From positions 248,001 through 312,000 of the forward strand of contig JAQSEB010000203.1 of assembly GCA_030063045.1 (NCBI GenBank): DNA of 64,000 nucleotides, written 5' to 3'. Below are positions 1 to 64,000 of this stretch, in pieces. The DNA is from Pratylenchus scribneri. Lineage: Eukaryota > Nematoda > Chromadorea > Rhabditida > Pratylenchidae. The notes beneath the pieces were generated by a model. That model was not told the origin of the DNA. It saw nothing but the letters and a program-made list of their open reading frames with translations, and did no database searches. A program made the position numbers and the translations under genes. Position 1 is the stretch's first letter; the number at the start of each line of letters is the position of its first letter.

Positions 1-804
1 GTTGAGTAATGGAAGAATTTTTTGAACAAATTTCAATGCAGTTCCATCGAAGAACCTAGAATCTAAAATTGGAACTTTTAAAAATTCAAAAAATTAACTT
101 GAATTTAATTTGCTCAATTCCAATGATGTATTCAGGCGGATTTATGCTCGCAAAGGGAATCAACTCTTTTCCATTTTTCAGAATGCTTCGCGAATTGCCC
201 TCATCATCCCAGTCGTGTGAAAATTTTAATTTCTGAATTTTATGTGATTTTGCATTTTCATGCAATTTTGGCCAACAAAGAAGTTTGAATGTTTGGCTTG
301 AGAAGCTCATTGAGGAATCGGCCATTTCAATTCGCTTAATCCATTCTAGAACTTCGAAAATGCCAATTTGGAATAAATCTAATATTATAAAATTAAAAAT
401 TAATTTTTTTTCAATTTTACTTTTTTGCTGCCAATTTTGGTTTCTTAGAATCGAAATCGCTGGAACCTCCTCCCTCATGAGATCTTTTCATAGAATCCAA
501 ATTTGAAATGGTAATGGTTGATTCGGCCGATTTTTCCTGCTTAAGTTGAAATATTTTAAAAAAATTTATTATTCTTAAATATTTTAAAAATAAACTTATA
601 AATTAATTTCATATTTTTTCATTAAATTAATATCGGCAAGCTTACTTGGGGTTTTTCCGCTTTCAACATTTCATTTTCTTCCATCAATTTGTCAATTTGT
701 TCTTTCATTTTTCCATTTAATTTCTTCAATTCAACATTTTCTCCTTCAACTTTGTCCAATTTTTCTTTTAGAATATTGGCCAGATTTGAATTCTCCTCGG
801 ACAT
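1..804 (-). CDS. Partial or decayed gene with coiled-coil first exon (unidentified)
   Basis: The first exon (804 to about 648) starts with ATG and encodes about 52 residues of Leu/Lys/Glu-rich coiled coil, ending at a donor, CCAAG|GTAAGC-like. After an acceptor near 527 the next stretch has an open frame with a basic KKPKLAAKK run that looks like a nuclear localisation signal. A further exon-like stretch (about 375 to 108), read in another frame, encodes a Trp/Leu-rich region with no family I recognise. These frames do not join cleanly with ordinary splice sites, so this is either an incorrectly modelled gene or a decaying one. It may continue past the left edge. The coiled-coil start resembles the coiled coil of the F-box/SPRY gene at 1801-3526, which points away from it, so they could be a divergent related pair. 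Confidence is low beyond the first exon. Confidence 0.35.
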
Positions 805-1800
805 TTTTTCAAATATTCAATATAAAAATTTATCGAAAGAATTGAATTAAAATTCAAAAAAAATATTTCTAAATTATATTCTAATTGAAAAGCAATTAAT
901 TAAAAAATTAATTAAATGATAATTCATTAATTGAAAAATTCTACCATTCAAAAATAAATATTTATAAATTTGATGAATGAGAGGTTAAATGAAATGACGA
1001 ATTCTATTCATTGAATTTAAAACTGCATTTTCGTAGTCAACTTTTAATTTTAAATAGTCCAAAGTTGGGCATTGAATTGAAAAATTCAAAGACAAAGATC
1101 ATCATCATCACATTCATTCATGTGTATTTCTCTTTGTATATGAAGGGACAAAAATTAATTCAAATATTTTGCCTGAAACAATTTTCCCAAAGATTTTCAT
1201 CCTAAATTGCCTCCATCCACATCCATCCGCATTTTTGTCTCTTCAAATTGTAATAGTGAATAAGGCAGACTGATGAATTTTGCCTCAACCTGAATTTTTG
1301 ATGCTCTGAACTTTTTCCTTTTTATTTAATTTTTTGCACTATTGCCATTTTCTGAATAAGCCTATAGCAAAAAGACTTTGTTTCTTTTTTGATTGGCTGG
1401 GAAATTTTCATTAGTCAAAATAATTTTTGAATTAATTTTCCATTCGTTCTTTGACACAAAAATTTAGTTGAGGATTTGAATTTAAATTCTCTGCCTATGA
1501 AGAAGAATTGAAATGTATGAATGGAAGCAAAATTGTGCATTTTTCATTTATTTCTAATCTATTGCTGAGCAATTGGATGCAACAAATTTGGATTTGGTAT
1601 TTTTATTATCTTCCCATTCCATTTGAGTTAAATGATTTAACCAAATTTCATTTAAATTAATCTAATAAAAATAGAAAAATTCACAAAATAACTGAAAAAC
1701 GAATAAGTTTGTTAATTGTATAATTTTTAATTCTGCAACTTTTCCAGCATTTTATTATTTGCAGCATAATTTAGCCTTATCCAATTTGTTATCCCTCCTA
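805..1800. other. Intergenic region between divergent genes
   Basis: AT-rich sequence with no convincing coding stretch. A TTTGCAG acceptor-like site at about 1762, 39 bases before the ATG at 1801, could be a trans-splice acceptor for the downstream gene. Nothing else was recognised. Confidence 0.5.
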
Positions 1801-3526
1801 ATGTCGCCGCCGAAATTAAACCCATTTCTGTTTATATTAATTTTTCCCGTCGACATTATTCTCATATTTTCTGCCATTACATGGCTGATGATGAATGTGA
1901 TGTTTCGATTCATTCGTGGCATAATTTTCACCATCGATTTGGATGCCAAAAATAAAATTGACACTTGTCTTGAGCAAAATGTTGGACTGGAACATGAAAA
2001 TAAAAATTTAAAAGAAGAGAATGGAAAATTGAAGGAAAAAATGGCAAAAATGGAGGCATATATGAAGGAGGTGGGAAATTTTAAAATATATATTTAATTA
2101 ATATTTTAATATTAATTCAGCTAAAATCATCAATTCGACGTCGAGGAATGCCGGTTGAATTGCTGGTTGAATTGTTTGCTTCGTTGCCATTGAAAAATGC
2201 TTATGGCCTTTTGGAAAAAATGCCCAATGGTCTTTTAGCCAGGAATGTTCAAAAAATGATACAAAGCTTTAAAATGGTAAAATAATAAATTAAAAATATT
2301 TTAATGAATTTTTCAGACAATGAAGGAAAATACATGGAATTTGGAGGATTGTGGAACGAAATTGGCGATTTCCGAAGATGGATTTGTAATAAACCATATC
2401 GGTCCAATTGAAGGTATTTGAAAAATCCTCGAAATTTGAAATCGTGTTTTAAATTCATTTTTATTTTAAAGGAGAAAATTGTGCCCGTGCTTATTTTCCG
2501 ATTCCATCAATTAAATTTGCATCCAATAAGCCGAAATTTGTATCTTATTTTGAAGTAGAAATTCTCAAAGAAATATGGTATGATTTAAAAATTATATAAA
2601 TTTTTGTCTAAATTATTGCCATCAAATTGTATTTGAATAAAAATAAGGAAAATATTTAATTGGGCGAAAAAGATTTAAAATGGTTAAAAAATTATGGTTT
2701 AAGAGATTCATGTTTATCCTAGACTCCAAAACCATATAATATTTATTATTTAATCGATCTTTTCGTGACGCATCACTTGACTATGAATTACATAGGTTTA
2801 TCTTTTAGCCAATTCTAACTCAGTTTTGAACCAAAATCAGGTTTAAACCGCTTATTTCCATTAATATTTCCATAAGATGCGTTTTAACGAGCAATTGTAC
2901 AAATGATATCCTCAATTATATGTATTTATTTTAGCTACTCTTTTTACGCCATTTTCATCCTTTTTTGTCAAATTAAATATTAATATAAAAATAATTAATA
3001 ATAATAATTGCTTTTATCGACCAATAATCAATCATTTTTAGGGATGGCTGCATATGCATTGGATTTTGTTGCAAAAAATTCCCGTTGGAAAACAATTTAC
3101 TTGGAGATTTGAATAACTCGATTGGAATTGGGCTCAAAATAGGAATTTGGATTGATGGATTTGAAAATGTATTCGAAAATGACAATGGAATATTCAAGGA
3201 AGGAGATGTGATTGGCCTTGGCTTAATTCATCAGCCAAATTCATTGATGGAATGTTTTGCCACATTGAATGACAAATTGTTTGGTAAATTATATTCAAAA
3301 ATATTTCAAAAATAATAATTAAAAATGATTATTCATAAAAAAAAAACTATAATGTTATACAAATTTAGGGAAGGTTGCATTACCACCAAAATATGCCAAT
3401 CTCGAACTTTTCCCGGCTGTCAATCTGTTCCTTGCTAATGAGAGAATTCGAGCGAATTTTGGAAATGAAAAATGGCGTTTTAAACTATTCCAAGATGCTC
3501 TTGAAATTAATGCTCAAAATGCCTAA
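1801..3526 (+). CDS. F-box/SPRY-domain protein with N-terminal hydrophobic segment
   Basis: Six exons (1801-2070, 2121-2276, 2317-2413, 2472-2577, 3042-3283, 3369-3526) join in phase to a 342-residue protein. Residues 8-35 are strongly hydrophobic (a membrane anchor or uncleaved signal). Residues 55-90 form a coiled coil. Residues 93-135 resemble an F-box, starting with the motif MPVELLVELF. The rest is a SPRY/B30.2-type fold: a GDVIGLGL strand, a CFATLNDKLFGKVA turn and an RIRANFG end. F-box proteins usually bring substrates to SCF ubiquitin ligases through Skp1, and SPRY domains bind protein partners; SPRY proteins are widely expanded in plant-parasitic nematodes. The role here is inferred. 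The hydrophobic start is odd for an F-box protein and could be a mis-chosen first exon. The fourth intron, 464 bp, is much longer than the others. Confidence 0.8.
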
Positions 3527-4091
3527 AGAGAATTAAATGTTTTTATCTAACCTTTAAAGAAGCCATTTTCTTATCCTCAAACCTTTTTTGCACTTCCTAT
3601 CGAAATTAATCAAATCAAATTACGCTTTTAATTTTCTTCATTTAATTTTCATAAAACTTGGCTTCTTTTCCGTTTTGCGACACCCCTACCAAAAGTTATG
3701 TAAATCACATCTTAGGGGTAATTTTGAGTGCTGAACAAGAATATGTGCTTATTTTTGGCCTCAAAAATTAAGCAATTTGGGAATACCGAATCGAATCCCA
3801 ACCCAAAAATTTTTAGGACACCTTACTGACCTCTACTTTCGACTTCCTCTTGTGATTATGTCCTAAAGATTCCTAGAAATATCAAATCTTGTCCCTAAAG
3901 AATACATTAAGAACAGATTATGCGGGTAAAAATGAAAGGAAAAAATCAGAAAAAGGATTTTTCATTATTAAGCAGTTCAGGACGATGTCGCGAAATTAAT
4001 TTAATTTACAATTTAAGTTAGAAAATTTCTTTATTTCTTAGATTACAATCAAAAAATGCAAAAATAATTTGAATAAAATCATTGTGCTTAT
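3527..4091. other. Intergenic, nothing recognised
   Basis: AT-rich spacer between convergent genes. No open frame, repeat or RNA gene was identified. Confidence 0.5.
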
Positions 4092-7000
4092 TTAATCAAG
4101 CGGATCATTCGGTTCTTCAGCCGCCTGATTGTATTCAATCGAATTATAGCAAGTACCATAATTATTCAATCCCTTATTGCCAATGCATTCTGAATTCGGA
4201 TAACATTCCAAATTTACATAGCATTCTTCGCCATGCATAAGAAAGTTGACTTTTCGGCATTCCCCAGATGTAATGTCACAAATCTCGTCGAAGCGACATT
4301 CAAAATCACGCTGGCATGAAATGCCCCGCTTATCCGGTCCGGAACCATCCCTCGTTGGCGAATTAGTAGTTGCCATTTTGCAACGTCGAATATAATCACA
4401 ATCCCATATATACTCACTTCTCTCTTTTTTCAATTGTTTACAACAAGCTTTTATTGCTCGTTCCCTTTCTTCAGAGAGTTCATGTTTGAATGCGCAAGTG
4501 GTCATTTCCTCCTTAGCTAAAATTTATTTTTATGGAGAAATTCATTTTTAAAATACAAACTTACTCATTTTTGAACAAAACTCTTGTTGCCAAAAATTTC
4601 CACAACGTGAACCATATTTGCATTGACTGCTATGTGTACAATTTCCATCCTCTGGCACATCATAATCAATCATTACGTCGGAATCGGAAGATGAATTCAG
4701 CAATTGAAAAACTATAAATTTAAAGGAAATTTGATGAGAATCAAATAATCGCCACCCTCTCCCAAGAATTCCTTTATTCAAAATTCTTTTATTTCTCTTG
4801 AATATTCTATATCTAGTATCTACTCTTCATAAAAAAAACCCTGCATAGATATTCTATATCTATTCTTCAAAAAAAGCCTAAAATCTGTATTGTAATTTAT
4901 ATCATTTTCCTCTAAAATAAATTTGATGCGATCTTTTCTTTAATAAATTTAGAAAAAAAATTTTAATATTTATATCTCATATGGAGCTAAATTATGGCTT
5001 AAAGATATATTTTAAGAAACGCTCAATATCCCCTTAGGTGTAATTTTATTAAAAATATTCCCTTAAAAGTTATTAACGCAAACCTAAATATTAAATAAAT
5101 ATGCTATTATAAATATTTTATTTGCGCCTTCTTATTTAATTTGTATACTTGAAAATTATTGAACTTATATTTTAATATTTTTTGTATTTCTTTTTCTTTA
5201 TCTCAAATTTGCTACTAGAATTATTTTTATCTTACAGGAAAATTTATTACCAAACTTACCATTTTTATCTGTTTCGTATGTATCTTGTGCAGAATTTTGG
5301 GTTAATTGGGTTTCTTTTTTCTTAGTGCCTTCTAACAATTTTACTTCTTCTATAATTTGTCCAGTGCTTCGTAGCATTTGGCCTTTGTCCAAATCAATTT
5401 GAATACCAGTGTCTTCAAAAATTCCGTCTGGGACCTGTTACATGAATGTGAATGTAAATCTTTTTTTTTGGCATTCATTCGACCTGATCTGGGCCAATGG
5501 GAATTGCAAATTTTAAATGACCGAGCATTCCACGTTCCGTACAATAATGAGAAATTTCCAATTGCAAATGATATTTATTCGTTTTAAGATCCCTTTGTAA
5601 AGCATGATAATAAAGATAGCATAATTTGTCATCAAAATCCATGTATTTAAATTTTTCCTATAGAAATAAATTTAATAAATTGATAAAATTTTCATCTTAT
5701 TATTCGCATTTTTATAATATATTTAACATAAATTATTTAAAAAAAAAGATAAACTCACAAAATATGTGTTTTTATCCCAAAATTTAGGAACTTCTTCTGG
5801 AAATGGATATCTGATTTCACCATCCAATTGTGCGCCTCCAATAATTGCGGAAATAAAAAATTTTCCCTCTTTCATTTTATCTTTATATTCACTGAAATTG
5901 AAAAATATTTTAAAAAAATATTAATTCATATTTGTTATAAATCTAAATTTCTAACCAATTGAATTCCCTAATTTTTCTTTATTAATTTCATACACTAATG
6001 TTGCATTCAGAATTGGGCATCTTCTTGAGAAACGTGACAATCGTCGTTCCACTGAATATTGCACTAATTTCACGGAATAGCCCATTCCGACCAAATCCAT
6101 ATTCGATTTAATGTCTTCACTGATTGAGCATTTCAATTGGCCTTCAGCCAAATAAAGCAGCCAATCTATAAGATATTAATATTTAGAAATATTGACTATT
6201 AAAAAATTCGACATTTTAAATTATAAAATATTTAATTTGATTGAATTGTAGTAGGAACTTTGAAAAGAGAATTGAAAATATTTAATATATAATACTATGT
6301 TATTTAATGAATATTGGATTATTATTTTCCTAATTTTATAAATTCTTCTTTTGACATGATTTAAAATTTAAAGTTGAAAGATGATTATTCTTCAATTTTG
6401 GGTTTAGAGTAAAATAACAAATTTATTGATGCTAGGCCTAATAATTTATAAGATTTTGATTAAGATCTGGAATTAGTAGAAGACATAATAAGTATAAAAA
6501 AACATAAAAATTTGTCCATTGTCGCATCAACAAAATAATCAACCTTTTCGTCGATTCCGCACTCTTTTGTTGGGCATTTTGTAGTCCAACCCATTAAAAA
6601 AATATGCCTTTGAGCAATATTTCAGCAAATCATATTCTTCTGTCTCTGTTGCTTTACGATGAAAATCGTAGAGACATTGTGGTGACTAAATAATTTAAAG
6701 AATTTGAAGATTTAATTTACGCACATTAGATGGCGGATTGTATGTCCCATTTGCTAAACGCCAAGTGAATACATCGGACCCATCATCGGCAGAATGAATT
6801 GGACAAAAAGCATAAAAATGTTTCATCATCTTCTTTTTCTCCTCATTTTTGTAAATTGGTCTGCGTTCATAGCGACAATTGTCCCATTTCCAATTATTCA
6901 ATTGGGCTTGATTTTTATGAAGTACGGAATCTGTATTAATGAAAACAAAGAAGAAATTTGAATAATAATTTGTACAAAATAACCTTTAAGTTGTCCAAAT

Positions 7001-7827
7001 TCGCAAAATGCTGCCCCATTTTCAGTTTGATTAAAGCGGATGAGCATATTTGGTTGATCGTTCCCATAAAAGAAGGACATTTTTGTTTGCGGATAATAGT
7101 GTGGGCCAATGACGGTAACATTTTTCTTAAAGATGTTCAAGACTAACAAGTCGGGACCCGTTTCATCGGGATCCGGCATCGTTTGGGATTCCAAATTTAG
7201 ATAGGAGACGGCAAGGAAGGCCTATATTTATGAAGAATGTGAATTTAAAAGAGTAGAAATTTTCCCCATCTTGGAAAAATTTGCGAAAAATAATTATTTT
7301 AAATTTTCAAATAGATATGAGATTTGGGTTAAATAATTTTGATATCATTTTATAATCTTTTTTATTTAGATTTTTTGATTAGAGTAAGAAAGAATTGGAA
7401 TTGGTTGTCCGAAAAAAATTGCGAAGAGTTATGACAAAAAGGCAAAGAGAACAACATTTGACATTTTTGTTTTGGCTATATCATTCAGTAGGCTAATTAA
7501 TTTTTGATGCATCATTTTGAATGGCATATTAGCTCAATGTTATAATTTTATTAATAGCTAGAAAAATGTCCAATAATTAAATAATTTTCTTGTTAAAACC
7601 CCCGCCTTTGACAAATCCCATCGCAAATTGTGTATCATCTTAAATTGCCATTCTGAATCCATTTCGCTGCCATTGTACAACTTTTTGCTGCCCACTGGGA
7701 TTTGCGATGTGTTGTTAGGCTCGTTCTTTAATTGGTCTTCATCTGTTTCCTTTTGGCCAACAGCAGTGGAGGCAAGTAAAATGATAAAGAAAATTAATAA
7801 AAAATAAATTGAATTAGGAGGAGGCAT
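4092..7827 (-). CDS. Secreted multi-exon protein with Cys-rich EB-like C-terminus
   Basis: Ten exons on the minus strand (7827-7600, 7221-6984, 6930-6725, 6685-6544, 6165-5956, 5880-5759, 5657-5484, 5434-5260, 4711-4565, 4516-4092) join in phase to about 688 residues. A clear signal peptide (hydrophobic residues 7-22, likely cut after AVG/Q at about 24-25) and several N-x-S/T sites point to a secreted glycoprotein. The middle has scattered cysteines and no family I recognise. The last two exons are Cys-rich, with repeated C-x(5)-C-type spacing such as CQRDFECRFDEIC, which looks like an EB or dickkopf-type cysteine module. The start of exon 6 is uncertain: the textbook TTTCAG at 5892 breaks phase, while an AAAG 11 bases on restores it. 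The last exon contains no intron signal. Function is unknown; secretion is well supported, and the domain name is only a resemblance. Confidence 0.75.
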
Positions 7828-8597
7828 ATTTGGATGTGAATTTTTTTAGGAAGGAATTTTTGATGAATGAATAAATATTTTTCAATTTTTCTTCATTTTT
7901 ATCTAGCAATTTTCCACGTATTCTTCACCACGTCAATAGATATCAATTTGAATTAATTTAACCAATTTTAGATGGTTTATATTTTAATAGTAAATAATAT
8001 TTTAGAAAATACATTTCAGGAATAAATTTGATGATTTTTTATTTTTCTTTTTAGGGTTTAAGAATTTTTTACTTTTTAATATAAAATATCAATTTAATTT
8101 TAAATATTTTTCACCCTGCTGTTGTCTACTTTTTGTGCTCTGCTTTTATGGGAAAAAACGAAGAGTTTTATAAAATATCATATGTAATTTTTTTTAATTT
8201 AATATTTTATCTAAAATAGTTACTTGGCCAGAGTTGTAACTTAAAAAGTGGCCGAATGTGATTGGTGGTTGTGTGACATAATTTGGGATACTCTGATATT
8301 AATTTCATGGTTGCCTAAAAATATTTGCAAGCCCCAAATTATAAAAAAATTGGAAATTAGTTTAATATAAAATTTATCTTTCAGAAAATAGTTGATGAAA
8401 AAATGATACATAGCAGAGGATAGATTTGAGGAGGGAAAAACTTTTGGATTTTGAAAAACAAAATCTCAAAATAAAAACCTCCAAGGAAAAAAAGCATATT
8501 ACAAAAAAGATTAATGAAATGGAAGAATATTATAAGAAGAATATTATAATATTGGAGCCGGTTGGGTCGGCACTTTGTGTCCTGAGGACTGAAGGGC
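7828..8597. other. Intergenic, nothing recognised
   Basis: Upstream of the secreted gene at 4092-7827 and downstream of the small Cys-rich gene. AT-rich; the open frames seen here on both strands are antisense to, or in the 3' flank of, the 8598-8958 gene. No repeat or RNA gene was seen. Confidence 0.45.
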
Positions 8598-8958
8598 TTA
8601 TTGACCTCGTCGTTGGTTTGGATGAAAGAAAGGTGGCAGATTTTCATGACCATGCCAATTACTTTGGCAAGATGGAAGTACATGCATTTGAGGAACCCAT
8701 TCACAAGAAGGTCTGTGGGCATTGCAACTTACTTCAGTAGTGCACAATTCGCAATTTGTTGGGCCACAACTTCCTTCGATGATCCCTTTATGGAAAAATA
8801 TTTTTTAAAGTTAAAAATTTTAAAAAATTACGAGTATCTGCCTCAGTCTCCGATATTTGCTTAAGTGGTTTCCTCCTACTACTCCTTGGAGCCGGTACAA
8901 TTTGGACAAAAGCCAAAATAATAATCATAAAAATTGCATTTTTATTAAATGTTTCCAT
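8598..8958 (-). CDS. Small secreted cysteine-rich protein (104 aa)
   Basis: Two short exons, 8958-8832 and 8785-8598, joined over a 46-base intron (donor GTAATT, acceptor ATAAAG), give 104 residues. Residues 1-24 form a signal peptide with an isoleucine-rich core, probably cut after VPA. A basic stretch follows (RSSRRK), which could be a propeptide cleavage or nuclear localisation motif. The C-terminal half has six cysteines, in a pattern C-x4-C-x2-C-x5-C-x6-C followed by one more about 11 residues on, consistent with three disulphides. A second possible intron (GTAAGT...CACAG, 20 bases) inside exon 2 is too short to be real and is read through. No family is recognised. Size, secretion and cysteine content fit a secreted effector or defence-type peptide, but that is inference. 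Confidence 0.6.
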
Positions 8959-9983
8959 TTTCGAATAATTTGGAAAAAATCTATTGATTAACTGAAAAAT
9001 TTTCCTTTAGAAAGTTTGATTTGTATTTTATAAGTAAAATTGAATTAAAGAAATGCATATCACAGGTTTAAAATAGGAAAGCCGAATGTTCTATAGAATT
9101 TGAATTAAATTTTAATGAAGGAAAATTTGTTTAGAAAGAATACCCAAAAATATTTTCTAATTCGACTATTTTATCCTTCTTTTTATGAACTATAAATGAC
9201 ATCATTCCAATTTCCAACCTCATCCTCAACCTTTCTTCTCAACATTGTATTCAAACCTTTTATGATCTATGCTTGGTTTACGATCATATATCACATATCA
9301 CCCCTAGCCCCTAACCTAGATCCGATTTTTAAACCCTTTTCCCATTTGACATCGCTTAATGGGAAAATAAGATTCGCTTCTTGATTTTAAATTGGGTGAA
9401 TGTAACAAAATTAATTTTAGCAAGAATTAATTTTAAAATTGGAATACTATTTAATATAAAATTTTACGTTACATCCGTCCACCAATTCACACCATCGGCG
9501 GCTTACATATAAATTAGTCGAAAAGGGAGAGGGAGTACATTTTATCAATTATCAATTACCATAAAAATTATTAATGTGAATTAAGAATAGCCGAAAATAT
9601 TAAATGATTATTTAAAGAGAATGAAAGGAGATTTTCATGTTTATTTAAATTATAAAATTGTTGAATTTTGATCAAAGTCAATTGTAAGTAATAAATTAAA
9701 GAAAAATTATTCAAAAATGGTTGAATTTTAAGTTATTATCCATGTGATTGTTGGGAAAGAAGATTTTCAAGTGTATTTAAATTATAAAATTCATGAATTT
9801 AGATCAAAGTCAATTGTAGGTAATATGATTAAATAAAATGATTGGAAATGGTTGAATTTTAAGATTATCCACGTGATTTGTTAGTTTGTATTTTCATCAT
9901 TCATCTGTTTCCGTTTTTCAATTATTCTCATTTTTCTCATTCTTCTTCGTTTATCCGTCTCAATGTCCGGCGGATTGTTGGTC
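8959..9983. other. Intergenic with imperfect tandem duplication
   Basis: No gene was recognised. Two imperfect copies of about 110-130 bases (about 9637-9745 and 9769-9875) share the core ATCAAAGTCAATTGTA, followed by a diverged GTTGAATTTTAAG segment. The rest is AT-rich and unremarkable. Confidence 0.5.
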
Positions 9984-9991
9984 CTTGGTAG

Positions 9992-11189
9992 TAGGGTTGG
10001 ACCCCGGCGCCCGGGGAAGGATTTTCGGGGACGGGGAATTGCGGGGAGTCAAGCTTCGGGGACGGGGACGGGGAGAGCTTCGCGGGGAGGGGAACGGGGA
10101 CGGGGACGGGGACCCCGAAATTTCGGGGAATTTGCCTTTTTGAAAAAAAATTTTTTTTTCATCTTTCAAAAAAATTTTTTATTTCTAAAATTTTTCTGAT
10201 TGTTTAATAAATAAATAAATTGCATAAAATTGGATGATTTTTAAATATTTTATAACAAAAGACGGACCATTTCTTCATCCGAAATTTGTTCCAAAATAGG
10301 CTCATCATCCAATCATGGCTCCATTTCTTTGGTTTTTTTCCACCAAAAATTATTCGAAATTAAATTTGCCTTCGCCAACAGCAAATTTTTAACTGTGATT
10401 GTATGGAGCCAGAATTGTTGAAAAAATTTTTAGCCCAAATAGCCGCGCAGCGAAAAATTAGATCAAAATTTGGCCATGCAAGTAAAAAATTGGAAGAAAA
10501 ATGGCCAAACAAACATCATCAATTTTTTAAAGAAATTTTTAAAAATATGGCATTTATAAGGCAAATTAAAAATTAGGCAAAAAAATAAAACAATTCCTCG
10601 AAAATATATTGCAAATTCCATAAAAATTTGGTAAGTATTTTGGTAACTCTGGTCTCCTATTCCCTTTGCCTTTTCTTGGTTAAAGATAAAATTTGGCATT
10701 ATCTTACCAAGATGGCAAAATAAGACAAAACGGATAACTGTTTTCGAATTCTCTGACTTCGATTACCCCTGAGCACAAATATGTGAATGAAAAGGGAAAT
10801 TAAAAATTTTTTATTAAAAATGGGAAGAACGAACTCTGTATATGCTGTACTATCTATTAACATTAACCAGCTTACTCTTTTAAAATTATATAGGAAATAT
10901 TTTTAATAAAATTAGGAATTTGAGTGAAAAAAAATTAAAAGAAGATTATTTTTCCTTAAAAATAACAATTTTCATACACGAAAATAGAGAAAAAAAAATG
11001 ATTTTTTAGTTGAATTTCTTTAAAAAAATTTCCCCGAAATTTCGGGGTCCCCGGCCGGGGAGAAGCTCCACGGGGAGGGATTCGGGGACGGGGAATATTC
11101 ATTTTCGGGGACGGGGACGGGGGACGGGGGCAAAAAAGCCCGGGGACGGGGGGGGAACGGGGACGGGGAGGGGACGGGGGCCAACCCTA
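9992..11189. mobile_element. hAT-like non-autonomous element, 1198 bp, GC-rich ends
   Basis: Terminal inverted repeats TAGGGTTGG and CCAACCCTA are flanked by a perfect 8-base direct repeat CTTGGTAG (9984-9991 and 11190-11197). An 8 bp target duplication is the hAT hallmark. Both ends are made of GGGGACGGGGA-type iterations (10003-10130 and 11036-11180) in inverse orientation, so the ends could fold back on each other. The AT-rich centre has no transposase frame; open frames at the ends are low-complexity Arg/Gly/Pro artefacts of the repeats. It shares the TAGGGTT end with the elements at 28028-28490 and 39786-40249. The family name rests on the duplication length and end sequence only. Confidence 0.75.
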
Positions 11190-11364
11190 CTTGGTAGTAG
11201 AGTGTTTGCCGGTTGCCGCTGCCATCGATTGGGTGAAATTGAGCTTTTGGCCGGAACAATATCCCAATTGGCACATCATGGGATTGATCTCTTCCACAAA
11301 AATTTCGCTCAAACGTGTGCACCATGTATGGACCTTAGAATTAAATTATTAAACTATTGAGCTT

Positions 11365-11718
11365 ATTAGCGTCTCGGCCATTAGCCTATCAGCGATTTTG
11401 AAGAGCCATAGCTCATCAGCCAATTAACAATTTAAATGATCTAAAGTGCTTTTAATAGCCCCAAGTATTGCCTATTCATTGGTATAATGATCATCCAAAA
11501 ATGTAATTTTTTGACCAAAATGCCAACGTTTTTGTATCTACAGCCATATTTTGGCCAAAACTTTACAGTTTTGGATGATCAATAAACCAATGAATAGACA
11601 ATAGAAATAGACAATAATTAGGGCTATAAAATGCACTTTAAAATATTTAAATTCGTTAATTGGTTGATGAATTACGGTTGGTCAAAATCGTTGAGATGCT
11701 AGTGGCAGATACGCTGAT
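11365..11718. repeat. Inverted-repeat (foldback) element
   Basis: The two halves are diverged inverted copies: the left half contains CCAATTAAC, AGTGCTTTTAATAGCCC and CCTATTCATTGG, and the right half has their complements in reverse order. No clear target duplication was found. The ends are placed to within about 10 bases. It lies just downstream of the PBC gene. Confidence 0.55.
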
Positions 11719-11742
11719 GTCCCTCTCCATTTTTAAAACTGT

Positions 11743-14700
11743 CTAAACACTTAGAAAATTGAATCTCCCATTACCCACTTTTGTGTTCTTTTTCTTTCTA
11801 TTGTAAAGCCAAGCATTTTCGAACATTTGCCAAATGTGTTGGCAAAATTCCAAAGGGTTCGTGTACATTCCTTGATCCAAATTGTTTTTGATTGTTTGTA
11901 AATCCATGGGCTTTTTGATGATGTCAAAATAGTCCTGAAAAAATCGATTAAATTAAAATTAAAATTTAATTTTTTTACCGGGATATTCAGCTCTTTGGGA
12001 TCGACCGGAAATCGGAATGGAATGCATTCGGGCTCATAGTCATTAAGTTTTTGCCAAATTGGCATTAAATGCATTCTCAATTTATTGGCATCAAAAATCT
12101 TTGGTTCACGTTGAATTGGTTCCAATAAATGTGTCGGTCCTTCTCCTTCCATTCCATTTCCATGGCACTTTTCTCCATTTTCTTCCTTTAATAATTCGTT
12201 TGGTGGCATGAATGGGATGTTGTTGGATTTGGTCATTGGCATAACATTGACACCTTCCTTCATCTGCTTCTGCTGTGATTGGGGCAACATTCCGCCTGGA
12301 TTACCATCAGGGATGGGTTCGATCTTCGATGTTCGATTTTTTCGATTCAATGTCGATTTTCGGTCATTTTTGGCATGGAAATGTCATTTTTCGTTTTCGA
12401 AAAATTTCGGCAAAAAATCGAGAATCAATTAAAATTCATAAATGATTTTTTGCATAAATTTCTATCAATATTTAAGGAAAAGTCAATTTTCATTCCCACT
12501 TTCTCTTTGGGAATATCTTATGACCATAAATTTGCATTTTTTGACAAATAAATTTATTCAAGCTCAATTTTTAGTCCAAAATAAAAATTTTAAAAATTTC
12601 TATTGACATTTTTTTCGATTCGATATCGTTTTATGATAATTTTTGTGACCGAAATATCGATTTTCGTTTTCGAAAAAATTTTTTACACACCGAAATTTCG
12701 AGTTCGAAAATTTTTTCGAGATATCGAACCCATCCCTGATTACCATTGTAATGGGCTATTTTTGGTTGTTGCATTCCCAATTCTGGAATGAATTCTCCTT
12801 GCTATAAATTGAATTGTAAATTAATTATTCTTTTAATTAAACACCTTTTTGTTGTATTTAAAATAAGCATTTAAAAGATGTGGGACTTTCTCAAGTTCGC
12901 TGTAAATTTGCTCTCGTTCTTCAGATGTTTTTGCTTCTTTAATCTTTTCTTGAATTAAGGCGAGATCGTTGCTGTTGAACTTCATCTGTTGATTTTGGCC
13001 AATTCTCCCTCCATTTTGTTGTTCTGTTTGTTGCATGGAAATGGCAGAAGCTAAAAAAGAGTTAGAATTATTTTTTGAGTAAATAAGGATTTTTGATTTC
13101 ATTTGATAAAATGAAATTGAGAAGGGCAGCAATCAATGATATCATTTTGCAGATCCTTGGGGGCCCAATACAATACCCAAAAAAATGAAAGGAAGGAAAA
13201 GTTGAAATTCGTGAAAAACTGTGTATCGATATTCATCAATTGTGCAAAAAATGAAAGGGCTAAAAATTATAATGTTCTGCCAAAATTCTCCAATAGACAA
13301 AAAATGATTATAAATAACTAAAATTTTTGCTGATTAATTAATCCATTAACGATGGTTATCCTTTATTATACGATTTTCAACTATTGAATTACCGATTACC
13401 CACAAATTTTCGTGTTTTGTTAAACTTATAGCCAAATTAAATGGTCTAAAATTCATAATTTTCAATAAAAAAATTTATTGGAAAAAATTAAAATTTTTAT
13501 TCTGGATTGGGTTCCATTAAAAAAAAAAAATTTTTTTTATTGAAATATAACCTTTTTCTTGTGTTTCCTTTGCCGCATACATGCTGGCTTCCTCTTGCGC
13601 TTTGGCCATATTCTTCTTGTATCGAATCCGCTTATTCCCAAACCAATTGCTAACTTCTGAAACTGTAATCCCGCATTTTCGTGCCAATTCCTCTTTTTCT
13701 TTATCGGTTGGATATGGATTGGCCAAATGGGAATAAAAATATTCATTCAGAATGTCGGTTGCTTCTTTACTAAAATTCCTTCGTTTTCGTCTAAAAATTT
13801 GTTATTAGATTTTCCAAAAACCATTTTTAAAAAATTTTGAAATTATTTTCTTGCCAAAAATATTAGATAAAAAATTATATTTTTTGGAGTGCCTATTTGG
13901 CCATTTTGGTAAGGGAGCAAGCCAAATGTGATTTATTCCTTATGGTAAATTTTATTTCAATAAAAATTGGTATAAATTGGATAAAAAGAGGCCATCATTT
14001 GTTTTTAGCATTTCTAATAAAGCTCATAGGAAAATGATTTATATAAATTTAAAAATTTCAAATTTTTGCATAAATAGTGTATTAGAATTTTTAATTAACA
14101 TCGGAAAATTTTTCAATTATGCAAAATTTTTTGCAAATTAATTTAATAATATATTCCAACCTGGCATCAAGAAATTTGGAGCTCATGATCATTAAATTTT
14201 CACAGGTCAACTCCTTTATATTTTGCATGATTGCCGAGAATTTCTCTTCAATTATGCCAAACATTTTTTGCATTTCTTCAACTGTGATTTGACCCTCTTT
14301 TAGAAGTTTTTGAACTGAAAAATTACTTTTTAATCTTAAAAAATAAAATGTAAGTAAAATGAATTTTTACCATCTAAGATGAATTCTTCGCATGCCTAAA
14401 ATGAAAAATAAAAAATTCAGATAATAAATTTTATTTACTTTTTCATATTTTTGCATTTCTTCTTGGTAGATTTTCCGAATTTTGAACAATTTTTGTTTGT
14501 AATTCTTTTCATCACCGTTAACGCTGGCTGAATTATAAACGTGTTCTGCTTGGTCAAACAATTCTGCCTTAAGCATTGTGTCCAAACGAACCAAAATGGG
14601 ATTGGAAATTGACTGTAAAAATAGGAAAAATTTATTTTTAGAATTTATTTTAGAATTTGATTTTTTCAAAAAATATAAAAAATCGAAAAATAATTTTTTC

Positions 14701-15946
14701 ATTAAACCATTTATATGGAAAAATAAAAAGGAATAAATTTAAATTTATAAAAAATTAGAAAATAAATTGAAACATTGAAAATAGGCCATCGAAAAATTTT
14801 TTGGGATGGATTTAAAAAAATTAGAAAATAAATTGAAAAAAAAAGAAAATTGGCCATCGAAAATTTTTGGATGGAATTTTTAAAAAATTAGAAAATAAAT
14901 TGGAAAAATGAAAATTGGCCTTCGAAAATTTTTTGGGATAGAATTTTTAAAAAATTACTCAAATTAAGAATTCATTTAAATTCCAAAAATTTCAAATAAA
15001 TTTGGAGAATCTTACCGCTTCTTTAATTTTTCCCAGCCAATCGCTCATCATTCCATCCAACAAATTTCCATTATTCTCCTCTTTCATTTCAACATCAATT
15101 TTCTCTTCCACTTTATTCTCTTCAGCAACTTTGTCCTTCTTTTTGGCCATCTCTTTCTTCTCTTCTTCAATTTTACGGCGCTTTTCTGTATTTTCCTCCT
15201 TTAATTCGCCATTCCATTCTAAATTTGTTGCCTTTTGCAATTCATCAAATTCCTTCACAAATTTGCCCATTCCATCATTCCAACCATTTTTTGTCTTCAA
15301 TTCGTTGAATTTTTCGCCCATTTCCCAACTCATTTTTATCATTGAAGGCTCCATGATTGAACGAGAAGGCTCAGAAGCGAGTGCAGCATTGGCAATGGCT
15401 ACCTAAGTATGGGAAGAGTAAGAATTTGATAAGGAGAAAAATACTGTTAATGGCGGTTGAAATTCGGAGTCGAATCCGACTAAATTCAAATAATTTTGTA
15501 ACCGAATAAAATTTGGAAATGGATAAAGAAAAAATTTCTGGCAAAATGAAACCAATTTTTGGGATCCACAAGGATCTAAAATGGTGCCCGAATGTGTTAG
15601 GCCAAATGGGCTTAAACCGGTAAAAAAACGAGAATAATGAGGTAAAGGATTCTCGGAAAGAAGATTCGAAAAATCTTCAAAAATATTATTTATTTTTATA
15701 AAATTTTAACCTTCTGCTGCTCATTTTCGGCTCCATTCTCCTCTTTCTTTTTCATTTCAGCAATCTCAGCCTATTTAAATATTTTAAATTAAATTAAAGT
15801 ATTTTGACTTAGGTAACCTCCAATTTGTTAACTTTTTCCAACACACTTTTCATGTCCATTTCATCCGATGAAATTTCACAAAAGTCGAATTCATCAGCAG
15901 AATTGTCACCAGCAGAAGAATTATTTCCATTGCCAATTGGATCCAT
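11743..15946 (-). CDS. PBC-class homeodomain protein fused to CBP-like tail, MITE-interrupted
   Basis: Exons on the minus strand: 15946-15818, 15770-15711, 15402-15016, 14612-14439, 14395-14371, 14314-14161, 13790-13552, 13050-12845, then 12801-12739 plus 12299-11979 (one exon split by a MITE), 11934-11743. The acidic, Lys-rich N-terminus replaces most of the usual PBC-A region. A PBC-B domain follows ([11 protein letters not shown] through FLDARRKRRNF), then a TALE homeodomain with [12 protein letters not shown] and [15 protein letters not shown], as in PBX, extradenticle and C. elegans ceh-20/40/60. The homeodomain exon joins in phase to a Gln-rich exon whose end resembles the NCBD of CBP/p300, then to a CBP-like bromodomain start ([21 protein letters not shown]) that stops soon after the acetyl-lysine-contact Asn. 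The MITE adds stops to that exon, so the present tail is probably broken or spliced differently. Two abutting genes is the alternative. Confidence 0.75.
12308..12738. mobile_element. hAT-like MITE, 431 bp, inside a coding exon
   Basis: A perfect 16-base terminal inverted repeat, CAGGGATGGGTTCGAT, is flanked by an 8-base duplication ATTACCAT (12300-12307 and 12739-12746). The internal sequence is AT-rich and rich in TTTTCGA motifs, with no transposase. Removing it and one copy of the duplication restores a 384-base exon in phase, which shows that it landed in an exon of the homeobox/CBP-like gene. Confidence 0.85.
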
Positions 15947-16130
15947 TTTCAGAATTTTGGTAATTAAAATTTGAAGAATTTATATAACTTTTTTGAACTT
16001 TAAATAAATTAGAAAATTTTATTTTAAATTTAAAAATATTGGAAATTTAATTTGGTCACATTTTACTAGAAAGATTTTGCTTCATATGAACTATGAAGGG
16101 CAAATAGTATAAATAAGAAATGGTTGGAAA

Positions 16131-16880
16131 TTTGAAATGAGTCAATCCCAAATTGGTCTTTATTTTATGGAGTATGGACTAGGGGCGGAGCAAATTATGG
16201 ACGCATAAATTCAAATGGGACAAGGAGAGTTGGAGTTGGAGATTTGGCTTGGAAAATGTTTTGGGAAATTGCCTAGAGGAAAACGGGCAAAAATTTTTGA
16301 GACCCGAATTATATTTTCCCCGAGGGTAAATTAAAATGGATGGGAATGAAGTGGACTTCTCCTTTATGGAAAAATTTGCTTATGCGATTTTTGTCAATTC
16401 CTATTTCTATAATTTCTTCTGCTGGCTCTGAGGAATATTTGGTAAAGATGAAAGATAAATAAAGAGGGAATATTTTTCTGGGAAAGGTTTGGGCCCATTT
16501 TAGGATGGGTAGAGGTTTGACACAAATTTGAAATGAGTCAATCCCAAATTGGTCTTTGTGGACTGTGGAGTATGCACGAAGCAAATTATGGACGCATAAA
16601 TTCAAATAAGACGAAGAGTTGGAGATTTGACTTGGAAATGTCTTAGGAAAATTGCCTTGGGGAAAAATATTTGGGATTTGAGTTATATTTTGCCCGAGAG
16701 TAAATTAATATGAATGAATGACCATTGTCCAATGAAGTAAAATTCTCCTTTATTTAAAAATTTGTTCGAGGCCAATTTTTGTATTTATCTATTTTTTATA
16801 TTTGTTCTTTCTTCTTTCTCCCGAGGAATATTTTGTGAAGATGAAAAATAAATAGAATATATATTTTTCTGGGAGAGGTT
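16131..16880. repeat. Tandem duplication, unit about 396 bp
   Basis: Two diverged copies, starting at 16131 and 16527, share the start TTTGAAATGAGTCAATCCCA and later blocks such as GCAAATTATGGACGCATAAA. No supported gene lies inside. The block sits about 350 bp upstream of the first FLYWCH-like gene, and shorter related fragments lie upstream of its paralogues (around 22400-22500). Confidence 0.6.
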
Positions 16881-17003
16881 TGAATGAGCCAGAGCCACTT
16901 TCATTGCTGGGCATGCTTGACCAATGAACCAAGTTTATTAGTGAAGAGAAGACCATATTCTTTGCACACTTTTCTCCATTTTTGCCCCTTTCTCACTGCG
17001 CAG

Positions 17004-17023
17004 TTGGCTTGGCTTTTTATCGA
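17004..17023 (+). promoter_or_regulatory. Conserved upstream block of FLYWCH-like gene 1
   Basis: TTGGCTTGGCTTTTTATCGA lies about 196 bases before the ATG at 17219. Almost the same 20 bases lie about 160 bases before the starts of gene 2 and of the pseudogene at 60.5 kb. It could be a core promoter element or simply duplicated flanking DNA. Confidence 0.45.
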
Positions 17024-17218
17024 CCATTTTTGCATTTTGTTAAGCGATTTTAGTGGCATTAGATGAAATCTAACTTAAAATAATTATTTTGTTTACAATT
17101 TTTTCCAATTATTTTTTTATCTTTTATTTTATATCACATTTAAATTGTGGAAATTTTCAAATTTCCATTATTTCTCATAACGACAACTACATATTTAGAG
17201 AAGGATTAATTTGGAGCA

Positions 17219-19106
17219 ATGAATTTTACCGCTGGGTGTAAAGATTTTCGTATTGATAATAATGGTAAAATTGAATATTAATTTAGAATAAAAATTTAAT
17301 TTTATTAGATGATGAAGACGAAGAAGCACAGATGGATGATCGTGATGAAGATGAGGATGATAAACTCGACTTTATGGATAATTCGGGAAAATGCTGGGAA
17401 TTTGCCAGCAAAATTGAGGATGAAAAACATTTGAAGGAATGGTGCCAAAACAAAATGGGTGAAATGATTGTTGGAAAGGAGGAAAAATTGACTCGACAAT
17501 TCCATTGCCCGAACAAAGAATGCCAATTCGAGGCAATTTTTCTGAAATCATGTTCAATTGTTTATACGAGAAATAAACACAAACACAATCATGGGGTGAA
17601 TGCGAGAGTTATTTTATTGAAAAAGGAAGAAGAAAAAGTAAGTCAATTTTTAATTTATATATTACATCCATAACTAAATTTTAAAAAATCTGCACAAAAA
17701 GTCCAAAACGATAATAATTTAATCCTAAAAAACTGCAAAAATAAAAAAAAAAAAAGAAAACAATCTTTCAAGTGTAATGGAGACATTTACTATAAGATTC
17801 TTCTTCCTCTTTTTATGTTTTTATTAAACAAATAAAGACTTTAATCACAATTAACTTTCCTCCTATTCGATATATATTTCTGACTTCGACAAAGAAAATG
17901 CGAACAATGCCTGATAGGAAGGGAAAAATTGATTTTTAGTTTCATCTTTTTTCAGCTCTTAAAAATAAATGATCCACTTTTCTAGATTTTTATTTATTCT
18001 CAATTTTTTAGACAAATTCGCCTACAAAATCTACATCTGAACAAAATTATGTAGATCGTAATGGCAAATTGTGGCCTTTCCGTGCCAACATCGGCACACC
18101 TATTTCAACGGACAAATTGTTCACCAAATTTGGCTTTACTAATATTCAAAAAAATGAGAAAAGTTTATATTTACGTTGCAGAAAGATTAATTGCACTGCT
18201 GGTGGAGAATGCCCTTTTACCGGAATTTATTTGAAATCAAATGGATGTTTATATACGAGAGGAGAACATGAACATATGAAAAATGGGGTAAATAAGAATT
18301 TAAAGTTAATTAAGCATAAAAATTATATTATAGAAAATACCTAAAAATATTGGCGATGATTATGTGGATATTTTTGGCAAAAGCTGGAAATTTAACAAAG
18401 AAATCGGCAAAAATGTTAAATCTGAAATATTTTTGAACAAATTTGGCTTTAACAATACTATGAAATATGGAACAGGATTTTATTTACTGTGTAGAAAGAG
18501 AGGGCCTAATGGAAAATGTAAATTTATCGGAATTTATTTGAACTCAAATGGATGTTTGTATACGAGAGGAAAGCATAATCATGTATATATAGAAAAGGTA
18601 TGCATAATATTTTCTACTTTTATTGGGGTGATAATGTTTCTTTTACTATATAAATTTTGTTTAGATTTTCTTTTTTTATGTTTTAACTTATATATACTAC
18701 CATATGATTGTGGATTTAGGAAAAAATTTAGAAAGTTTCATAAATCAAATTCAGTAAATTTTTATAAAAAATAATAAAACTTCAAATAGGCAAATAAAAA
18801 TGGTATAAACAAAATTATGTTTTGATTTTAATTTATGCCAATAAGGAACCCAATCCAACTGTTGGCGATGATTATGTGGATTGTCATGGCAAAACATGGT
18901 CGTTTCATTCGAAAATTGGCAAGCAGCATATTCCAAATGAGATATTGCTCAAAAAATTTGGCTTTACAAGGATTTGTAACAGTCAACAAACATTGAATTT
19001 ATATTGCAGGAAATCAACAATCAATGATGAAAGATGTCCAATTAAGGGAATTTATTTGAAGTCAAATGGATGTTTGTATATTCGCGGGAAACATGAGCAC
19101 AAATAG
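17219..19106 (+). CDS. Four-domain FLYWCH-like zinc-finger protein, paralogue 1
   Basis: Exons 17219-17264, 17309-17637, 18012-18287, 18334-18597 and 18846-19106 give 391 residues. After a 15-residue start and an acidic linker, four domains of about 75 residues follow, each in its own exon with phase-0 borders. Each domain reads Y/F-x-D-x2-G-K-x-W-x-F, then a KFGF-type turn, then C-x(4-9)-C, a GIYLKSNGCLYTRG strand and a final H-x-H. This C...C...HxH layout matches the FLYWCH/WRKY-GCM1 zinc-finger superfamily, which binds DNA and is also found at the front of Mutator-like transposases. Domain 1 is the most diverged (IFLKSCSIVYTRNKH). No signal peptide or transposase core is present. It is probably a nuclear DNA-binding protein; that role is inference. 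Confidence 0.75.
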
Positions 19107-19532
19107 AGTGGTGACATAAATACTCAATTACAATTAATAATGTTGATGGTTATTTGCATTTTTCTTTTATTTGATTTTATGCAATAAATTTTCAATTAAT
19201 CTGATAAATTAAATTTATTGAAATGTAAATTTTTTATTCCATAATAAAATTCCAATTTTAAATTGTTATCATTTCACATCAATATAAGGTTAATAAATTT
19301 TCGACAAAATAAATAGAAATGCCTTTATTAGTGATTTTCAAAAATTGTTTTTTATGCTTATTATGGTTATTAAAAATGAAATTTTGAACAAAAATATTCT
19401 ATTAATTACCATCTTGGTATGATGCATCGAATTTTACCAAAATTATCAGGGAGCCACACTGCTCTCACCTATGAATAAATTAAAATAAATATTTTCTTTT
19501 TTTATTAAGAAATAATTTTTTTGAAATCCAAA

Positions 19533-19764
19533 TTATAGTTCATTCAACGCAGCTCTTCGAGCTGAATCTAACGGTGCTTTGTTGATTACACAATGGCATA
19601 AAATATGGGCGATTCCAACTGCCAAGGCAATGGCCGAGGCGGAACGAACTAAAATAGAATTGGAAAATGCACAAGCCGAGTTGAACCGGGAAAAGAATGG
19701 ATTTTGGACAAAGCTGGCTAATACAATTGGCGAAATCATTATTGGTGGTGTCTGGTGTGAATAA
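19533..19764 (+). other. Orphan exon-like fragment
   Basis: Between FLYWCH-like genes 1 and 2. An open frame after a TTATAG acceptor at about 19539 encodes about 74 residues, including an Ala/Glu-rich helix (KAMAEAERTKIELENAQAEL), and ends with a stop at 19764. A possible upstream exon lies near 19405-19470, but no phase-correct join was found. It may be the last exon of a small gene or a gene remnant. No family was recognised. Confidence 0.3.
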
Positions 19765-20164
19765 AATTGCTGAGAAAATTATCAACGGGATTTTCAAGAA
19801 GGACGAAAGTCATCAACGGAATTTTAAATAAAGCAAATAACATATTCTTTCTAATTTTTTCGAATACATTAAATCGCCCAAATTTGGTTAACCGATAAGA
19901 AAATTCGTTTATTTTGAGTTTTATGATACGATAAAAATTGGAAATTTTGGAATTTGGATAATTTAATTTTATAATTTTACAAAAATGGAAAATTCTTTAG
20001 TGCTTTTGCTGCTGGGAAATTGAGCATTTGAGTGAGCCATATGTTTTGAGTCAACCAATGGAACAATTTCTAGAGATTAAAGAAGATAAAACTTATTCGT
20101 TATTCCTTGCAAATTTCCTCCACCAACACCAATTGTCTCCTCCTCTTCTATTCTATTCAATTAA

Positions 20165-20184
20165 TTGGCTGGGCTTTTTATCGA
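20165..20184 (+). promoter_or_regulatory. Conserved upstream block of FLYWCH-like gene 2
   Basis: TTGGCTGGGCTTTTTATCGA, about 160 bases before the ATG at 20344, differs at one position from the block upstream of gene 1. Further upstream similarity (TCTCCTCC-type pyrimidine runs) is also shared. Confidence 0.45.
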
Positions 20185-20343
20185 TTATTTTATTTTATTC
20201 TTATTTAGAGATTTAAATTAAATTAATTCTTCAATTCTAATTTTTTAAGCTAATTTTTTCACATTTCAAATTTTAAGTGAAGAGTTTTTTATTTTTGAGA
20301 TTTACCATTATTTTCAATTAAAATAATTAATTTTTGCTGTAAA

Positions 20344-22116
20344 ATGAATTTGGATGCTGGCTGCAAAAATATGCTTATTATTGATAATAATGGTAACAAG
20401 TGAATTTTATTAATTAAAATATTGGCATTATTATTAGATGATGATGATGAAGAAGAAATAGAAATTGAAGAAGATGATTCTGAGGATGAGGATGAACCCG
20501 ACTTTATGGATAATTCGGGAAAATGCTGGGAATTTGCCAGCAAAATTGAGGATGAAAAACATTTGAAGGAATGGTGCCAAAACAAAATGGGTGAAATGAT
20601 TGTTGGAAAGGAGGAAAAATTGACTCGACAGTTCCATTGCCCGAACAAAGAATGCCAATTCAAGGCAATTTTTCTGAAGTCATGTTCAATTGTTTATACA
20701 AGGAATAAACACAACCATCGAATGGAAAATGATAAAAATATTGGAAAGAAGAAGGGAGAAGAAAAGGTAAGCCATTCATTTTAATTAGATTCAATGACTA
20801 TAATTTAAAAAAAAATATAACGATTTCTTAAATGATAAACAAAACCTAAAAAACTAATCAAAATTTAAAAAAAATTGAAAATCATTCTTACTACTTAAAT
20901 TAGAGAATCTTAGTAAGATTTTTCAATCTTATGTTGACTACATTTTTATATATATATATTTTTAATTTTATAAATTTGATTTAAATTTTCTATATATTTC
21001 TCTATTTTTAGACAAATCCTGCATCCCCGAGACTCGAACAAAGTTATGTTGATCAATATGGCAAATTATGGAATTTTCATGCCATAATTGGCAAAAATAT
21101 TTCACCGAACATATTTCGCACAAAGTTTGGCTTTACAGGAATTCATAGAAAAAATAAAAAAGAAATAAATTTATATTGTCAAAAGACTAATCCGGCTGGT
21201 GGAGTTTGTCCATTTGCTGGAATTTATTTGAAATCGAATGGGTGTTTATATACGAGAGGAAAACATGAACACACAAAAAGAGGGGTATTTTATTGGAGAA
21301 AATTATTAAATTACTAAAAAATTTATAGAAAAAACCTCAAAATATTGGCGATGATTATGTGGATATTTTTGGCAAAATCTGGAAATTTAATAAGGAAATT
21401 GGAAAAAACATTAAATGTGAAATATTTCATGACAAATTTGGCTTTTCTGGAATTCATAAAATAAAATCCGGATTTAATTTACATTGTCAAAAGTTGAAAT
21501 CGCCCAATGGACGATGTAAATTTTCCGGAATTTATTTGAACACAAATGGATGTTTGTACACGCGCGGAAAACATGAACATGCACTTCCAGAAAGGGTGAG
21601 TAAATGTCCAAAAAATTGAATTGTTATTTTGGGAAAATTATTCATAAAAATTTATTTGGTTTTGCTTAATTTTCATTTACTAAATACATTAAAATCCAAA
21701 TATGATATGCCTAAAATTGTTAGCTAATTTAGCTTAACATTTTATCGGGCATATTTATATTATTATTAAACAAATGGTAAATTATTGTTTAATTTAATAG
21801 AAAACGAACTAAAAAGAAATTTAGCAGTATAATAATAAATTAACTTTTTTTATTAAAGAATCCCAAACCGAATGTTGGCGATGACTATATCGATTGCGTT
21901 GGCAAGACCTGGCCTTTTCATTCAAAAATTGGCAAAAAACATATTCCAGATGAGATTTGGCGCAACAAATTTGGCTTTACAGCAATTTGTCGTAGACAAA
22001 AAATATTCAATTTGTATTGCAAAAAGATGACTAATGGAAAATTTTGCGCATTTGCTGGAATTTATGTTAAGGAGAATGGATGTTTGTATATTCGAGGAAA
22101 ACATGAACACAAATAA
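20344..22116 (+). CDS. Four-domain FLYWCH-like zinc-finger protein, paralogue 2
   Basis: Exons 20344-20392, 20438-20766, 21012-21284, 21329-21595 and 21859-22116 give 391 residues, the same length and exon plan as paralogue 1. An acidic Asp/Glu tract in exon 2 precedes domain 1. All four domains keep the two cysteines and the terminal H-x-H, and domains 2-4 keep GIYL/V and NGCLYTRG or NGCLYIRG. Domain 1 is nearly identical to that of paralogue 1, while domains 2-4 differ more, suggesting uneven selection or gene conversion at domain 1. The head-to-tail order and shared upstream block show tandem duplication. Confidence 0.75.
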
Positions 22117-22967
22117 AGCATTGTATCTTATTCTGGATTTAATAAATATATTCATTTTTTATTGTTTTTACTTTTTATGCATTCAATTTACAATAAAAAA
22201 TTAAATCTAATATAATTATATTTAATGATAAAATTTCAAATTTAAATTGTTAGTATTTCACAGCAATATATGGGTGACAATTTTCAACAAAATTAACTGA
22301 AGTAAAATTATAAATATTTATACCCTCTCTCATTCTCCTCTCGATAATTAGTAATTCCACTTTTTAATCTCCTACGATGGAAGGACCAAAATTGCTTATA
22401 TTAAGCATAAATTTGGGAAAGATTTGATGAGTTGGAAAACAATTTGGAAAATTTCCTCAGGCAAATATTTGGAAATTTTGCCATTGGGAATTAGAATGAA
22501 TAACCCTCGTTTAATTAGTAGTTTCCGAAACCTAAACCATGATCCACAATATATTTTTTATAGTGATTCGGTAAATTAGAATTTTATGTGCCCCTCCGCC
22601 CTCCTCCATTTTTGCCTCCTTTTGGAAGGGTTCCACTTCACCATTTGAGAAAATGTATCTGTCAGTCAAAATCAATTGAGGAGTGAAGGCCTCTCCGCAC
22701 TTTTTTCCTCATTTGGGAAATATGCGCAATTTGTATTGCTGCGCATATGCGCAACTTGTCGATTTTTTCCATTCTTTGCATTTTCCTCTATTCATTCGAC
22801 TTTTCTTTTTATTGATTTTTGCTTATTTAGATGAAATGAAAACACTATAAAATTTTATTTTTTTATTTTTGCAGATTCCAAAACTAATGTTTTCCATAAC
22901 TAGAAATTTACATTATTTCCAATAATTTCGAACATCTATTTTTTCAAACAATTTAATTTGAGGCAGA
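22117..22967. other. Intergenic/upstream region of paralogue 3
   Basis: No gene was recognised. It holds fragments related to the 396 bp repeat upstream of paralogue 1 (about 22400-22500) and a weak match to the shared upstream block (TTTTCTTTTTATTGA, about 22800-22815). Confidence 0.4.
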
Positions 22968-24938
22968 ATGGATTTGAATGTTGGCTGCAAAAATAATCGT
23001 AATGGTAAACTTGAATATTAATTTTAATTAAATTTAATTTTATTAGTAGATGATGAGGAAAAAGATGTACAAGTAGAAAATAATAGTGAAGAAGATGAAG
23101 AAGAGGATGAAGAAGAGGATGGTGAAGGGGATAATGAAGAAGATGAAGATGATGATGGAGAAGAGGATGGTGAAGAGGATAATGAAGAAGATGACGATGG
23201 AGAAGAGGATGGTGAAGAGGATAATGAAGAAGATGAAGATGATGATGAAGAAGAGGATGGTGAAGAGGATGATAATGATGAATATGAAGATGATGAAGAT
23301 GAACCCGATTTCATGGATAATTCGGGAAAATGCTGGGAATTTTCCAGCAAAATTGTGGATGAAAAACATTTGAAGGAATGGTGCCAAAACAAAATGGGTG
23401 GAATGATTGTTGGAAAGGAGGAAAAATTGACTCGACAATTCCATTGCCAAATCGAAGAATGCCAATTCAAGGCAATTTTTCTGAAATCATGTTCAATTGT
23501 TTATACAAGGAATAAACACAATCATGCTGTGAAAAATGCTAAAAATATCAAAGAAAAGCAAGAAAAAAATGTAAGTAATTTTCTATGTTTATTTTGCTCA
23601 ATGATTAATGTTTTTAAAAATCTGCAAAAAAATCCAAAATGATACAAATTAATTTCTAAATAAGTCATAAAAAGTAAAATTTAAAAAAATGAAAATCATT
23701 TTTCATATACGATTCTTTCATTTTGCCAATTGCCACATGTCTTCTTATCGATATAATATTGCTTTTCAAAATAAAATTAATAGTCATTTTGGGAGAAGGT
23801 GATTAGTCATTTTTTCTTATTATTTTAACAAGTTTTATATTTTTCTATTTATTTCTCTTCTTTAGACAAATCCGCGGGATTATGTTGATCAATATGGCAA
23901 ATTATGGCCTTTTTGTGCTGACATGGGAAAAAATATTTCACAGAACATATTTCACTCAAAATTTGGTTTTATACGCATTCTGAAAAGAAAACAAACTTTA
24001 AATTTACATTGCCAAAAGAAAAATCCCACTGGTGGAAGATGTCCATTTGCTGGAATTTATTTGAAATCAAATGGATTTTTGTATACGAGAGGAAAACATG
24101 AACACACAAAAAGAGGAGTATTTTATTGAAGAAAATAATTAATAATTAAATTGCTAAAAAAATTTATAGAAAAAACCTCAAAATATTGGTGATGATTATG
24201 TGGACAGATTTGGCAATAACTGGAAATTTAACAAAGAAATTGGGAAAAAAGTTAAACATGAAATATTTCTGAACGAATTAGGCTTTGGCAATATTATTAA
24301 AATGGAATCTGGATTTAATTTACATTGTGGAAAAAAAGCACCAAATGGACGATGTAAATTTTCCGGAATTTATTTGAATTCAAATGGATGTTTATATACA
24401 AGAAGAAAACATGAACATGCACTTTTAGGAAGGGTGAGTAAATGTCCAAAAAATTGAAATTTTTATTTTGGGCAAAATTATTCAAAATTTATTTCTGCTA
24501 AATTTCATTTACTAAACGGATTCATGAAACTCTCTTAAATTTTTATATTATTTTTTAACAATCATATAATAAATCAATGTTTGATTTAATGGAAAACGAA
24601 TTATAGTGGAATATAGCATTATATAATAATAAATAAATAATGATATTATTGTGTTTAATTAATTAATTAATTTACTTTAGAACCCTAAACCGAGTGTTGG
24701 CGATGATTATGTGGATTATGCTGGCAAATTATGGACTTTTCATTCAAAAATTGGCAAACAACCCATTCCAGATGAGATTTGGCGCAACAAATTTGGCTTT
24801 ACACAAATTTGCTTTAGAAAACAAACAATAAATTTGTATTGCAAAAAGATGACTAATAGAAAATTTTGCGCATTTACTGGAATTTATGTTAAGGAAAATG
24901 GATGTTTGTATATTCGAGGAAAACATGAACACAAATAG
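22968..24938 (+). CDS. Four-domain FLYWCH-like zinc-finger protein, paralogue 3, long acidic tract
   Basis: Exons 22968-23004, 23050-23570, 23866-24117, 24170-24433 and 24681-24938 give 443 residues. It has the same five-exon, four-domain plan as paralogues 1 and 2, but exon 2 carries an Asp/Glu tract of about 80 residues encoded by GAAGATGA-type repeats (23070-23305). In domain 2 the conserved NGCLYTRG is NGFLYTRG, and in domain 3 TRGKH is TRRKH; the putative zinc ligands are kept. The exon 2 acceptor is shifted by three bases (TTAGTAG). The acidic tract could serve in nuclear localisation or chromatin contact; that is inference. Confidence 0.75.
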
Positions 24939-25172
24939 AGCGGATGAATTAAAAACGCATAAAATTTTTTTAGGGGCCAATTTCAATATATATTATTTGT
25001 TTATTATTATATGCATCAAATTTCCAATAAATTCGTTAAAGCTAATTTAATATAAATTAATTTAAACTGCTATCATCAATTTTATTTTTTTAAAATTATG
25101 CTGAATGTAATCTTTTGGCTTAAATTATAGTCATCCAAATATATCTTTGTCTCATTTCCTTCAATTCATAGG

Positions 25173-28024
25173 CTATTGGCCATTTTCATTTTCTTTTGTG
25201 CTGCATTTTTTCCTTTTCAGATGTTCGTTCAAATATCTTTTCTGCTCAAATGTTTTTCCACAAATTCGGCATTGAAATGGAGTACTTCCTTTTTTGATGC
25301 ATGGTTTCTTTCTGCTCTGCTGATGGGCTTTTAAATTTTTTTCCATAGCGAAACCAATTCCACAATTTATGCAGAGATGTGGCTTTTCAGCTAAAATTTT
25401 GATAGGAACGAGAATTATATTTTATTTTGCTCAAAGAAGAACAAATAATAATTGGGTAATTGTAAAGAATCTGCACAGAATAATGTATGATTTTTTGATA
25501 TACCATTCGATTCCTCTTACTGTGAGTTGAGTTCGAATCTGCAAAAATTTTTTTTGATAGAGGCGCCTTGGAAAAAGTTACAATATGATGAAATTTGGAA
25601 AATTGTAGGGTCCTCTATGGGTCGAATTTAAAAAAAAAAATCAAATTTTTCTTGGACAAATTATAGTTCAGGCGACGCAACTTGATGAACAGAAGAGCAC
25701 GAATCTGCCATCTTTTTCACAAAAAACCGAAAATTAAAAAAAATAATGGCCATTTTTAATTCCACTAATTGGGGTTGGGATTAGGGGTTTATGGTAATGG
25801 TTAAGGGTTGTGGTTAAGATTAGGGCCAAGATAGAAATCTTAAGGAAGCCTAAAATATCGTCCGGGTGTAATTTCGCCAGAAAAATAGTTTTCACCCAAA
25901 GGGGAACCCTTTACTTTTACAATATTTGCTCTTTCATCATACGGTAACTTTTTTTCTAGGTGGCCCCATTTAGAAATATTTTGCAGATTCGTACTTAGTT
26001 AGCTCGGCGAGAAGAATCGCATGTTATATCATGCATTTTTCTTGTTCTGTGCAAATTCCTTACGATTGCCAATAATTGTTGCTCACATCGATGTATTCGC
26101 TCATGGAGCTCTAGCTTCTTTGGAAAGGGAAATTTTTTCCCGCATCCTTGTCTTTTGCATTCATATTTATATGATATATTTTTATCCGCTGAAACATTCA
26201 TTTAACAAAATAATTAATTTATTTTAACAAAAAAAAACAATGATTTTTTAAATTCTAACTTACATTGATGTGTTTGTTCATGTCGATCACAATTCCATTT
26301 ACGGCCAAATGTTTGATCGCATCCGGGCCATTTGCATTTAAATATTTTTGCATCGGCTGAAAATTGGAAAAATTATCACAACTAGTTCAGGCGAACGTGA
26401 TGCTAGGATTTTAGCATAGTATTATGGCTTATAGGCTCTAATTAGGGCCCATTACAAGGAATATATGAATCTAAAGAAGTCAAAAATATCCCTAGATTTT
26501 AATTTCAAGCACAAATTTGTGATCAGCACCGAAATTAGCCAAGGAGGCATTTTTCATAATTTTTGATGGGGGTATGGCAAAAGCAAAAAGTACCAAATAA
26601 AATATAATTTTCGAGGCTTAATATAGAGCAAATTTAAAATTGAATCTCATTTAGTAAATCAGGGCCCGTAGCAAAAGCCAGAGTTATTTTACGTGGTAGG
26701 GTTATTCTACCCGATAAGATTATCTAGTAGTAATTTTACCCAAATCCGTAGCAAATAAGAAAACAGCGATTTACCCTCGAGATCGGGTAAGTTTACTATC
26801 CAAAAAATGGAAAAAAATGACATTTTTTAGTTTTTTTTAATTCTATAAAATTAAATTTTGCTGTCTAAATAAAATAAATTTTATATGAAAAATAGAGCTG
26901 AGTTTCCTCTATCGAATAAGTGTTGATTCAGATTTTTTAAAAAATTTTAAACCGGTTTTATAAGGCGATAAAAGTCGAGAGTAACTATTTTTAACCTGCT
27001 CCCTAGCAGGGTAAGAATTTTACCCACGACCCCAGGTAAGCTTACCCTCGAACTCGCTTATTTGCTACGGGGTAGAATTTGGGAGTAGGGTTACCAACTA
27101 AGGCTACCCTCGAGGTCGGGGTAGCTCATTTGCTACGAGATTTGAGTAAGGTTACCGGGTTGGTTAACTCTTACCTCGTTATTTACTACGGGCCCAGGAT
27201 AATTTTTAAGTTTTCTGGACTGTTTAAAATTTCATTTATATTACAAATTTATTTTCCGCTAGAATGAATACATATTTTCATGCTTACTTTTATGTGTTAA
27301 TTTGTGGGCAATCAAATGTTCATTCCGTTTGAAATCCATTCCACAATTTTCGCACAAAAATGGTCTTTCCGCTAAATTTGAAATAATAAATTTGTTAAAA
27401 TTTTTAAATTTACTTAAATGTGATTTCTCAAGATTGCGTAATTTCGATCGGTTAGCAAATTTTTTCCCACAGTCGGGATTTTTACATTCAATTGACAATT
27501 CATTGGCTGAAAAATGAAAAAAAATTTAAAAATATATTTTTGATTTTCTTTATTATCAAACTGGATGAAATTATTAATTTATTTATTTTTTCCTAAATGC
27601 AAAATTCATGTAAATTTTTAAAGTTTTTTCCTCACGTTTATGTGTTAATTCATGAATTCGACAATTCCCTTTAGTTGCAAATTTTTTTCCGCAACCAAAT
27701 TTGCATTCATGCGGTTTCTCGCCGGCTGAATATTCAAATTTTAATTTGTGATTTTTTCATTTTTTTTTATTTCTCAAAATTTAAATTAAATATATTTTTT
27801 ATAGTTTTTAAATTTGCCAACTATGTGTCCGAAGATGAACATCCAATATCGATTTAAATTCACATCTTTTTCCACAAAACTGAAAATAAAAATAGATATT
27901 AATTATTCTACCAAATAATATGCACTTCACAATTAAATGCCTCTTCATTTTGAGGTTCATTTCTGATAACATTTGTTGGATTATTTCTCATCGGAATATT
28001 TTTCCCGTTTATTCTTCCATTCAT
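25173..28024 (-). CDS. C2H2 zinc-finger protein lacking signal exon (paralogue of secreted ZF genes)
   Basis: Eight exons (28024-27926, 27879-27822, 27725-27636, 27506-27414, 27371-27288, 26356-26264, 26188-26087, 25390-25173) join in phase to 278 residues with eight zinc-finger-like units. Most are separated by linkers such as TGEKP, TERPF and SEKPH. The last two end in Cys instead of the second His (C2HC-like, for example CRICGKTFEQKRYLNEH...KKC). The start aligns with exon 3 of the secreted gene at 28450-30334, but the acceptor that opens that exon (CAG) is CCG here, and the sequence upstream is a MITE followed by the other gene's end. The signal-peptide and disordered exons are therefore absent. 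It probably acts in the nucleus, or is a truncated duplicate. Introns 5 and 7 hold inverted-repeat elements. Confidence 0.75.
25534..25991. repeat. Foldback element in intron, telomere-like core
   Basis: Terminal inverted repeats CGAATCTGCAAAA, with a longer, weaker match inwards (AAAAAGTTAC / GTAACTTTTT). The centre (about 25775-25835) holds degenerate TTAGGG-type repeats. It lies in intron 7 of the zinc-finger gene. Confidence 0.6.
26662..27195. repeat. MITE-like inverted-repeat element in intron
   Basis: Ends GGGCCCGTAGCAAA and TTTACTACGGGCCC are inverted repeats; inside, TACCC/GGGTA motifs recur (GGTAGGGTTATTCTACCC, GGTAAGCTTACC). No coding frame and no clear target duplication. It lies in intron 5 of the zinc-finger gene. 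Confidence 0.6.
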
Positions 28025-28027
28025 AAT

Positions 28028-28490
28028 TAGGGTTAATTATACGTGTGGGCGTAACGTTTACGCGTAACGGTTATACGCAACGATTTTGGGCTAATAAACG
28101 TTACGTTATACGCACCTTGACTTTAGGCATTATACCTTTATACACACTCTGACTATACTAAACTCCTATTTTTAACCTGATTTTTGCTATTTTTTGAATC
28201 TGTATGCCGAATTTTTTATTCTATGGAGCGCCACTCTGCCTAATATGGTCATTTAAAAGTAAATAAAGACAATTAAAAGGATTTTAGTGCAGAAAAAGAG
28301 TAAATTATTTAATTTTGGCAATTTTTTAAATATAAGTTAATAAATTTCTAAAAAAATCTACAACATCTTATAGAGAGTGAATAACGTTAAATATAAGCAT
28401 ATAATTTTCCTGGATCGCCTATAAGCACCTTGACTATACGCATTATACGTTATAGCGTTTTCATTATACGCTTGCTTATAATTAACCCTA
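28028..28490. mobile_element. TAGGGTTAATTA-ended MITE, 463 bp
   Basis: Ends TAGGGTTAATTATA and TATAATTAACCCTA are inverted repeats, and CGTTACG/ACGTAACG iterations lie inside both ends. Length and ends match the element at 39786-40249. No 8-base duplication was found here. Its right end lies inside the last exon of the secreted zinc-finger gene and supplies that gene's final 13 codons and stop. Confidence 0.75.
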
Positions 28491-30334
28491 TTTTCAACTT
28501 ATTTTTTTTTCTGTTGCATTTTGTCCTTCTTAGATGATCTCTTAAATATTCCTCCTTTTCAAAATATTTTCCACAATTTGTGCATTGAAACGGTGTGCTT
28601 CCTTTTTTCCGGCATGGTATCTTTCTCTTCGTCAGGTGATCTCTCAATTCATATTTCCGTTTGAAACCAATTCCACAATTTTGGCAGACATTCTGCTGTT
28701 TATTAAAATTTTTACTTAAATGTGATTTCTCATGATTGCGTAATTTCGATGGGTTCGCAAATTTTTTCCCACAATCGGGATATTTACATTCAAGTGGCAT
28801 CTCATTGGCTAAAAAGTAGAAAAAGAAAATACATTAAATTAGATTTTCTTTATTATCAAAATGAATGAAATTATTAATTTATTATTTCCTAAAAATATAT
28901 GCAAATTTTTAAAGTTCTTCTCACGTCGATGTGTTAATTCATGAACTCGACAATTTTCTTTAGTGGCAAATCTTTTCCCGCATCCTTCCCAATTGCATTC
29001 AAATGGCTTCTCGCCAGCTGAACAAAAGTAATTATATTTATTTATATAAAATTTATTTTTTAATTTCTCATAATATAAATTATTTTTATATTATTTTAAA
29101 ATTCGCTTACTATGCGTCCGAAGATGTGTTTTCAATACATATGGAAATTTAAATGTTTTATCACAAAACTGAAAATAAAAAATAAATTAATTTTTCATCA
29201 TCCAATACGCACATTACAATTTAACACATTATGATGAGGCTTATTTCTGCTAACATTTTTAGGGTTATTTTCCATCTGAATATTTTTTCCCGATTATTTT
29301 TCCATTCAAATTATACTATTAATTTATTTTACCATGTTGTGTTCAATACGTTGAAGATTTTGATCATCACCTATTGGATTTGAATCGTTCAAAATTGTGG
29401 TTGGATGAATATGAATATTTCCAAATATTGTTGGACTATGTTCCGTTGACCGCCGATTATTCATTGCAATATTATTATTGGATGAATTTTGTCGGGCATA
29501 CATTGAATGTTGTACATTTTCAACATTGGACTGCACATTTTCAATTGGCAAAAGCATTCCTTCTGGAAGCCAATTGGCAAATGGATTTGATATTAAATCA
29601 TCATTGGATTCATTTGCATTTGATGAATTTTCCAAACCATAAAACGGATTCTGTGGATTGAATTGTAAATTCTCAATGTTTACATTTAAAGTAAGTTTTC
29701 AGTAGAGATTTTAGAAGATATTTCACAATTATGCCCAAAATTCGTGATCAAAAATTAAATTTTGTTAATATTCCTCACATCAGTAATAAAGGGAATGTTC
29801 CATGAAAACTGAAATCCGTAGGATTCCACAGAAATGTTTGGGCCCAATTCGAAAGTTAAATTTTTCCCAAAGAGTAGAAAAAAATGTACTTTTCCAATAC
29901 TCCTATCTCCGCCATATCATCCTTCCTAAACTACTCCACAATTTTTTTCGAAGTCGATTAAAATTATAAAATCTATATACCGCATTCAAATTTGTTTGAT
30001 CTTCTTGGTCTTGGCTGAATTGGTGGCCAATTTCCACCGGAGCATTCTGCTGATTCCTGCTGATGTCTTCATCAAGTGATGCCACGAATTGTCTAAATTC
30101 TTCCGAATTCAAAAAAACATCAAAATCATTTTCATTTTCTACAACTGCCTCTGCTGGTCCATCACTGGTTTCTCCTCCTTCTTGTTTTTCATTTGGTTGT
30201 GGATGAAAAACTTTCTCCACTAGTGGAATATTTCCTTCTTCAAACATTTTACTTTTACCTTTATCATTTGTACAAATACAAAATGTAGAAATATTTAATA
30301 ATAAAATAGTCAATAATAATGTTGGAATTTTCAT
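28450..30334 (-). CDS. Putatively secreted C2H2 zinc-finger protein 1 (signal peptide + five fingers)
   Basis: Six exons (30334-29981, 29650-29333, 29275-29213, 29168-29111, 29017-28925, 28808-28450) join in phase to 414 residues. Residues 1-21 form a signal peptide (MKIPTLLLTILLLNISTFCIC), followed by a Lys-rich then acidic, Asn/Gln-rich, probably disordered region to about 240. Five zinc fingers follow: CNFC...H-x3-H, CNWEGC, CKYPDC, and two C2HC-like units ending in Cys; the first two are linked by TGEKP. A stretch before finger 4 (SKNFNKQQ) looks like a former intron now read as exon. The last 13 residues come from the MITE at 28028-28490. Two separate genes is the alternative, but every junction keeps phase and the paralogue at 34438-36619 has the same plan. 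Secreted zinc fingers could act in a host nucleus; that is inference. Confidence 0.75.
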
Positions 30335-30489
30335 TTTCTTGAAAGAAAAATTTATATTAATTAGAGAATTTAATTTTTAGCAGATTTACCCAATTAATTT
30401 TAATAAGGAATTTTTTTAAAAGGACAGAGTTTATTCTAAAAAAAAGTACTGAAAAGTCAATTCATTTTTAAAAATTCGACATGGATATA

Positions 30490-30740
30490 AGCGTTGCCCT
30501 TTTGCCAAATCACTCATAAAATTTATGGGTCTATTGTCAAATCAATTATAAAATGTCAAAGGATGGCCAAATCACTCATAAATGCAAAAGGATGGCGCCC
30601 ATAAATGCAAAATAAATGCAAAATAATGGCCAAATCACTCGTAAATGTTAAATGATGATCACACGTAAATTCAAATTGATGATCAACCGTAAATGCAAAA
30701 GGATGGCCAAATCACACGTAAATGCAGGAGAAGTGGCGAA
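30490..30740. repeat. Upstream minisatellite of secreted ZF gene 1
   Basis: Imperfect units of about 27 bases around GGATGGCCAAATCACTCATA and AAATGCAAA lie about 155 to 405 bases before the start at 30334. A related array lies at the same place upstream of the paralogue at 36619. Confidence 0.6.
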
Positions 30741-31205
30741 AGGAGCGAGAAAGTCATAATTCTATTTTCCCATATCCACATCCCACCCAAACACTTCACT
30801 CCCACCGAAATTGACAAATGTAGGATATTTTTCTAAGAAAGGAGGGGAAAAGTAGGAGGTTATCAGTCATAAAAATGTGACGAATCTCATCAAAAAAACC
30901 ATCATTTTTCATTTCTCTTCGGTATTCCCATTTCCCAATTCCTCTAATTCTCTAAAAAATGAGAGATTATTTTTCCCATTGCTAATAAGCCTAAATTTAG
31001 CATGCCTAACATTCATGCAATGAATCTAATCTGACCAGAATTAGCATTTTTCTAACATATACGATCATTCCAATTTCCGAATCGAATGAGTTTTATAAAT
31101 TGATGAGCTAGGATGGCGAAGAAATGAAATATGGCCATCCATCACAAAATATTTATTAATGTCTGTCGCTTTACTATTTTTGGTCAGTGTAAATCGAAAT
31201 CGGCT

Positions 31206-32415
31206 GAAAAATGGCGGTGGGGGACGTTTCATCCCCGCCGGTTCATCGCCAGCTAAATTTGACGAGTCATAACTCAGCAAAGAAGAAACCGTTTGAGGCA
31301 ATCTTGGTATCATTGGATAGAGCTAATCAAACTCTATTGAATAGTGGTTAAAGTTTTTTGATAAATGAAAATTTTAGTGACTTGAAGTCGAAAAAGTGAA
31401 TAAAAGTCGCCGGTAATATTCCGTCATAGGTCCCAGACTCAAAATCAAGCAAATGATGTACCAATCGATAGAACTCGATGAGCTGAGTCCGAAAATACAA
31501 GAAATTTCAGCGCGCTTGCACTTTTGGCCAAGTTATGGCCGTTAAAAGCCATTTTCCCATAAAAGTGCTTGGTCCCCCCTATGGGGCGAAAATTTTTAAA
31601 TTTTTTTTCATGACTATATTATAGCTCATTCGACGCGGCTCGAAGAGCAGATACCGAATCTGTGATTGGTTTCGCGTAAAACTCAAAGCGAAAAAAGTTC
31701 AGGCCATTTTTGTCTCGCTGGAATGTGTTGGAACTGCGGAGGTAATGTAAGAAGGGACTCCGGAGTGGCGTAGCCGTAGCGACGACCCGGACCGCGGAGC
31801 GGTCCGGCGGCGAGCTTAGCGAGCGCTAGCGAGCTAAGTGAGCCGTGAGGAGCGAAGGCGGAGCACACGTAGGAGTCCCTTCTGAAATGCCCACCGGAGC
31901 AGTTCCAATCCGCCTTTGCGCGACTGTAACTTTCTTAGTTTTGAGTTTTGTGCAAAATCAATAGTATATTCGTGTTCCGCTCGTCGAGACGCGTCGATTG
32001 AGCTATTATATGTCCAAATCAAGATTTTGAACTTTTTCGACCCATAGGGGGGACCCTTCACTTTTTCGATTTTCGTGTGGCCATAACTTGACCCAAAACC
32101 AGAGCGCGCTGAAATTATTTATATATTCGGACTCAGCTCTACGAGCTCTATCGATTGGTATATCATTAGCATGATTTCGCGTCTGGGACCTATGACGGAA
32201 TTTTTCCAAAGTCGCCATTTCGCTATTTAGAAGCTTGTAATTAAGCGAATATTGAACTTTTCACATATTACTCTATACCATTTAATAAAGCTTAAATAGC
32301 TCTATTCAATGATACTAAGATTGGCTCAAACTGTTTCTTCTTTGCTGAATTATGACTCGTCAAAAGTGGCTGGCGATGAAACGGCGGGGATGAACCGGCC
32401 CCCTCCGGAAAAATG
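31206..32415. mobile_element. MULE-like foldback element, 1210 bp
   Basis: Long terminal inverted repeats of about 400 bases (left includes TTCATCCCCGCCGGTTCATC, right its diverged complement) are flanked by a 10-base direct repeat GAAATCGGCT (31196-31205 and 32416-32425). Long inverted repeats with 9-11 base duplications are typical of Mutator-like elements. The centre (31750-31870) is GC-rich with AGCGAG/CTCGCT palindromes. No transposase frame is present, so it is non-autonomous. Confidence 0.7.
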
Positions 32416-32499
32416 GAAATCGGCTATATCATATACTGTATATCATATTCATTTTGGAATTCGATGCATAATATCATAATTTGGTATGCTAAAATATAT

Positions 32500-33565
32500 T
32501 CAATCACACAAAATGTGTTTTCCTCTATTTTTGGCCTTCTCCGCCAGTGCTTCTTCGTATATGTTCTGGGCCCGTTCGCAAGCATTTATATGTGCATTCT
32601 TCATATAATTCTGTGAATGTTAAAATATTTATTTAAAAAAGTATTTGTTCTCGTTCTCTGTCAATTATTCTAGTATTTTAATTGAAATAGATGTTAAATT
32701 GGTAGTACCTTTTTTGTTGTTATTTTATTTTGCTAAATTCCTTCTATTTTTTTATAGGGGATTTGCTGCAATTCATTCAATTCCCCTAACAATATTATGC
32801 AAAAATCAAAACCAAAATGACAAGATAAGATTGAAAAGAATGTCAGAATCATCCACATAGCACTCAATTTAGCAAAATAAAGTTTTGAAAAAATTTAAAA
32901 AAAATAAAAATTTTTCGCACCACTATTCTGATTAGACCTTTGCATGTTAATTTAATATTCATTTTCAGCTTGTCGAGCTCTTTCGAATAAGCTATTCCCA
33001 TTAGAGTTGGCCCCTGCCCCGAGACAGGGATTCGAAACCCCGGTGATCCACGGCCGGTAATTTTTCCCCTGTAACACCCCTAAGATGTTCCCCGGAAATT
33101 TTGATCTAATAAGAAAAATTATTTCTGAGATGTTCCCCTGAAATTCCCGGAAAATTATCTCTGAAATATTCCCTGGAAATTTTTTACCTAAGCCATTCTG
33201 CCCCCGGATATCCAATCCTAATCCCCCCCCCCCCATTTACCTGATTGGCACATCTTTTGGTTTTTTTATTGGGACCAGAAAAATGAACCTTATTACCAGG
33301 CAATTTTTTTACTAGTTTCATTCAAAATGAAATTTTAATGATTTAATTCAAAAAAATGGATGACCTTTTGTTCATTCGTGGGATGAGCGACAACTTTACC
33401 AGTATCTTTATCGTAAACAATAAGAGTTTTAGATTCGTTGCAATGTGGACAATGGAATGTTATAGTGGCGGCCTCATTTGGCTGGGGAATGAATGTTGCG
33501 GCCAACAACAGAATATACAGAATTGTTAATGTTATAAAAATTGTGACAGAGGAGGAAAATTGCAT
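32500..33565 (-). CDS. Small secreted protein with CPHC motif (119 aa)
   Basis: Three exons (33565-33365, 33288-33241, 32610-32500) join in phase to 119 residues. A strong signal peptide or anchor (hydrophobic residues 7-27) is followed by a short mature region with CPHC, a basic NKKTKRC segment and a C-terminal Glu/Ala helix ending CD. The 630 bp second intron holds GC-rich iterations (33000-33200) and a C run; another exon could hide there, and reading on past exon 2 would instead end in a Gly-rich tail. No family was recognised. The C-x2-C plus later cysteines could bind a metal or form disulphides. Confidence 0.5.
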
Positions 33566-34437
33566 ATTTTTTATTTATTCTTTTTGATGATCTATTAAAA
33601 TATTTCATTTTGATGATAATTTACTTTCGATAAAAAATCAATATGCATTTTATATTTGACCATAATAAAAATGACATATAATTCGGCCATGAAAATTATT
33701 AAGTTTTGGTTTAGTATTAAGTTAGGCTAAAGCTCTTAGGATTATGACAGGAAGACCAATGGAAAGCGATTAGGCCAAATTTTTAATGGCCTCAAAAATG
33801 TCAATTTTTTAACTTGGTAATTTTATCCTTTTTCAGTAAAAAATTCACTTCATTTTTCAATAATTTTTATTGTATTTTTATGATTGCATTGAATTCGATA
33901 TTGAGACAGGATTTGCTTAACAATTTTTGTTAAATTTTAGTTGTTTAAATCTATGGAAAAATTTCAAAAATCTTTGAAATTTTTGGAATTATAATAAATT
34001 GATTTAAATTAAAAATGAAATTGATTTTGATTATGGGCCAATCTTAACGGTTTTTAAAATCAATTTTTAGGTTTTTTTAATCATTCGTGTATATTTTCTG
34101 ATCATACGTACATTTTATTTCCATTCAATTTTGTCCCATTTTATTGCTGGCTTTTCGCTCCTTTATTTTTGTTATCCATTCTCCAACCCTGCCACTCCTG
34201 ATGATCAACCATGAATTTTTAAAAATTCAAATTTATTTCTAATTACTATTTGATATTTAAGTAAATTAATGCAGTTTTGCCTAACTTTCAGGTAAAAATT
34301 GTAAATTTCCAGTTTTGCCAGATTTCCACTTTTGCCGCCAACATAATATAAATTTAATATTTTCATAGAAATTTCATTAATCATTTATTAAAAATAAGTT
34401 AATCAGACAAATTTTTTGTTAGATTTCTCTCATTAGT
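33566..34437. other. Intergenic, nothing recognised
   Basis: AT-rich spacer between two minus-strand genes. No open frame, repeat family or RNA gene was identified. Confidence 0.45.
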
Positions 34438-36619
34438 TTATTGGTTCTTTGTCACTTTCCGCTTATTTTCTTTTTTGATGCATGTTGTCCTTCGCATATG
34501 CTCCCTCAAACCTTTATTTTTCTCGAAAGTTTTTCCACAAATTTTGCAAACAAAAGAAGTACTTCCTTTTTTGATGCATGGCCTAATTTTTTTTAAATGT
34601 TCTGCCAAATCATCTTTTCGCTTGAAACCTGCTCCACAATTTGTGCAGACATGTGGTTTTTCTGCTAAAATTTTTTTGTGAAAATGTGATTTTAAAAACC
34701 AATGATGTCAAAAAATAAAAATAATTATTCAAATTTTTACCCACTATTATGTAATAACTTATGACGATCCAAACGAAATTTATAGTTAAATTTTTGTTCA
34801 CATGCATCGCATTTAAATTTCTTTTCAGCTGCTAAAAATGGGAAAAGGATCAAAAATTTGTTGTTAATTTCTTTTAAAAAATATTATGGCCATTTTCAAT
34901 TACATAAACATAAAATATCACCAACTTTTATGTATTTCTGATAGATTAACATTTAGGACAAAATTTTAAGTTTACTATTTTATTTGCTTTAAAAATTTGT
35001 ACAAAAATATTATTTACATTTCTCCCCAAGATTCTTGAATTTTATTAATTGGTAATATCATTTTGAAAAGATATGCGAATTGAGAAGCCAAAAATGGAGT
35101 TATAAAAAAGATAGAGCCTTAAATGAATGGAAAAAAAATGATTTGAAAAACAAACAATTTTGAAAGGGTCTGAATTATTAGGAAATGCTGGGAATGTATT
35201 ACAAATGTTCGGAATGAGTAAATGTAGGGAATGATTAGAAAATACAAATGAGAAGAATACTCGGAAAAACATAGTAAATGGGAAAGAGGAATGAGTTAGA
35301 AAACAAAATGTGAATAGCGAGGAATAATTTGAAAAATCCCTGAATAACTAGGAATAGCCGAGAAAATATGAGCTAGCGAGGAAGTGTAAATAGCGGCGAT
35401 CGATCGCTTGCTATTTTATTAATCATTAAAAAGCATTCCTGCTCTATAAAAAAATAAGATTAAATTATTTGACATTATGCTTGCACACATAAATGGAGGA
35501 CCTACAGATTCAATTCGAATATATGGATAATTTTTTATGTATTCTGGCTAATTATTTCTGTTACCTTCCTCTACATTTGCTGGCTCTTTCATTGGCTGAT
35601 TTTGGTCCTTCATTTGTTGTGGCGGTGGGGAAATCCATGAATATAGAACATTTTCATTATCGGTGGTTGTGTTTTGCCCTTCCTTTATGATTCTCCAAGC
35701 ATTTTGATTGTTTTCCGATTCGCCGTTTAAGATAGGTATTTTGTTATCCGCTTTCCATCTTTTGTCCCTCATCCATGTTAAATCATCTGTATCATGAAAT
35801 GATCGTTTTGCGCCAATAATAGGTGCTAATTTTTAAATAAAAACGGGCAATAATATTATTTTTATAAACCTTTTCCCTTATTCAATAGTGATTCTTGTCC
35901 AACATTTGTGGCTAGCTCTCGGCTTGGTATATTTTCGGAAATCAATGACAATGGACTCTGTAGATTAGGCTGAAAATTCTGATGAAAGGAATGAAAAAAT
36001 ATTTTTAATTTGTCGAAAATTTGCCTTCAGCAAACAATTTTTTTAATATTCTTACGGAGTTAAATGTGTTCCATGGAAGCTGAAACCTACTGGATAAAGG
36101 AAATTTTTTATACCATCTCGAAATTATTGATTTGAAATTTCTCCCTTATTATCCATACTTTTTTTTTATAAAAATACAGGTGAAAAATATTTCGCTAAAT
36201 ATTCATTATTCTAGAGTCCATCCTTCTTGAACTGCTGAACAATTTCTGATTCAAATTAAAATTATTTAAAATTTATATACCGAATTCAAGTTGGAAAATT
36301 GAGTGGATTGTTGGCCAAATTCCACCGGAGCATTCTGCTGATTCCTGCTGATGTCTTCATCAAGTGATGCCACGAATTGTCTAAATTCTTCCGAATTCAA
36401 AAAAACATCAAAATCATTTTCATTTTCGACAATTGCCTCTGCTGGTCCATCACTGGTTTCTCCTCCTTCTTGTTTTTCATTTGGTGGTGAATGAAAAACA
36501 TTGTCCGCATGTGGAATATTTCCTTCTTCAACCATTTTACTTTTACCTTTATCATTTGTACAAATACAAATTGTAGAAATATTTAATAATAAAATAGCAA
36601 ATAATGTTGGAATTTTCAT
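34438..36619 (-). CDS. Putatively secreted C2H2 zinc-finger protein 2 (signal peptide + three fingers)
   Basis: Five exons (36619-36281, 35969-35870, 35825-35565, 34831-34745, 34664-34438) join in phase (0, 1, 1, 1) to 337 residues. Residues 1-20 form a signal peptide almost identical to that of secreted ZF protein 1, and the whole first exon is a close copy. A low-complexity middle of about 120 residues follows, unlike that of protein 1. Then come finger 1 (CDACEQKFNYKFRLDRH), an HNTEKPHVC linker, finger 2 (CTNCGAGF...) and finger 3 (CKICGKTFEKNKGLREH...TTC); the last two are C2HC-like. The end is Lys-rich. The 733-base third intron has no recognised exon. As for protein 1, secretion is read from the signal peptide and any host target is inference. 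Confidence 0.8.
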
Positions 36620-36729
36620 TTACCTTAAAGAAAGATTTTCATTAATAAGAACAGAATTTTTCGAAAAAAAAATATTAAAAATTTCATTAATTCATTTTTA
36701 AAAATTTCGACATGGATCATGGATAAAGC

Positions 36730-36930
36730 GTTCCCCTTTTGCCAAATTACACATAAAATGCAAAAGGATGACCAAATCACCCATATAATGGAAAAGGATG
36801 ATCACCCGTAACCGTAAATGCAAAAGATACCAATGAGTCGTAAATACATAAGAATGGCACCCATAAATGAAAAAGGATGTTCACCCGTAAATCAAAAATG
36901 ATGATCACCCGTAAATGCAAAAGAAAAGAG
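36730..36930. repeat. Upstream minisatellite of secreted ZF gene 2
   Basis: Degenerate units related to those at 30490-30740 (AAATGCAAAAGGATG, GATGATCACCCGTAAATG) lie about 110 to 310 bases before the start at 36619. Confidence 0.55.
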
Positions 36931-37225
36931 TGGAGAAAGGAGCGATTGCATCAGACCATTTAAAAGTGGTTTGAATAAAACCCCTTAAAATCATTTTATT
37001 TTCCCATATCACATCCTAAACCCTTTATTCCTACAAAATTGTCAAATGTAATGTATGATATTTTTCTAAGAAAGGAGGTAAAAGAAGGAGGTTACCAGTC
37101 TTAAAAATATGGACGAATCGCCTCATAAAAACCATCATTTTTCATTTCTCTTCCTTCATAGGCTTTCCCATTTCCCAAATCCTCCAATTCTCAAAAAAAA
37201 AAATTGCATGTTACCGCATTTGCAA

Positions 37226-37559
37226 ACCCGACATTTCCAGACGAAACCGTCTGGTGCGGATGGTGGTAAAGCTGTTGTGTTTTGTTTATGGCATATTATT
37301 AAGCATAAAATTAGCTATAAAATGATATCAAATACATTGGCCAATGTTGAATATTCACTGAGTTATGGCCAAAAAACCGTTTATTTAATTAAAATTTTAT
37401 TTTTATCCGTTTTTGGCCATACTCGTTGAATATTCAATATTGGTCATAGTTTTTGATGTCATTTTTGAGGCTAATTTTATGCTAAATAATATACCATAAA
37501 CAATGACACAGCAGCTTTGCCATTATCGGCACCAGACTGTTTCGTCTGCAATGTCGGTA
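37226..37559. mobile_element. Palindromic MITE-like insertion, about 334 bp
   Basis: The two halves are inverted copies (left ACGAAACCGTCTGGTGC, right GCACCAGACTGTTTCGT). The equivalent place in the duplicated copy near 30950 lacks it (flanks CTCCAATTCTC and AAAAAATGAGAGG), so it inserted after the duplication. No clean target duplication was found. Confidence 0.65.
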
Positions 37560-38028
37560 AGCCAAAAAATGAGAGGTTATTTTTCCTATTGCTAATAAGC
37601 CTAAATTTAGCATGCTAAAATTAACTAGTATTAAAAAATAAATCGAAATTGCTAAATAAATATTTGTCAGCCCTCAGCCACGATTAGAAAAATTAATTAA
37701 AAACGATATTTACTAATGGGCAGGTAGCCGAAATTCTCCATATTTAACTATATTTTCAATTTATTTTTTTTTCGAAATCTTTTCTAATTCTAATAAGATT
37801 AAAGAAAGGGAATACCTATAATCCAAGGGATTGAAAAAGGACCATTCAAAAAATTATAATTAAATTTATATGGTTATCCACACGCCATTTCCTTTTTTTT
37901 AGAAAAACATTCTTATTTATTAAATGGAAATTTCCAATAAAAAGTTTAATTTTTTCGCAATTTGAATTAAATTTGTATAGTTTGACAAAATTAACATATT
38001 TAAGATTGCAATTGCAAAATTTCGAATT

Positions 38029-38535
38029 ATGTTGAACAATATGGTATTTTTCATAACCATTATGATAATTTTTTTGATGTGCTTGGATCCAACAAACGGT
38101 GGTAATTGCTTTGGCAGTGGTGGCCATCGTAACGGCGGCTACAGGGTCCGTGGTCGCCATGAAAATAGAGCAAGGTATGGTCAAACCTATAAAAATAGAC
38201 AACGTCATGCTGGTCGTTGGTTAATAAATAACCCAACTTCGAGCGAAATTGGGTTCATTGAACCGCCAAAGGAGCATAGAGTTGTGGTAATTGACGACGA
38301 TGATGGCAAAAATCATGAAAACATTCTCAATCAGCAGAAACAAGATCCTATGAATGATGGGAAAATACCATCTCCAAATGATATGCAAAAGGCAAAGAAT
38401 GGATATGAGAAAAAATCTAGACGACCATTAAGAATGAAAATGATAAAACAATCTAGAAAGACAACCAAGAATGGAAATGGAAAAACTGTAAATTCAACAA
38501 ATGTTGATGACAAGAAAAGATTATTAGATGTTTAG
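38029..38535 (+). CDS. Small secreted basic Gly/Arg-rich protein (168 aa)
   Basis: A single exon of 168 residues. Residues 1-24 form a signal peptide (hydrophobic core VFFITIMIIFLMCL), followed by a Gly/Arg/His-rich segment (GGHRNGGYRVRGRHENRARY) and a Lys/Arg-rich C-terminal third (KKSRRPLRMKMIKQSRK) that looks like a nuclear localisation or nucleic-acid-binding region. There are almost no cysteines in the mature part. No family was recognised. A secreted protein with nuclear-type basic runs fits an effector, but nothing in the sequence proves it. The antisense frame is a shadow. Confidence 0.6.
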   Translation: MLNNMVFFITIMIIFLMCLDPTNGGNCFGSGGHRNGGYRVRGRHENRARYGQTYKNRQRHAGRWLINNPTSSEIGFIEPPKEHRVVVIDDDDGKNHENILNQQKQDPMNDGKIPSPNDMQKAKNGYEKKSRRPLRMKMIKQSRKTTKNGNGKTVNSTNVDDKKRLLDV

Positions 38536-38799
38536 CATAGAAATTAAAACAGTTCTGTGCTCTACACATACGAATGGATGCATCGATGAATGAAGGGATG
38601 AATCACTCTCTTGATTATAAATGTTCCTTTCTATTTATTTGTGTTTATTGTTTTTCTTTTGCTTCGGTAATTTATATTTTTATAATGTCTTACCTTGGAT
38701 TGGATATAAATTTTAAATAGTTGATTTTTCAAAATTCAAACAATGCTTTTAACAGCACTATGATTTAATTTACTTTTCTAAGAATTAATTTCGCACAAA

Positions 38800-39045
38800 A
38801 TGAATTTGAATTTTAACAGCAAAAATATCAGAATAATAATAATGGTAAAAATAGAATAAAGCAAATGAATGCAGAAGAGTATGAAGATGATGATGAACCG
38901 GACTTTATGGATAATTCGGGAAAATGTTGGGAATTTGCCAGCAAAATTGGGGATGAAAAGCATTTGAAGGAATGGTGCCAAAACAAAATGGGTGGTGGAA
39001 TGATTGTTGGAAAGGAAGAAAAATTGACTCACAATTCCAATAGAA
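38800..39045 (+). pseudogene. Truncated copy of FLYWCH-like gene (5' part)
   Basis: Matches the start, first intron, shortened acidic tract and domain 1 of the paralogues at 17-25 kb (DFMDNSGKCWEFASKIGDEK), then breaks off after KLT, where a base is lost and the similarity ends. A three-base insertion adds a Gly in MGGGM. Domains 2-4 are absent. Confidence 0.75.
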
Positions 39046-39206
39046 TAAAATTTTTGAAGCTATTTGCATTTAACCAAAATAGATGATCAAATAAATAAAG
39101 AACAGTACTCAATAATGTTTTTCAAGAACCGAAAATTTAAATATCAGAATAAAGATGAAATCAATGTATCAACAGGGATAGCAAAAAATGTCATCATCAT
39201 AATTTT

Positions 39207-42170
39207 TCATTTTTTTGCATAATCAACATGATGGTATAAACACATTTCGCCAAGAAAATCCAGCTTTTTTTCATGCAATTCGCCATATTCGAAGGTCAAT
39301 AGATGAATGCCTGCTCCATTTTCTTCATATAAATTTAAACCACCAAATGCATGGGCTAATTTTGTCATCTTTTAAAAGGGAAATAAAATAATGATAAAAT
39401 TTATTTTTTCTTTATGTCTAATGTCTATTAAAATTTCAATTTTTTGAAAACTTTGCTTGATTTTAATTTAATTCAGAAAATTAATTTTCTAAGGGTGATA
39501 TATTAATAAATAATAATAAAAAGGATGAGTCAAAAATTTTGTGCTGTTTCTCTTACTCCAAATTTCGTTGATAAAATCTTCTTTTTATAATTAATTAGAT
39601 GTTTTTAATAGTATTTTTAAAATTATCTACTGCTACCAAGGGTTAAAAATTTTAGATTTTTTAAAATTTTCTTATTTTAGAAGAAAAGATTAGCTTGGCT
39701 AAAACGATATAATGTTGCAAACTTTTTTTCTAATTCGGTAATACTAATGCTAATAAGGATGGATTATGTTTAGGGTGGGTTTAACTAGGGTTAATTACCC
39801 GTTGGCGGGGACGGGTACGCGTGACGGGTACTCGCAAGGTTTTTGGGCAAATTACCCGTCCCGTTACCCGCACCTCGACTACCCGTCTACTCGCCTACAC
39901 GCAACTCTTATTTTTATTGGATGTTTGCCATTTTTTCGGATCCGTAGGCCGGATTTTTTTACTTTGGAGATGACAACCCTGCCCAAAATGGTCATTTAGA
40001 AACAAATAATATAATTAAAAGGATTTTAGTAAAGAAAAATATTTTTTATTTTGGAAATTTTTAAATTTTAGTAAGCAAATTTCAAAAAAATCTACAATAC
40101 CTTCCTTATAAAGGGAACGGGACGGGTAGTACCGTGGGTAATTTTCGAGGATCGTCTACTGTCCCTTTACCCGCATCCCCCCCACCCCCAATTACCCGCA
40201 TTACCCGTTACCCGCTTTTTCATTGCCCGCTAACGGGTAATTAACCCTAGGTTTAACGCTAGGGCTAGATTCAATCGGCCTACCAATTAAGTAATCTAAA
40301 AGACAAAGAGTATTTTTCGATGGAATTTTATGTAAATTTTTTTACATAAATTTTTACATAGCAAATTAAATATGATCCAAACAATTTTATTCGAAATATT
40401 TAGCTTCATACCTCAAAATTATTCCATAAACGCAAATTGTTAACGAATGCCCGAGGCACTCCATTCACATTGCAAACATTCACTTTCAATAGGGCGGAAT
40501 AGAGAATTGCCTCGGGCGTTTCCGCCTCCTTAACTAAATGTTCTTGTATATATAATGGTTCTTTGAATGCAAATGGGAAATTCAGTTTATTGTTGATGTT
40601 AGTATAACGAAAATGTTCAAATCGGCCAGTGTCATAATCAACAATGGCTAATGGCAACATTTGTTCGTTTGTTCCTGTAATTTCTGAAAATTAATGCATA
40701 AAAGATTATCGGGGTGTAATATATAGTTCATCTGTTAGTATTTATTGTAAAAAATTAGTAATAAAGCTGAAGGTTTACAATTTATAGCAATATCTAATAA
40801 ATTTGTTGTTATTTTAAAAAAAAAAATTCAGAATTTTTTCTGGAGGAATAAAAAGATATCTTTAATAAAAAATGGAAATTTAAATAAATCAAAAAGCTTA
40901 TTAATTTCGTAAAATCTTTTACGACAAATCCCCCCCCCCCCCACACACACACATTCCCGTGAATTTTTTAGTAAAACTAATTTTCTAGGGGGCTTAACAC
41001 TAATCCGGCTTTTTTTCGATGATCCTCTAATTTCTCATATTTGAGACTAATTGCAAAATTACTCAAAATAACTTAATAAAAAAATTAAGAAAGGTGGGAT
41101 TGATATAAAGGAAAATACATTAAATTTAAAAAAAAATAATAAATTCAAATAAATTTTTTTGGTTTAATATTATCTGTTGAATCTTTTAAAGGAAATCTGA
41201 AAATCAAATTAGGCTACTTAATTCCAAAAGAATATTGAAAATTTTTGAATGTATAATTATGTGATAAATTATTTTAATAGTAATAAACCAAAATTAAATA
41301 ATAAATAAAATAATAAAAGCAAGATTTATTTTTATTATAAATGTGAAAATTATAAATATCAGCGATTTTTAAACAGTTGAATGTTGATTTAAATTTTTCA
41401 TTTTTTTACAAATAATTAGAAATAATAAAATATTAAATTGGATTAAAAAATTATAAAATTTTCACCACAATAATATATGTTTTTATTTTCCAAATATTTT
41501 CTTTATTGTTATTATGTTTTATTTTTTGATATTTTGCATTTTTTTTAAAACATATCAATTAAAATCAAACATTCATTTTTTGCAAATCATTTGTTCAAAA
41601 ATTTATTTCTTTACCAAATTATTTAAAATTATATTAAAAAAAAAGATACCATAAATTAGTATTTGCATTATTAAAGAATCGTCCCCGCACGATTAAAAAA
41701 AATAAATTCTACCTTTCTCCTTGTTTTTACGTTGATGCCGTTCAATTTCATGCCATTTTTCGTTTTTGACCATTCGAATTCGAATTTCCAGCTCCTTGAT
41801 GATGATGACACATTTTTTGTTGTCTTCCCGTTTTTCACCATTAAATTTGGGATGATAATTTTTTTCATATTTTTCGCTGAACACCGATACAAATGTATCC
41901 TTCGATCCTTGATGATCTACTTCTTGATATGGCTGAGGCCATTCATCCTTTTTTGGCCATATTCCCTTATTTAATTGGAAAACAAATTCATAGGCATAGC
42001 TGATACAATATCGCATTTCCAAGGGATCATAATTTTTTGGTATCCATCCTTTTGAGGGCATTTGGAAAAAAAGTGAGTCCACTTCGGCTACACTGAATTT
42101 GCGCAATCCTTTGATTGGTTGTGCCTTGTTTTCATCATTTTCATCCAAATCCACATCTATCCATTTTTTA
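39207..42170 (-). CDS. Unidentified multi-exon protein (5' end not found)
   Basis: Three phase-compatible exons (42170-41713, 40674-40412, 39368-39207) give about 294 residues ending at a TGA at 39207. The first begins in mid-codon after TTTAG, so an upstream exon is missing; possible exon pieces at 42830-43018 and 42434-42490 do not join in phase. Content: acidic start, then Trp/Tyr-rich stretches (GWIPKNYDP, KKDEWPQPYQEV), a Glu/Lys/Arg helix, then a mixed fold ending in LGEMCLYHHVDYAKK. No family was recognised. The second intron, about 1 kb, contains the MITE at 39786-40249. Confidence 0.5.
39786..40249. mobile_element. hAT-like MITE, 464 bp
   Basis: Ends TAGGGTTAATTACCCG and CGGGTAATTAACCCTA form a perfect 16-base inverted repeat, flanked by an 8-base duplication GGTTTAAC (39778-39785 and 40250-40257). 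Inside are ACGGGTA/TACCCGT iterations. It belongs with 28028-28490 by length and ends, and more loosely with 9992-11189. It sits in an intron. Confidence 0.85.
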
Positions 42171-43376
42171 CTAAATAAATATATTTACAAACAATTTCAT
42201 TAACTTTATTTCCCTTTTATATTAAAATTAATTTCAATTAGATAAAATTTTAATAAATAATAAAATTATAGGAGAATTACTAACTAAAAATTTTATCAAT
42301 GGGATAATTCTTAGGCAATTTGTATAATGTATAAATTAAAAAGGGAAATATTTAATTTGGCAAATAAATTCATTTTCTGTTTCTTTTTATATTAGTGCTT
42401 AGCCAAATTTTAACTTTTTATATTAATTAATAAATATTAAAAAATTACAAAATGGTACGACGTGGTGCAAAAGGTGTTGTCACATAATCATATTCATATT
42501 CTATAAAAATGTAACAAAAATTATTTTTTATATACTAATGAGTTTCCATCCAAGAGTCCTTAGAAAATTCGATATTCGGTTAAATTTTTGAAAATTTTGA
42601 TTTTTTAGTTCAAAAAAATTTACCTTGAATTTCCAGCTAATAAGAATCTCTTTATTAAATTTTACTTATATTATATCCTTCCAAAATTCATCTTTTATTA
42701 TTACATTTTTATTATATAAATTATTGAAATTTGGCATAAAATTATTAGCAATAGTAATTTTAGTCTTTTAAAAATTTATTTCATATTCAAAATATTTAAT
42801 TATTCTAATTTCTAACTAAATAATAAAAATTCAATAATTTTCGATGTTTAGCTCTATTCGATTATCGAAATTTTCATTATTTATATTGTATGTTCGGAAT
42901 TCGGATTTCGATATATTTTCAATGATTTGTTGTGGTAAATATTGGAAATTGGTTAGTTCCGGAATTAATAAGATGTTTGACAGGTAAATTTTGAAATTTC
43001 TTCTTCTAAACTTCATAATAATTCGAGAATAAGCTCATTCGGTTTTGTATATGAAATTTCAATTTCTAAGTGAGGCCTAGGAAAAAATTGATAAACCAAA
43101 ATCATTTTGGATATAAACAATGTTTTAATTTTTCAAAACAAGCTCATTGGTCTGAAATTGAAATTTGATAGAGTAAATTGACCATGCCCAATTGATTGTA
43201 TCTATTATCGCGTTTATAATATATGAAGTCTAGAAAGTGAGATTTACAAAATTAACTAGTACATCAATTGGTAAATATCTGCTGAATTTACCAATTTCCA
43301 ATATTACTGTAACATAGGAATTGAAGAAAATATTCAATGCCCAATTTATTTTGATATCGGCCCCACCAGCCCTGTT
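42171..43376. other. Intergenic region with unplaced exon candidates
   Basis: Two minus-strand stretches look coding but could not be placed: 43018-42834 starts with ATG and a basic segment, and 42492-42434 follows a TATAG acceptor and ends with a Pro/Arg-rich tail and a stop. They may be a short two-exon gene or missing exons of the neighbour. The rest is AT-rich. Confidence 0.3.
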
Positions 43377-45643
43377 CTACCCTCCCCAAAACTGACCATT
43401 GCCCAATGTGATATAGACATGTCGACCATGCCTGCGAATTTTCAACATTTGTTTTTCATCATTTCCATAATAATATTGGCGCAATGGTCGTTCAACCAGA
43501 CCCAAAAGAATTGGTTCATCTTTCCAATGACTGAAGGATTTTTTAAATTCCTCTTGAATTTTCACCAAAATTTCTTTAAATTTTGACTGAAAATGTTTTC
43601 TTTGCTGATCTTTATGAATTTGATCTTCCAAGCGTTGCTGTCTCCTCAATATCCATTTCATTTGTTGCTCCAATTTTTGTTTTAACTCATTTTGCCTCTC
43701 ATCATACTCATTCTTTTGTTTTTCTACAAAATAAATAATTAATTTCCCTTATAAATTTTAGATTTTTTTGCATTTTTAAATTTTATTTTATTGCCTTTTG
43801 TTTTTGGTTTCTTCAATTAAAGAATTTCGTTATTCTAGTATTTTTAAGTCCAAAATTTTAGAAAAATTTTCAAGGCGATTTGAATTATGGTTGAAAATGC
43901 AAATACCGGAGAATATGTATGTTACAACAATTCTTGGAAATTGACGATTTCCGGAAATCGGCGTTGACGAATTTTGGAAATCTCGGCTTCTAGGCATCGC
44001 ACAGACCCTTTAGTCTATGAAATTTCAATTTCAGACCTTTCCCTTAAGCCCCTAGCCCTTAATCCCTAGCCCAAGCCCCTAAAACTCATGCCGCCCTTAA
44101 CCCTAACACTAACCCTAGCCCTATTTCGGTCTGTAATTGAAATTTCATATAGTAAATCGACTATGCCGAATCGATGAGCCTACTTTCGGGTCTGTAAGAT
44201 GACAAGAAGCCGAGATTTCTAAAATTCGTCAACGCCGATTTCCGGAAATCGTCAATTTACAAGATTCGACGTAACATCTATATAGTAAGGGTGTGAAGAT
44301 TATGTCGAGAATCATAAATGAACTAAAAAATGAATGAAGAAGAAAATGTCAAAAATTGTATTGTAAAATATAAATGGATTTCTTACCATTAATCATTTTC
44401 TTCTCATTTCTTTGTGTAAATTTATTTTGAAGAAGGAATCGTCTAAGTATTGCGAATTTTGTAATTAATTGTTGCAGCTCTGTGTGCATAATGAACTCGG
44501 CTTTCCACGGTATTATACTCCATCTTGCCAAGTTGATCGAATATGTCATATTTAACAATATTTTATATATTGTCTCTTCATAATCATTTTCTGATTCTTC
44601 CGTTCCTCTTTCCCTTTGCTCTATTTTCGTGCACAATATTGTGAATTCAGTGAAAACATTTTTTAACATCTCGCCAATGTTTTGTTGCATTAATTTTTTT
44701 ACATCATTTTCATGCATTTTCGCACCAATCTCCTTAAAATTTTCCGATTCCTGAAATTTTATCCATTCATTATTTAATTTATAAATTTTTTCCTTTTCCG
44801 CCAATATATTTATAATTTTCCCAATTTTTTTGATATCATTTTGTGCATTCAATTCCACAATTAATTGATGTGCATCGGAAATTGTTTTCGCCATTTCCTC
44901 GGATACTTTAAAGTGCAAATTTTCTTCTCTTTGTTTGCCCAAATCCTTTCCCAATATTTTATTGAATTCAGCAAATTCCTAAAAAATTTAGTAAATTAGA
45001 CAATAACTTGCCATTCATCTATATTTATACATTGGCCAATTCCAATTCGAAATTGTTTTCGGCTAGAAATTTTTTCATAAATTCATCCATTTTTGAAAGT
45101 TGCCCATTTTCGTCGCGTAATTTTCCAACCAATTTAAATATGTGGGCAATATTAATATTGTGTGATAGGTTAATAAAATCCATGAAAAGATTCATCATAT
45201 TTTGACAATTTGCAAAATTTTTTACATTTTCGATTTCTAAAATTTAATTATTATTATTATCTTCTTATTAATAGCGAAAAAGGCTCTAAATATATTATTA
45301 TTATTTTTTGGCCATACTCACCAAAAAATAATCTCAACAATTTTTCTTCAATTTGTTTAAGATTGTTTGATTCTTCACTAATTTTATTCTCTACCACAAG
45401 AACATTTGCAGTATTTTCCATTTTCAACAATTCCGATTCCCAACAGAAGCTCCAGACAATTGCAGCGCCTACTTTTCGGCATTTTTCAAGTTGCCTTTCT
45501 TCAGCATTGGTTCCTCCATTTTTTTCCATAATTTTTAAAGCAATTTCATTTAAATTGATTTCCATAGCTGAGACCAGCTCCATAATTTCAATTTCAATTC
45601 CAATACTAATTACAAGAAAGAGTAGTAACATGCATTTACGCAT
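43377..45643 (-). CDS. Secreted coiled-coil protein (488 aa)
   Basis: Four exons (45643-45322, 45236-45031, 44978-44387, 43723-43377) join in phase to 488 residues. A signal peptide (CMLLLFLVISIGIEIEI core, residues 4-20, cut probably near residue 26) is followed by long Glu/Lys/Leu-rich helices through most of the chain, and a short C-terminal region with aromatic and basic residues ending GNGQFWGG. Cysteines are few. The heptad-like content suggests coiled coils or a helical bundle. No family was recognised. The third intron (663 bp) contains the foldback element at 43921-44274. Secretion is well supported; function is unknown. Confidence 0.7.
43921..44274. repeat. Foldback element with telomere-like core, in intron
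   Basis: Inverted halves start GTTAC and share AATTGACGATTTCCGGAAAT on both arms. The centre (about 44040-44135) is a run of degenerate CCCTAA-type repeats. No target duplication is clear. Confidence 0.65.
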
Positions 45644-46832
45644 TCCTTTGTTTGTTGTTTTAAGAAATTTGGTAACGAAGATATTGATTGGTTTAATGGA
45701 CTAATAGGATCCCTTTCTTTAAAAAATTTATTTTAATTCTAGATGAATAAAAACTAAAAAGGGAATATAAATAAATAGAAGAAAAAAAAGGAACTACTCT
45801 GAGCTGGAAGTTAACCTAAAATTTTGCTTAACCCTAAAAAATAGCTTAAATTTTGCTTAAATTGAGGTTAATTATTCCTTATCTTATTTTGGGCTTAAAA
45901 TGTTTAAAATTAGATTAACTTATTTAGGTAGTTTAAAGTTAATGTAATGCTAGGTTAATTATAACAAAAAATTAGCTTAACATAAATTAAAATACAACAA
46001 AAAGTCTAGTTGTTTTGCGTCCTGGATAGCCGAGTGGATAACAAAGGATGTTATTCTTAAGGTTTATGGTTCAATTCCCAGTAGGTTTGCGTAGTATATT
46101 AAGCTAAAAAATGTTTATAATTAACTTAATATTAAGCTAAATCCCTATTAACATTAAGTAAACTTAAACCGAAATTAGCCTAAGTATAACTTGAAGATAA
46201 ATCTGAATTAGCTTGTATTTTTGAAAAAATTTTGCCAATTTTAAGTTAACTCGGTCTTATAATTAGACAAGTTATTGGCTCGATATAAACAGAAATTAAC
46301 TTAACTTTAACACATATTTAAGCTAAATTCCAGTCTCATAGTAGATCATTGCGAAATGGATATATTTGATATAGGATAATGGATGGAAAAGCGGATTCTA
46401 GTGTTATAGTACAAGGGGGCATTTGGGTACAGTAAGTAAACCATTTGATTACCAGGGCATGGCCATAGCTCAAAAAATAATCAAACAATTTGGGAAATTC
46501 GAAAGCCCTTAACGTCGTCTTCCTTCTAAAAATGGTTAAACTAATTATTGAAAAATTAAAACCCCTTGTAGGATAATCATCTTTCAAATGAATTTAATTT
46601 ATTTTAAAAGTTTGAAATCATAAAATTTAAAAAAAAAAAGATAAATTTTAGAGGACATAAGGATTTTCGAATTTTTTGCTTTCTCTGGATTGATTACTTT
46701 ATTGCCGAACGATGGAAAAAATAATATCCCAGTTATCAAAACGGTGATATAAAAATGTCTCCAATCGATGTTATGGAATTCAACATTTTTCCCCAACTTG
46801 ATCCTCGATTCTTGATCCTAGCCATTTCTGTC
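45644..46832. other. Intergenic, TTAA-rich repeat-like DNA
   Basis: About 45810-46330 is built of variants of TTAACCT, AGCTTAA and TTAAGCTAAA in both orientations, probably an old inverted-repeat element. It holds the tRNA-like segment listed separately. No gene was recognised. Confidence 0.4.
46021..46092 (+). tRNA. tRNA-like sequence, probably a pseudogene or SINE head
   Basis: TAGCCGAGTGG fits a tRNA A box and GGTTCAATTCC a B box, with typical spacing. The acceptor and T stems pair poorly and no clean anticodon arm can be drawn, so it is unlikely to be functional. Confidence 0.3.
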
Positions 46833-46986
46833 CAGTGCTGCGCGCCAGCTATTTTGAGCATTCTGGCTCCGGCCCCGGGGCTGGCTCCGACCCTCTAAAT
46901 TCGGCCCCAGCCCCGGCCCCGAGCCCCGGGTTTTCAGAATCTCAGCCCCAGCCCCGGGGTTGGGGTCCGGGGCCTGCACAGCACTG
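46833..46986. mobile_element. Short GC-rich hAT-like MITE, 154 bp
   Basis: Ends CAGTGCTG and CAGCACTG are inverted repeats, flanked by a direct repeat TTCTGTC (46826-46832 and 46987-46993), one base short of the usual 8. The inside is GGCCCCGG-type repeats in very AT-rich surroundings. Confidence 0.6.
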
Positions 46987-47306
46987 TTCTGTCTAACCAA
47001 TCACGATTAGTTGGCCCTTCACTTAGTTTCCATTGAGAATGAAAAGTTATTTGAAAGCAAAACTAATATTGTTTCAATTCAGAACTTTGAGAAAATAAAC
47101 TTTTGAAGCTTTGGAATAATAAAAATGGTTTAAAATGACTAAAAAATAATGTTAATATATTCGACCATTTTGTTTACTAAATCTCCCACAAATTGGCCTT
47201 TGGATATCATATGACTCTCAATGATTTGCCTGATGACCCCAAAAGGAGAAGATCAGCCTTAAAAAACCCATCGAAAAAGACAGTTCCTCCATTTGCCCAG
47301 AGCACA

Positions 47307-47428
47307 TCACAAATCACTTTGACCATTGTTTGATTGTTTTTGTGATTCACAAATCACTTTGACCATTGTTTGATTGTTTTTGTATATGTCACAGATCACT
47401 TTGACCATTGTTTGATTGTTTTTGTATA
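47307..47428. repeat. 40/42 bp minisatellite, left part
   Basis: Units of the form CACTTTGACCATTGTTTGAT followed by TGTTTTTGT, in two variants (ending GTATATGTCACAGAT or GATTCACAAAT). The retrotransposon splits this array; the remainder is at 57985-58398. Confidence 0.85.
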
Positions 47429-47787
47429 TGTCAAATTTTGACTTGACTGACTGTGACTTTTTCCCAAGACGAACGAAATAAACGAATATTTACTTTAATT
47501 TTATTCCAATTTCCAAATTATGTGAATAAATTCAATTTGTTCGGAACGAATGAATAAAGCAATGGGTCTTTTTTGAATGAGTGGAAAAAAGTGAGCCCAA
47601 TCGCCGTTATTTGCCTCTTTTTGAATAGAAGGAAAAATTGCCCAAAGGCGTAGGCAAAAAACGGTGATTCGGCTGACAATTCATGGATAGAAAATGGCAA
47701 AAGGGAGGCACAAAATTTTGACATTAATAAATAAAATTGGTTAACAAAAATGGAAACAAAATTCAAAGATCGGGATAAATCCCGACA
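47429..47787 (-). repeat. BEL 3' LTR
   Basis: 359 bases, no difference seen from the other LTR. It carries the last codons and stop of the polyprotein (TGA at 47763-47765). Directly before it on the minus strand only a short purine run (CGGGAG) could serve as polypurine tract. Confidence 0.95.
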
Positions 47788-50700
47788 CTCCCGCGCGGAA
47801 TAATTGTTTGGTAGATTAGGCGAATAAATAGGCGAATTATTAAGGGCATGCAGCAATAAAATAAAATGAATAGGAAAATAATGGTGGACACAAAAATAAA
47901 CAAATGTGTGGGGTCAAATAAAAGTGAAAATATTTTTGGAAGTCCAAAATTCTTCAATTGAATTGTCATCCACCAATGCTCATCCTCCTTCGATTCAGCC
48001 TGCGGCACAATCCATTTCTCATCGCCCTTTTCAACCATTGGAGCAGCTAAACTGCCTTTTAACAAAAATTTGGCATTGGAGCTGGGGCAAAAAATTTCGC
48101 ATTCTTCATTTATTTCGGCAGTCGGCAAATGGACGGAATGCGTCTTTTTTAATCCTTCTGGGGTACAAATCGTGCTCACTTTCATGCTTGGACAAATGAT
48201 CGTCGCCAAACTTTTTCCAAAATCAGTTTGGCAATTCAATGAAAAACTTGCGCCCCTTGGGCAATTAAAACATCCAGAAATTGTGGCATTTTTTACTTGG
48301 CAGCTATTCAATTCAATTTCAGTGCGCAATTCCAATCCTTGAATTTCAAGTTGCATCCGAACCGATGAAAAATCGGGAGAAGCCAGCACATTTCCTTCTT
48401 CAGCTTTCAACAAAATTCCTTTGTGCTCAAATGGCAGAGCGCTTTCTCCTTTTAATATATCCAATCTTTTCATTCCATCAATGCATAGGCAATTGGGTTT
48501 GTTCGTACCGGCCTCACAAGAACAAATTTCCCGACTCACTGTACAATTATTAAAATTTTGGGCTGCGCTTTGACATGTAAATGCCCTTAAATTGTGCTCC
48601 GTTTCATAATCAATAATTGCGATTCGTTCTCCATCCGAGAGGAATGATTTGGAGAGTAATGGCATAGTTGGTTTTACAATTTCATTTAAAGTGATTTTTA
48701 AATTCTTCCAATTGGCAGTAAATTCGGGTACCAATGACAAAATCTGGGTGCTTGTTTCAAAGTCCCCTTTTCCATTATTTTTTGTAATCGTGGCATTAAT
48801 TATTAATTTATCCTCAAATTTGGGACATTCGAATATTTCCAGAATTTCCGGGCCACCGGGCATTACATAATTTCGGTAAAAAATACAAGTTGATGAGGCA
48901 AAAAGGCATCCGGTGAATGGCCAATTATTGCCGCCAGTGTAGCAAAATGTCAATCCGGGAAAATCATTCACTGGCTTCAATTCTTTTACTTTATCGCCAG
49001 GCTTAACTTTTCCACAAGAATCTTTGTCAATGTCACAACTTCCGGCCAAATCACATCTTTTCTCGCTCATTGAGCCGGCATTGAATGGCCTTGTGAAAAA
49101 TTTGGTTGTTTTCACACAATTGCTTTCCATTCCGTGAATGTCCAGTGTGAGTGCCCCAACTTGTCTATTGGCTTTGTCCTCAAATATTATTTCAATTGTT
49201 TGTTCGTTGGCCGGAAAATCGAGCTCCAATATTCTATCAAATAAACAAATTCTCTGCTTTTCTTTATTAACCAAACAATGCTCATCATCTGCTGTGATCG
49301 AAGTCAATTGATTTGAAGGCAAAATAAATAAATTCAAAATCAGAATGATTACTAAAGATAATTTCATTAGACTTTGCGGCTTTGGATTTAATGGGCTAAT
49401 TGCAGCCGTCCAACTCTCATTTGGTGAAGGAGGGCGCAAAAATTCGATGTTTTCTTCCCGGCTTTGCCGCCTTTTTGATTTGCGGCGTTTGCATTTCCGA
49501 TAAATCCAATTCAACAAACGATATTTAATTCGGAAAATATGAAAAATTCCTTTCGATCCGTAAATGGTCAAACGGATTATTATCAGAAGGGTGGAAAGAG
49601 AAGAATAAAATGCGATTCCAAAAATAAATATTGCTGTTTTTGAGGCACATTGGGGATTTTTCAAAATTTCAATACAAAATTCACATTTTATTATTTCGCA
49701 AATGTCTTTCCCAGGGCATTTTATGCCTTTTTCTTTTACTAATTCCCCTTCTTTCCAAAAATTGGCGGTGGCTTCATAATCAGCAATTAAAATTTCGCTG
49801 GGTAATGCAACAATTTCCGATTTGGGATGGGGGAAAAATGAGCAACGGCCATTTTTAATGCAAATTTCCACACTTCCAATGTCTTGGCTGGTTTCCAAGG
49901 CCAAGCCCTCCCCATGGCAAGAAATTTTGCAACTTTTGCACCGTCGGGGATCGATTTCTTCTTGGAAATCATGCACTTTTGCTTTGACTTTTCCCCAGGC
50001 TTTAATAGCCACTTTTCCCTCTTCCGTCACCAAAAAGGCAATTTCATTTTTTGCGTAATAGCAAAATTTGGTTCCATTTATTTCGCATGCATTTTGTGCG
50101 CAGAATTTTGGGGATCCGGTGATTGGGCCATTACCAATACATTCATATTCGTTGTCCACCAATTCCACTTCATCAATTACCAATTCTTTCACAAAGTGTT
50201 TGGACTTATCGTACAATTCTATTTGTAGCAATTCCCTAATTTTTTCTTCTCCACATTTATCCCCTTTTTTACAATAATCTGCTTCAATATTATTAAGTAA
50301 TTTTCGAACTTTTTCATCTTTCTCGGTGGAATTTGAGGCACTATGGCCCTCATAAAATGAGCAATTATCAGCCCAAGCTGGGCAATCACATTTTGGCCCG
50401 CAAAATAATTCATTTTCAAATGTTTGTGTTTTATCCCTCAAATGGTTACTCCCACAATCGATTTTTTCCCAGCATAAATTTCCAATCTCGGTTCGCATAA
50501 TGGCAAATCCTTCAGAAAGACAACTTTGACTGGTCACCAATTCCCTTTTGATGGATTTTGGACATGGGGAAGCCACAATTGGGGACAACAAAAACAAAAT
50601 TATTATCAAAATTGCACTTGCAACAGCGGTTGCTGTACTCAGGCCCTTCTTCGGGGTATTCTGTTTTTTCTTATTTTTCCTTTTGTGATTTGGATGGGGA

Positions 50701-53700
50701 TACTCGGCCCCATCAGGGAGGCCTTCGCTTCTGGAAAACAGTTCAGATTGCATTCTAGCTAAACAGTTCCGAGTCCCACTGATTTCGTCTTCCACATTGG
50801 ATACTTTAAGTTCCATTTTCTTCAAATTTTCGACTACATCCAGGAAGGCAAATTTATATTCGATTGTTTCTTTATTATTTTTCTCTAATAATTTGTTCAA
50901 ATTTTTTATTTTTTCGTCACTTTCTGCGACTTTTCTGACACAAAATTCAATTTTTTGACTAGCGGAAGAATATTTTCGACATTCATAATCAAAGTGCCAT
51001 TCTTCACAAAAAGTACATTTTCTTCGAGGCCGTTTTTTCTCGGCTTGTGTGCTTTGGCGTGGCCGATTTATATCAAAAACGCCTTCTTCCAAATATTCAT
51101 CTGGCACATTTTGGCGGGGTCGGCTTCGCTCAAATACTAATGGGCAGAGAATAATTTCTTCCAAGTTTTCTACCCCAAGATCCATTGCTTCCGGTTCATC
51201 ATCATCATCATTATCCAAATTCTTTTTAATTTTTTCACATTCCGCCCGACAATTTCTCTTTTTCTTTTTTCCTTTATTGGGCTGGCAGATGCAAGGTTTT
51301 TTGGAATTTTTACAGAGACATTCGATTGGTTCACTGTCGCTATCATTTCCAAGCCCACATGGGCAAATGCACCAAAACTCCTCTGAATCTGAAGAATCAT
51401 TTTCTAACCAATTTTCGATTTCTTCATAATTTTCATCCGCTGGCATTCCAGCGCAATAAATGCATTCGTGCACTGCTGGATTTTCCCTTTGTTCAAAATT
51501 TTCCAATTCCCATTCAGCAAATGGCCATTCTTCATTATTGGGATTGTTGAGTGGATCATCCGATTCGGAATCGGAATTTTCAGCAATAAATGCATCTAAT
51601 TCCAAATTTTCTATTTCAGAATCCGAAGTTTCCTTATAATTAATTTCATTTCTCTTTCTTAATTTCATTTTATGGCCCTGATTTTGCGTTTTTTCAATAT
51701 TATTTTTGGGCTTTTTGATCGCTTCAGTTTTTAATTCGAGCGGATATAAATGGTCAATACTTCGGGTGAATGCTTTTCCCTTGCATTCAATTTTTGCGAC
51801 CCGGATAATGCCATCTTTTCCTTTTATTAATTCAATTACTTTTGCCAATTTCCAAAGCGTTTTTGGCAAAGCATTATCCTGTAAAAGCACAATTTCGCCA
51901 ATTTCTGGCGGTCCTTTTTTCCCTTTATTGTTTTTGTGCTTATCGGCCCTTTCCCGAAGATATTGCAAGTATTCTTTTTCAAATTTCTTCCAAAAAGCTT
52001 CCGCACAGTCTTTAGATTTTTTCCACATTTTTGCCAATTTTTCTGCGGGTTTTTCTTTTTCATTAAAAATTTCAAAATTTTCAAATTCAACATCAAAATT
52101 TTCCACATTTCTCATTGGCTGTAGGATTTTCATTGGGGTCAAAATTTCAATCACATCCTCAGGCGCTTCATGGACATACGTGAGAGGACGAGAATTTACA
52201 ATATTTTTAACCTCCAAAATCAAAGTTCGAAATTCCTCAAAGTTTAAAAGCCTTTTCCCTGCGGCTGATTTCATTCCGGCCTTGACTATTCCAATTATTC
52301 GTTCATAATGAGCACCAAATCTTGGTGACAATGCTGGAATGAAACGCCACTCGATTAATTCATTTTCGGCGTATTTTTCAATTTCTTGCACAACTTTTGC
52401 CGTCAATTTTAGTTGCGTTCCATTATCAGACAAAATGCTTTTAGGCTTCCCGAATTCCGCCAAAAATCTTCGCAATGACATTATACAATTTTGGGCGGAA
52501 AGGTCCATCGCTGCTTCCAAGTGAATGGCTCTGGTGGAAGCACAAACAAAAATCGCACAATAAATTTTCCCAATTTCCCCATTATCTTTTCTCAAAAGAT
52601 AGGGGCCGAAGTAGTCAATTCCGCAATGTTCAAATACTTTTGATTTATTGATCCGCTCTTTGGGGAGCGGCGCCATTGGGGGAATGGCGTATGGTTTTAA
52701 CCTTTTTCTGACGCAATATAGGCATTTTTCAACCACGTTTAACATCAATGCGCGTCCTTTTGGGATCCAAAAATGTTCACGAAGACTTGTTAAACAAATG
52801 CGCAACCCGAAATGATCATTCTTTTCATGATAAAATTCACATAAAATGCGCGCAATTTTCGATTTTTTGGGTATAAAAATGGGGGGCTTTTCATCATTAT
52901 TTTCTAATCGGCCCCAACATTCCCATAGGCCATATTTGCCTTTTTTCAATACATTTTCTTTAATTATTTTATCATCAGGTGGATATTCGATTTGGGCTTG
53001 CATAAATAAATAAATTTGTGCCATTTTCCTTAAGTTGGCAACAGATTCCACCTTTTTCAAATCATTCATAAATTGATTTTCGAATTTAATACTTTTTGAA
53101 ATATTTTTCAGAAATTTTAGAAAAAATGCGGCATTACTGACAATTTTAATCCACGAATTGTATTTTTCAACATTAATTTCGCCTTTTAACATGGCATTCA
53201 TTTGGATATTGTCCTCATCTTCACTAATGGATTCACTAAATTCTTCTTTTAATTTAAATTCGGGCATTTCAGGCCATTCTCCATTTTTCAAAAATTTTGG
53301 CCCATTCCACCACAATTCACTGGATTTGAGCTCAAAAGCGGCGCACCCACGGGTGCCTAAATCCGCTGGATTTTGGGCGGTTGGTACATATCGCCATGTT
53401 ACATTATACTTCTTTCTAATTTCTTCAATTCGATTTTTTACAAATTTCGGCATTTTTTCAAGTTTTGTGCTCAATATCCATGCAAGTACGCATTTGCTAT
53501 CACCCCAAATTACGATATTTTTGAACTCAATTTTCATTTCTTTTTCAATATATTCCGTCAGTCTTTTCCCCGCCAAAGCTGCCATCAATTCCAACCGGGG
53601 AATGCTGACGTTGTTTTTGACGGGACTTAATCGATTTTTGGCAAATATTATATTTGTTTTATCACAATTTTTCAAATAGGCAGCAGCACAATATGCTAAT

Positions 53701-56700
53701 TTTGATGCATCAACGAAAACGTGCAATTCAAAATCATTGGCATCCACCTTTTCAAAAATTCGCCTTTTTATACAAAAATTAATTTCTTCATTTTGTTTGG
53801 CCAATTCCTCCCATTTTCTAGCAATATCCCCTTGTATTGGGTCATCCCATTCATATTTTTCTCGCCAAGCATCTTGGAACAACAACTTCCGGGGCAATGA
53901 TACTGGAATTAAAAGCCCCAAGGGTTCGAAAGTTTTGGCCACATTCTTCAAAATTTTCCGTTTTGTTAAAACTGGTTCAATTGGGAGTTGGCTCATTTTC
54001 AAATTTATTTCATCATTTTTCAAATTCCATTCAAGACCTAAAACTTTGGCCGAATTTTGCCCGGGATTATCCGAAAATAATTCATTAATTTTGGCATCAT
54101 TGGAATGGAACTCATGCAAATCCATTTTGATTTGCTTAAAAATTTCCTTTGCCTGTCGGCATTTTTCCATTCCCTCCTCAGTGGATTCTGCTTCGAATGA
54201 TGGATTGTCAGCGTAAATTTTCTCTTTAATTTCCTTTGCTAAAGCTAAAGGGCATTTGTCCAAATGATCATTGATGCATGCATTCATCAGGAATTGGGAG
54301 CAGATTACCCCCATAACAATGCGACAAAAACGCAATTTTATAATATTTTCTTGTGTTGGGGGCAAATTGGGGTCTCTTAACCAAAGACATCTCATTAAAT
54401 CTCTATCGCTTTCAGCGATGGATATTTGATGGTAGGCCCCTTTTATATCTGCAACAACGACAATTTTTCCCATCCGAAAGACCAATAACCGGCCGGCCAA
54501 TTCCGGAAGCAATACTGGGCCTCGGTACATTTGATCGTTGAGTGACTTTTGGCCCTTCTTTTTAAAACTAGCATTGCAAACCGGCCGAATTTTTCCTTTT
54601 TCACTATTATAAACAGCGTGATGTGGCAAGTAAAAGGTTTGGCCAGGAGTTTCCCTCTCAGGGGCTATCTCTAAAATTTTATCATTGATCTGTTCCTTCC
54701 ACTTTTGGTCATATTTTTCCAACAATTCTGGCTTTTCTTTCAATTTTCGCCAAACTGATTTCAATATTGAAAAAGCCTGGAAATAATTATTTTCAATTTG
54801 AATTTTCTCATTTTTCAAAGGCCAAGTAATTTCATAGCGGCCATCTTGTGCAATCCTTTTTGTTCGATTGAAATGCTGAATTGCCACCAGATCATCATTT
54901 TGGCTGGGGCAGTCATTTATGCCTATCCCTTCCAATTCCCAATACTGGTGGAAGTCATTTTCATTTAAATGACACATTATTTCGTTTTCAATTTTCCCTG
55001 GCCCAGTTAACACTTTTCCTAATTTAGTATGCAATACACAGAATCCTGATTTGGTTTCTTTTAATTTTAACAAATTTGCATAACTATCGGATCCAATTAA
55101 TAGTGTGGGCTTTGTTATTTTAAAATAATTCTCCGGAATGAACTTCATTCTTTCGGCTGCATTTGCACATTGTTGGCCTTGGATCCGCATTCGGCGCGTC
55201 ACATCCTGGGCGCCCCTGACACGAATTAAAATTATTTCACCATTTTCACAATGTAAATTTATTTCATAAACGGGCATTTTTTGTTTAATTTTTCGACCGA
55301 ATATGCCAGAGCCATTGAATTCGTGTATTTTTATTGGTTTTAAACCCATTTTTTCTGCCCAACTATTTTCTAGTAATGATATATGGCAGCCACCATCCAA
55401 AAAAATTGGCACTGTTTCATTTTTGTTTGGATTATTTGGGTCCGAAATTTTGCCAAAAATTGTTTGGAGCAAAACGGGTTCTTCCTTTTCAATGTCTTTT
55501 TTCTCAATTCCAGCATTAATTTGCTGTTTCTCATCATCGGAATCAGAATCCGATTCATTTTCATTTTCTTCTATTCCAGCGCACATCTTTTTTGATGGCC
55601 CTTTATTCGTCTTTTTATATTTTGGCTTTTCCTTTTCTTTGCCTTTATTTTGGTAAATTTTTGCACAAAAAAGAATGTTGTGTCCGGGTTTTTTACAGAA
55701 AATGCATTTGATTTCTTTTTTGCAATTTTTTGAGAAATGGCCACTATTTAAACACTTAAAACATAGGCCCAATTCTTGGCATTTATCAACCCTTTCTTTA
55801 CGGGTACTGTATTTTGGGCATTTGGATTCAAAATGGGCGCCTTGACACATTGCGCATTTATTTTCTTTCTTTTCATCTTGGGCCAATCCATAAATGGCCG
55901 TGGATTTATAATTTTTATTATTATGCCTCTTAGGCCCTTTTTTATCTTTTTCGATTACAAATTCGTCATTAAAATCGTTTTGGGCTTTGAAAACTTGCTC
56001 TTCGAGCTGAATAGTTTCGTCAAGAAATTTCAACATTTCTTCTACTTCCCATTCGGGATTTGCCCTGGTTTTTTTGATAATTTCTTTTAAAATCCATTTT
56101 GGCATTTTTTTCTGTATTTGGATTCTTATTTGCTCGTGATTAATATCTTCCCCCAAATTTTTTAATTGGCGAATAATACAGTCGATTTTACGTAAAGTTG
56201 CCTTTATTTCGGGCACATATTGTGTGGCTTTTTTCATTTTGTTCAATTCGCCGTGTAAAGCACTTTTTGTTAGATTTTTATTTCCGTAATGGTCCTTCAA
56301 AACATCCAAAACGGTTTGGTAATTATTTGCCGTAATGGCATATCCTCGAACTAAATCATCAGCATCGCCCACTAATGCTTTTCTTAAATACGAATGTTTT
56401 AATTTGTCCGAAAGAGGGCGGTCGTCAATGAGGCTAATAAAATCCTCATAAAATGTTTCCCATTCAGCCACTTCTCCCCCGAATTTTGGGAGTTCAATGT
56501 TAGGCAATGCATCCATAAATGTGGCATTTAATTGGGCTTGAGTTGGGGTTGGCTCTTGTCTAGGCACTAAATCGGGCGGTTTCATCAAATCGTTTAAGAT
56601 GCGTAAATTTTCATATAATTGGTTCAAACTTTCTTGCCCTGTTTCCATTAATTTTAGATGGCCTTCATCCCCATTCGAAAAATCATCAAAAACTATTTTT

Positions 56701-56957
56701 TCGGCATCCTTTTGGGCTATTTGTAATTTTCCCATCCATTCAGCCCAACGCCAATTGGCGCTTTCCAATAAATTTATTGCCCTTTCGATTTTTTCAATGA
56801 ACGATTCAAGGGACTTTTTAATGGACTCACATCGTGCCATTTTTTCAGCGCCGATCAAATCACGGTTGATTGTGAAATCCGCAGCGGCTGCCTCGTCCAC
56901 GTAACGTTTGAGGCGTTCCCGGGTAGGCTTGATATTGGCCATAATGATTGCCGACAT
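47763..56957 (-). CDS. BEL/Pao gag-pro-pol-glycoprotein polyprotein (3064 aa)
   Basis: One uninterrupted frame from ATG at 56957. Approximate residue positions: gag DUF1759-type core 150-230; zinc knuckles 365-430 (CFKCLNSGHFSKNC); aspartic protease near 520, with DGG where DSG/DTG is usual; reverse transcriptase 780-960, with DIKGAYH and YADN at the YVDD position; RNase H near 1080-1170; integrase with H-x4-H and C-x2-C near 1375-1415 and catalytic D, D, E near 1449, 1512 and 1553. After pol come a Cys/Asp/Glu-rich linker (about 1830-1930), a coiled coil, a membrane segment near 2110, a Cys-rich ectodomain and membrane segment near 2450, then a second hydrophobic signal near 2535 leading a Cys-rich ectodomain resembling a phlebovirus class II fusion glycoprotein, with a membrane anchor near 3020. 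The glycoprotein is in the same frame as pol, which is unusual. Confidence 0.9.
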   Translation of the reverse strand: MSAIIMANIKPTRERLKRYVDEAAAADFTINRDLIGAEKMARCESIKKSLESFIEKIERAINLLESANWRWAEWMGKLQIAQKDAEKIVFDDFSNGDEGHLKLMETGQESLNQLYENLRILNDLMKPPDLVPRQEPTPTQAQLNATFMDALPNIELPKFGGEVAEWETFYEDFISLIDDRPLSDKLKHSYLRKALVGDADDLVRGYAITANNYQTVLDVLKDHYGNKNLTKSALHGELNKMKKATQYVPEIKATLRKIDCIIRQLKNLGEDINHEQIRIQIQKKMPKWILKEIIKKTRANPEWEVEEMLKFLDETIQLEEQVFKAQNDFNDEFVIEKDKKGPKRHNNKNYKSTAIYGLAQDEKKENKCAMCQGAHFESKCPKYSTRKERVDKCQELGLCFKCLNSGHFSKNCKKEIKCIFCKKPGHNILFCAKIYQNKGKEKEKPKYKKTNKGPSKKMCAGIEENENESDSDSDDEKQQINAGIEKKDIEKEEPVLLQTIFGKISDPNNPNKNETVPIFLDGGCHISLLENSWAEKMGLKPIKIHEFNGSGIFGRKIKQKMPVYEINLHCENGEIILIRVRGAQDVTRRMRIQGQQCANAAERMKFIPENYFKITKPTLLIGSDSYANLLKLKETKSGFCVLHTKLGKVLTGPGKIENEIMCHLNENDFHQYWELEGIGINDCPSQNDDLVAIQHFNRTKRIAQDGRYEITWPLKNEKIQIENNYFQAFSILKSVWRKLKEKPELLEKYDQKWKEQINDKILEIAPERETPGQTFYLPHHAVYNSEKGKIRPVCNASFKKKGQKSLNDQMYRGPVLLPELAGRLLVFRMGKIVVVADIKGAYHQISIAESDRDLMRCLWLRDPNLPPTQENIIKLRFCRIVMGVICSQFLMNACINDHLDKCPLALAKEIKEKIYADNPSFEAESTEEGMEKCRQAKEIFKQIKMDLHEFHSNDAKINELFSDNPGQNSAKVLGLEWNLKNDEINLKMSQLPIEPVLTKRKILKNVAKTFEPLGLLIPVSLPRKLLFQDAWREKYEWDDPIQGDIARKWEELAKQNEEINFCIKRRIFEKVDANDFELHVFVDASKLAYCAAAYLKNCDKTNIIFAKNRLSPVKNNVSIPRLELMAALAGKRLTEYIEKEMKIEFKNIVIWGDSKCVLAWILSTKLEKMPKFVKNRIEEIRKKYNVTWRYVPTAQNPADLGTRGCAAFELKSSELWWNGPKFLKNGEWPEMPEFKLKEEFSESISEDEDNIQMNAMLKGEINVEKYNSWIKIVSNAAFFLKFLKNISKSIKFENQFMNDLKKVESVANLRKMAQIYLFMQAQIEYPPDDKIIKENVLKKGKYGLWECWGRLENNDEKPPIFIPKKSKIARILCEFYHEKNDHFGLRICLTSLREHFWIPKGRALMLNVVEKCLYCVRKRLKPYAIPPMAPLPKERINKSKVFEHCGIDYFGPYLLRKDNGEIGKIYCAIFVCASTRAIHLEAAMDLSAQNCIMSLRRFLAEFGKPKSILSDNGTQLKLTAKVVQEIEKYAENELIEWRFIPALSPRFGAHYERIIGIVKAGMKSAAGKRLLNFEEFRTLILEVKNIVNSRPLTYVHEAPEDVIEILTPMKILQPMRNVENFDVEFENFEIFNEKEKPAEKLAKMWKKSKDCAEAFWKKFEKEYLQYLRERADKHKNNKGKKGPPEIGEIVLLQDNALPKTLWKLAKVIELIKGKDGIIRVAKIECKGKAFTRSIDHLYPLELKTEAIKKPKNNIEKTQNQGHKMKLRKRNEINYKETSDSEIENLELDAFIAENSDSESDDPLNNPNNEEWPFAEWELENFEQRENPAVHECIYCAGMPADENYEEIENWLENDSSDSEEFWCICPCGLGNDSDSEPIECLCKNSKKPCICQPNKGKKKKRNCRAECEKIKKNLDNDDDDEPEAMDLGVENLEEIILCPLVFERSRPRQNVPDEYLEEGVFDINRPRQSTQAEKKRPRRKCTFCEEWHFDYECRKYSSASQKIEFCVRKVAESDEKIKNLNKLLEKNNKETIEYKFAFLDVVENLKKMELKVSNVEDEISGTRNCLARMQSELFSRSEGLPDGAEYPHPNHKRKNKKKQNTPKKGLSTATAVASAILIIILFLLSPIVASPCPKSIKRELVTSQSCLSEGFAIMRTEIGNLCWEKIDCGSNHLRDKTQTFENELFCGPKCDCPAWADNCSFYEGHSASNSTEKDEKVRKLLNNIEADYCKKGDKCGEEKIRELLQIELYDKSKHFVKELVIDEVELVDNEYECIGNGPITGSPKFCAQNACEINGTKFCYYAKNEIAFLVTEEGKVAIKAWGKVKAKVHDFQEEIDPRRCKSCKISCHGEGLALETSQDIGSVEICIKNGRCSFFPHPKSEIVALPSEILIADYEATANFWKEGELVKEKGIKCPGKDICEIIKCEFCIEILKNPQCASKTAIFIFGIAFYSSLSTLLIIIRLTIYGSKGIFHIFRIKYRLLNWIYRKCKRRKSKRRQSREENIEFLRPPSPNESWTAAISPLNPKPQSLMKLSLVIILILNLFILPSNQLTSITADDEHCLVNKEKQRICLFDRILELDFPANEQTIEIIFEDKANRQVGALTLDIHGMESNCVKTTKFFTRPFNAGSMSEKRCDLAGSCDIDKDSCGKVKPGDKVKELKPVNDFPGLTFCYTGGNNWPFTGCLFASSTCIFYRNYVMPGGPEILEIFECPKFEDKLIINATITKNNGKGDFETSTQILSLVPEFTANWKNLKITLNEIVKPTMPLLSKSFLSDGERIAIIDYETEHNLRAFTCQSAAQNFNNCTVSREICSCEAGTNKPNCLCIDGMKRLDILKGESALPFEHKGILLKAEEGNVLASPDFSSVRMQLEIQGLELRTEIELNSCQVKNATISGCFNCPRGASFSLNCQTDFGKSLATIICPSMKVSTICTPEGLKKTHSVHLPTAEINEECEIFCPSSNAKFLLKGSLAAPMVEKGDEKWIVPQAESKEDEHWWMTIQLKNFGLPKIFSLLFDPTHLFIFVSTIIFLFILFYCCMPLIIRLFIRLIYQTIIPRGSVGIYPDL

Positions 56958-57455
56958 ATTGGATTTGTGGCACTTGAATCGGATGAGGCACTTGGATTTG
57001 ATGAGGCACTCGAATTACGTAAGGATTTGGATGCTGATGAGCGTAGTAAGCCGGAGGCGGTGGGGGAGGAGGAGGCAAGTGTTGTTGGATTTGTTGTTGC
57101 GGTTGATGAGCGTAATATGCCGGAGGCGGTGGTGGAGGAGGAGGAGGTGCTTGTTGTTGGATTTGTTGTTGCGGTTGATCCGGGATTTGGATCACAATTT
57201 GCTGGGGAACTGCGTATCCCCCTCGGCCTCTCCTTTGGTTGTTTCTCCGGTTTTGGTTTGGACGATTACGAATTTGTTGTCGCCCTTGTCGTTCGAAATG
57301 CCTTGCCCACCGTTGATGAAATTCAATTCTTCGACCGCTTCTGAGACGAATTTGTTGATTGCGGTTTTGTTCGAAGACTCTCCGGTTTTGGTCTCGAATT
57401 GGCGATCGATTCTGTCCTCTTTGCTGGTTCAGTTTGATCGCTTTTTGACCTGTAT
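56860..57455 (-). CDS. Leader open frame overlapping gag (Arg/Gln/Asn- and Pro-rich)
   Basis: A frame open from about 57455 to 56860 on the minus strand overlaps the gag start by 98 bases in the +1 frame relative to it. It encodes a basic Arg/Gln/Asn-rich part, then poly-Pro runs with AYYAHQ repeats, then an RGRGSR end. It has no ATG before the overlap; GTG at 57195 is possible. It could be a separate leader protein, a gag N-terminus joined by frameshifting, or just leader sequence with coding bias. Confidence 0.45.
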
Positions 57456-57605
57456 TTCACGAACGAATTATTTTTCGAATTTTTTAATTTGGTCCTTTCG
57501 AGTGCCCGCCCTTGGTTTTCGAATTTTTCTAAATTACGTAAATAACCTGACCCTATAGAGGATCACCGGTTTCGCAAAATTGGCAGAATTTGCCCGCAAA
57601 TTGGC

Positions 57606-57623
57606 AGGTTCGTAGCGGCACCA
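57606..57623 (-). other. Candidate primer-binding site
   Basis: Two bases after the 5' LTR the minus strand reads TGGTGCCGCTACGAACCT, starting with TGG, the complement of a tRNA CCA end. The cognate tRNA cannot be named by eye. Confidence 0.6.
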
Positions 57624-57625
57624 CT

Positions 57626-57984
57626 TGTCAAATTTTGACTTGACTGACTGTGACTTTTTCCCAAGACGAACGAAATAAACGAATATTTACTTTAATTTTA
57701 TTCCAATTTCCAAATTATGTGAATAAATTCAATTTGTTCGGAACGAATGAATAAAGCAATGGGTCTTTTTTGAATGAGTGGAAAAAAGTGAGCCCAATCG
57801 CCGTTATTTGCCTCTTTTTGAATAGAAGGAAAAATTGCCCAAAGGCGTAGGCAAAAAACGGTGATTCGGCTGACAATTCATGGATAGAAAATGGCAAAAG
57901 GGAGGCACAAAATTTTGACATTAATAAATAAAATTGGTTAACAAAAATGGAAACAAAATTCAAAGATCGGGATAAATCCCGACA
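57626..57984 (-). repeat. BEL 5' LTR
   Basis: 359 bases, identical to the LTR at 47429-47787. It should carry the promoter for the element transcript, which runs on the minus strand. Confidence 0.95.
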
Positions 57985-58398
57985 GTATATGTCACAGATC
58001 ACTTTGACCATTGTTTGATTGTTTTTGTGATTCACAAATCACTTTGACCATTGTTTGATTGTTTTTGTATATGTCACAGATCACTTTGACCATTGTTTGA
58101 TTGTTTTTGTATATGTCACAGATCACTTTGACCATTGTTTGATTGTTTTTGTGATTCACAAATCACTTTGACCATTGTTTGATTGTTTTTGTGATTCACA
58201 AATCACTTTGACCATTGTTTGATTGTTTTTGTATATGTCACAGATCACTTTGACCATTGTTTGATTGTTTTTGTATATGTCACAGATCACTTTGACCATT
58301 GTTTGATTGTTTTTGTATATGTCACAGATCACTTTGACCATTGTTTGATTGTTTTTGTGATTCACAAATCACTTTGACCATTGTTTGATTGTTTTGAT
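57985..58398. repeat. 40/42 bp minisatellite, right part
   Basis: About ten units of the same repeat as 47307-47428, mixing the 42-base (GTATATGTCACAGAT) and 40-base (GATTCACAAAT) variants. On the minus strand the 42-base units give a repeated NNQTMVKVICDIYK frame, which the 40-base units break, so it is unlikely to be coding. Confidence 0.9.
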
Positions 58399-58969
58399 GG
58401 ACTAGATTAATCATTTCTTGATCATATTTTGTTTGATTTATTTGTATTAATTCAATCATTATTATCTTGCCCAAATAATCTATTTCAGCGACAGATAAAC
58501 TTAATTCATTGGAGCTTTTCATTAAGTAAAAGATTGGTTGGACATGTTAATTGTTTAGAATGTTTTCGGCAGGAATAACCTCATCATTTTGTATTTTTAG
58601 CAACAATTTATTCTTGCATACAGTCCTTCTGTATAGATGAATATTTGAGAATTCCTGCAATGTCCCCAGTCTGGTGGTGTGGTGGTCTCTAGTGTAAGGA
58701 ATAAGGATACGACTTTTCCATATCCGTATTCGGCATATCCGCTGGGTTTCATATCATATCCATCCGTATCCGCACCCTATTTTTTCCTTATTCGTCCGTC
58801 CATATCCTATCTAGAGGTGTTGTTTAAATCCGGAACCTAGCCAACCTTATACAAAACATATCATTAAACCTAAATCCAACTATTTAGAACCCAAATACTA
58901 TATTTTTACGATTAAAAATGCTATAAATTTATTTAATTTTTGGATATAATGTGAAATTGTATGGTGGAT

Positions 58970-59331
58970 GGACAATTGGGCACCGGACAATTGGGCACCA
59001 GCCTAATATGGAAAATTGGGCACGGACAATTGGGCACTAGTATAATATGGAAAATTGGGCACGGACAATTGGGCACAAGCGGACAATTGGGCACCATATT
59101 AAAAATTTCATTATTTTTTTAAGTAGGGGCTTAGGGTTAGGGCTAGGTTTAGGGTTTAGGTTAGGGTTCGGAGCATGGGGAACGATGGGGAAGTCAAACA
59201 GCGCTTTAATCCATACCAAATAATTTAAACTATTTTCTATTGTGGTGCCCAATTGTCCGATTGTGCCAAATTGTCCGTGCCCAATTTTCCATATTATACT
59301 AGTGCCCAATTGTCCGGTGCCCAATTGTCCG
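58970..59331. repeat. Foldback element built of GGACAATTGGGCAC repeats, telomere-like core
   Basis: Both arms consist of GGACAATTGGGCACC iterations in opposite orientation, sharing ATATGGAAAATTGGGCACGG. The centre (59124-59170) is a TTAGGGTTAGGG-like run. No target duplication is clear. Confidence 0.7.
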
Positions 59332-60430
59332 GTAAACAAATTGTATAGTGCTTGGCTCAGATGCATAGATTGAGTTATAAAATATATGTTTTATTGGCCT
59401 AAATATAAACTTTCTTACTGACTCGTTTTCTACCGGTCAGCTTTCCTAGCTGACCAGTTTTTCCTACAAATTTTCCTTACTGACCAGTTTTCCTCACCGA
59501 CCAATTTTCTGAAAACAGGCTAAAACCAAGCTTTCATTGGGTTGACCTGTAGGTTTTTCGATGATGGAAGCTTATCGGCATATTGGATATAATCCAAACG
59601 CAGTACTTTAATTTAAACTGAAAAAATTCTAAAAACTATTTTGTTTTGTTTGGCACCTTGGGATTTTCGTCATATTTTATTCGGCATTTTGAAACTTGAG
59701 GCGCTAATTTGTTTACTTTGCGATTTTAAGCACCTTTTGTTTGGCATTTTGGGACTTGCGGCATTGTGTTGTTTGCTAAATTGGGACATTTTTTGAGTTA
59801 TTTGTCAACAGCAGGTGCCCATTTTACTCGGTGTCAATGGTCATATCCACTCCAATTTAAATTGACTTTTATTTAATTTTTTATTAAATCCAAAAATCAT
59901 CATAATTTACTAAATAAGAATTTTCTTCTTTTTCTTTATGAATGTAGGGAGCGGGTTTATATGCACGGAAAATCGCAAAATATGTGCATATATAATATAT
60001 ATGCATGGTAAAATGGTCGAAATATGCACCAAAAAGGGCAAAATATACACACGTAGGCACAAAATTGAGTTGATTTTTTGATATTTAAAGTCAAAAAATG
60101 ATAAAAAAATTTTATTAAACGCAAAAATTAAACATTTCATTGCTAAAAATTAAAAAAATATGAATTACCAAAAAATTTTTGTGTTGAAAAATATATGTTG
60201 AATTTTCGACCCATATGGGGGACCCTTAATTTTTTAAGAAAAAATTTTCCCTTTTATTTTCTACAAATTTTCTATTCAAATTAAAGAAATTTCACCGAAA
60301 ACACTATTCTATAAATTTTTTTCCAAAAAATTAACAGAATAAAAATTTTTTCTAAAAATTTTGAAATTTATATTAAAAATTGGCAAAAATTCTCGAATTT
60401 TGGGAAAATATGCACCAAAAATGGAGTGAC
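59332..60430. other. Intergenic, nothing recognised
   Basis: AT-rich with short repeats (TTTCCTTACTGACCAG around 59400-59500, TTTGGCATTTTGGGACTTG around 59640-59770). No gene was supported. Confidence 0.4.
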
Positions 60431-60666
60431 AAATTCCCAGCATTTTCCCGAATTATCCATAAAGTCGGGTTCATTATCCTCTTCCTCCTCCTCAAAATCA
60501 GAATTCATTTGTACTTCTTCATCATAATCATCATCATCATCTTCCACTTCATCATCTTCTATTGCTTCTTCTTAATCATCTAATAAAATTAAATTTAATT
60601 AAAATTAATATCAATTTTACCATTATTATCAATGCGAATATTTTTACAGCCAGCATCTAAATTCAT
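60431..60666 (-). pseudogene. Truncated copy of FLYWCH-like gene (5' part)
   Basis: On the minus strand it matches the start (ATG at 60666, MNLDAGCKNIRIDNN), first intron, acidic tract and the beginning of domain 1 (DFMDNSGKCWEF) of the 17-25 kb paralogues. The frame has a TAA two codons into exon 2 (60572-60574) and the similarity ends at about 60431. Confidence 0.8.
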
Positions 60667-60826
60667 TTTGCTCAAAAATTTATCCTTTTAATAGAAAATA
60701 ATGGAAATATTCAATGATAAAACTCTTTAATTAAATCTGATTGAAATGTGAAAAAATTTACTGAAATTAGAAATTTAAAAAATTAATTATTATCTGGATA
60801 TAAGAATAAGAAGCAAATAAAAATAG

Positions 60827-60846
60827 TCAATAAAAAGCCAAGCCTA
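60827..60846 (-). promoter_or_regulatory. Conserved upstream block retained by the pseudogene
   Basis: On the minus strand TAGGCTTGGCTTTTTATTGA lies about 160 bases before the pseudogene start, matching the blocks before genes 1 and 2. The promoter region was therefore copied with the coding part. Confidence 0.45.
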
Positions 60847-60918
60847 TTAATTGAATGGAAAGGGCGTCAATTGGTGGAGAAAAGTCTGCAATGAATAAGT
60901 TTTATTCCTCTCCATAAA

Positions 60919-61083
60919 TTGTGGCCCTATATTAACTCAAACATATGGCCCAAATATTCAAGTTCCCAGCAGCAGCAGCATAATATTGATTCGCAATTTA
61001 TATTTTCCCGAAATCGAATGGAATTGGATTTGGGTGAAATACTCGCTATTGCAAAAAATTTTAAATTTGAACAAAAATCAAAT
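60919..61083 (+). other. Candidate upstream exon of the F-box gene
   Basis: Open stretch ending at a good donor (AAT|GTAAGA) in phase 0, compatible with the exon at 61759. It contains a Ser/Gln run and ATG at 61018. It could be the true first exon of the F-box gene, but the intron would be about 670 bp. Confidence 0.35.
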
Positions 61084-61758
61084 GTAAGAATTTGGAATTT
61101 GGTTCAGTGAATTAATAATTACCTAAAATTTAATATAAAAATTCATTTTAAAATAATGCCTTAATCCGTGATTTCAATAGGCGGTATATAATTTATTTAT
61201 AAAAATTGTGGTAAAGGATATTTATAAACAAAATGCTTTTAAGCTTAAAAGAAAACATTTTTAATTCATATTTTACTTATTTTTTACCATTAGATATTTT
61301 GGTTATGCTTCTATAATTGCGAGAGTGAGCATAGGATGGGAAATAGTATATATGAGAGAATTAATGACATTGGCATTGGCAATGGGATTGGCATTTGCAT
61401 ATGTACACTTATTTGGTCACTAAGCAGTAGGCACTATGCTCTCTCTACTGGAACTGGCGTCAATAATTTGCAATCAATATTTCTATCTTAATGTGAAAAT
61501 GGCCATTTCCTCCAATATTAACTCGCCATAAAATCGAATAATGGTTTATTAAAAAATATCAAAGTACTATATAGCAATTAAATTAATATAAAATTCTTGT
61601 AATTATTTATTCATTCTTGAGAAAATTAATTTGCCCATAATGTAAAAAAGGAAAGACAAGCGCGCAAATAAAAAAAAAACAAAATAGCCGATTTAATATA
61701 AAATTAGAGTAAATAAAAATTATTATTTTTTACAAACTTTTATTTTAAGATCATCAAT

Positions 61759-64000
61759 ATGAAATTCCAAATAGCTGAGGACGACTTGGTACAAATTTTC
61801 ACCTTCTTCAGCCGTCCTCAACTCATTCGACTTGAACATGTCCATTCCTATTTTTACAATCTCATCCACTATTATTTTGCCGAAAAACCGTATGCCGAAA
61901 CAAATGTGATAATTTTTGTTAGCAAAGATGGTAAGAGAAAAGAAGAAAATAATTTTGTTGGCCATCAAAAACAACAACAACAACAACTTTGGGCAATAAT
62001 TTTCATAACTGATTGGATCCAACCGCATGCGGTACATCAATTGCAGAATAATAATACAATTGGCAAATTTATGCATTGGCTGGGCATTCCTGCATCGTAT
62101 AGAGTGAGTAGAGGCTTATTGAAATTTTTTGAAAATTTGAGTAGCTGATAATAGGAATTAAATTTATATTTTTGATAAATCTATAAATATTAATGAATTA
62201 AAAATTTTTTTCAAGAAAAATTTTTCCAGTACTCACAATTACAAATTATTCTAAATTTGAAGTTTTTAAAATAATTTTCAATAAAATAATTTAAATCAAC
62301 CATTTTCAAAATAAAATCAATTTTTTCATTATTTTTTTCCTGTATTAGCAAAATTTTAATTTTTATAAATTTTTTCAAAAATTGTAAAAATCATCAAAAC
62401 ATTGATAAAATATGAGAATTGATAAAAATGACCAATAAATATCGAAATATTAATGTTAAAATATTGATTAATATTGACATAAAAGTTTCATGAAAATCAA
62501 TTAAAACACTGATAAAAACATGTTTTTCTTGAATTTCAAGCTTTTTTCTTAAATAATATATTGAATCCTGTCCCTTTCCTACCTTACCTGCGAAAATGGT
62601 CATTTTGACAATCCATTTCGTTCATTCAGGTCGATGAAGATGTAATTGCAATGAAAAAATGCCATCGAATTGTGGAAATTTTCCAACATGGAGCTCATCA
62701 AAATTGCTATCCTTCGGATTGGTCGTTGTGCACAAATGATTATCATAATCATGGCCAAGTAGAAGTGGCTAAATTTCAGCATATTGCACACTTCGATGAG
62801 GACAAAAATGATTTGTTGGAAATAGAAAAAAGCTACAAAATTAGACATTTGTAAGTAAATAATATAAATATCATTAAAAGTAAAAATAGTAGCCCGAAAA
62901 GTGGCAAAAAACCATGAAAATAGACAGGGGTCATTTATCTACAGTTTCTCAATAGAAACCGTGCAAATTTAATCGTATCCTCAATGGTGCAAATAAAAAA
63001 TTTTAATTTGAAATAAAATTTTTATTTATATATTTATCCAATTTTCAATAGTACCTTCCCATTATTTGAGGGGACAAGGTCAATATGTGGGGAGCAAGCA
63101 GGGTCATTATCTAGGTCGCCGCCATTTAATTTTCCCTATTTGCCTCCCACCCCCATATTGAATTTGTCCTTCAAATAATAGGAATGAACCTAGCAGATTT
63201 TGAATTTACAAGATTTCATTTTAAAATTGATTTGATTAATTTGCATTTAAAATTGGTTCCTAAGGCAAATAATTTATCAAATAATGCGTATCGACAAGAT
63301 CTATCGATTTGCATATGGTTGATATTCTAGGAATTACTGAACCGTTATAACCATTTCGCCATTTACGATACTATTTTCGCCATTTTTAATGTTTTCGCCA
63401 AATAAAATATTTCCAATTTGATAATATAATTTTATTCATATTCAGTTATTATGAGGAATTTGGCGAATCGCCATTTAGGAGGATTCGACACTTTTTGGAA
63501 GCAAAAATCCCATTGGTCCAAGACAATAATACAGAAGGCCGTCATCTGCTATTGAAGCATCTAGATTTGCCCTTTATTCGGATTAAAAATTTTAAAATTC
63601 TCAATGATGATTTTGACGAATATAAAAACGAAGAAATTTGCAATGATAGAGCCACTGATTTATCAAAACAGGTATTATATAATCAATCGTAAAGCGGATC
63701 AATTGAATATTTTATAAGCTTTTACAAGGATTTAAAATATTTTCCATCCTGTAAATTTGTGAAAATGGTCCCAAAAATTAATTCAGCTCTTCAGCACGCT
63801 TGAACACATTTTCATGCCCGATGAATATCTCGAAGGCAAGCCATCAACCATATTTTCACCAGCCAATCTGTGCATTGATATGCCAACTATGTCAAAATTA
63901 TTTTGCTTCTCTAAAGAATCCTCTCCAGCAGGAACCTATAATACCCAAGAAAGGGCTTCAAATTTATTCCGACAAATGGCAATTTCTTGTCGCCACATTC
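61759..64000 (+). CDS. F-box protein, partial (runs off right edge)
   Basis: Exons 61759-62103, 62630-62850, 63446-63671 and 63787 to the window end join in phase (0, 2, 0), about 335 residues so far. Residues 2-45 look like a nematode F-box (EDDLVQIFTFFSRPQLIRLE), which would bind Skp1 in an SCF ubiquitin ligase. After a poly-Gln run the rest is mixed with several His/Cys residues and no second domain I recognise; it may be an F-box-associated region. ATG at 61759 is the nearest start; an upstream exon at 60919-61083 is possible. Confidence 0.65.

What the first reader, a model, noticed from the sequence alone, without database searches (positions are those of the whole stretch)
28450..36619. 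Two paralogous zinc-finger genes whose first exon is a signal peptide
Seen in the sequence: both genes start with an almost identical signal-peptide exon and continue through phase-compatible exons into C2H2 fingers (five and three). Known: C2H2 fingers usually work in the nucleus and are not normally secreted. Inference: the proteins are exported and act elsewhere, for example as effectors entering a host nucleus, or the fingers bind something extracellular. This is the strongest candidate here for an undescribed system.
Basis: partly seen in the sequence, partly recalled or inferred. Interest (0 to 1): 0.85.

Follow-up and report, generated by a model that had tools for sequence, protein, structure and literature searches.

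The report
Secreted zinc-finger protein family
Two neighbouring genes of a root-lesion nematode encode zinc-finger proteins that begin with an export signal, and they belong to a large family in this worm that is probably sent out of its cells, perhaps into the plant it feeds on.

Summary
Genes A (30334-28450) and B (36619-34438) start with a signal-peptide exon and run through phase-compatible GT-AG exons into five and three C2H2/C2HC fingers. Assembly size and contig number match Pratylenchus scribneri, a plant-parasitic nematode. Thirty-four loci carry this exon. Relatives without it carry a second, unrelated signal peptide: in 11 of 11 places read (of 20) it shares one open frame with the gene's middle exon, so no splice is needed. 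Genome-wide, 83 such starts are found. Of 30 relatives of the terminal finger exon, 24 have a signal-peptide start within 3.5 kb upstream on the same strand; random placement gives 0.7, but 10 of 30 also have one downstream. Fingers are constrained (pN/pS 0.34), the first exon is not (1.11). Export is likely. Delivery into host nuclei is unproven: no expression data, and a gland promoter motif is not above genomic background. Secreted C2H2 effectors are known (MiISE5, MoHTR1/2), so this is an expanded, modular variant of a known kind.

The parts
29981..30334 (-). Gene A exon 1: signal peptide plus acidic N-terminal region, 118 codons, phase-0 donor AATGCG|GTATATAG at 29980
29333..29650 (-). 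Gene A exon 2: middle exon, 106 codons, no Pfam match; homologous exons lie in other family members
29213..29275 (-). Gene A exon 3: starts with ATG right after an acceptor (possible alternative start without signal peptide); ends just after the first cysteine of finger 1
   Evidence: read by eye
29111..29168 (-). Gene A exon 4: rest of finger 1
   Evidence: read by eye
28925..29017 (-). Gene A exon 5: TGEKP linker and finger 2
28450..28808 (-). Gene A exon 6: fingers 3-5 (last two C2HC), stop
36281..36619 (-). Gene B exon 1: signal peptide plus acidic N-terminal region, 113 codons, phase-0 donor
35870..35978 (-). Gene B exon 2 (NFQPN...NKG), phase 0 to 1; an in-frame alternative acceptor TTTTCAG lies 9 nt in; relatives of this exon at 25 of 32 family loci, 4 of them with a stop
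35565..35825 (-). Gene B exon 3 (APIIGAKRSF...), phase 1 to 1
34745..34831 (-). Gene B exon 4: finger 1
   Evidence: read by eye
34438..34664 (-). Gene B exon 5: TEKP-like linker, fingers 2 and 3 (both C2HC), basic tail, stop
25173..28029 (-). Partial third copy: repeats gene A from just before its exon 3 (76% over 651 nt) and a terminal finger exon (73% over 214 nt), with no exon 1 or exon 2 seen
30335..30959 (-). Upstream stretch of gene A that aligns with that of gene B (one 1085-nt block at 74% covering about 0.6 kb upstream, exon 1 and the start of intron 1)

Best explanation
Genes A and B belong to a large, fast-turning family of exported C2H2/C2HC zinc-finger proteins in Pratylenchus scribneri. 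The first exon supplies a cleavable signal peptide and an acidic N-terminal region that evolves without detectable constraint. Middle exons supply a linker with basic, NLS-like stretches (by eye). The last exons supply fingers kept by purifying selection. Most likely the protein is secreted (well supported by sequence, not shown by experiment) and delivered from the worm into root cells during migration and feeding (inferred from lifestyle and from MiISE5). There the fingers bind host nucleic acid or host proteins and dampen defence (inferred). I rate nuclear and cytoplasmic action about equal: TGEKP-type linkers and basic tails favour the nucleus; the C2HC pairs and MiISE5's behaviour favour protein binding in the cytoplasm. 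The confidence is for exported and host-directed, whichever compartment.
For: 34 exon-1 copies genome-wide. In the 17 of 26 open copies with a recognisable donor, exon 1 ends in phase 0 although its length takes 11 values from 276 to 366 nt (two of the donors read by eye). Relatives of gene B's exon 2 lie after exon 1 in 25 of 32 copies, with the nematode acceptor TTTTCAG in 16 of 25. Same-strand fingers lie within 3.5 kb in 18 of 32 copies. A second, unrelated signal peptide shares one frame with the middle exon in 11 of 11 places fetched of 20 candidates; 8 of the 11 have a terminal-finger hit within about 1.8 kb behind. 24 of 30 terminal finger exons have a signal-peptide start within 3.5 kb upstream on the same strand (random mean 0.71, maximum 4 of 28 placed). 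pN/pS: fingers 0.34, mature exon 1 1.11, signal peptide 0.95; Fisher p 0.0008 for mature exon 1 against fingers (8 pairs, fingers comparable in 4). No hydrophobic stretch after the signal peptide in the 26 copies examined (highest 19-residue mean 0.99). MiISE5 has the same plan (signal peptide, predicted NLS at 36-46, C-terminal C2H2 pair, 435 aa), is gland-expressed and suppresses defence.
Against: No transcript, gland or localisation data. The P. penetrans gland-associated motif CAANTGKC is at genomic background upstream (7 of 31 copies against 20.3% of random stretches), though above mononucleotide shuffles (mean 2.36). Fourteen of 32 exon-1 copies show no finger by my pattern, 6 of 32 have an early stop or lost start, and 9 of 26 open copies lack a recognisable donor at the usual place. 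Four of 25 exon-2 relatives contain a stop. Antisense fingers occur at 7 of 32 copies. In clusters, 10 of 30 finger exons also have a signal-peptide start downstream and 5 of 30 one on the opposite strand; one of the 24 linked exons is part of the partial third copy behind gene A. pN/pS near 1 in exon 1 is also what an unconstrained exon would show. My frame-preserving-indel test was not significant (11 of 36 exon gaps against 16 of 73 intron gaps, p 0.35). Gene A exon 3 begins with an ATG after an acceptor, so a form without signal peptide is possible.
Confidence: 0.6

Rival explanations
1. Exported, but acting in the plant cytoplasm by protein binding, like MiISE5, not as a transcription regulator (overlaps with the best explanation, which leaves the compartment open).
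For: MiISE5 was cytoplasmic and inactive in a yeast activation test; the last fingers of A and B are C2HC.
Against: A canonical TGEKP linker in gene A and basic tails fit nucleic-acid binding; purifying selection on fingers does not tell the two apart.
Confidence: 0.3
2. Exported by the worm but acting outside host cells or inside the worm (body fluid, egg, gland lumen), with zinc fingers as structural folds.
For: A signal peptide alone does not show delivery to a host; CAANTGKC is not above genomic background.
Against: Large expansion with an unconstrained N-terminus is unusual for a housekeeping secreted protein.
Confidence: 0.22
3. Two kinds of transcript: the fingers are made as ordinary worm transcription factors from internal starts, and the signal-peptide exon belongs to separate short transcripts.
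For: Gene A exon 3 starts with ATG behind a TTCAG acceptor; the partial third copy has no exon 1.
Against: Exon 1 of A and B runs into a stop soon after a conserved donor, which fits an exon that is spliced; the second sub-family has signal peptide and middle exon in one frame; gene B has no such ATG at an exon start.
Confidence: 0.1
4. The array is mostly decaying duplicates without function.
For: 6 of 32 exon-1 copies carry an early stop or lost start; several finger hits contain stops.
Against: Fingers under purifying selection (pN/pS 0.34); 26 of 32 first exons open over 80 codons in a sequence of about 30% G+C.
Confidence: 0.06

Closest known systems
MiISE5 of Meloidogyne incognita and the 29 secreted zf_C2H2 homologues of M. 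incognita, M. floridensis, Globodera pallida and G. rostochiensis (PMC5940819; passages and the Discussion read)
   Same: N-terminal signal peptide, predicted NLS soon after it, long linker, C2H2 fingers near the C-terminus; similar length (435 aa against about 414 and 340 from exon lengths here); plant-parasitic nematode.
   Different: Here 34 starts of one type and 83 of another in one migratory species, two unrelated signal-peptide modules, five and three fingers ending in C2HC pairs. Sequence homology to MiISE5 was not tested.
MoHTR1 and MoHTR2 of Magnaporthe oryzae (PMC7672089; abstract and passages read)
   Same: Secreted proteins with a C2H2 finger; a precedent for export followed by binding to host promoters.
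   Different: Fungal, with a C2H2 domain flanked by basic residues; nuclear localisation and promoter binding were shown by experiment; no family relation claimed.
GPLIN_000713500, novel effector candidate of Globodera pallida with zf-C2H2 domains (PMC4213498; table passage read)
   Same: Listed among candidate effectors with C2H2 fingers.
   Different: 161 aa; no sequence comparison made here.

Membership tests
C2H2 zinc-finger protein (Pfam PF00096) | Match over the curated cut-off | tested here: met
   57.0 and 47.0 bits for the last exons of A and B (cut-off 25.2); the stretch around gene A exon 5 has 18.9 bits, below it
Secreted protein (classical) | N-terminal signal peptide, no later transmembrane stretch | tested here: met
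   hydropathy only, in the 26 copies examined there; no SignalP or TMHMM available
Secreted zf_C2H2 / MiISE5-like set | Signal peptide plus at least one zf_C2H2, no transmembrane domain | tested here: met
   exon by exon; linkage of the exons in one transcript not shown
Secreted zf_C2H2 / MiISE5-like set | Sequence homology to MiISE5 | not tested
   MiISE5 sequence not fetched; protein searches returned only 2 and 9 short, unnamed or hypothetical proteins
Plant-parasitic nematode effector | Expression in pharyngeal gland cells | not testable with these tools
   No transcript or in situ data
Plant-parasitic nematode effector | P. penetrans gland-associated promoter motif CAANTGKC (PMC7585316, passage; there in 12 genes, 40% of the new candidates, so not universal) | tested here: not met
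   7 of 31 upstream regions against 20.3% of random stretches; shuffles 2.36 of 31
Plant-parasitic nematode effector | Presence or effect inside host cells | not testable with these tools
   Needs experiment

The most novel reading that the evidence does not exclude
Pratylenchus keeps a modular export system. A few interchangeable signal-peptide cassettes (SP1 exon, SP2 frame) are swapped onto different bodies: C2H2/C2HC finger arrays, a FLYWCH-like Cys/His domain, and a coiled domain. The finger members act as a large, diversifying set of host-nucleus regulators, a nematode counterpart to MoHTR effectors drawn from more than 100 signal-peptide starts.
Probability: 0.25. Interest if true: 0.85.

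Novelty: new variant of a known kind. Interest (0 to 1): 0.6.

Why it matters
If exported into roots, this family would be a large candidate effector set of a root-lesion nematode. It would make testable whether animals, like a rice-blast fungus, send zinc-finger regulators into plant cells. The two unrelated signal peptides on one kind of body also offer a natural experiment on how secreted families are built by swapping exons.

Tried and rejected
Gland motif CAANTGKC upstream of exon 1: not above genomic background, though above mononucleotide shuffles. Frame-preserving indels as proof of coding: not significant, and the aligner splits gaps in distant pairs. Diversity at finger contact residues: helix positions -1, 2, 3 and 6 vary (entropy 2.9-3.3 bits over 47 fingers found by pattern) but position 5 varies as much (3.2), so no conclusion. 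Linkage of terminal fingers to exon 1 alone: only 8 of 30, which first spoke against the reading; 16 of the other 22 have the second signal-peptide type. Of the 6 still unlinked, four contain stop codons, one is the partial copy in the window, and one (C178:214336) has upstream a second-type hit matching only from query residue 13. Relatives elsewhere: two profile searches gave 2 and 9 short proteins, hypothetical or unnamed; two of them, P0001 and P0002, equal copies of this genome by eye. Only proteins of limited length could be found that way. Structure of the FLYWCH-like domain: low confidence (mean pLDDT 54.7), so no fold search was made. One paper on P. penetrans effectors was not held. 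Nine paper searches were made; in their listings I saw no paper on a secreted C2H2 family in Pratylenchus. Listings only were seen, except for the papers named with passages.
Full report
What was checked. The finding names two - strand genes, each with a signal-peptide first exon and C2H2 fingers. The sequence and frames show both. Gene A has six exons from 30334 to 28450 and gene B five from 36619 to 34438. All introns have GT-AG ends and matching phases; gene A's are 0, 0, 0, 1, 1 and gene B's 0, 1, 1, 1, read by eye. Pfam finds zf-C2H2 in both last exons; the first exons match no Pfam family at E up to 1.

Whose genome. The window lies in contig C203 of an assembly of 227,248,964 bases in 276 contigs. 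The Pratylenchus scribneri draft assembly has 276 contigs and 227.24 Mb (PMC10138993, passages including part of the abstract). I take this as the source; it is an inference from the numbers, not a named record.

The first exon is a family. A search of the genome with exon 1 of gene A gives 36 rows at E up to 10. Dropping one chance row (E 8.5) and one that is the second half of another copy leaves 34 copies on 12 contigs. Two more members used as queries return parts of the same set and no new place (32 and 35 rows). Thirty-two copies could be read (two in the window, 30 in L039-L058). Of these, 26 are open through the first 80 codons and 6 have an early stop or lost start. In 17 of the 26 a donor is recognisable at the usual place and ends the exon in phase 0, at 11 different lengths; in 9 it is not. 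The 26 copies examined (no stop in the first 60 codons, starting MK) keep a hydrophobic stretch near the start and no later one.

The exon leads to a body. Relatives of gene B's exon 2 start 428-1077 nt after the ATG in 25 of 32 copies, with TTTTCAG at the start in 16 of 25 and a stop inside in 4 of 25. Gene A itself has no such exon. Middle exons like those of A or B follow in many copies. Fingers by pattern lie on the same strand within 3.5 kb in 18 of 32, against 7 of 32 on the other strand (opposite-strand neighbours or chance pattern matches); 31.5 kb of other window sequence gave none. Copies without fingers include broken ones, ones cut by the end of the fetched stretch, and a sub-group (L043, L047, L050) whose bodies look glutamine-rich or coiled by eye.

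The decisive point. Relatives of the terminal finger exon are often not near exon 1: only 8 of 30. I therefore read the sequence just upstream of the middle exon at such places. One search lists 30 middle-exon hits, 10 next to exon 1 and 20 not; 11 of the 20 were fetched. All 11 show a different signal peptide, typically MKNFFCILLICSKIIEIICAGEN, in one open frame with the middle exon (alignment); TTTTCAG stands just upstream of the ATG in 6 of 11. Eight of the 11 have a terminal-finger hit within about 1.8 kb behind; for three (C56:192855, C43:211952, C16:370391) searches list none. A genome search with one of them gives 104 rows; among the 96 with E up to 1e-4, 83 include the start. With both types counted, 24 of 30 terminal finger exons have a signal-peptide start within 3.5 kb upstream on the same strand; one of the 24 belongs to the partial third copy behind gene A. 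Controls: 10 of 30 downstream on the same strand, 5 of 30 upstream on the opposite strand, and a mean of 0.71 (maximum 4 in 2000 trials) with random placement of 28 hits on their contigs, which does not reproduce the clustering. Two unrelated signal peptides on one kind of body are hard to explain unless export is selected. This is the main reason for my confidence in export.

Selection. Over eight pairs that use each gene once, pN/pS is 0.95 for the signal peptide, 1.11 for the rest of exon 1 and 0.34 for fingers; fingers could be compared in four pairs. The contrast is significant (p 0.0008), though counts within a pair are not fully independent and the method is simple. Between A and B, exon 1 has dS 0.041 but the one comparable finger 0.78. 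The promoter-plus-exon-1 block is thus younger, or has been homogenised, compared with the fingers. One search agrees: one 1085-nt block at 74% covers upstream sequence and exon 1, and a separate 241-nt block at 71% lies in the terminal exon.

Modularity. Exon 1 or the second signal-peptide frame also leads to other bodies. At eight places a FLYWCH-like domain (by eye; no Pfam match to it) lies 0.4-2.6 kb downstream of a signal-peptide start: C109:1243412, C208:207221, C208:183329 (weak start, E 6e-4), C16:526152, C16:114902, C8:2511225, C21:2047807 and C87:1028087 (one stop). At four places a coiled domain like that of window 45257-45700 follows the second signal-peptide hit within about 25 nt, three of them in one open frame (C21:1405357, C16:121282, C21:1702000; at the fourth, C21:1554715, the match contains stops). 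One environmental protein, P0008, shows the same fusion (E 2e-16).

What it probably does. Shown by computation: conserved gene anatomy, signal-peptide-like starts, constrained fingers. Inferred: secretion, delivery into the plant, and action on host nucleic acid or protein. MiISE5 is the nearest published case (PMC5940819, passages and Discussion): expressed in subventral glands, suppressing host defence, cytoplasmic. MoHTR1/2 (PMC7672089, abstract and passages) show that secreted C2H2 proteins can act on host promoters. I found no tool evidence that decides between the two modes.

Limits. No transcripts, no SignalP, no named nematode proteomes. Whole-genome counts depend on single-sequence queries and are lower bounds. 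The assembly has many duplicated genes (41.4% duplicated BUSCOs), so copy numbers may include homologous chromosome copies.

Noticed in passing
window 17219-24938, + strand: Tandem genes with an acidic stretch and a repeated domain of about 85 aa ending C...C...GIYLKSNGCLYTRGKHEH, FLYWCH-like by eye, no Pfam match to it; 150 hits scored of 437 candidates in the genome; model of low confidence.
   Followed up: partly
L055 (C109:1240300-1248300): Exon-1 family copy followed by a gene-B-type exon 3 and then this FLYWCH-like domain instead of fingers; its exon-2 relative has a stop.
   Followed up: partly
window 45257-45700, - strand: Open frame with a hydrophobic start and a coiled-looking domain that also occurs behind the second signal-peptide type.
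   Followed up: partly
window 33335-33574, - strand: Small open frame with a hydrophobic start and a CPHC motif, lying between genes A and B.
   Followed up: no
window 37981-38535, + strand: Open frame with a hydrophobic start and a basic, arginine-rich body; no Pfam family over its cut-off.
   Followed up: no
window 47518-58038, - strand: Long frame of 3083 aa, retroelement-like by eye, with one nearly identical short frame on each side (47518-47913 and 57715-58038); described only.
   Followed up: no
window 10001-12000 and 30001-32000: Two stretches of higher G+C (0.358 and 0.381) than their neighbours (0.28-0.33); the retroelement region is also higher (0.34-0.41).
   Followed up: no
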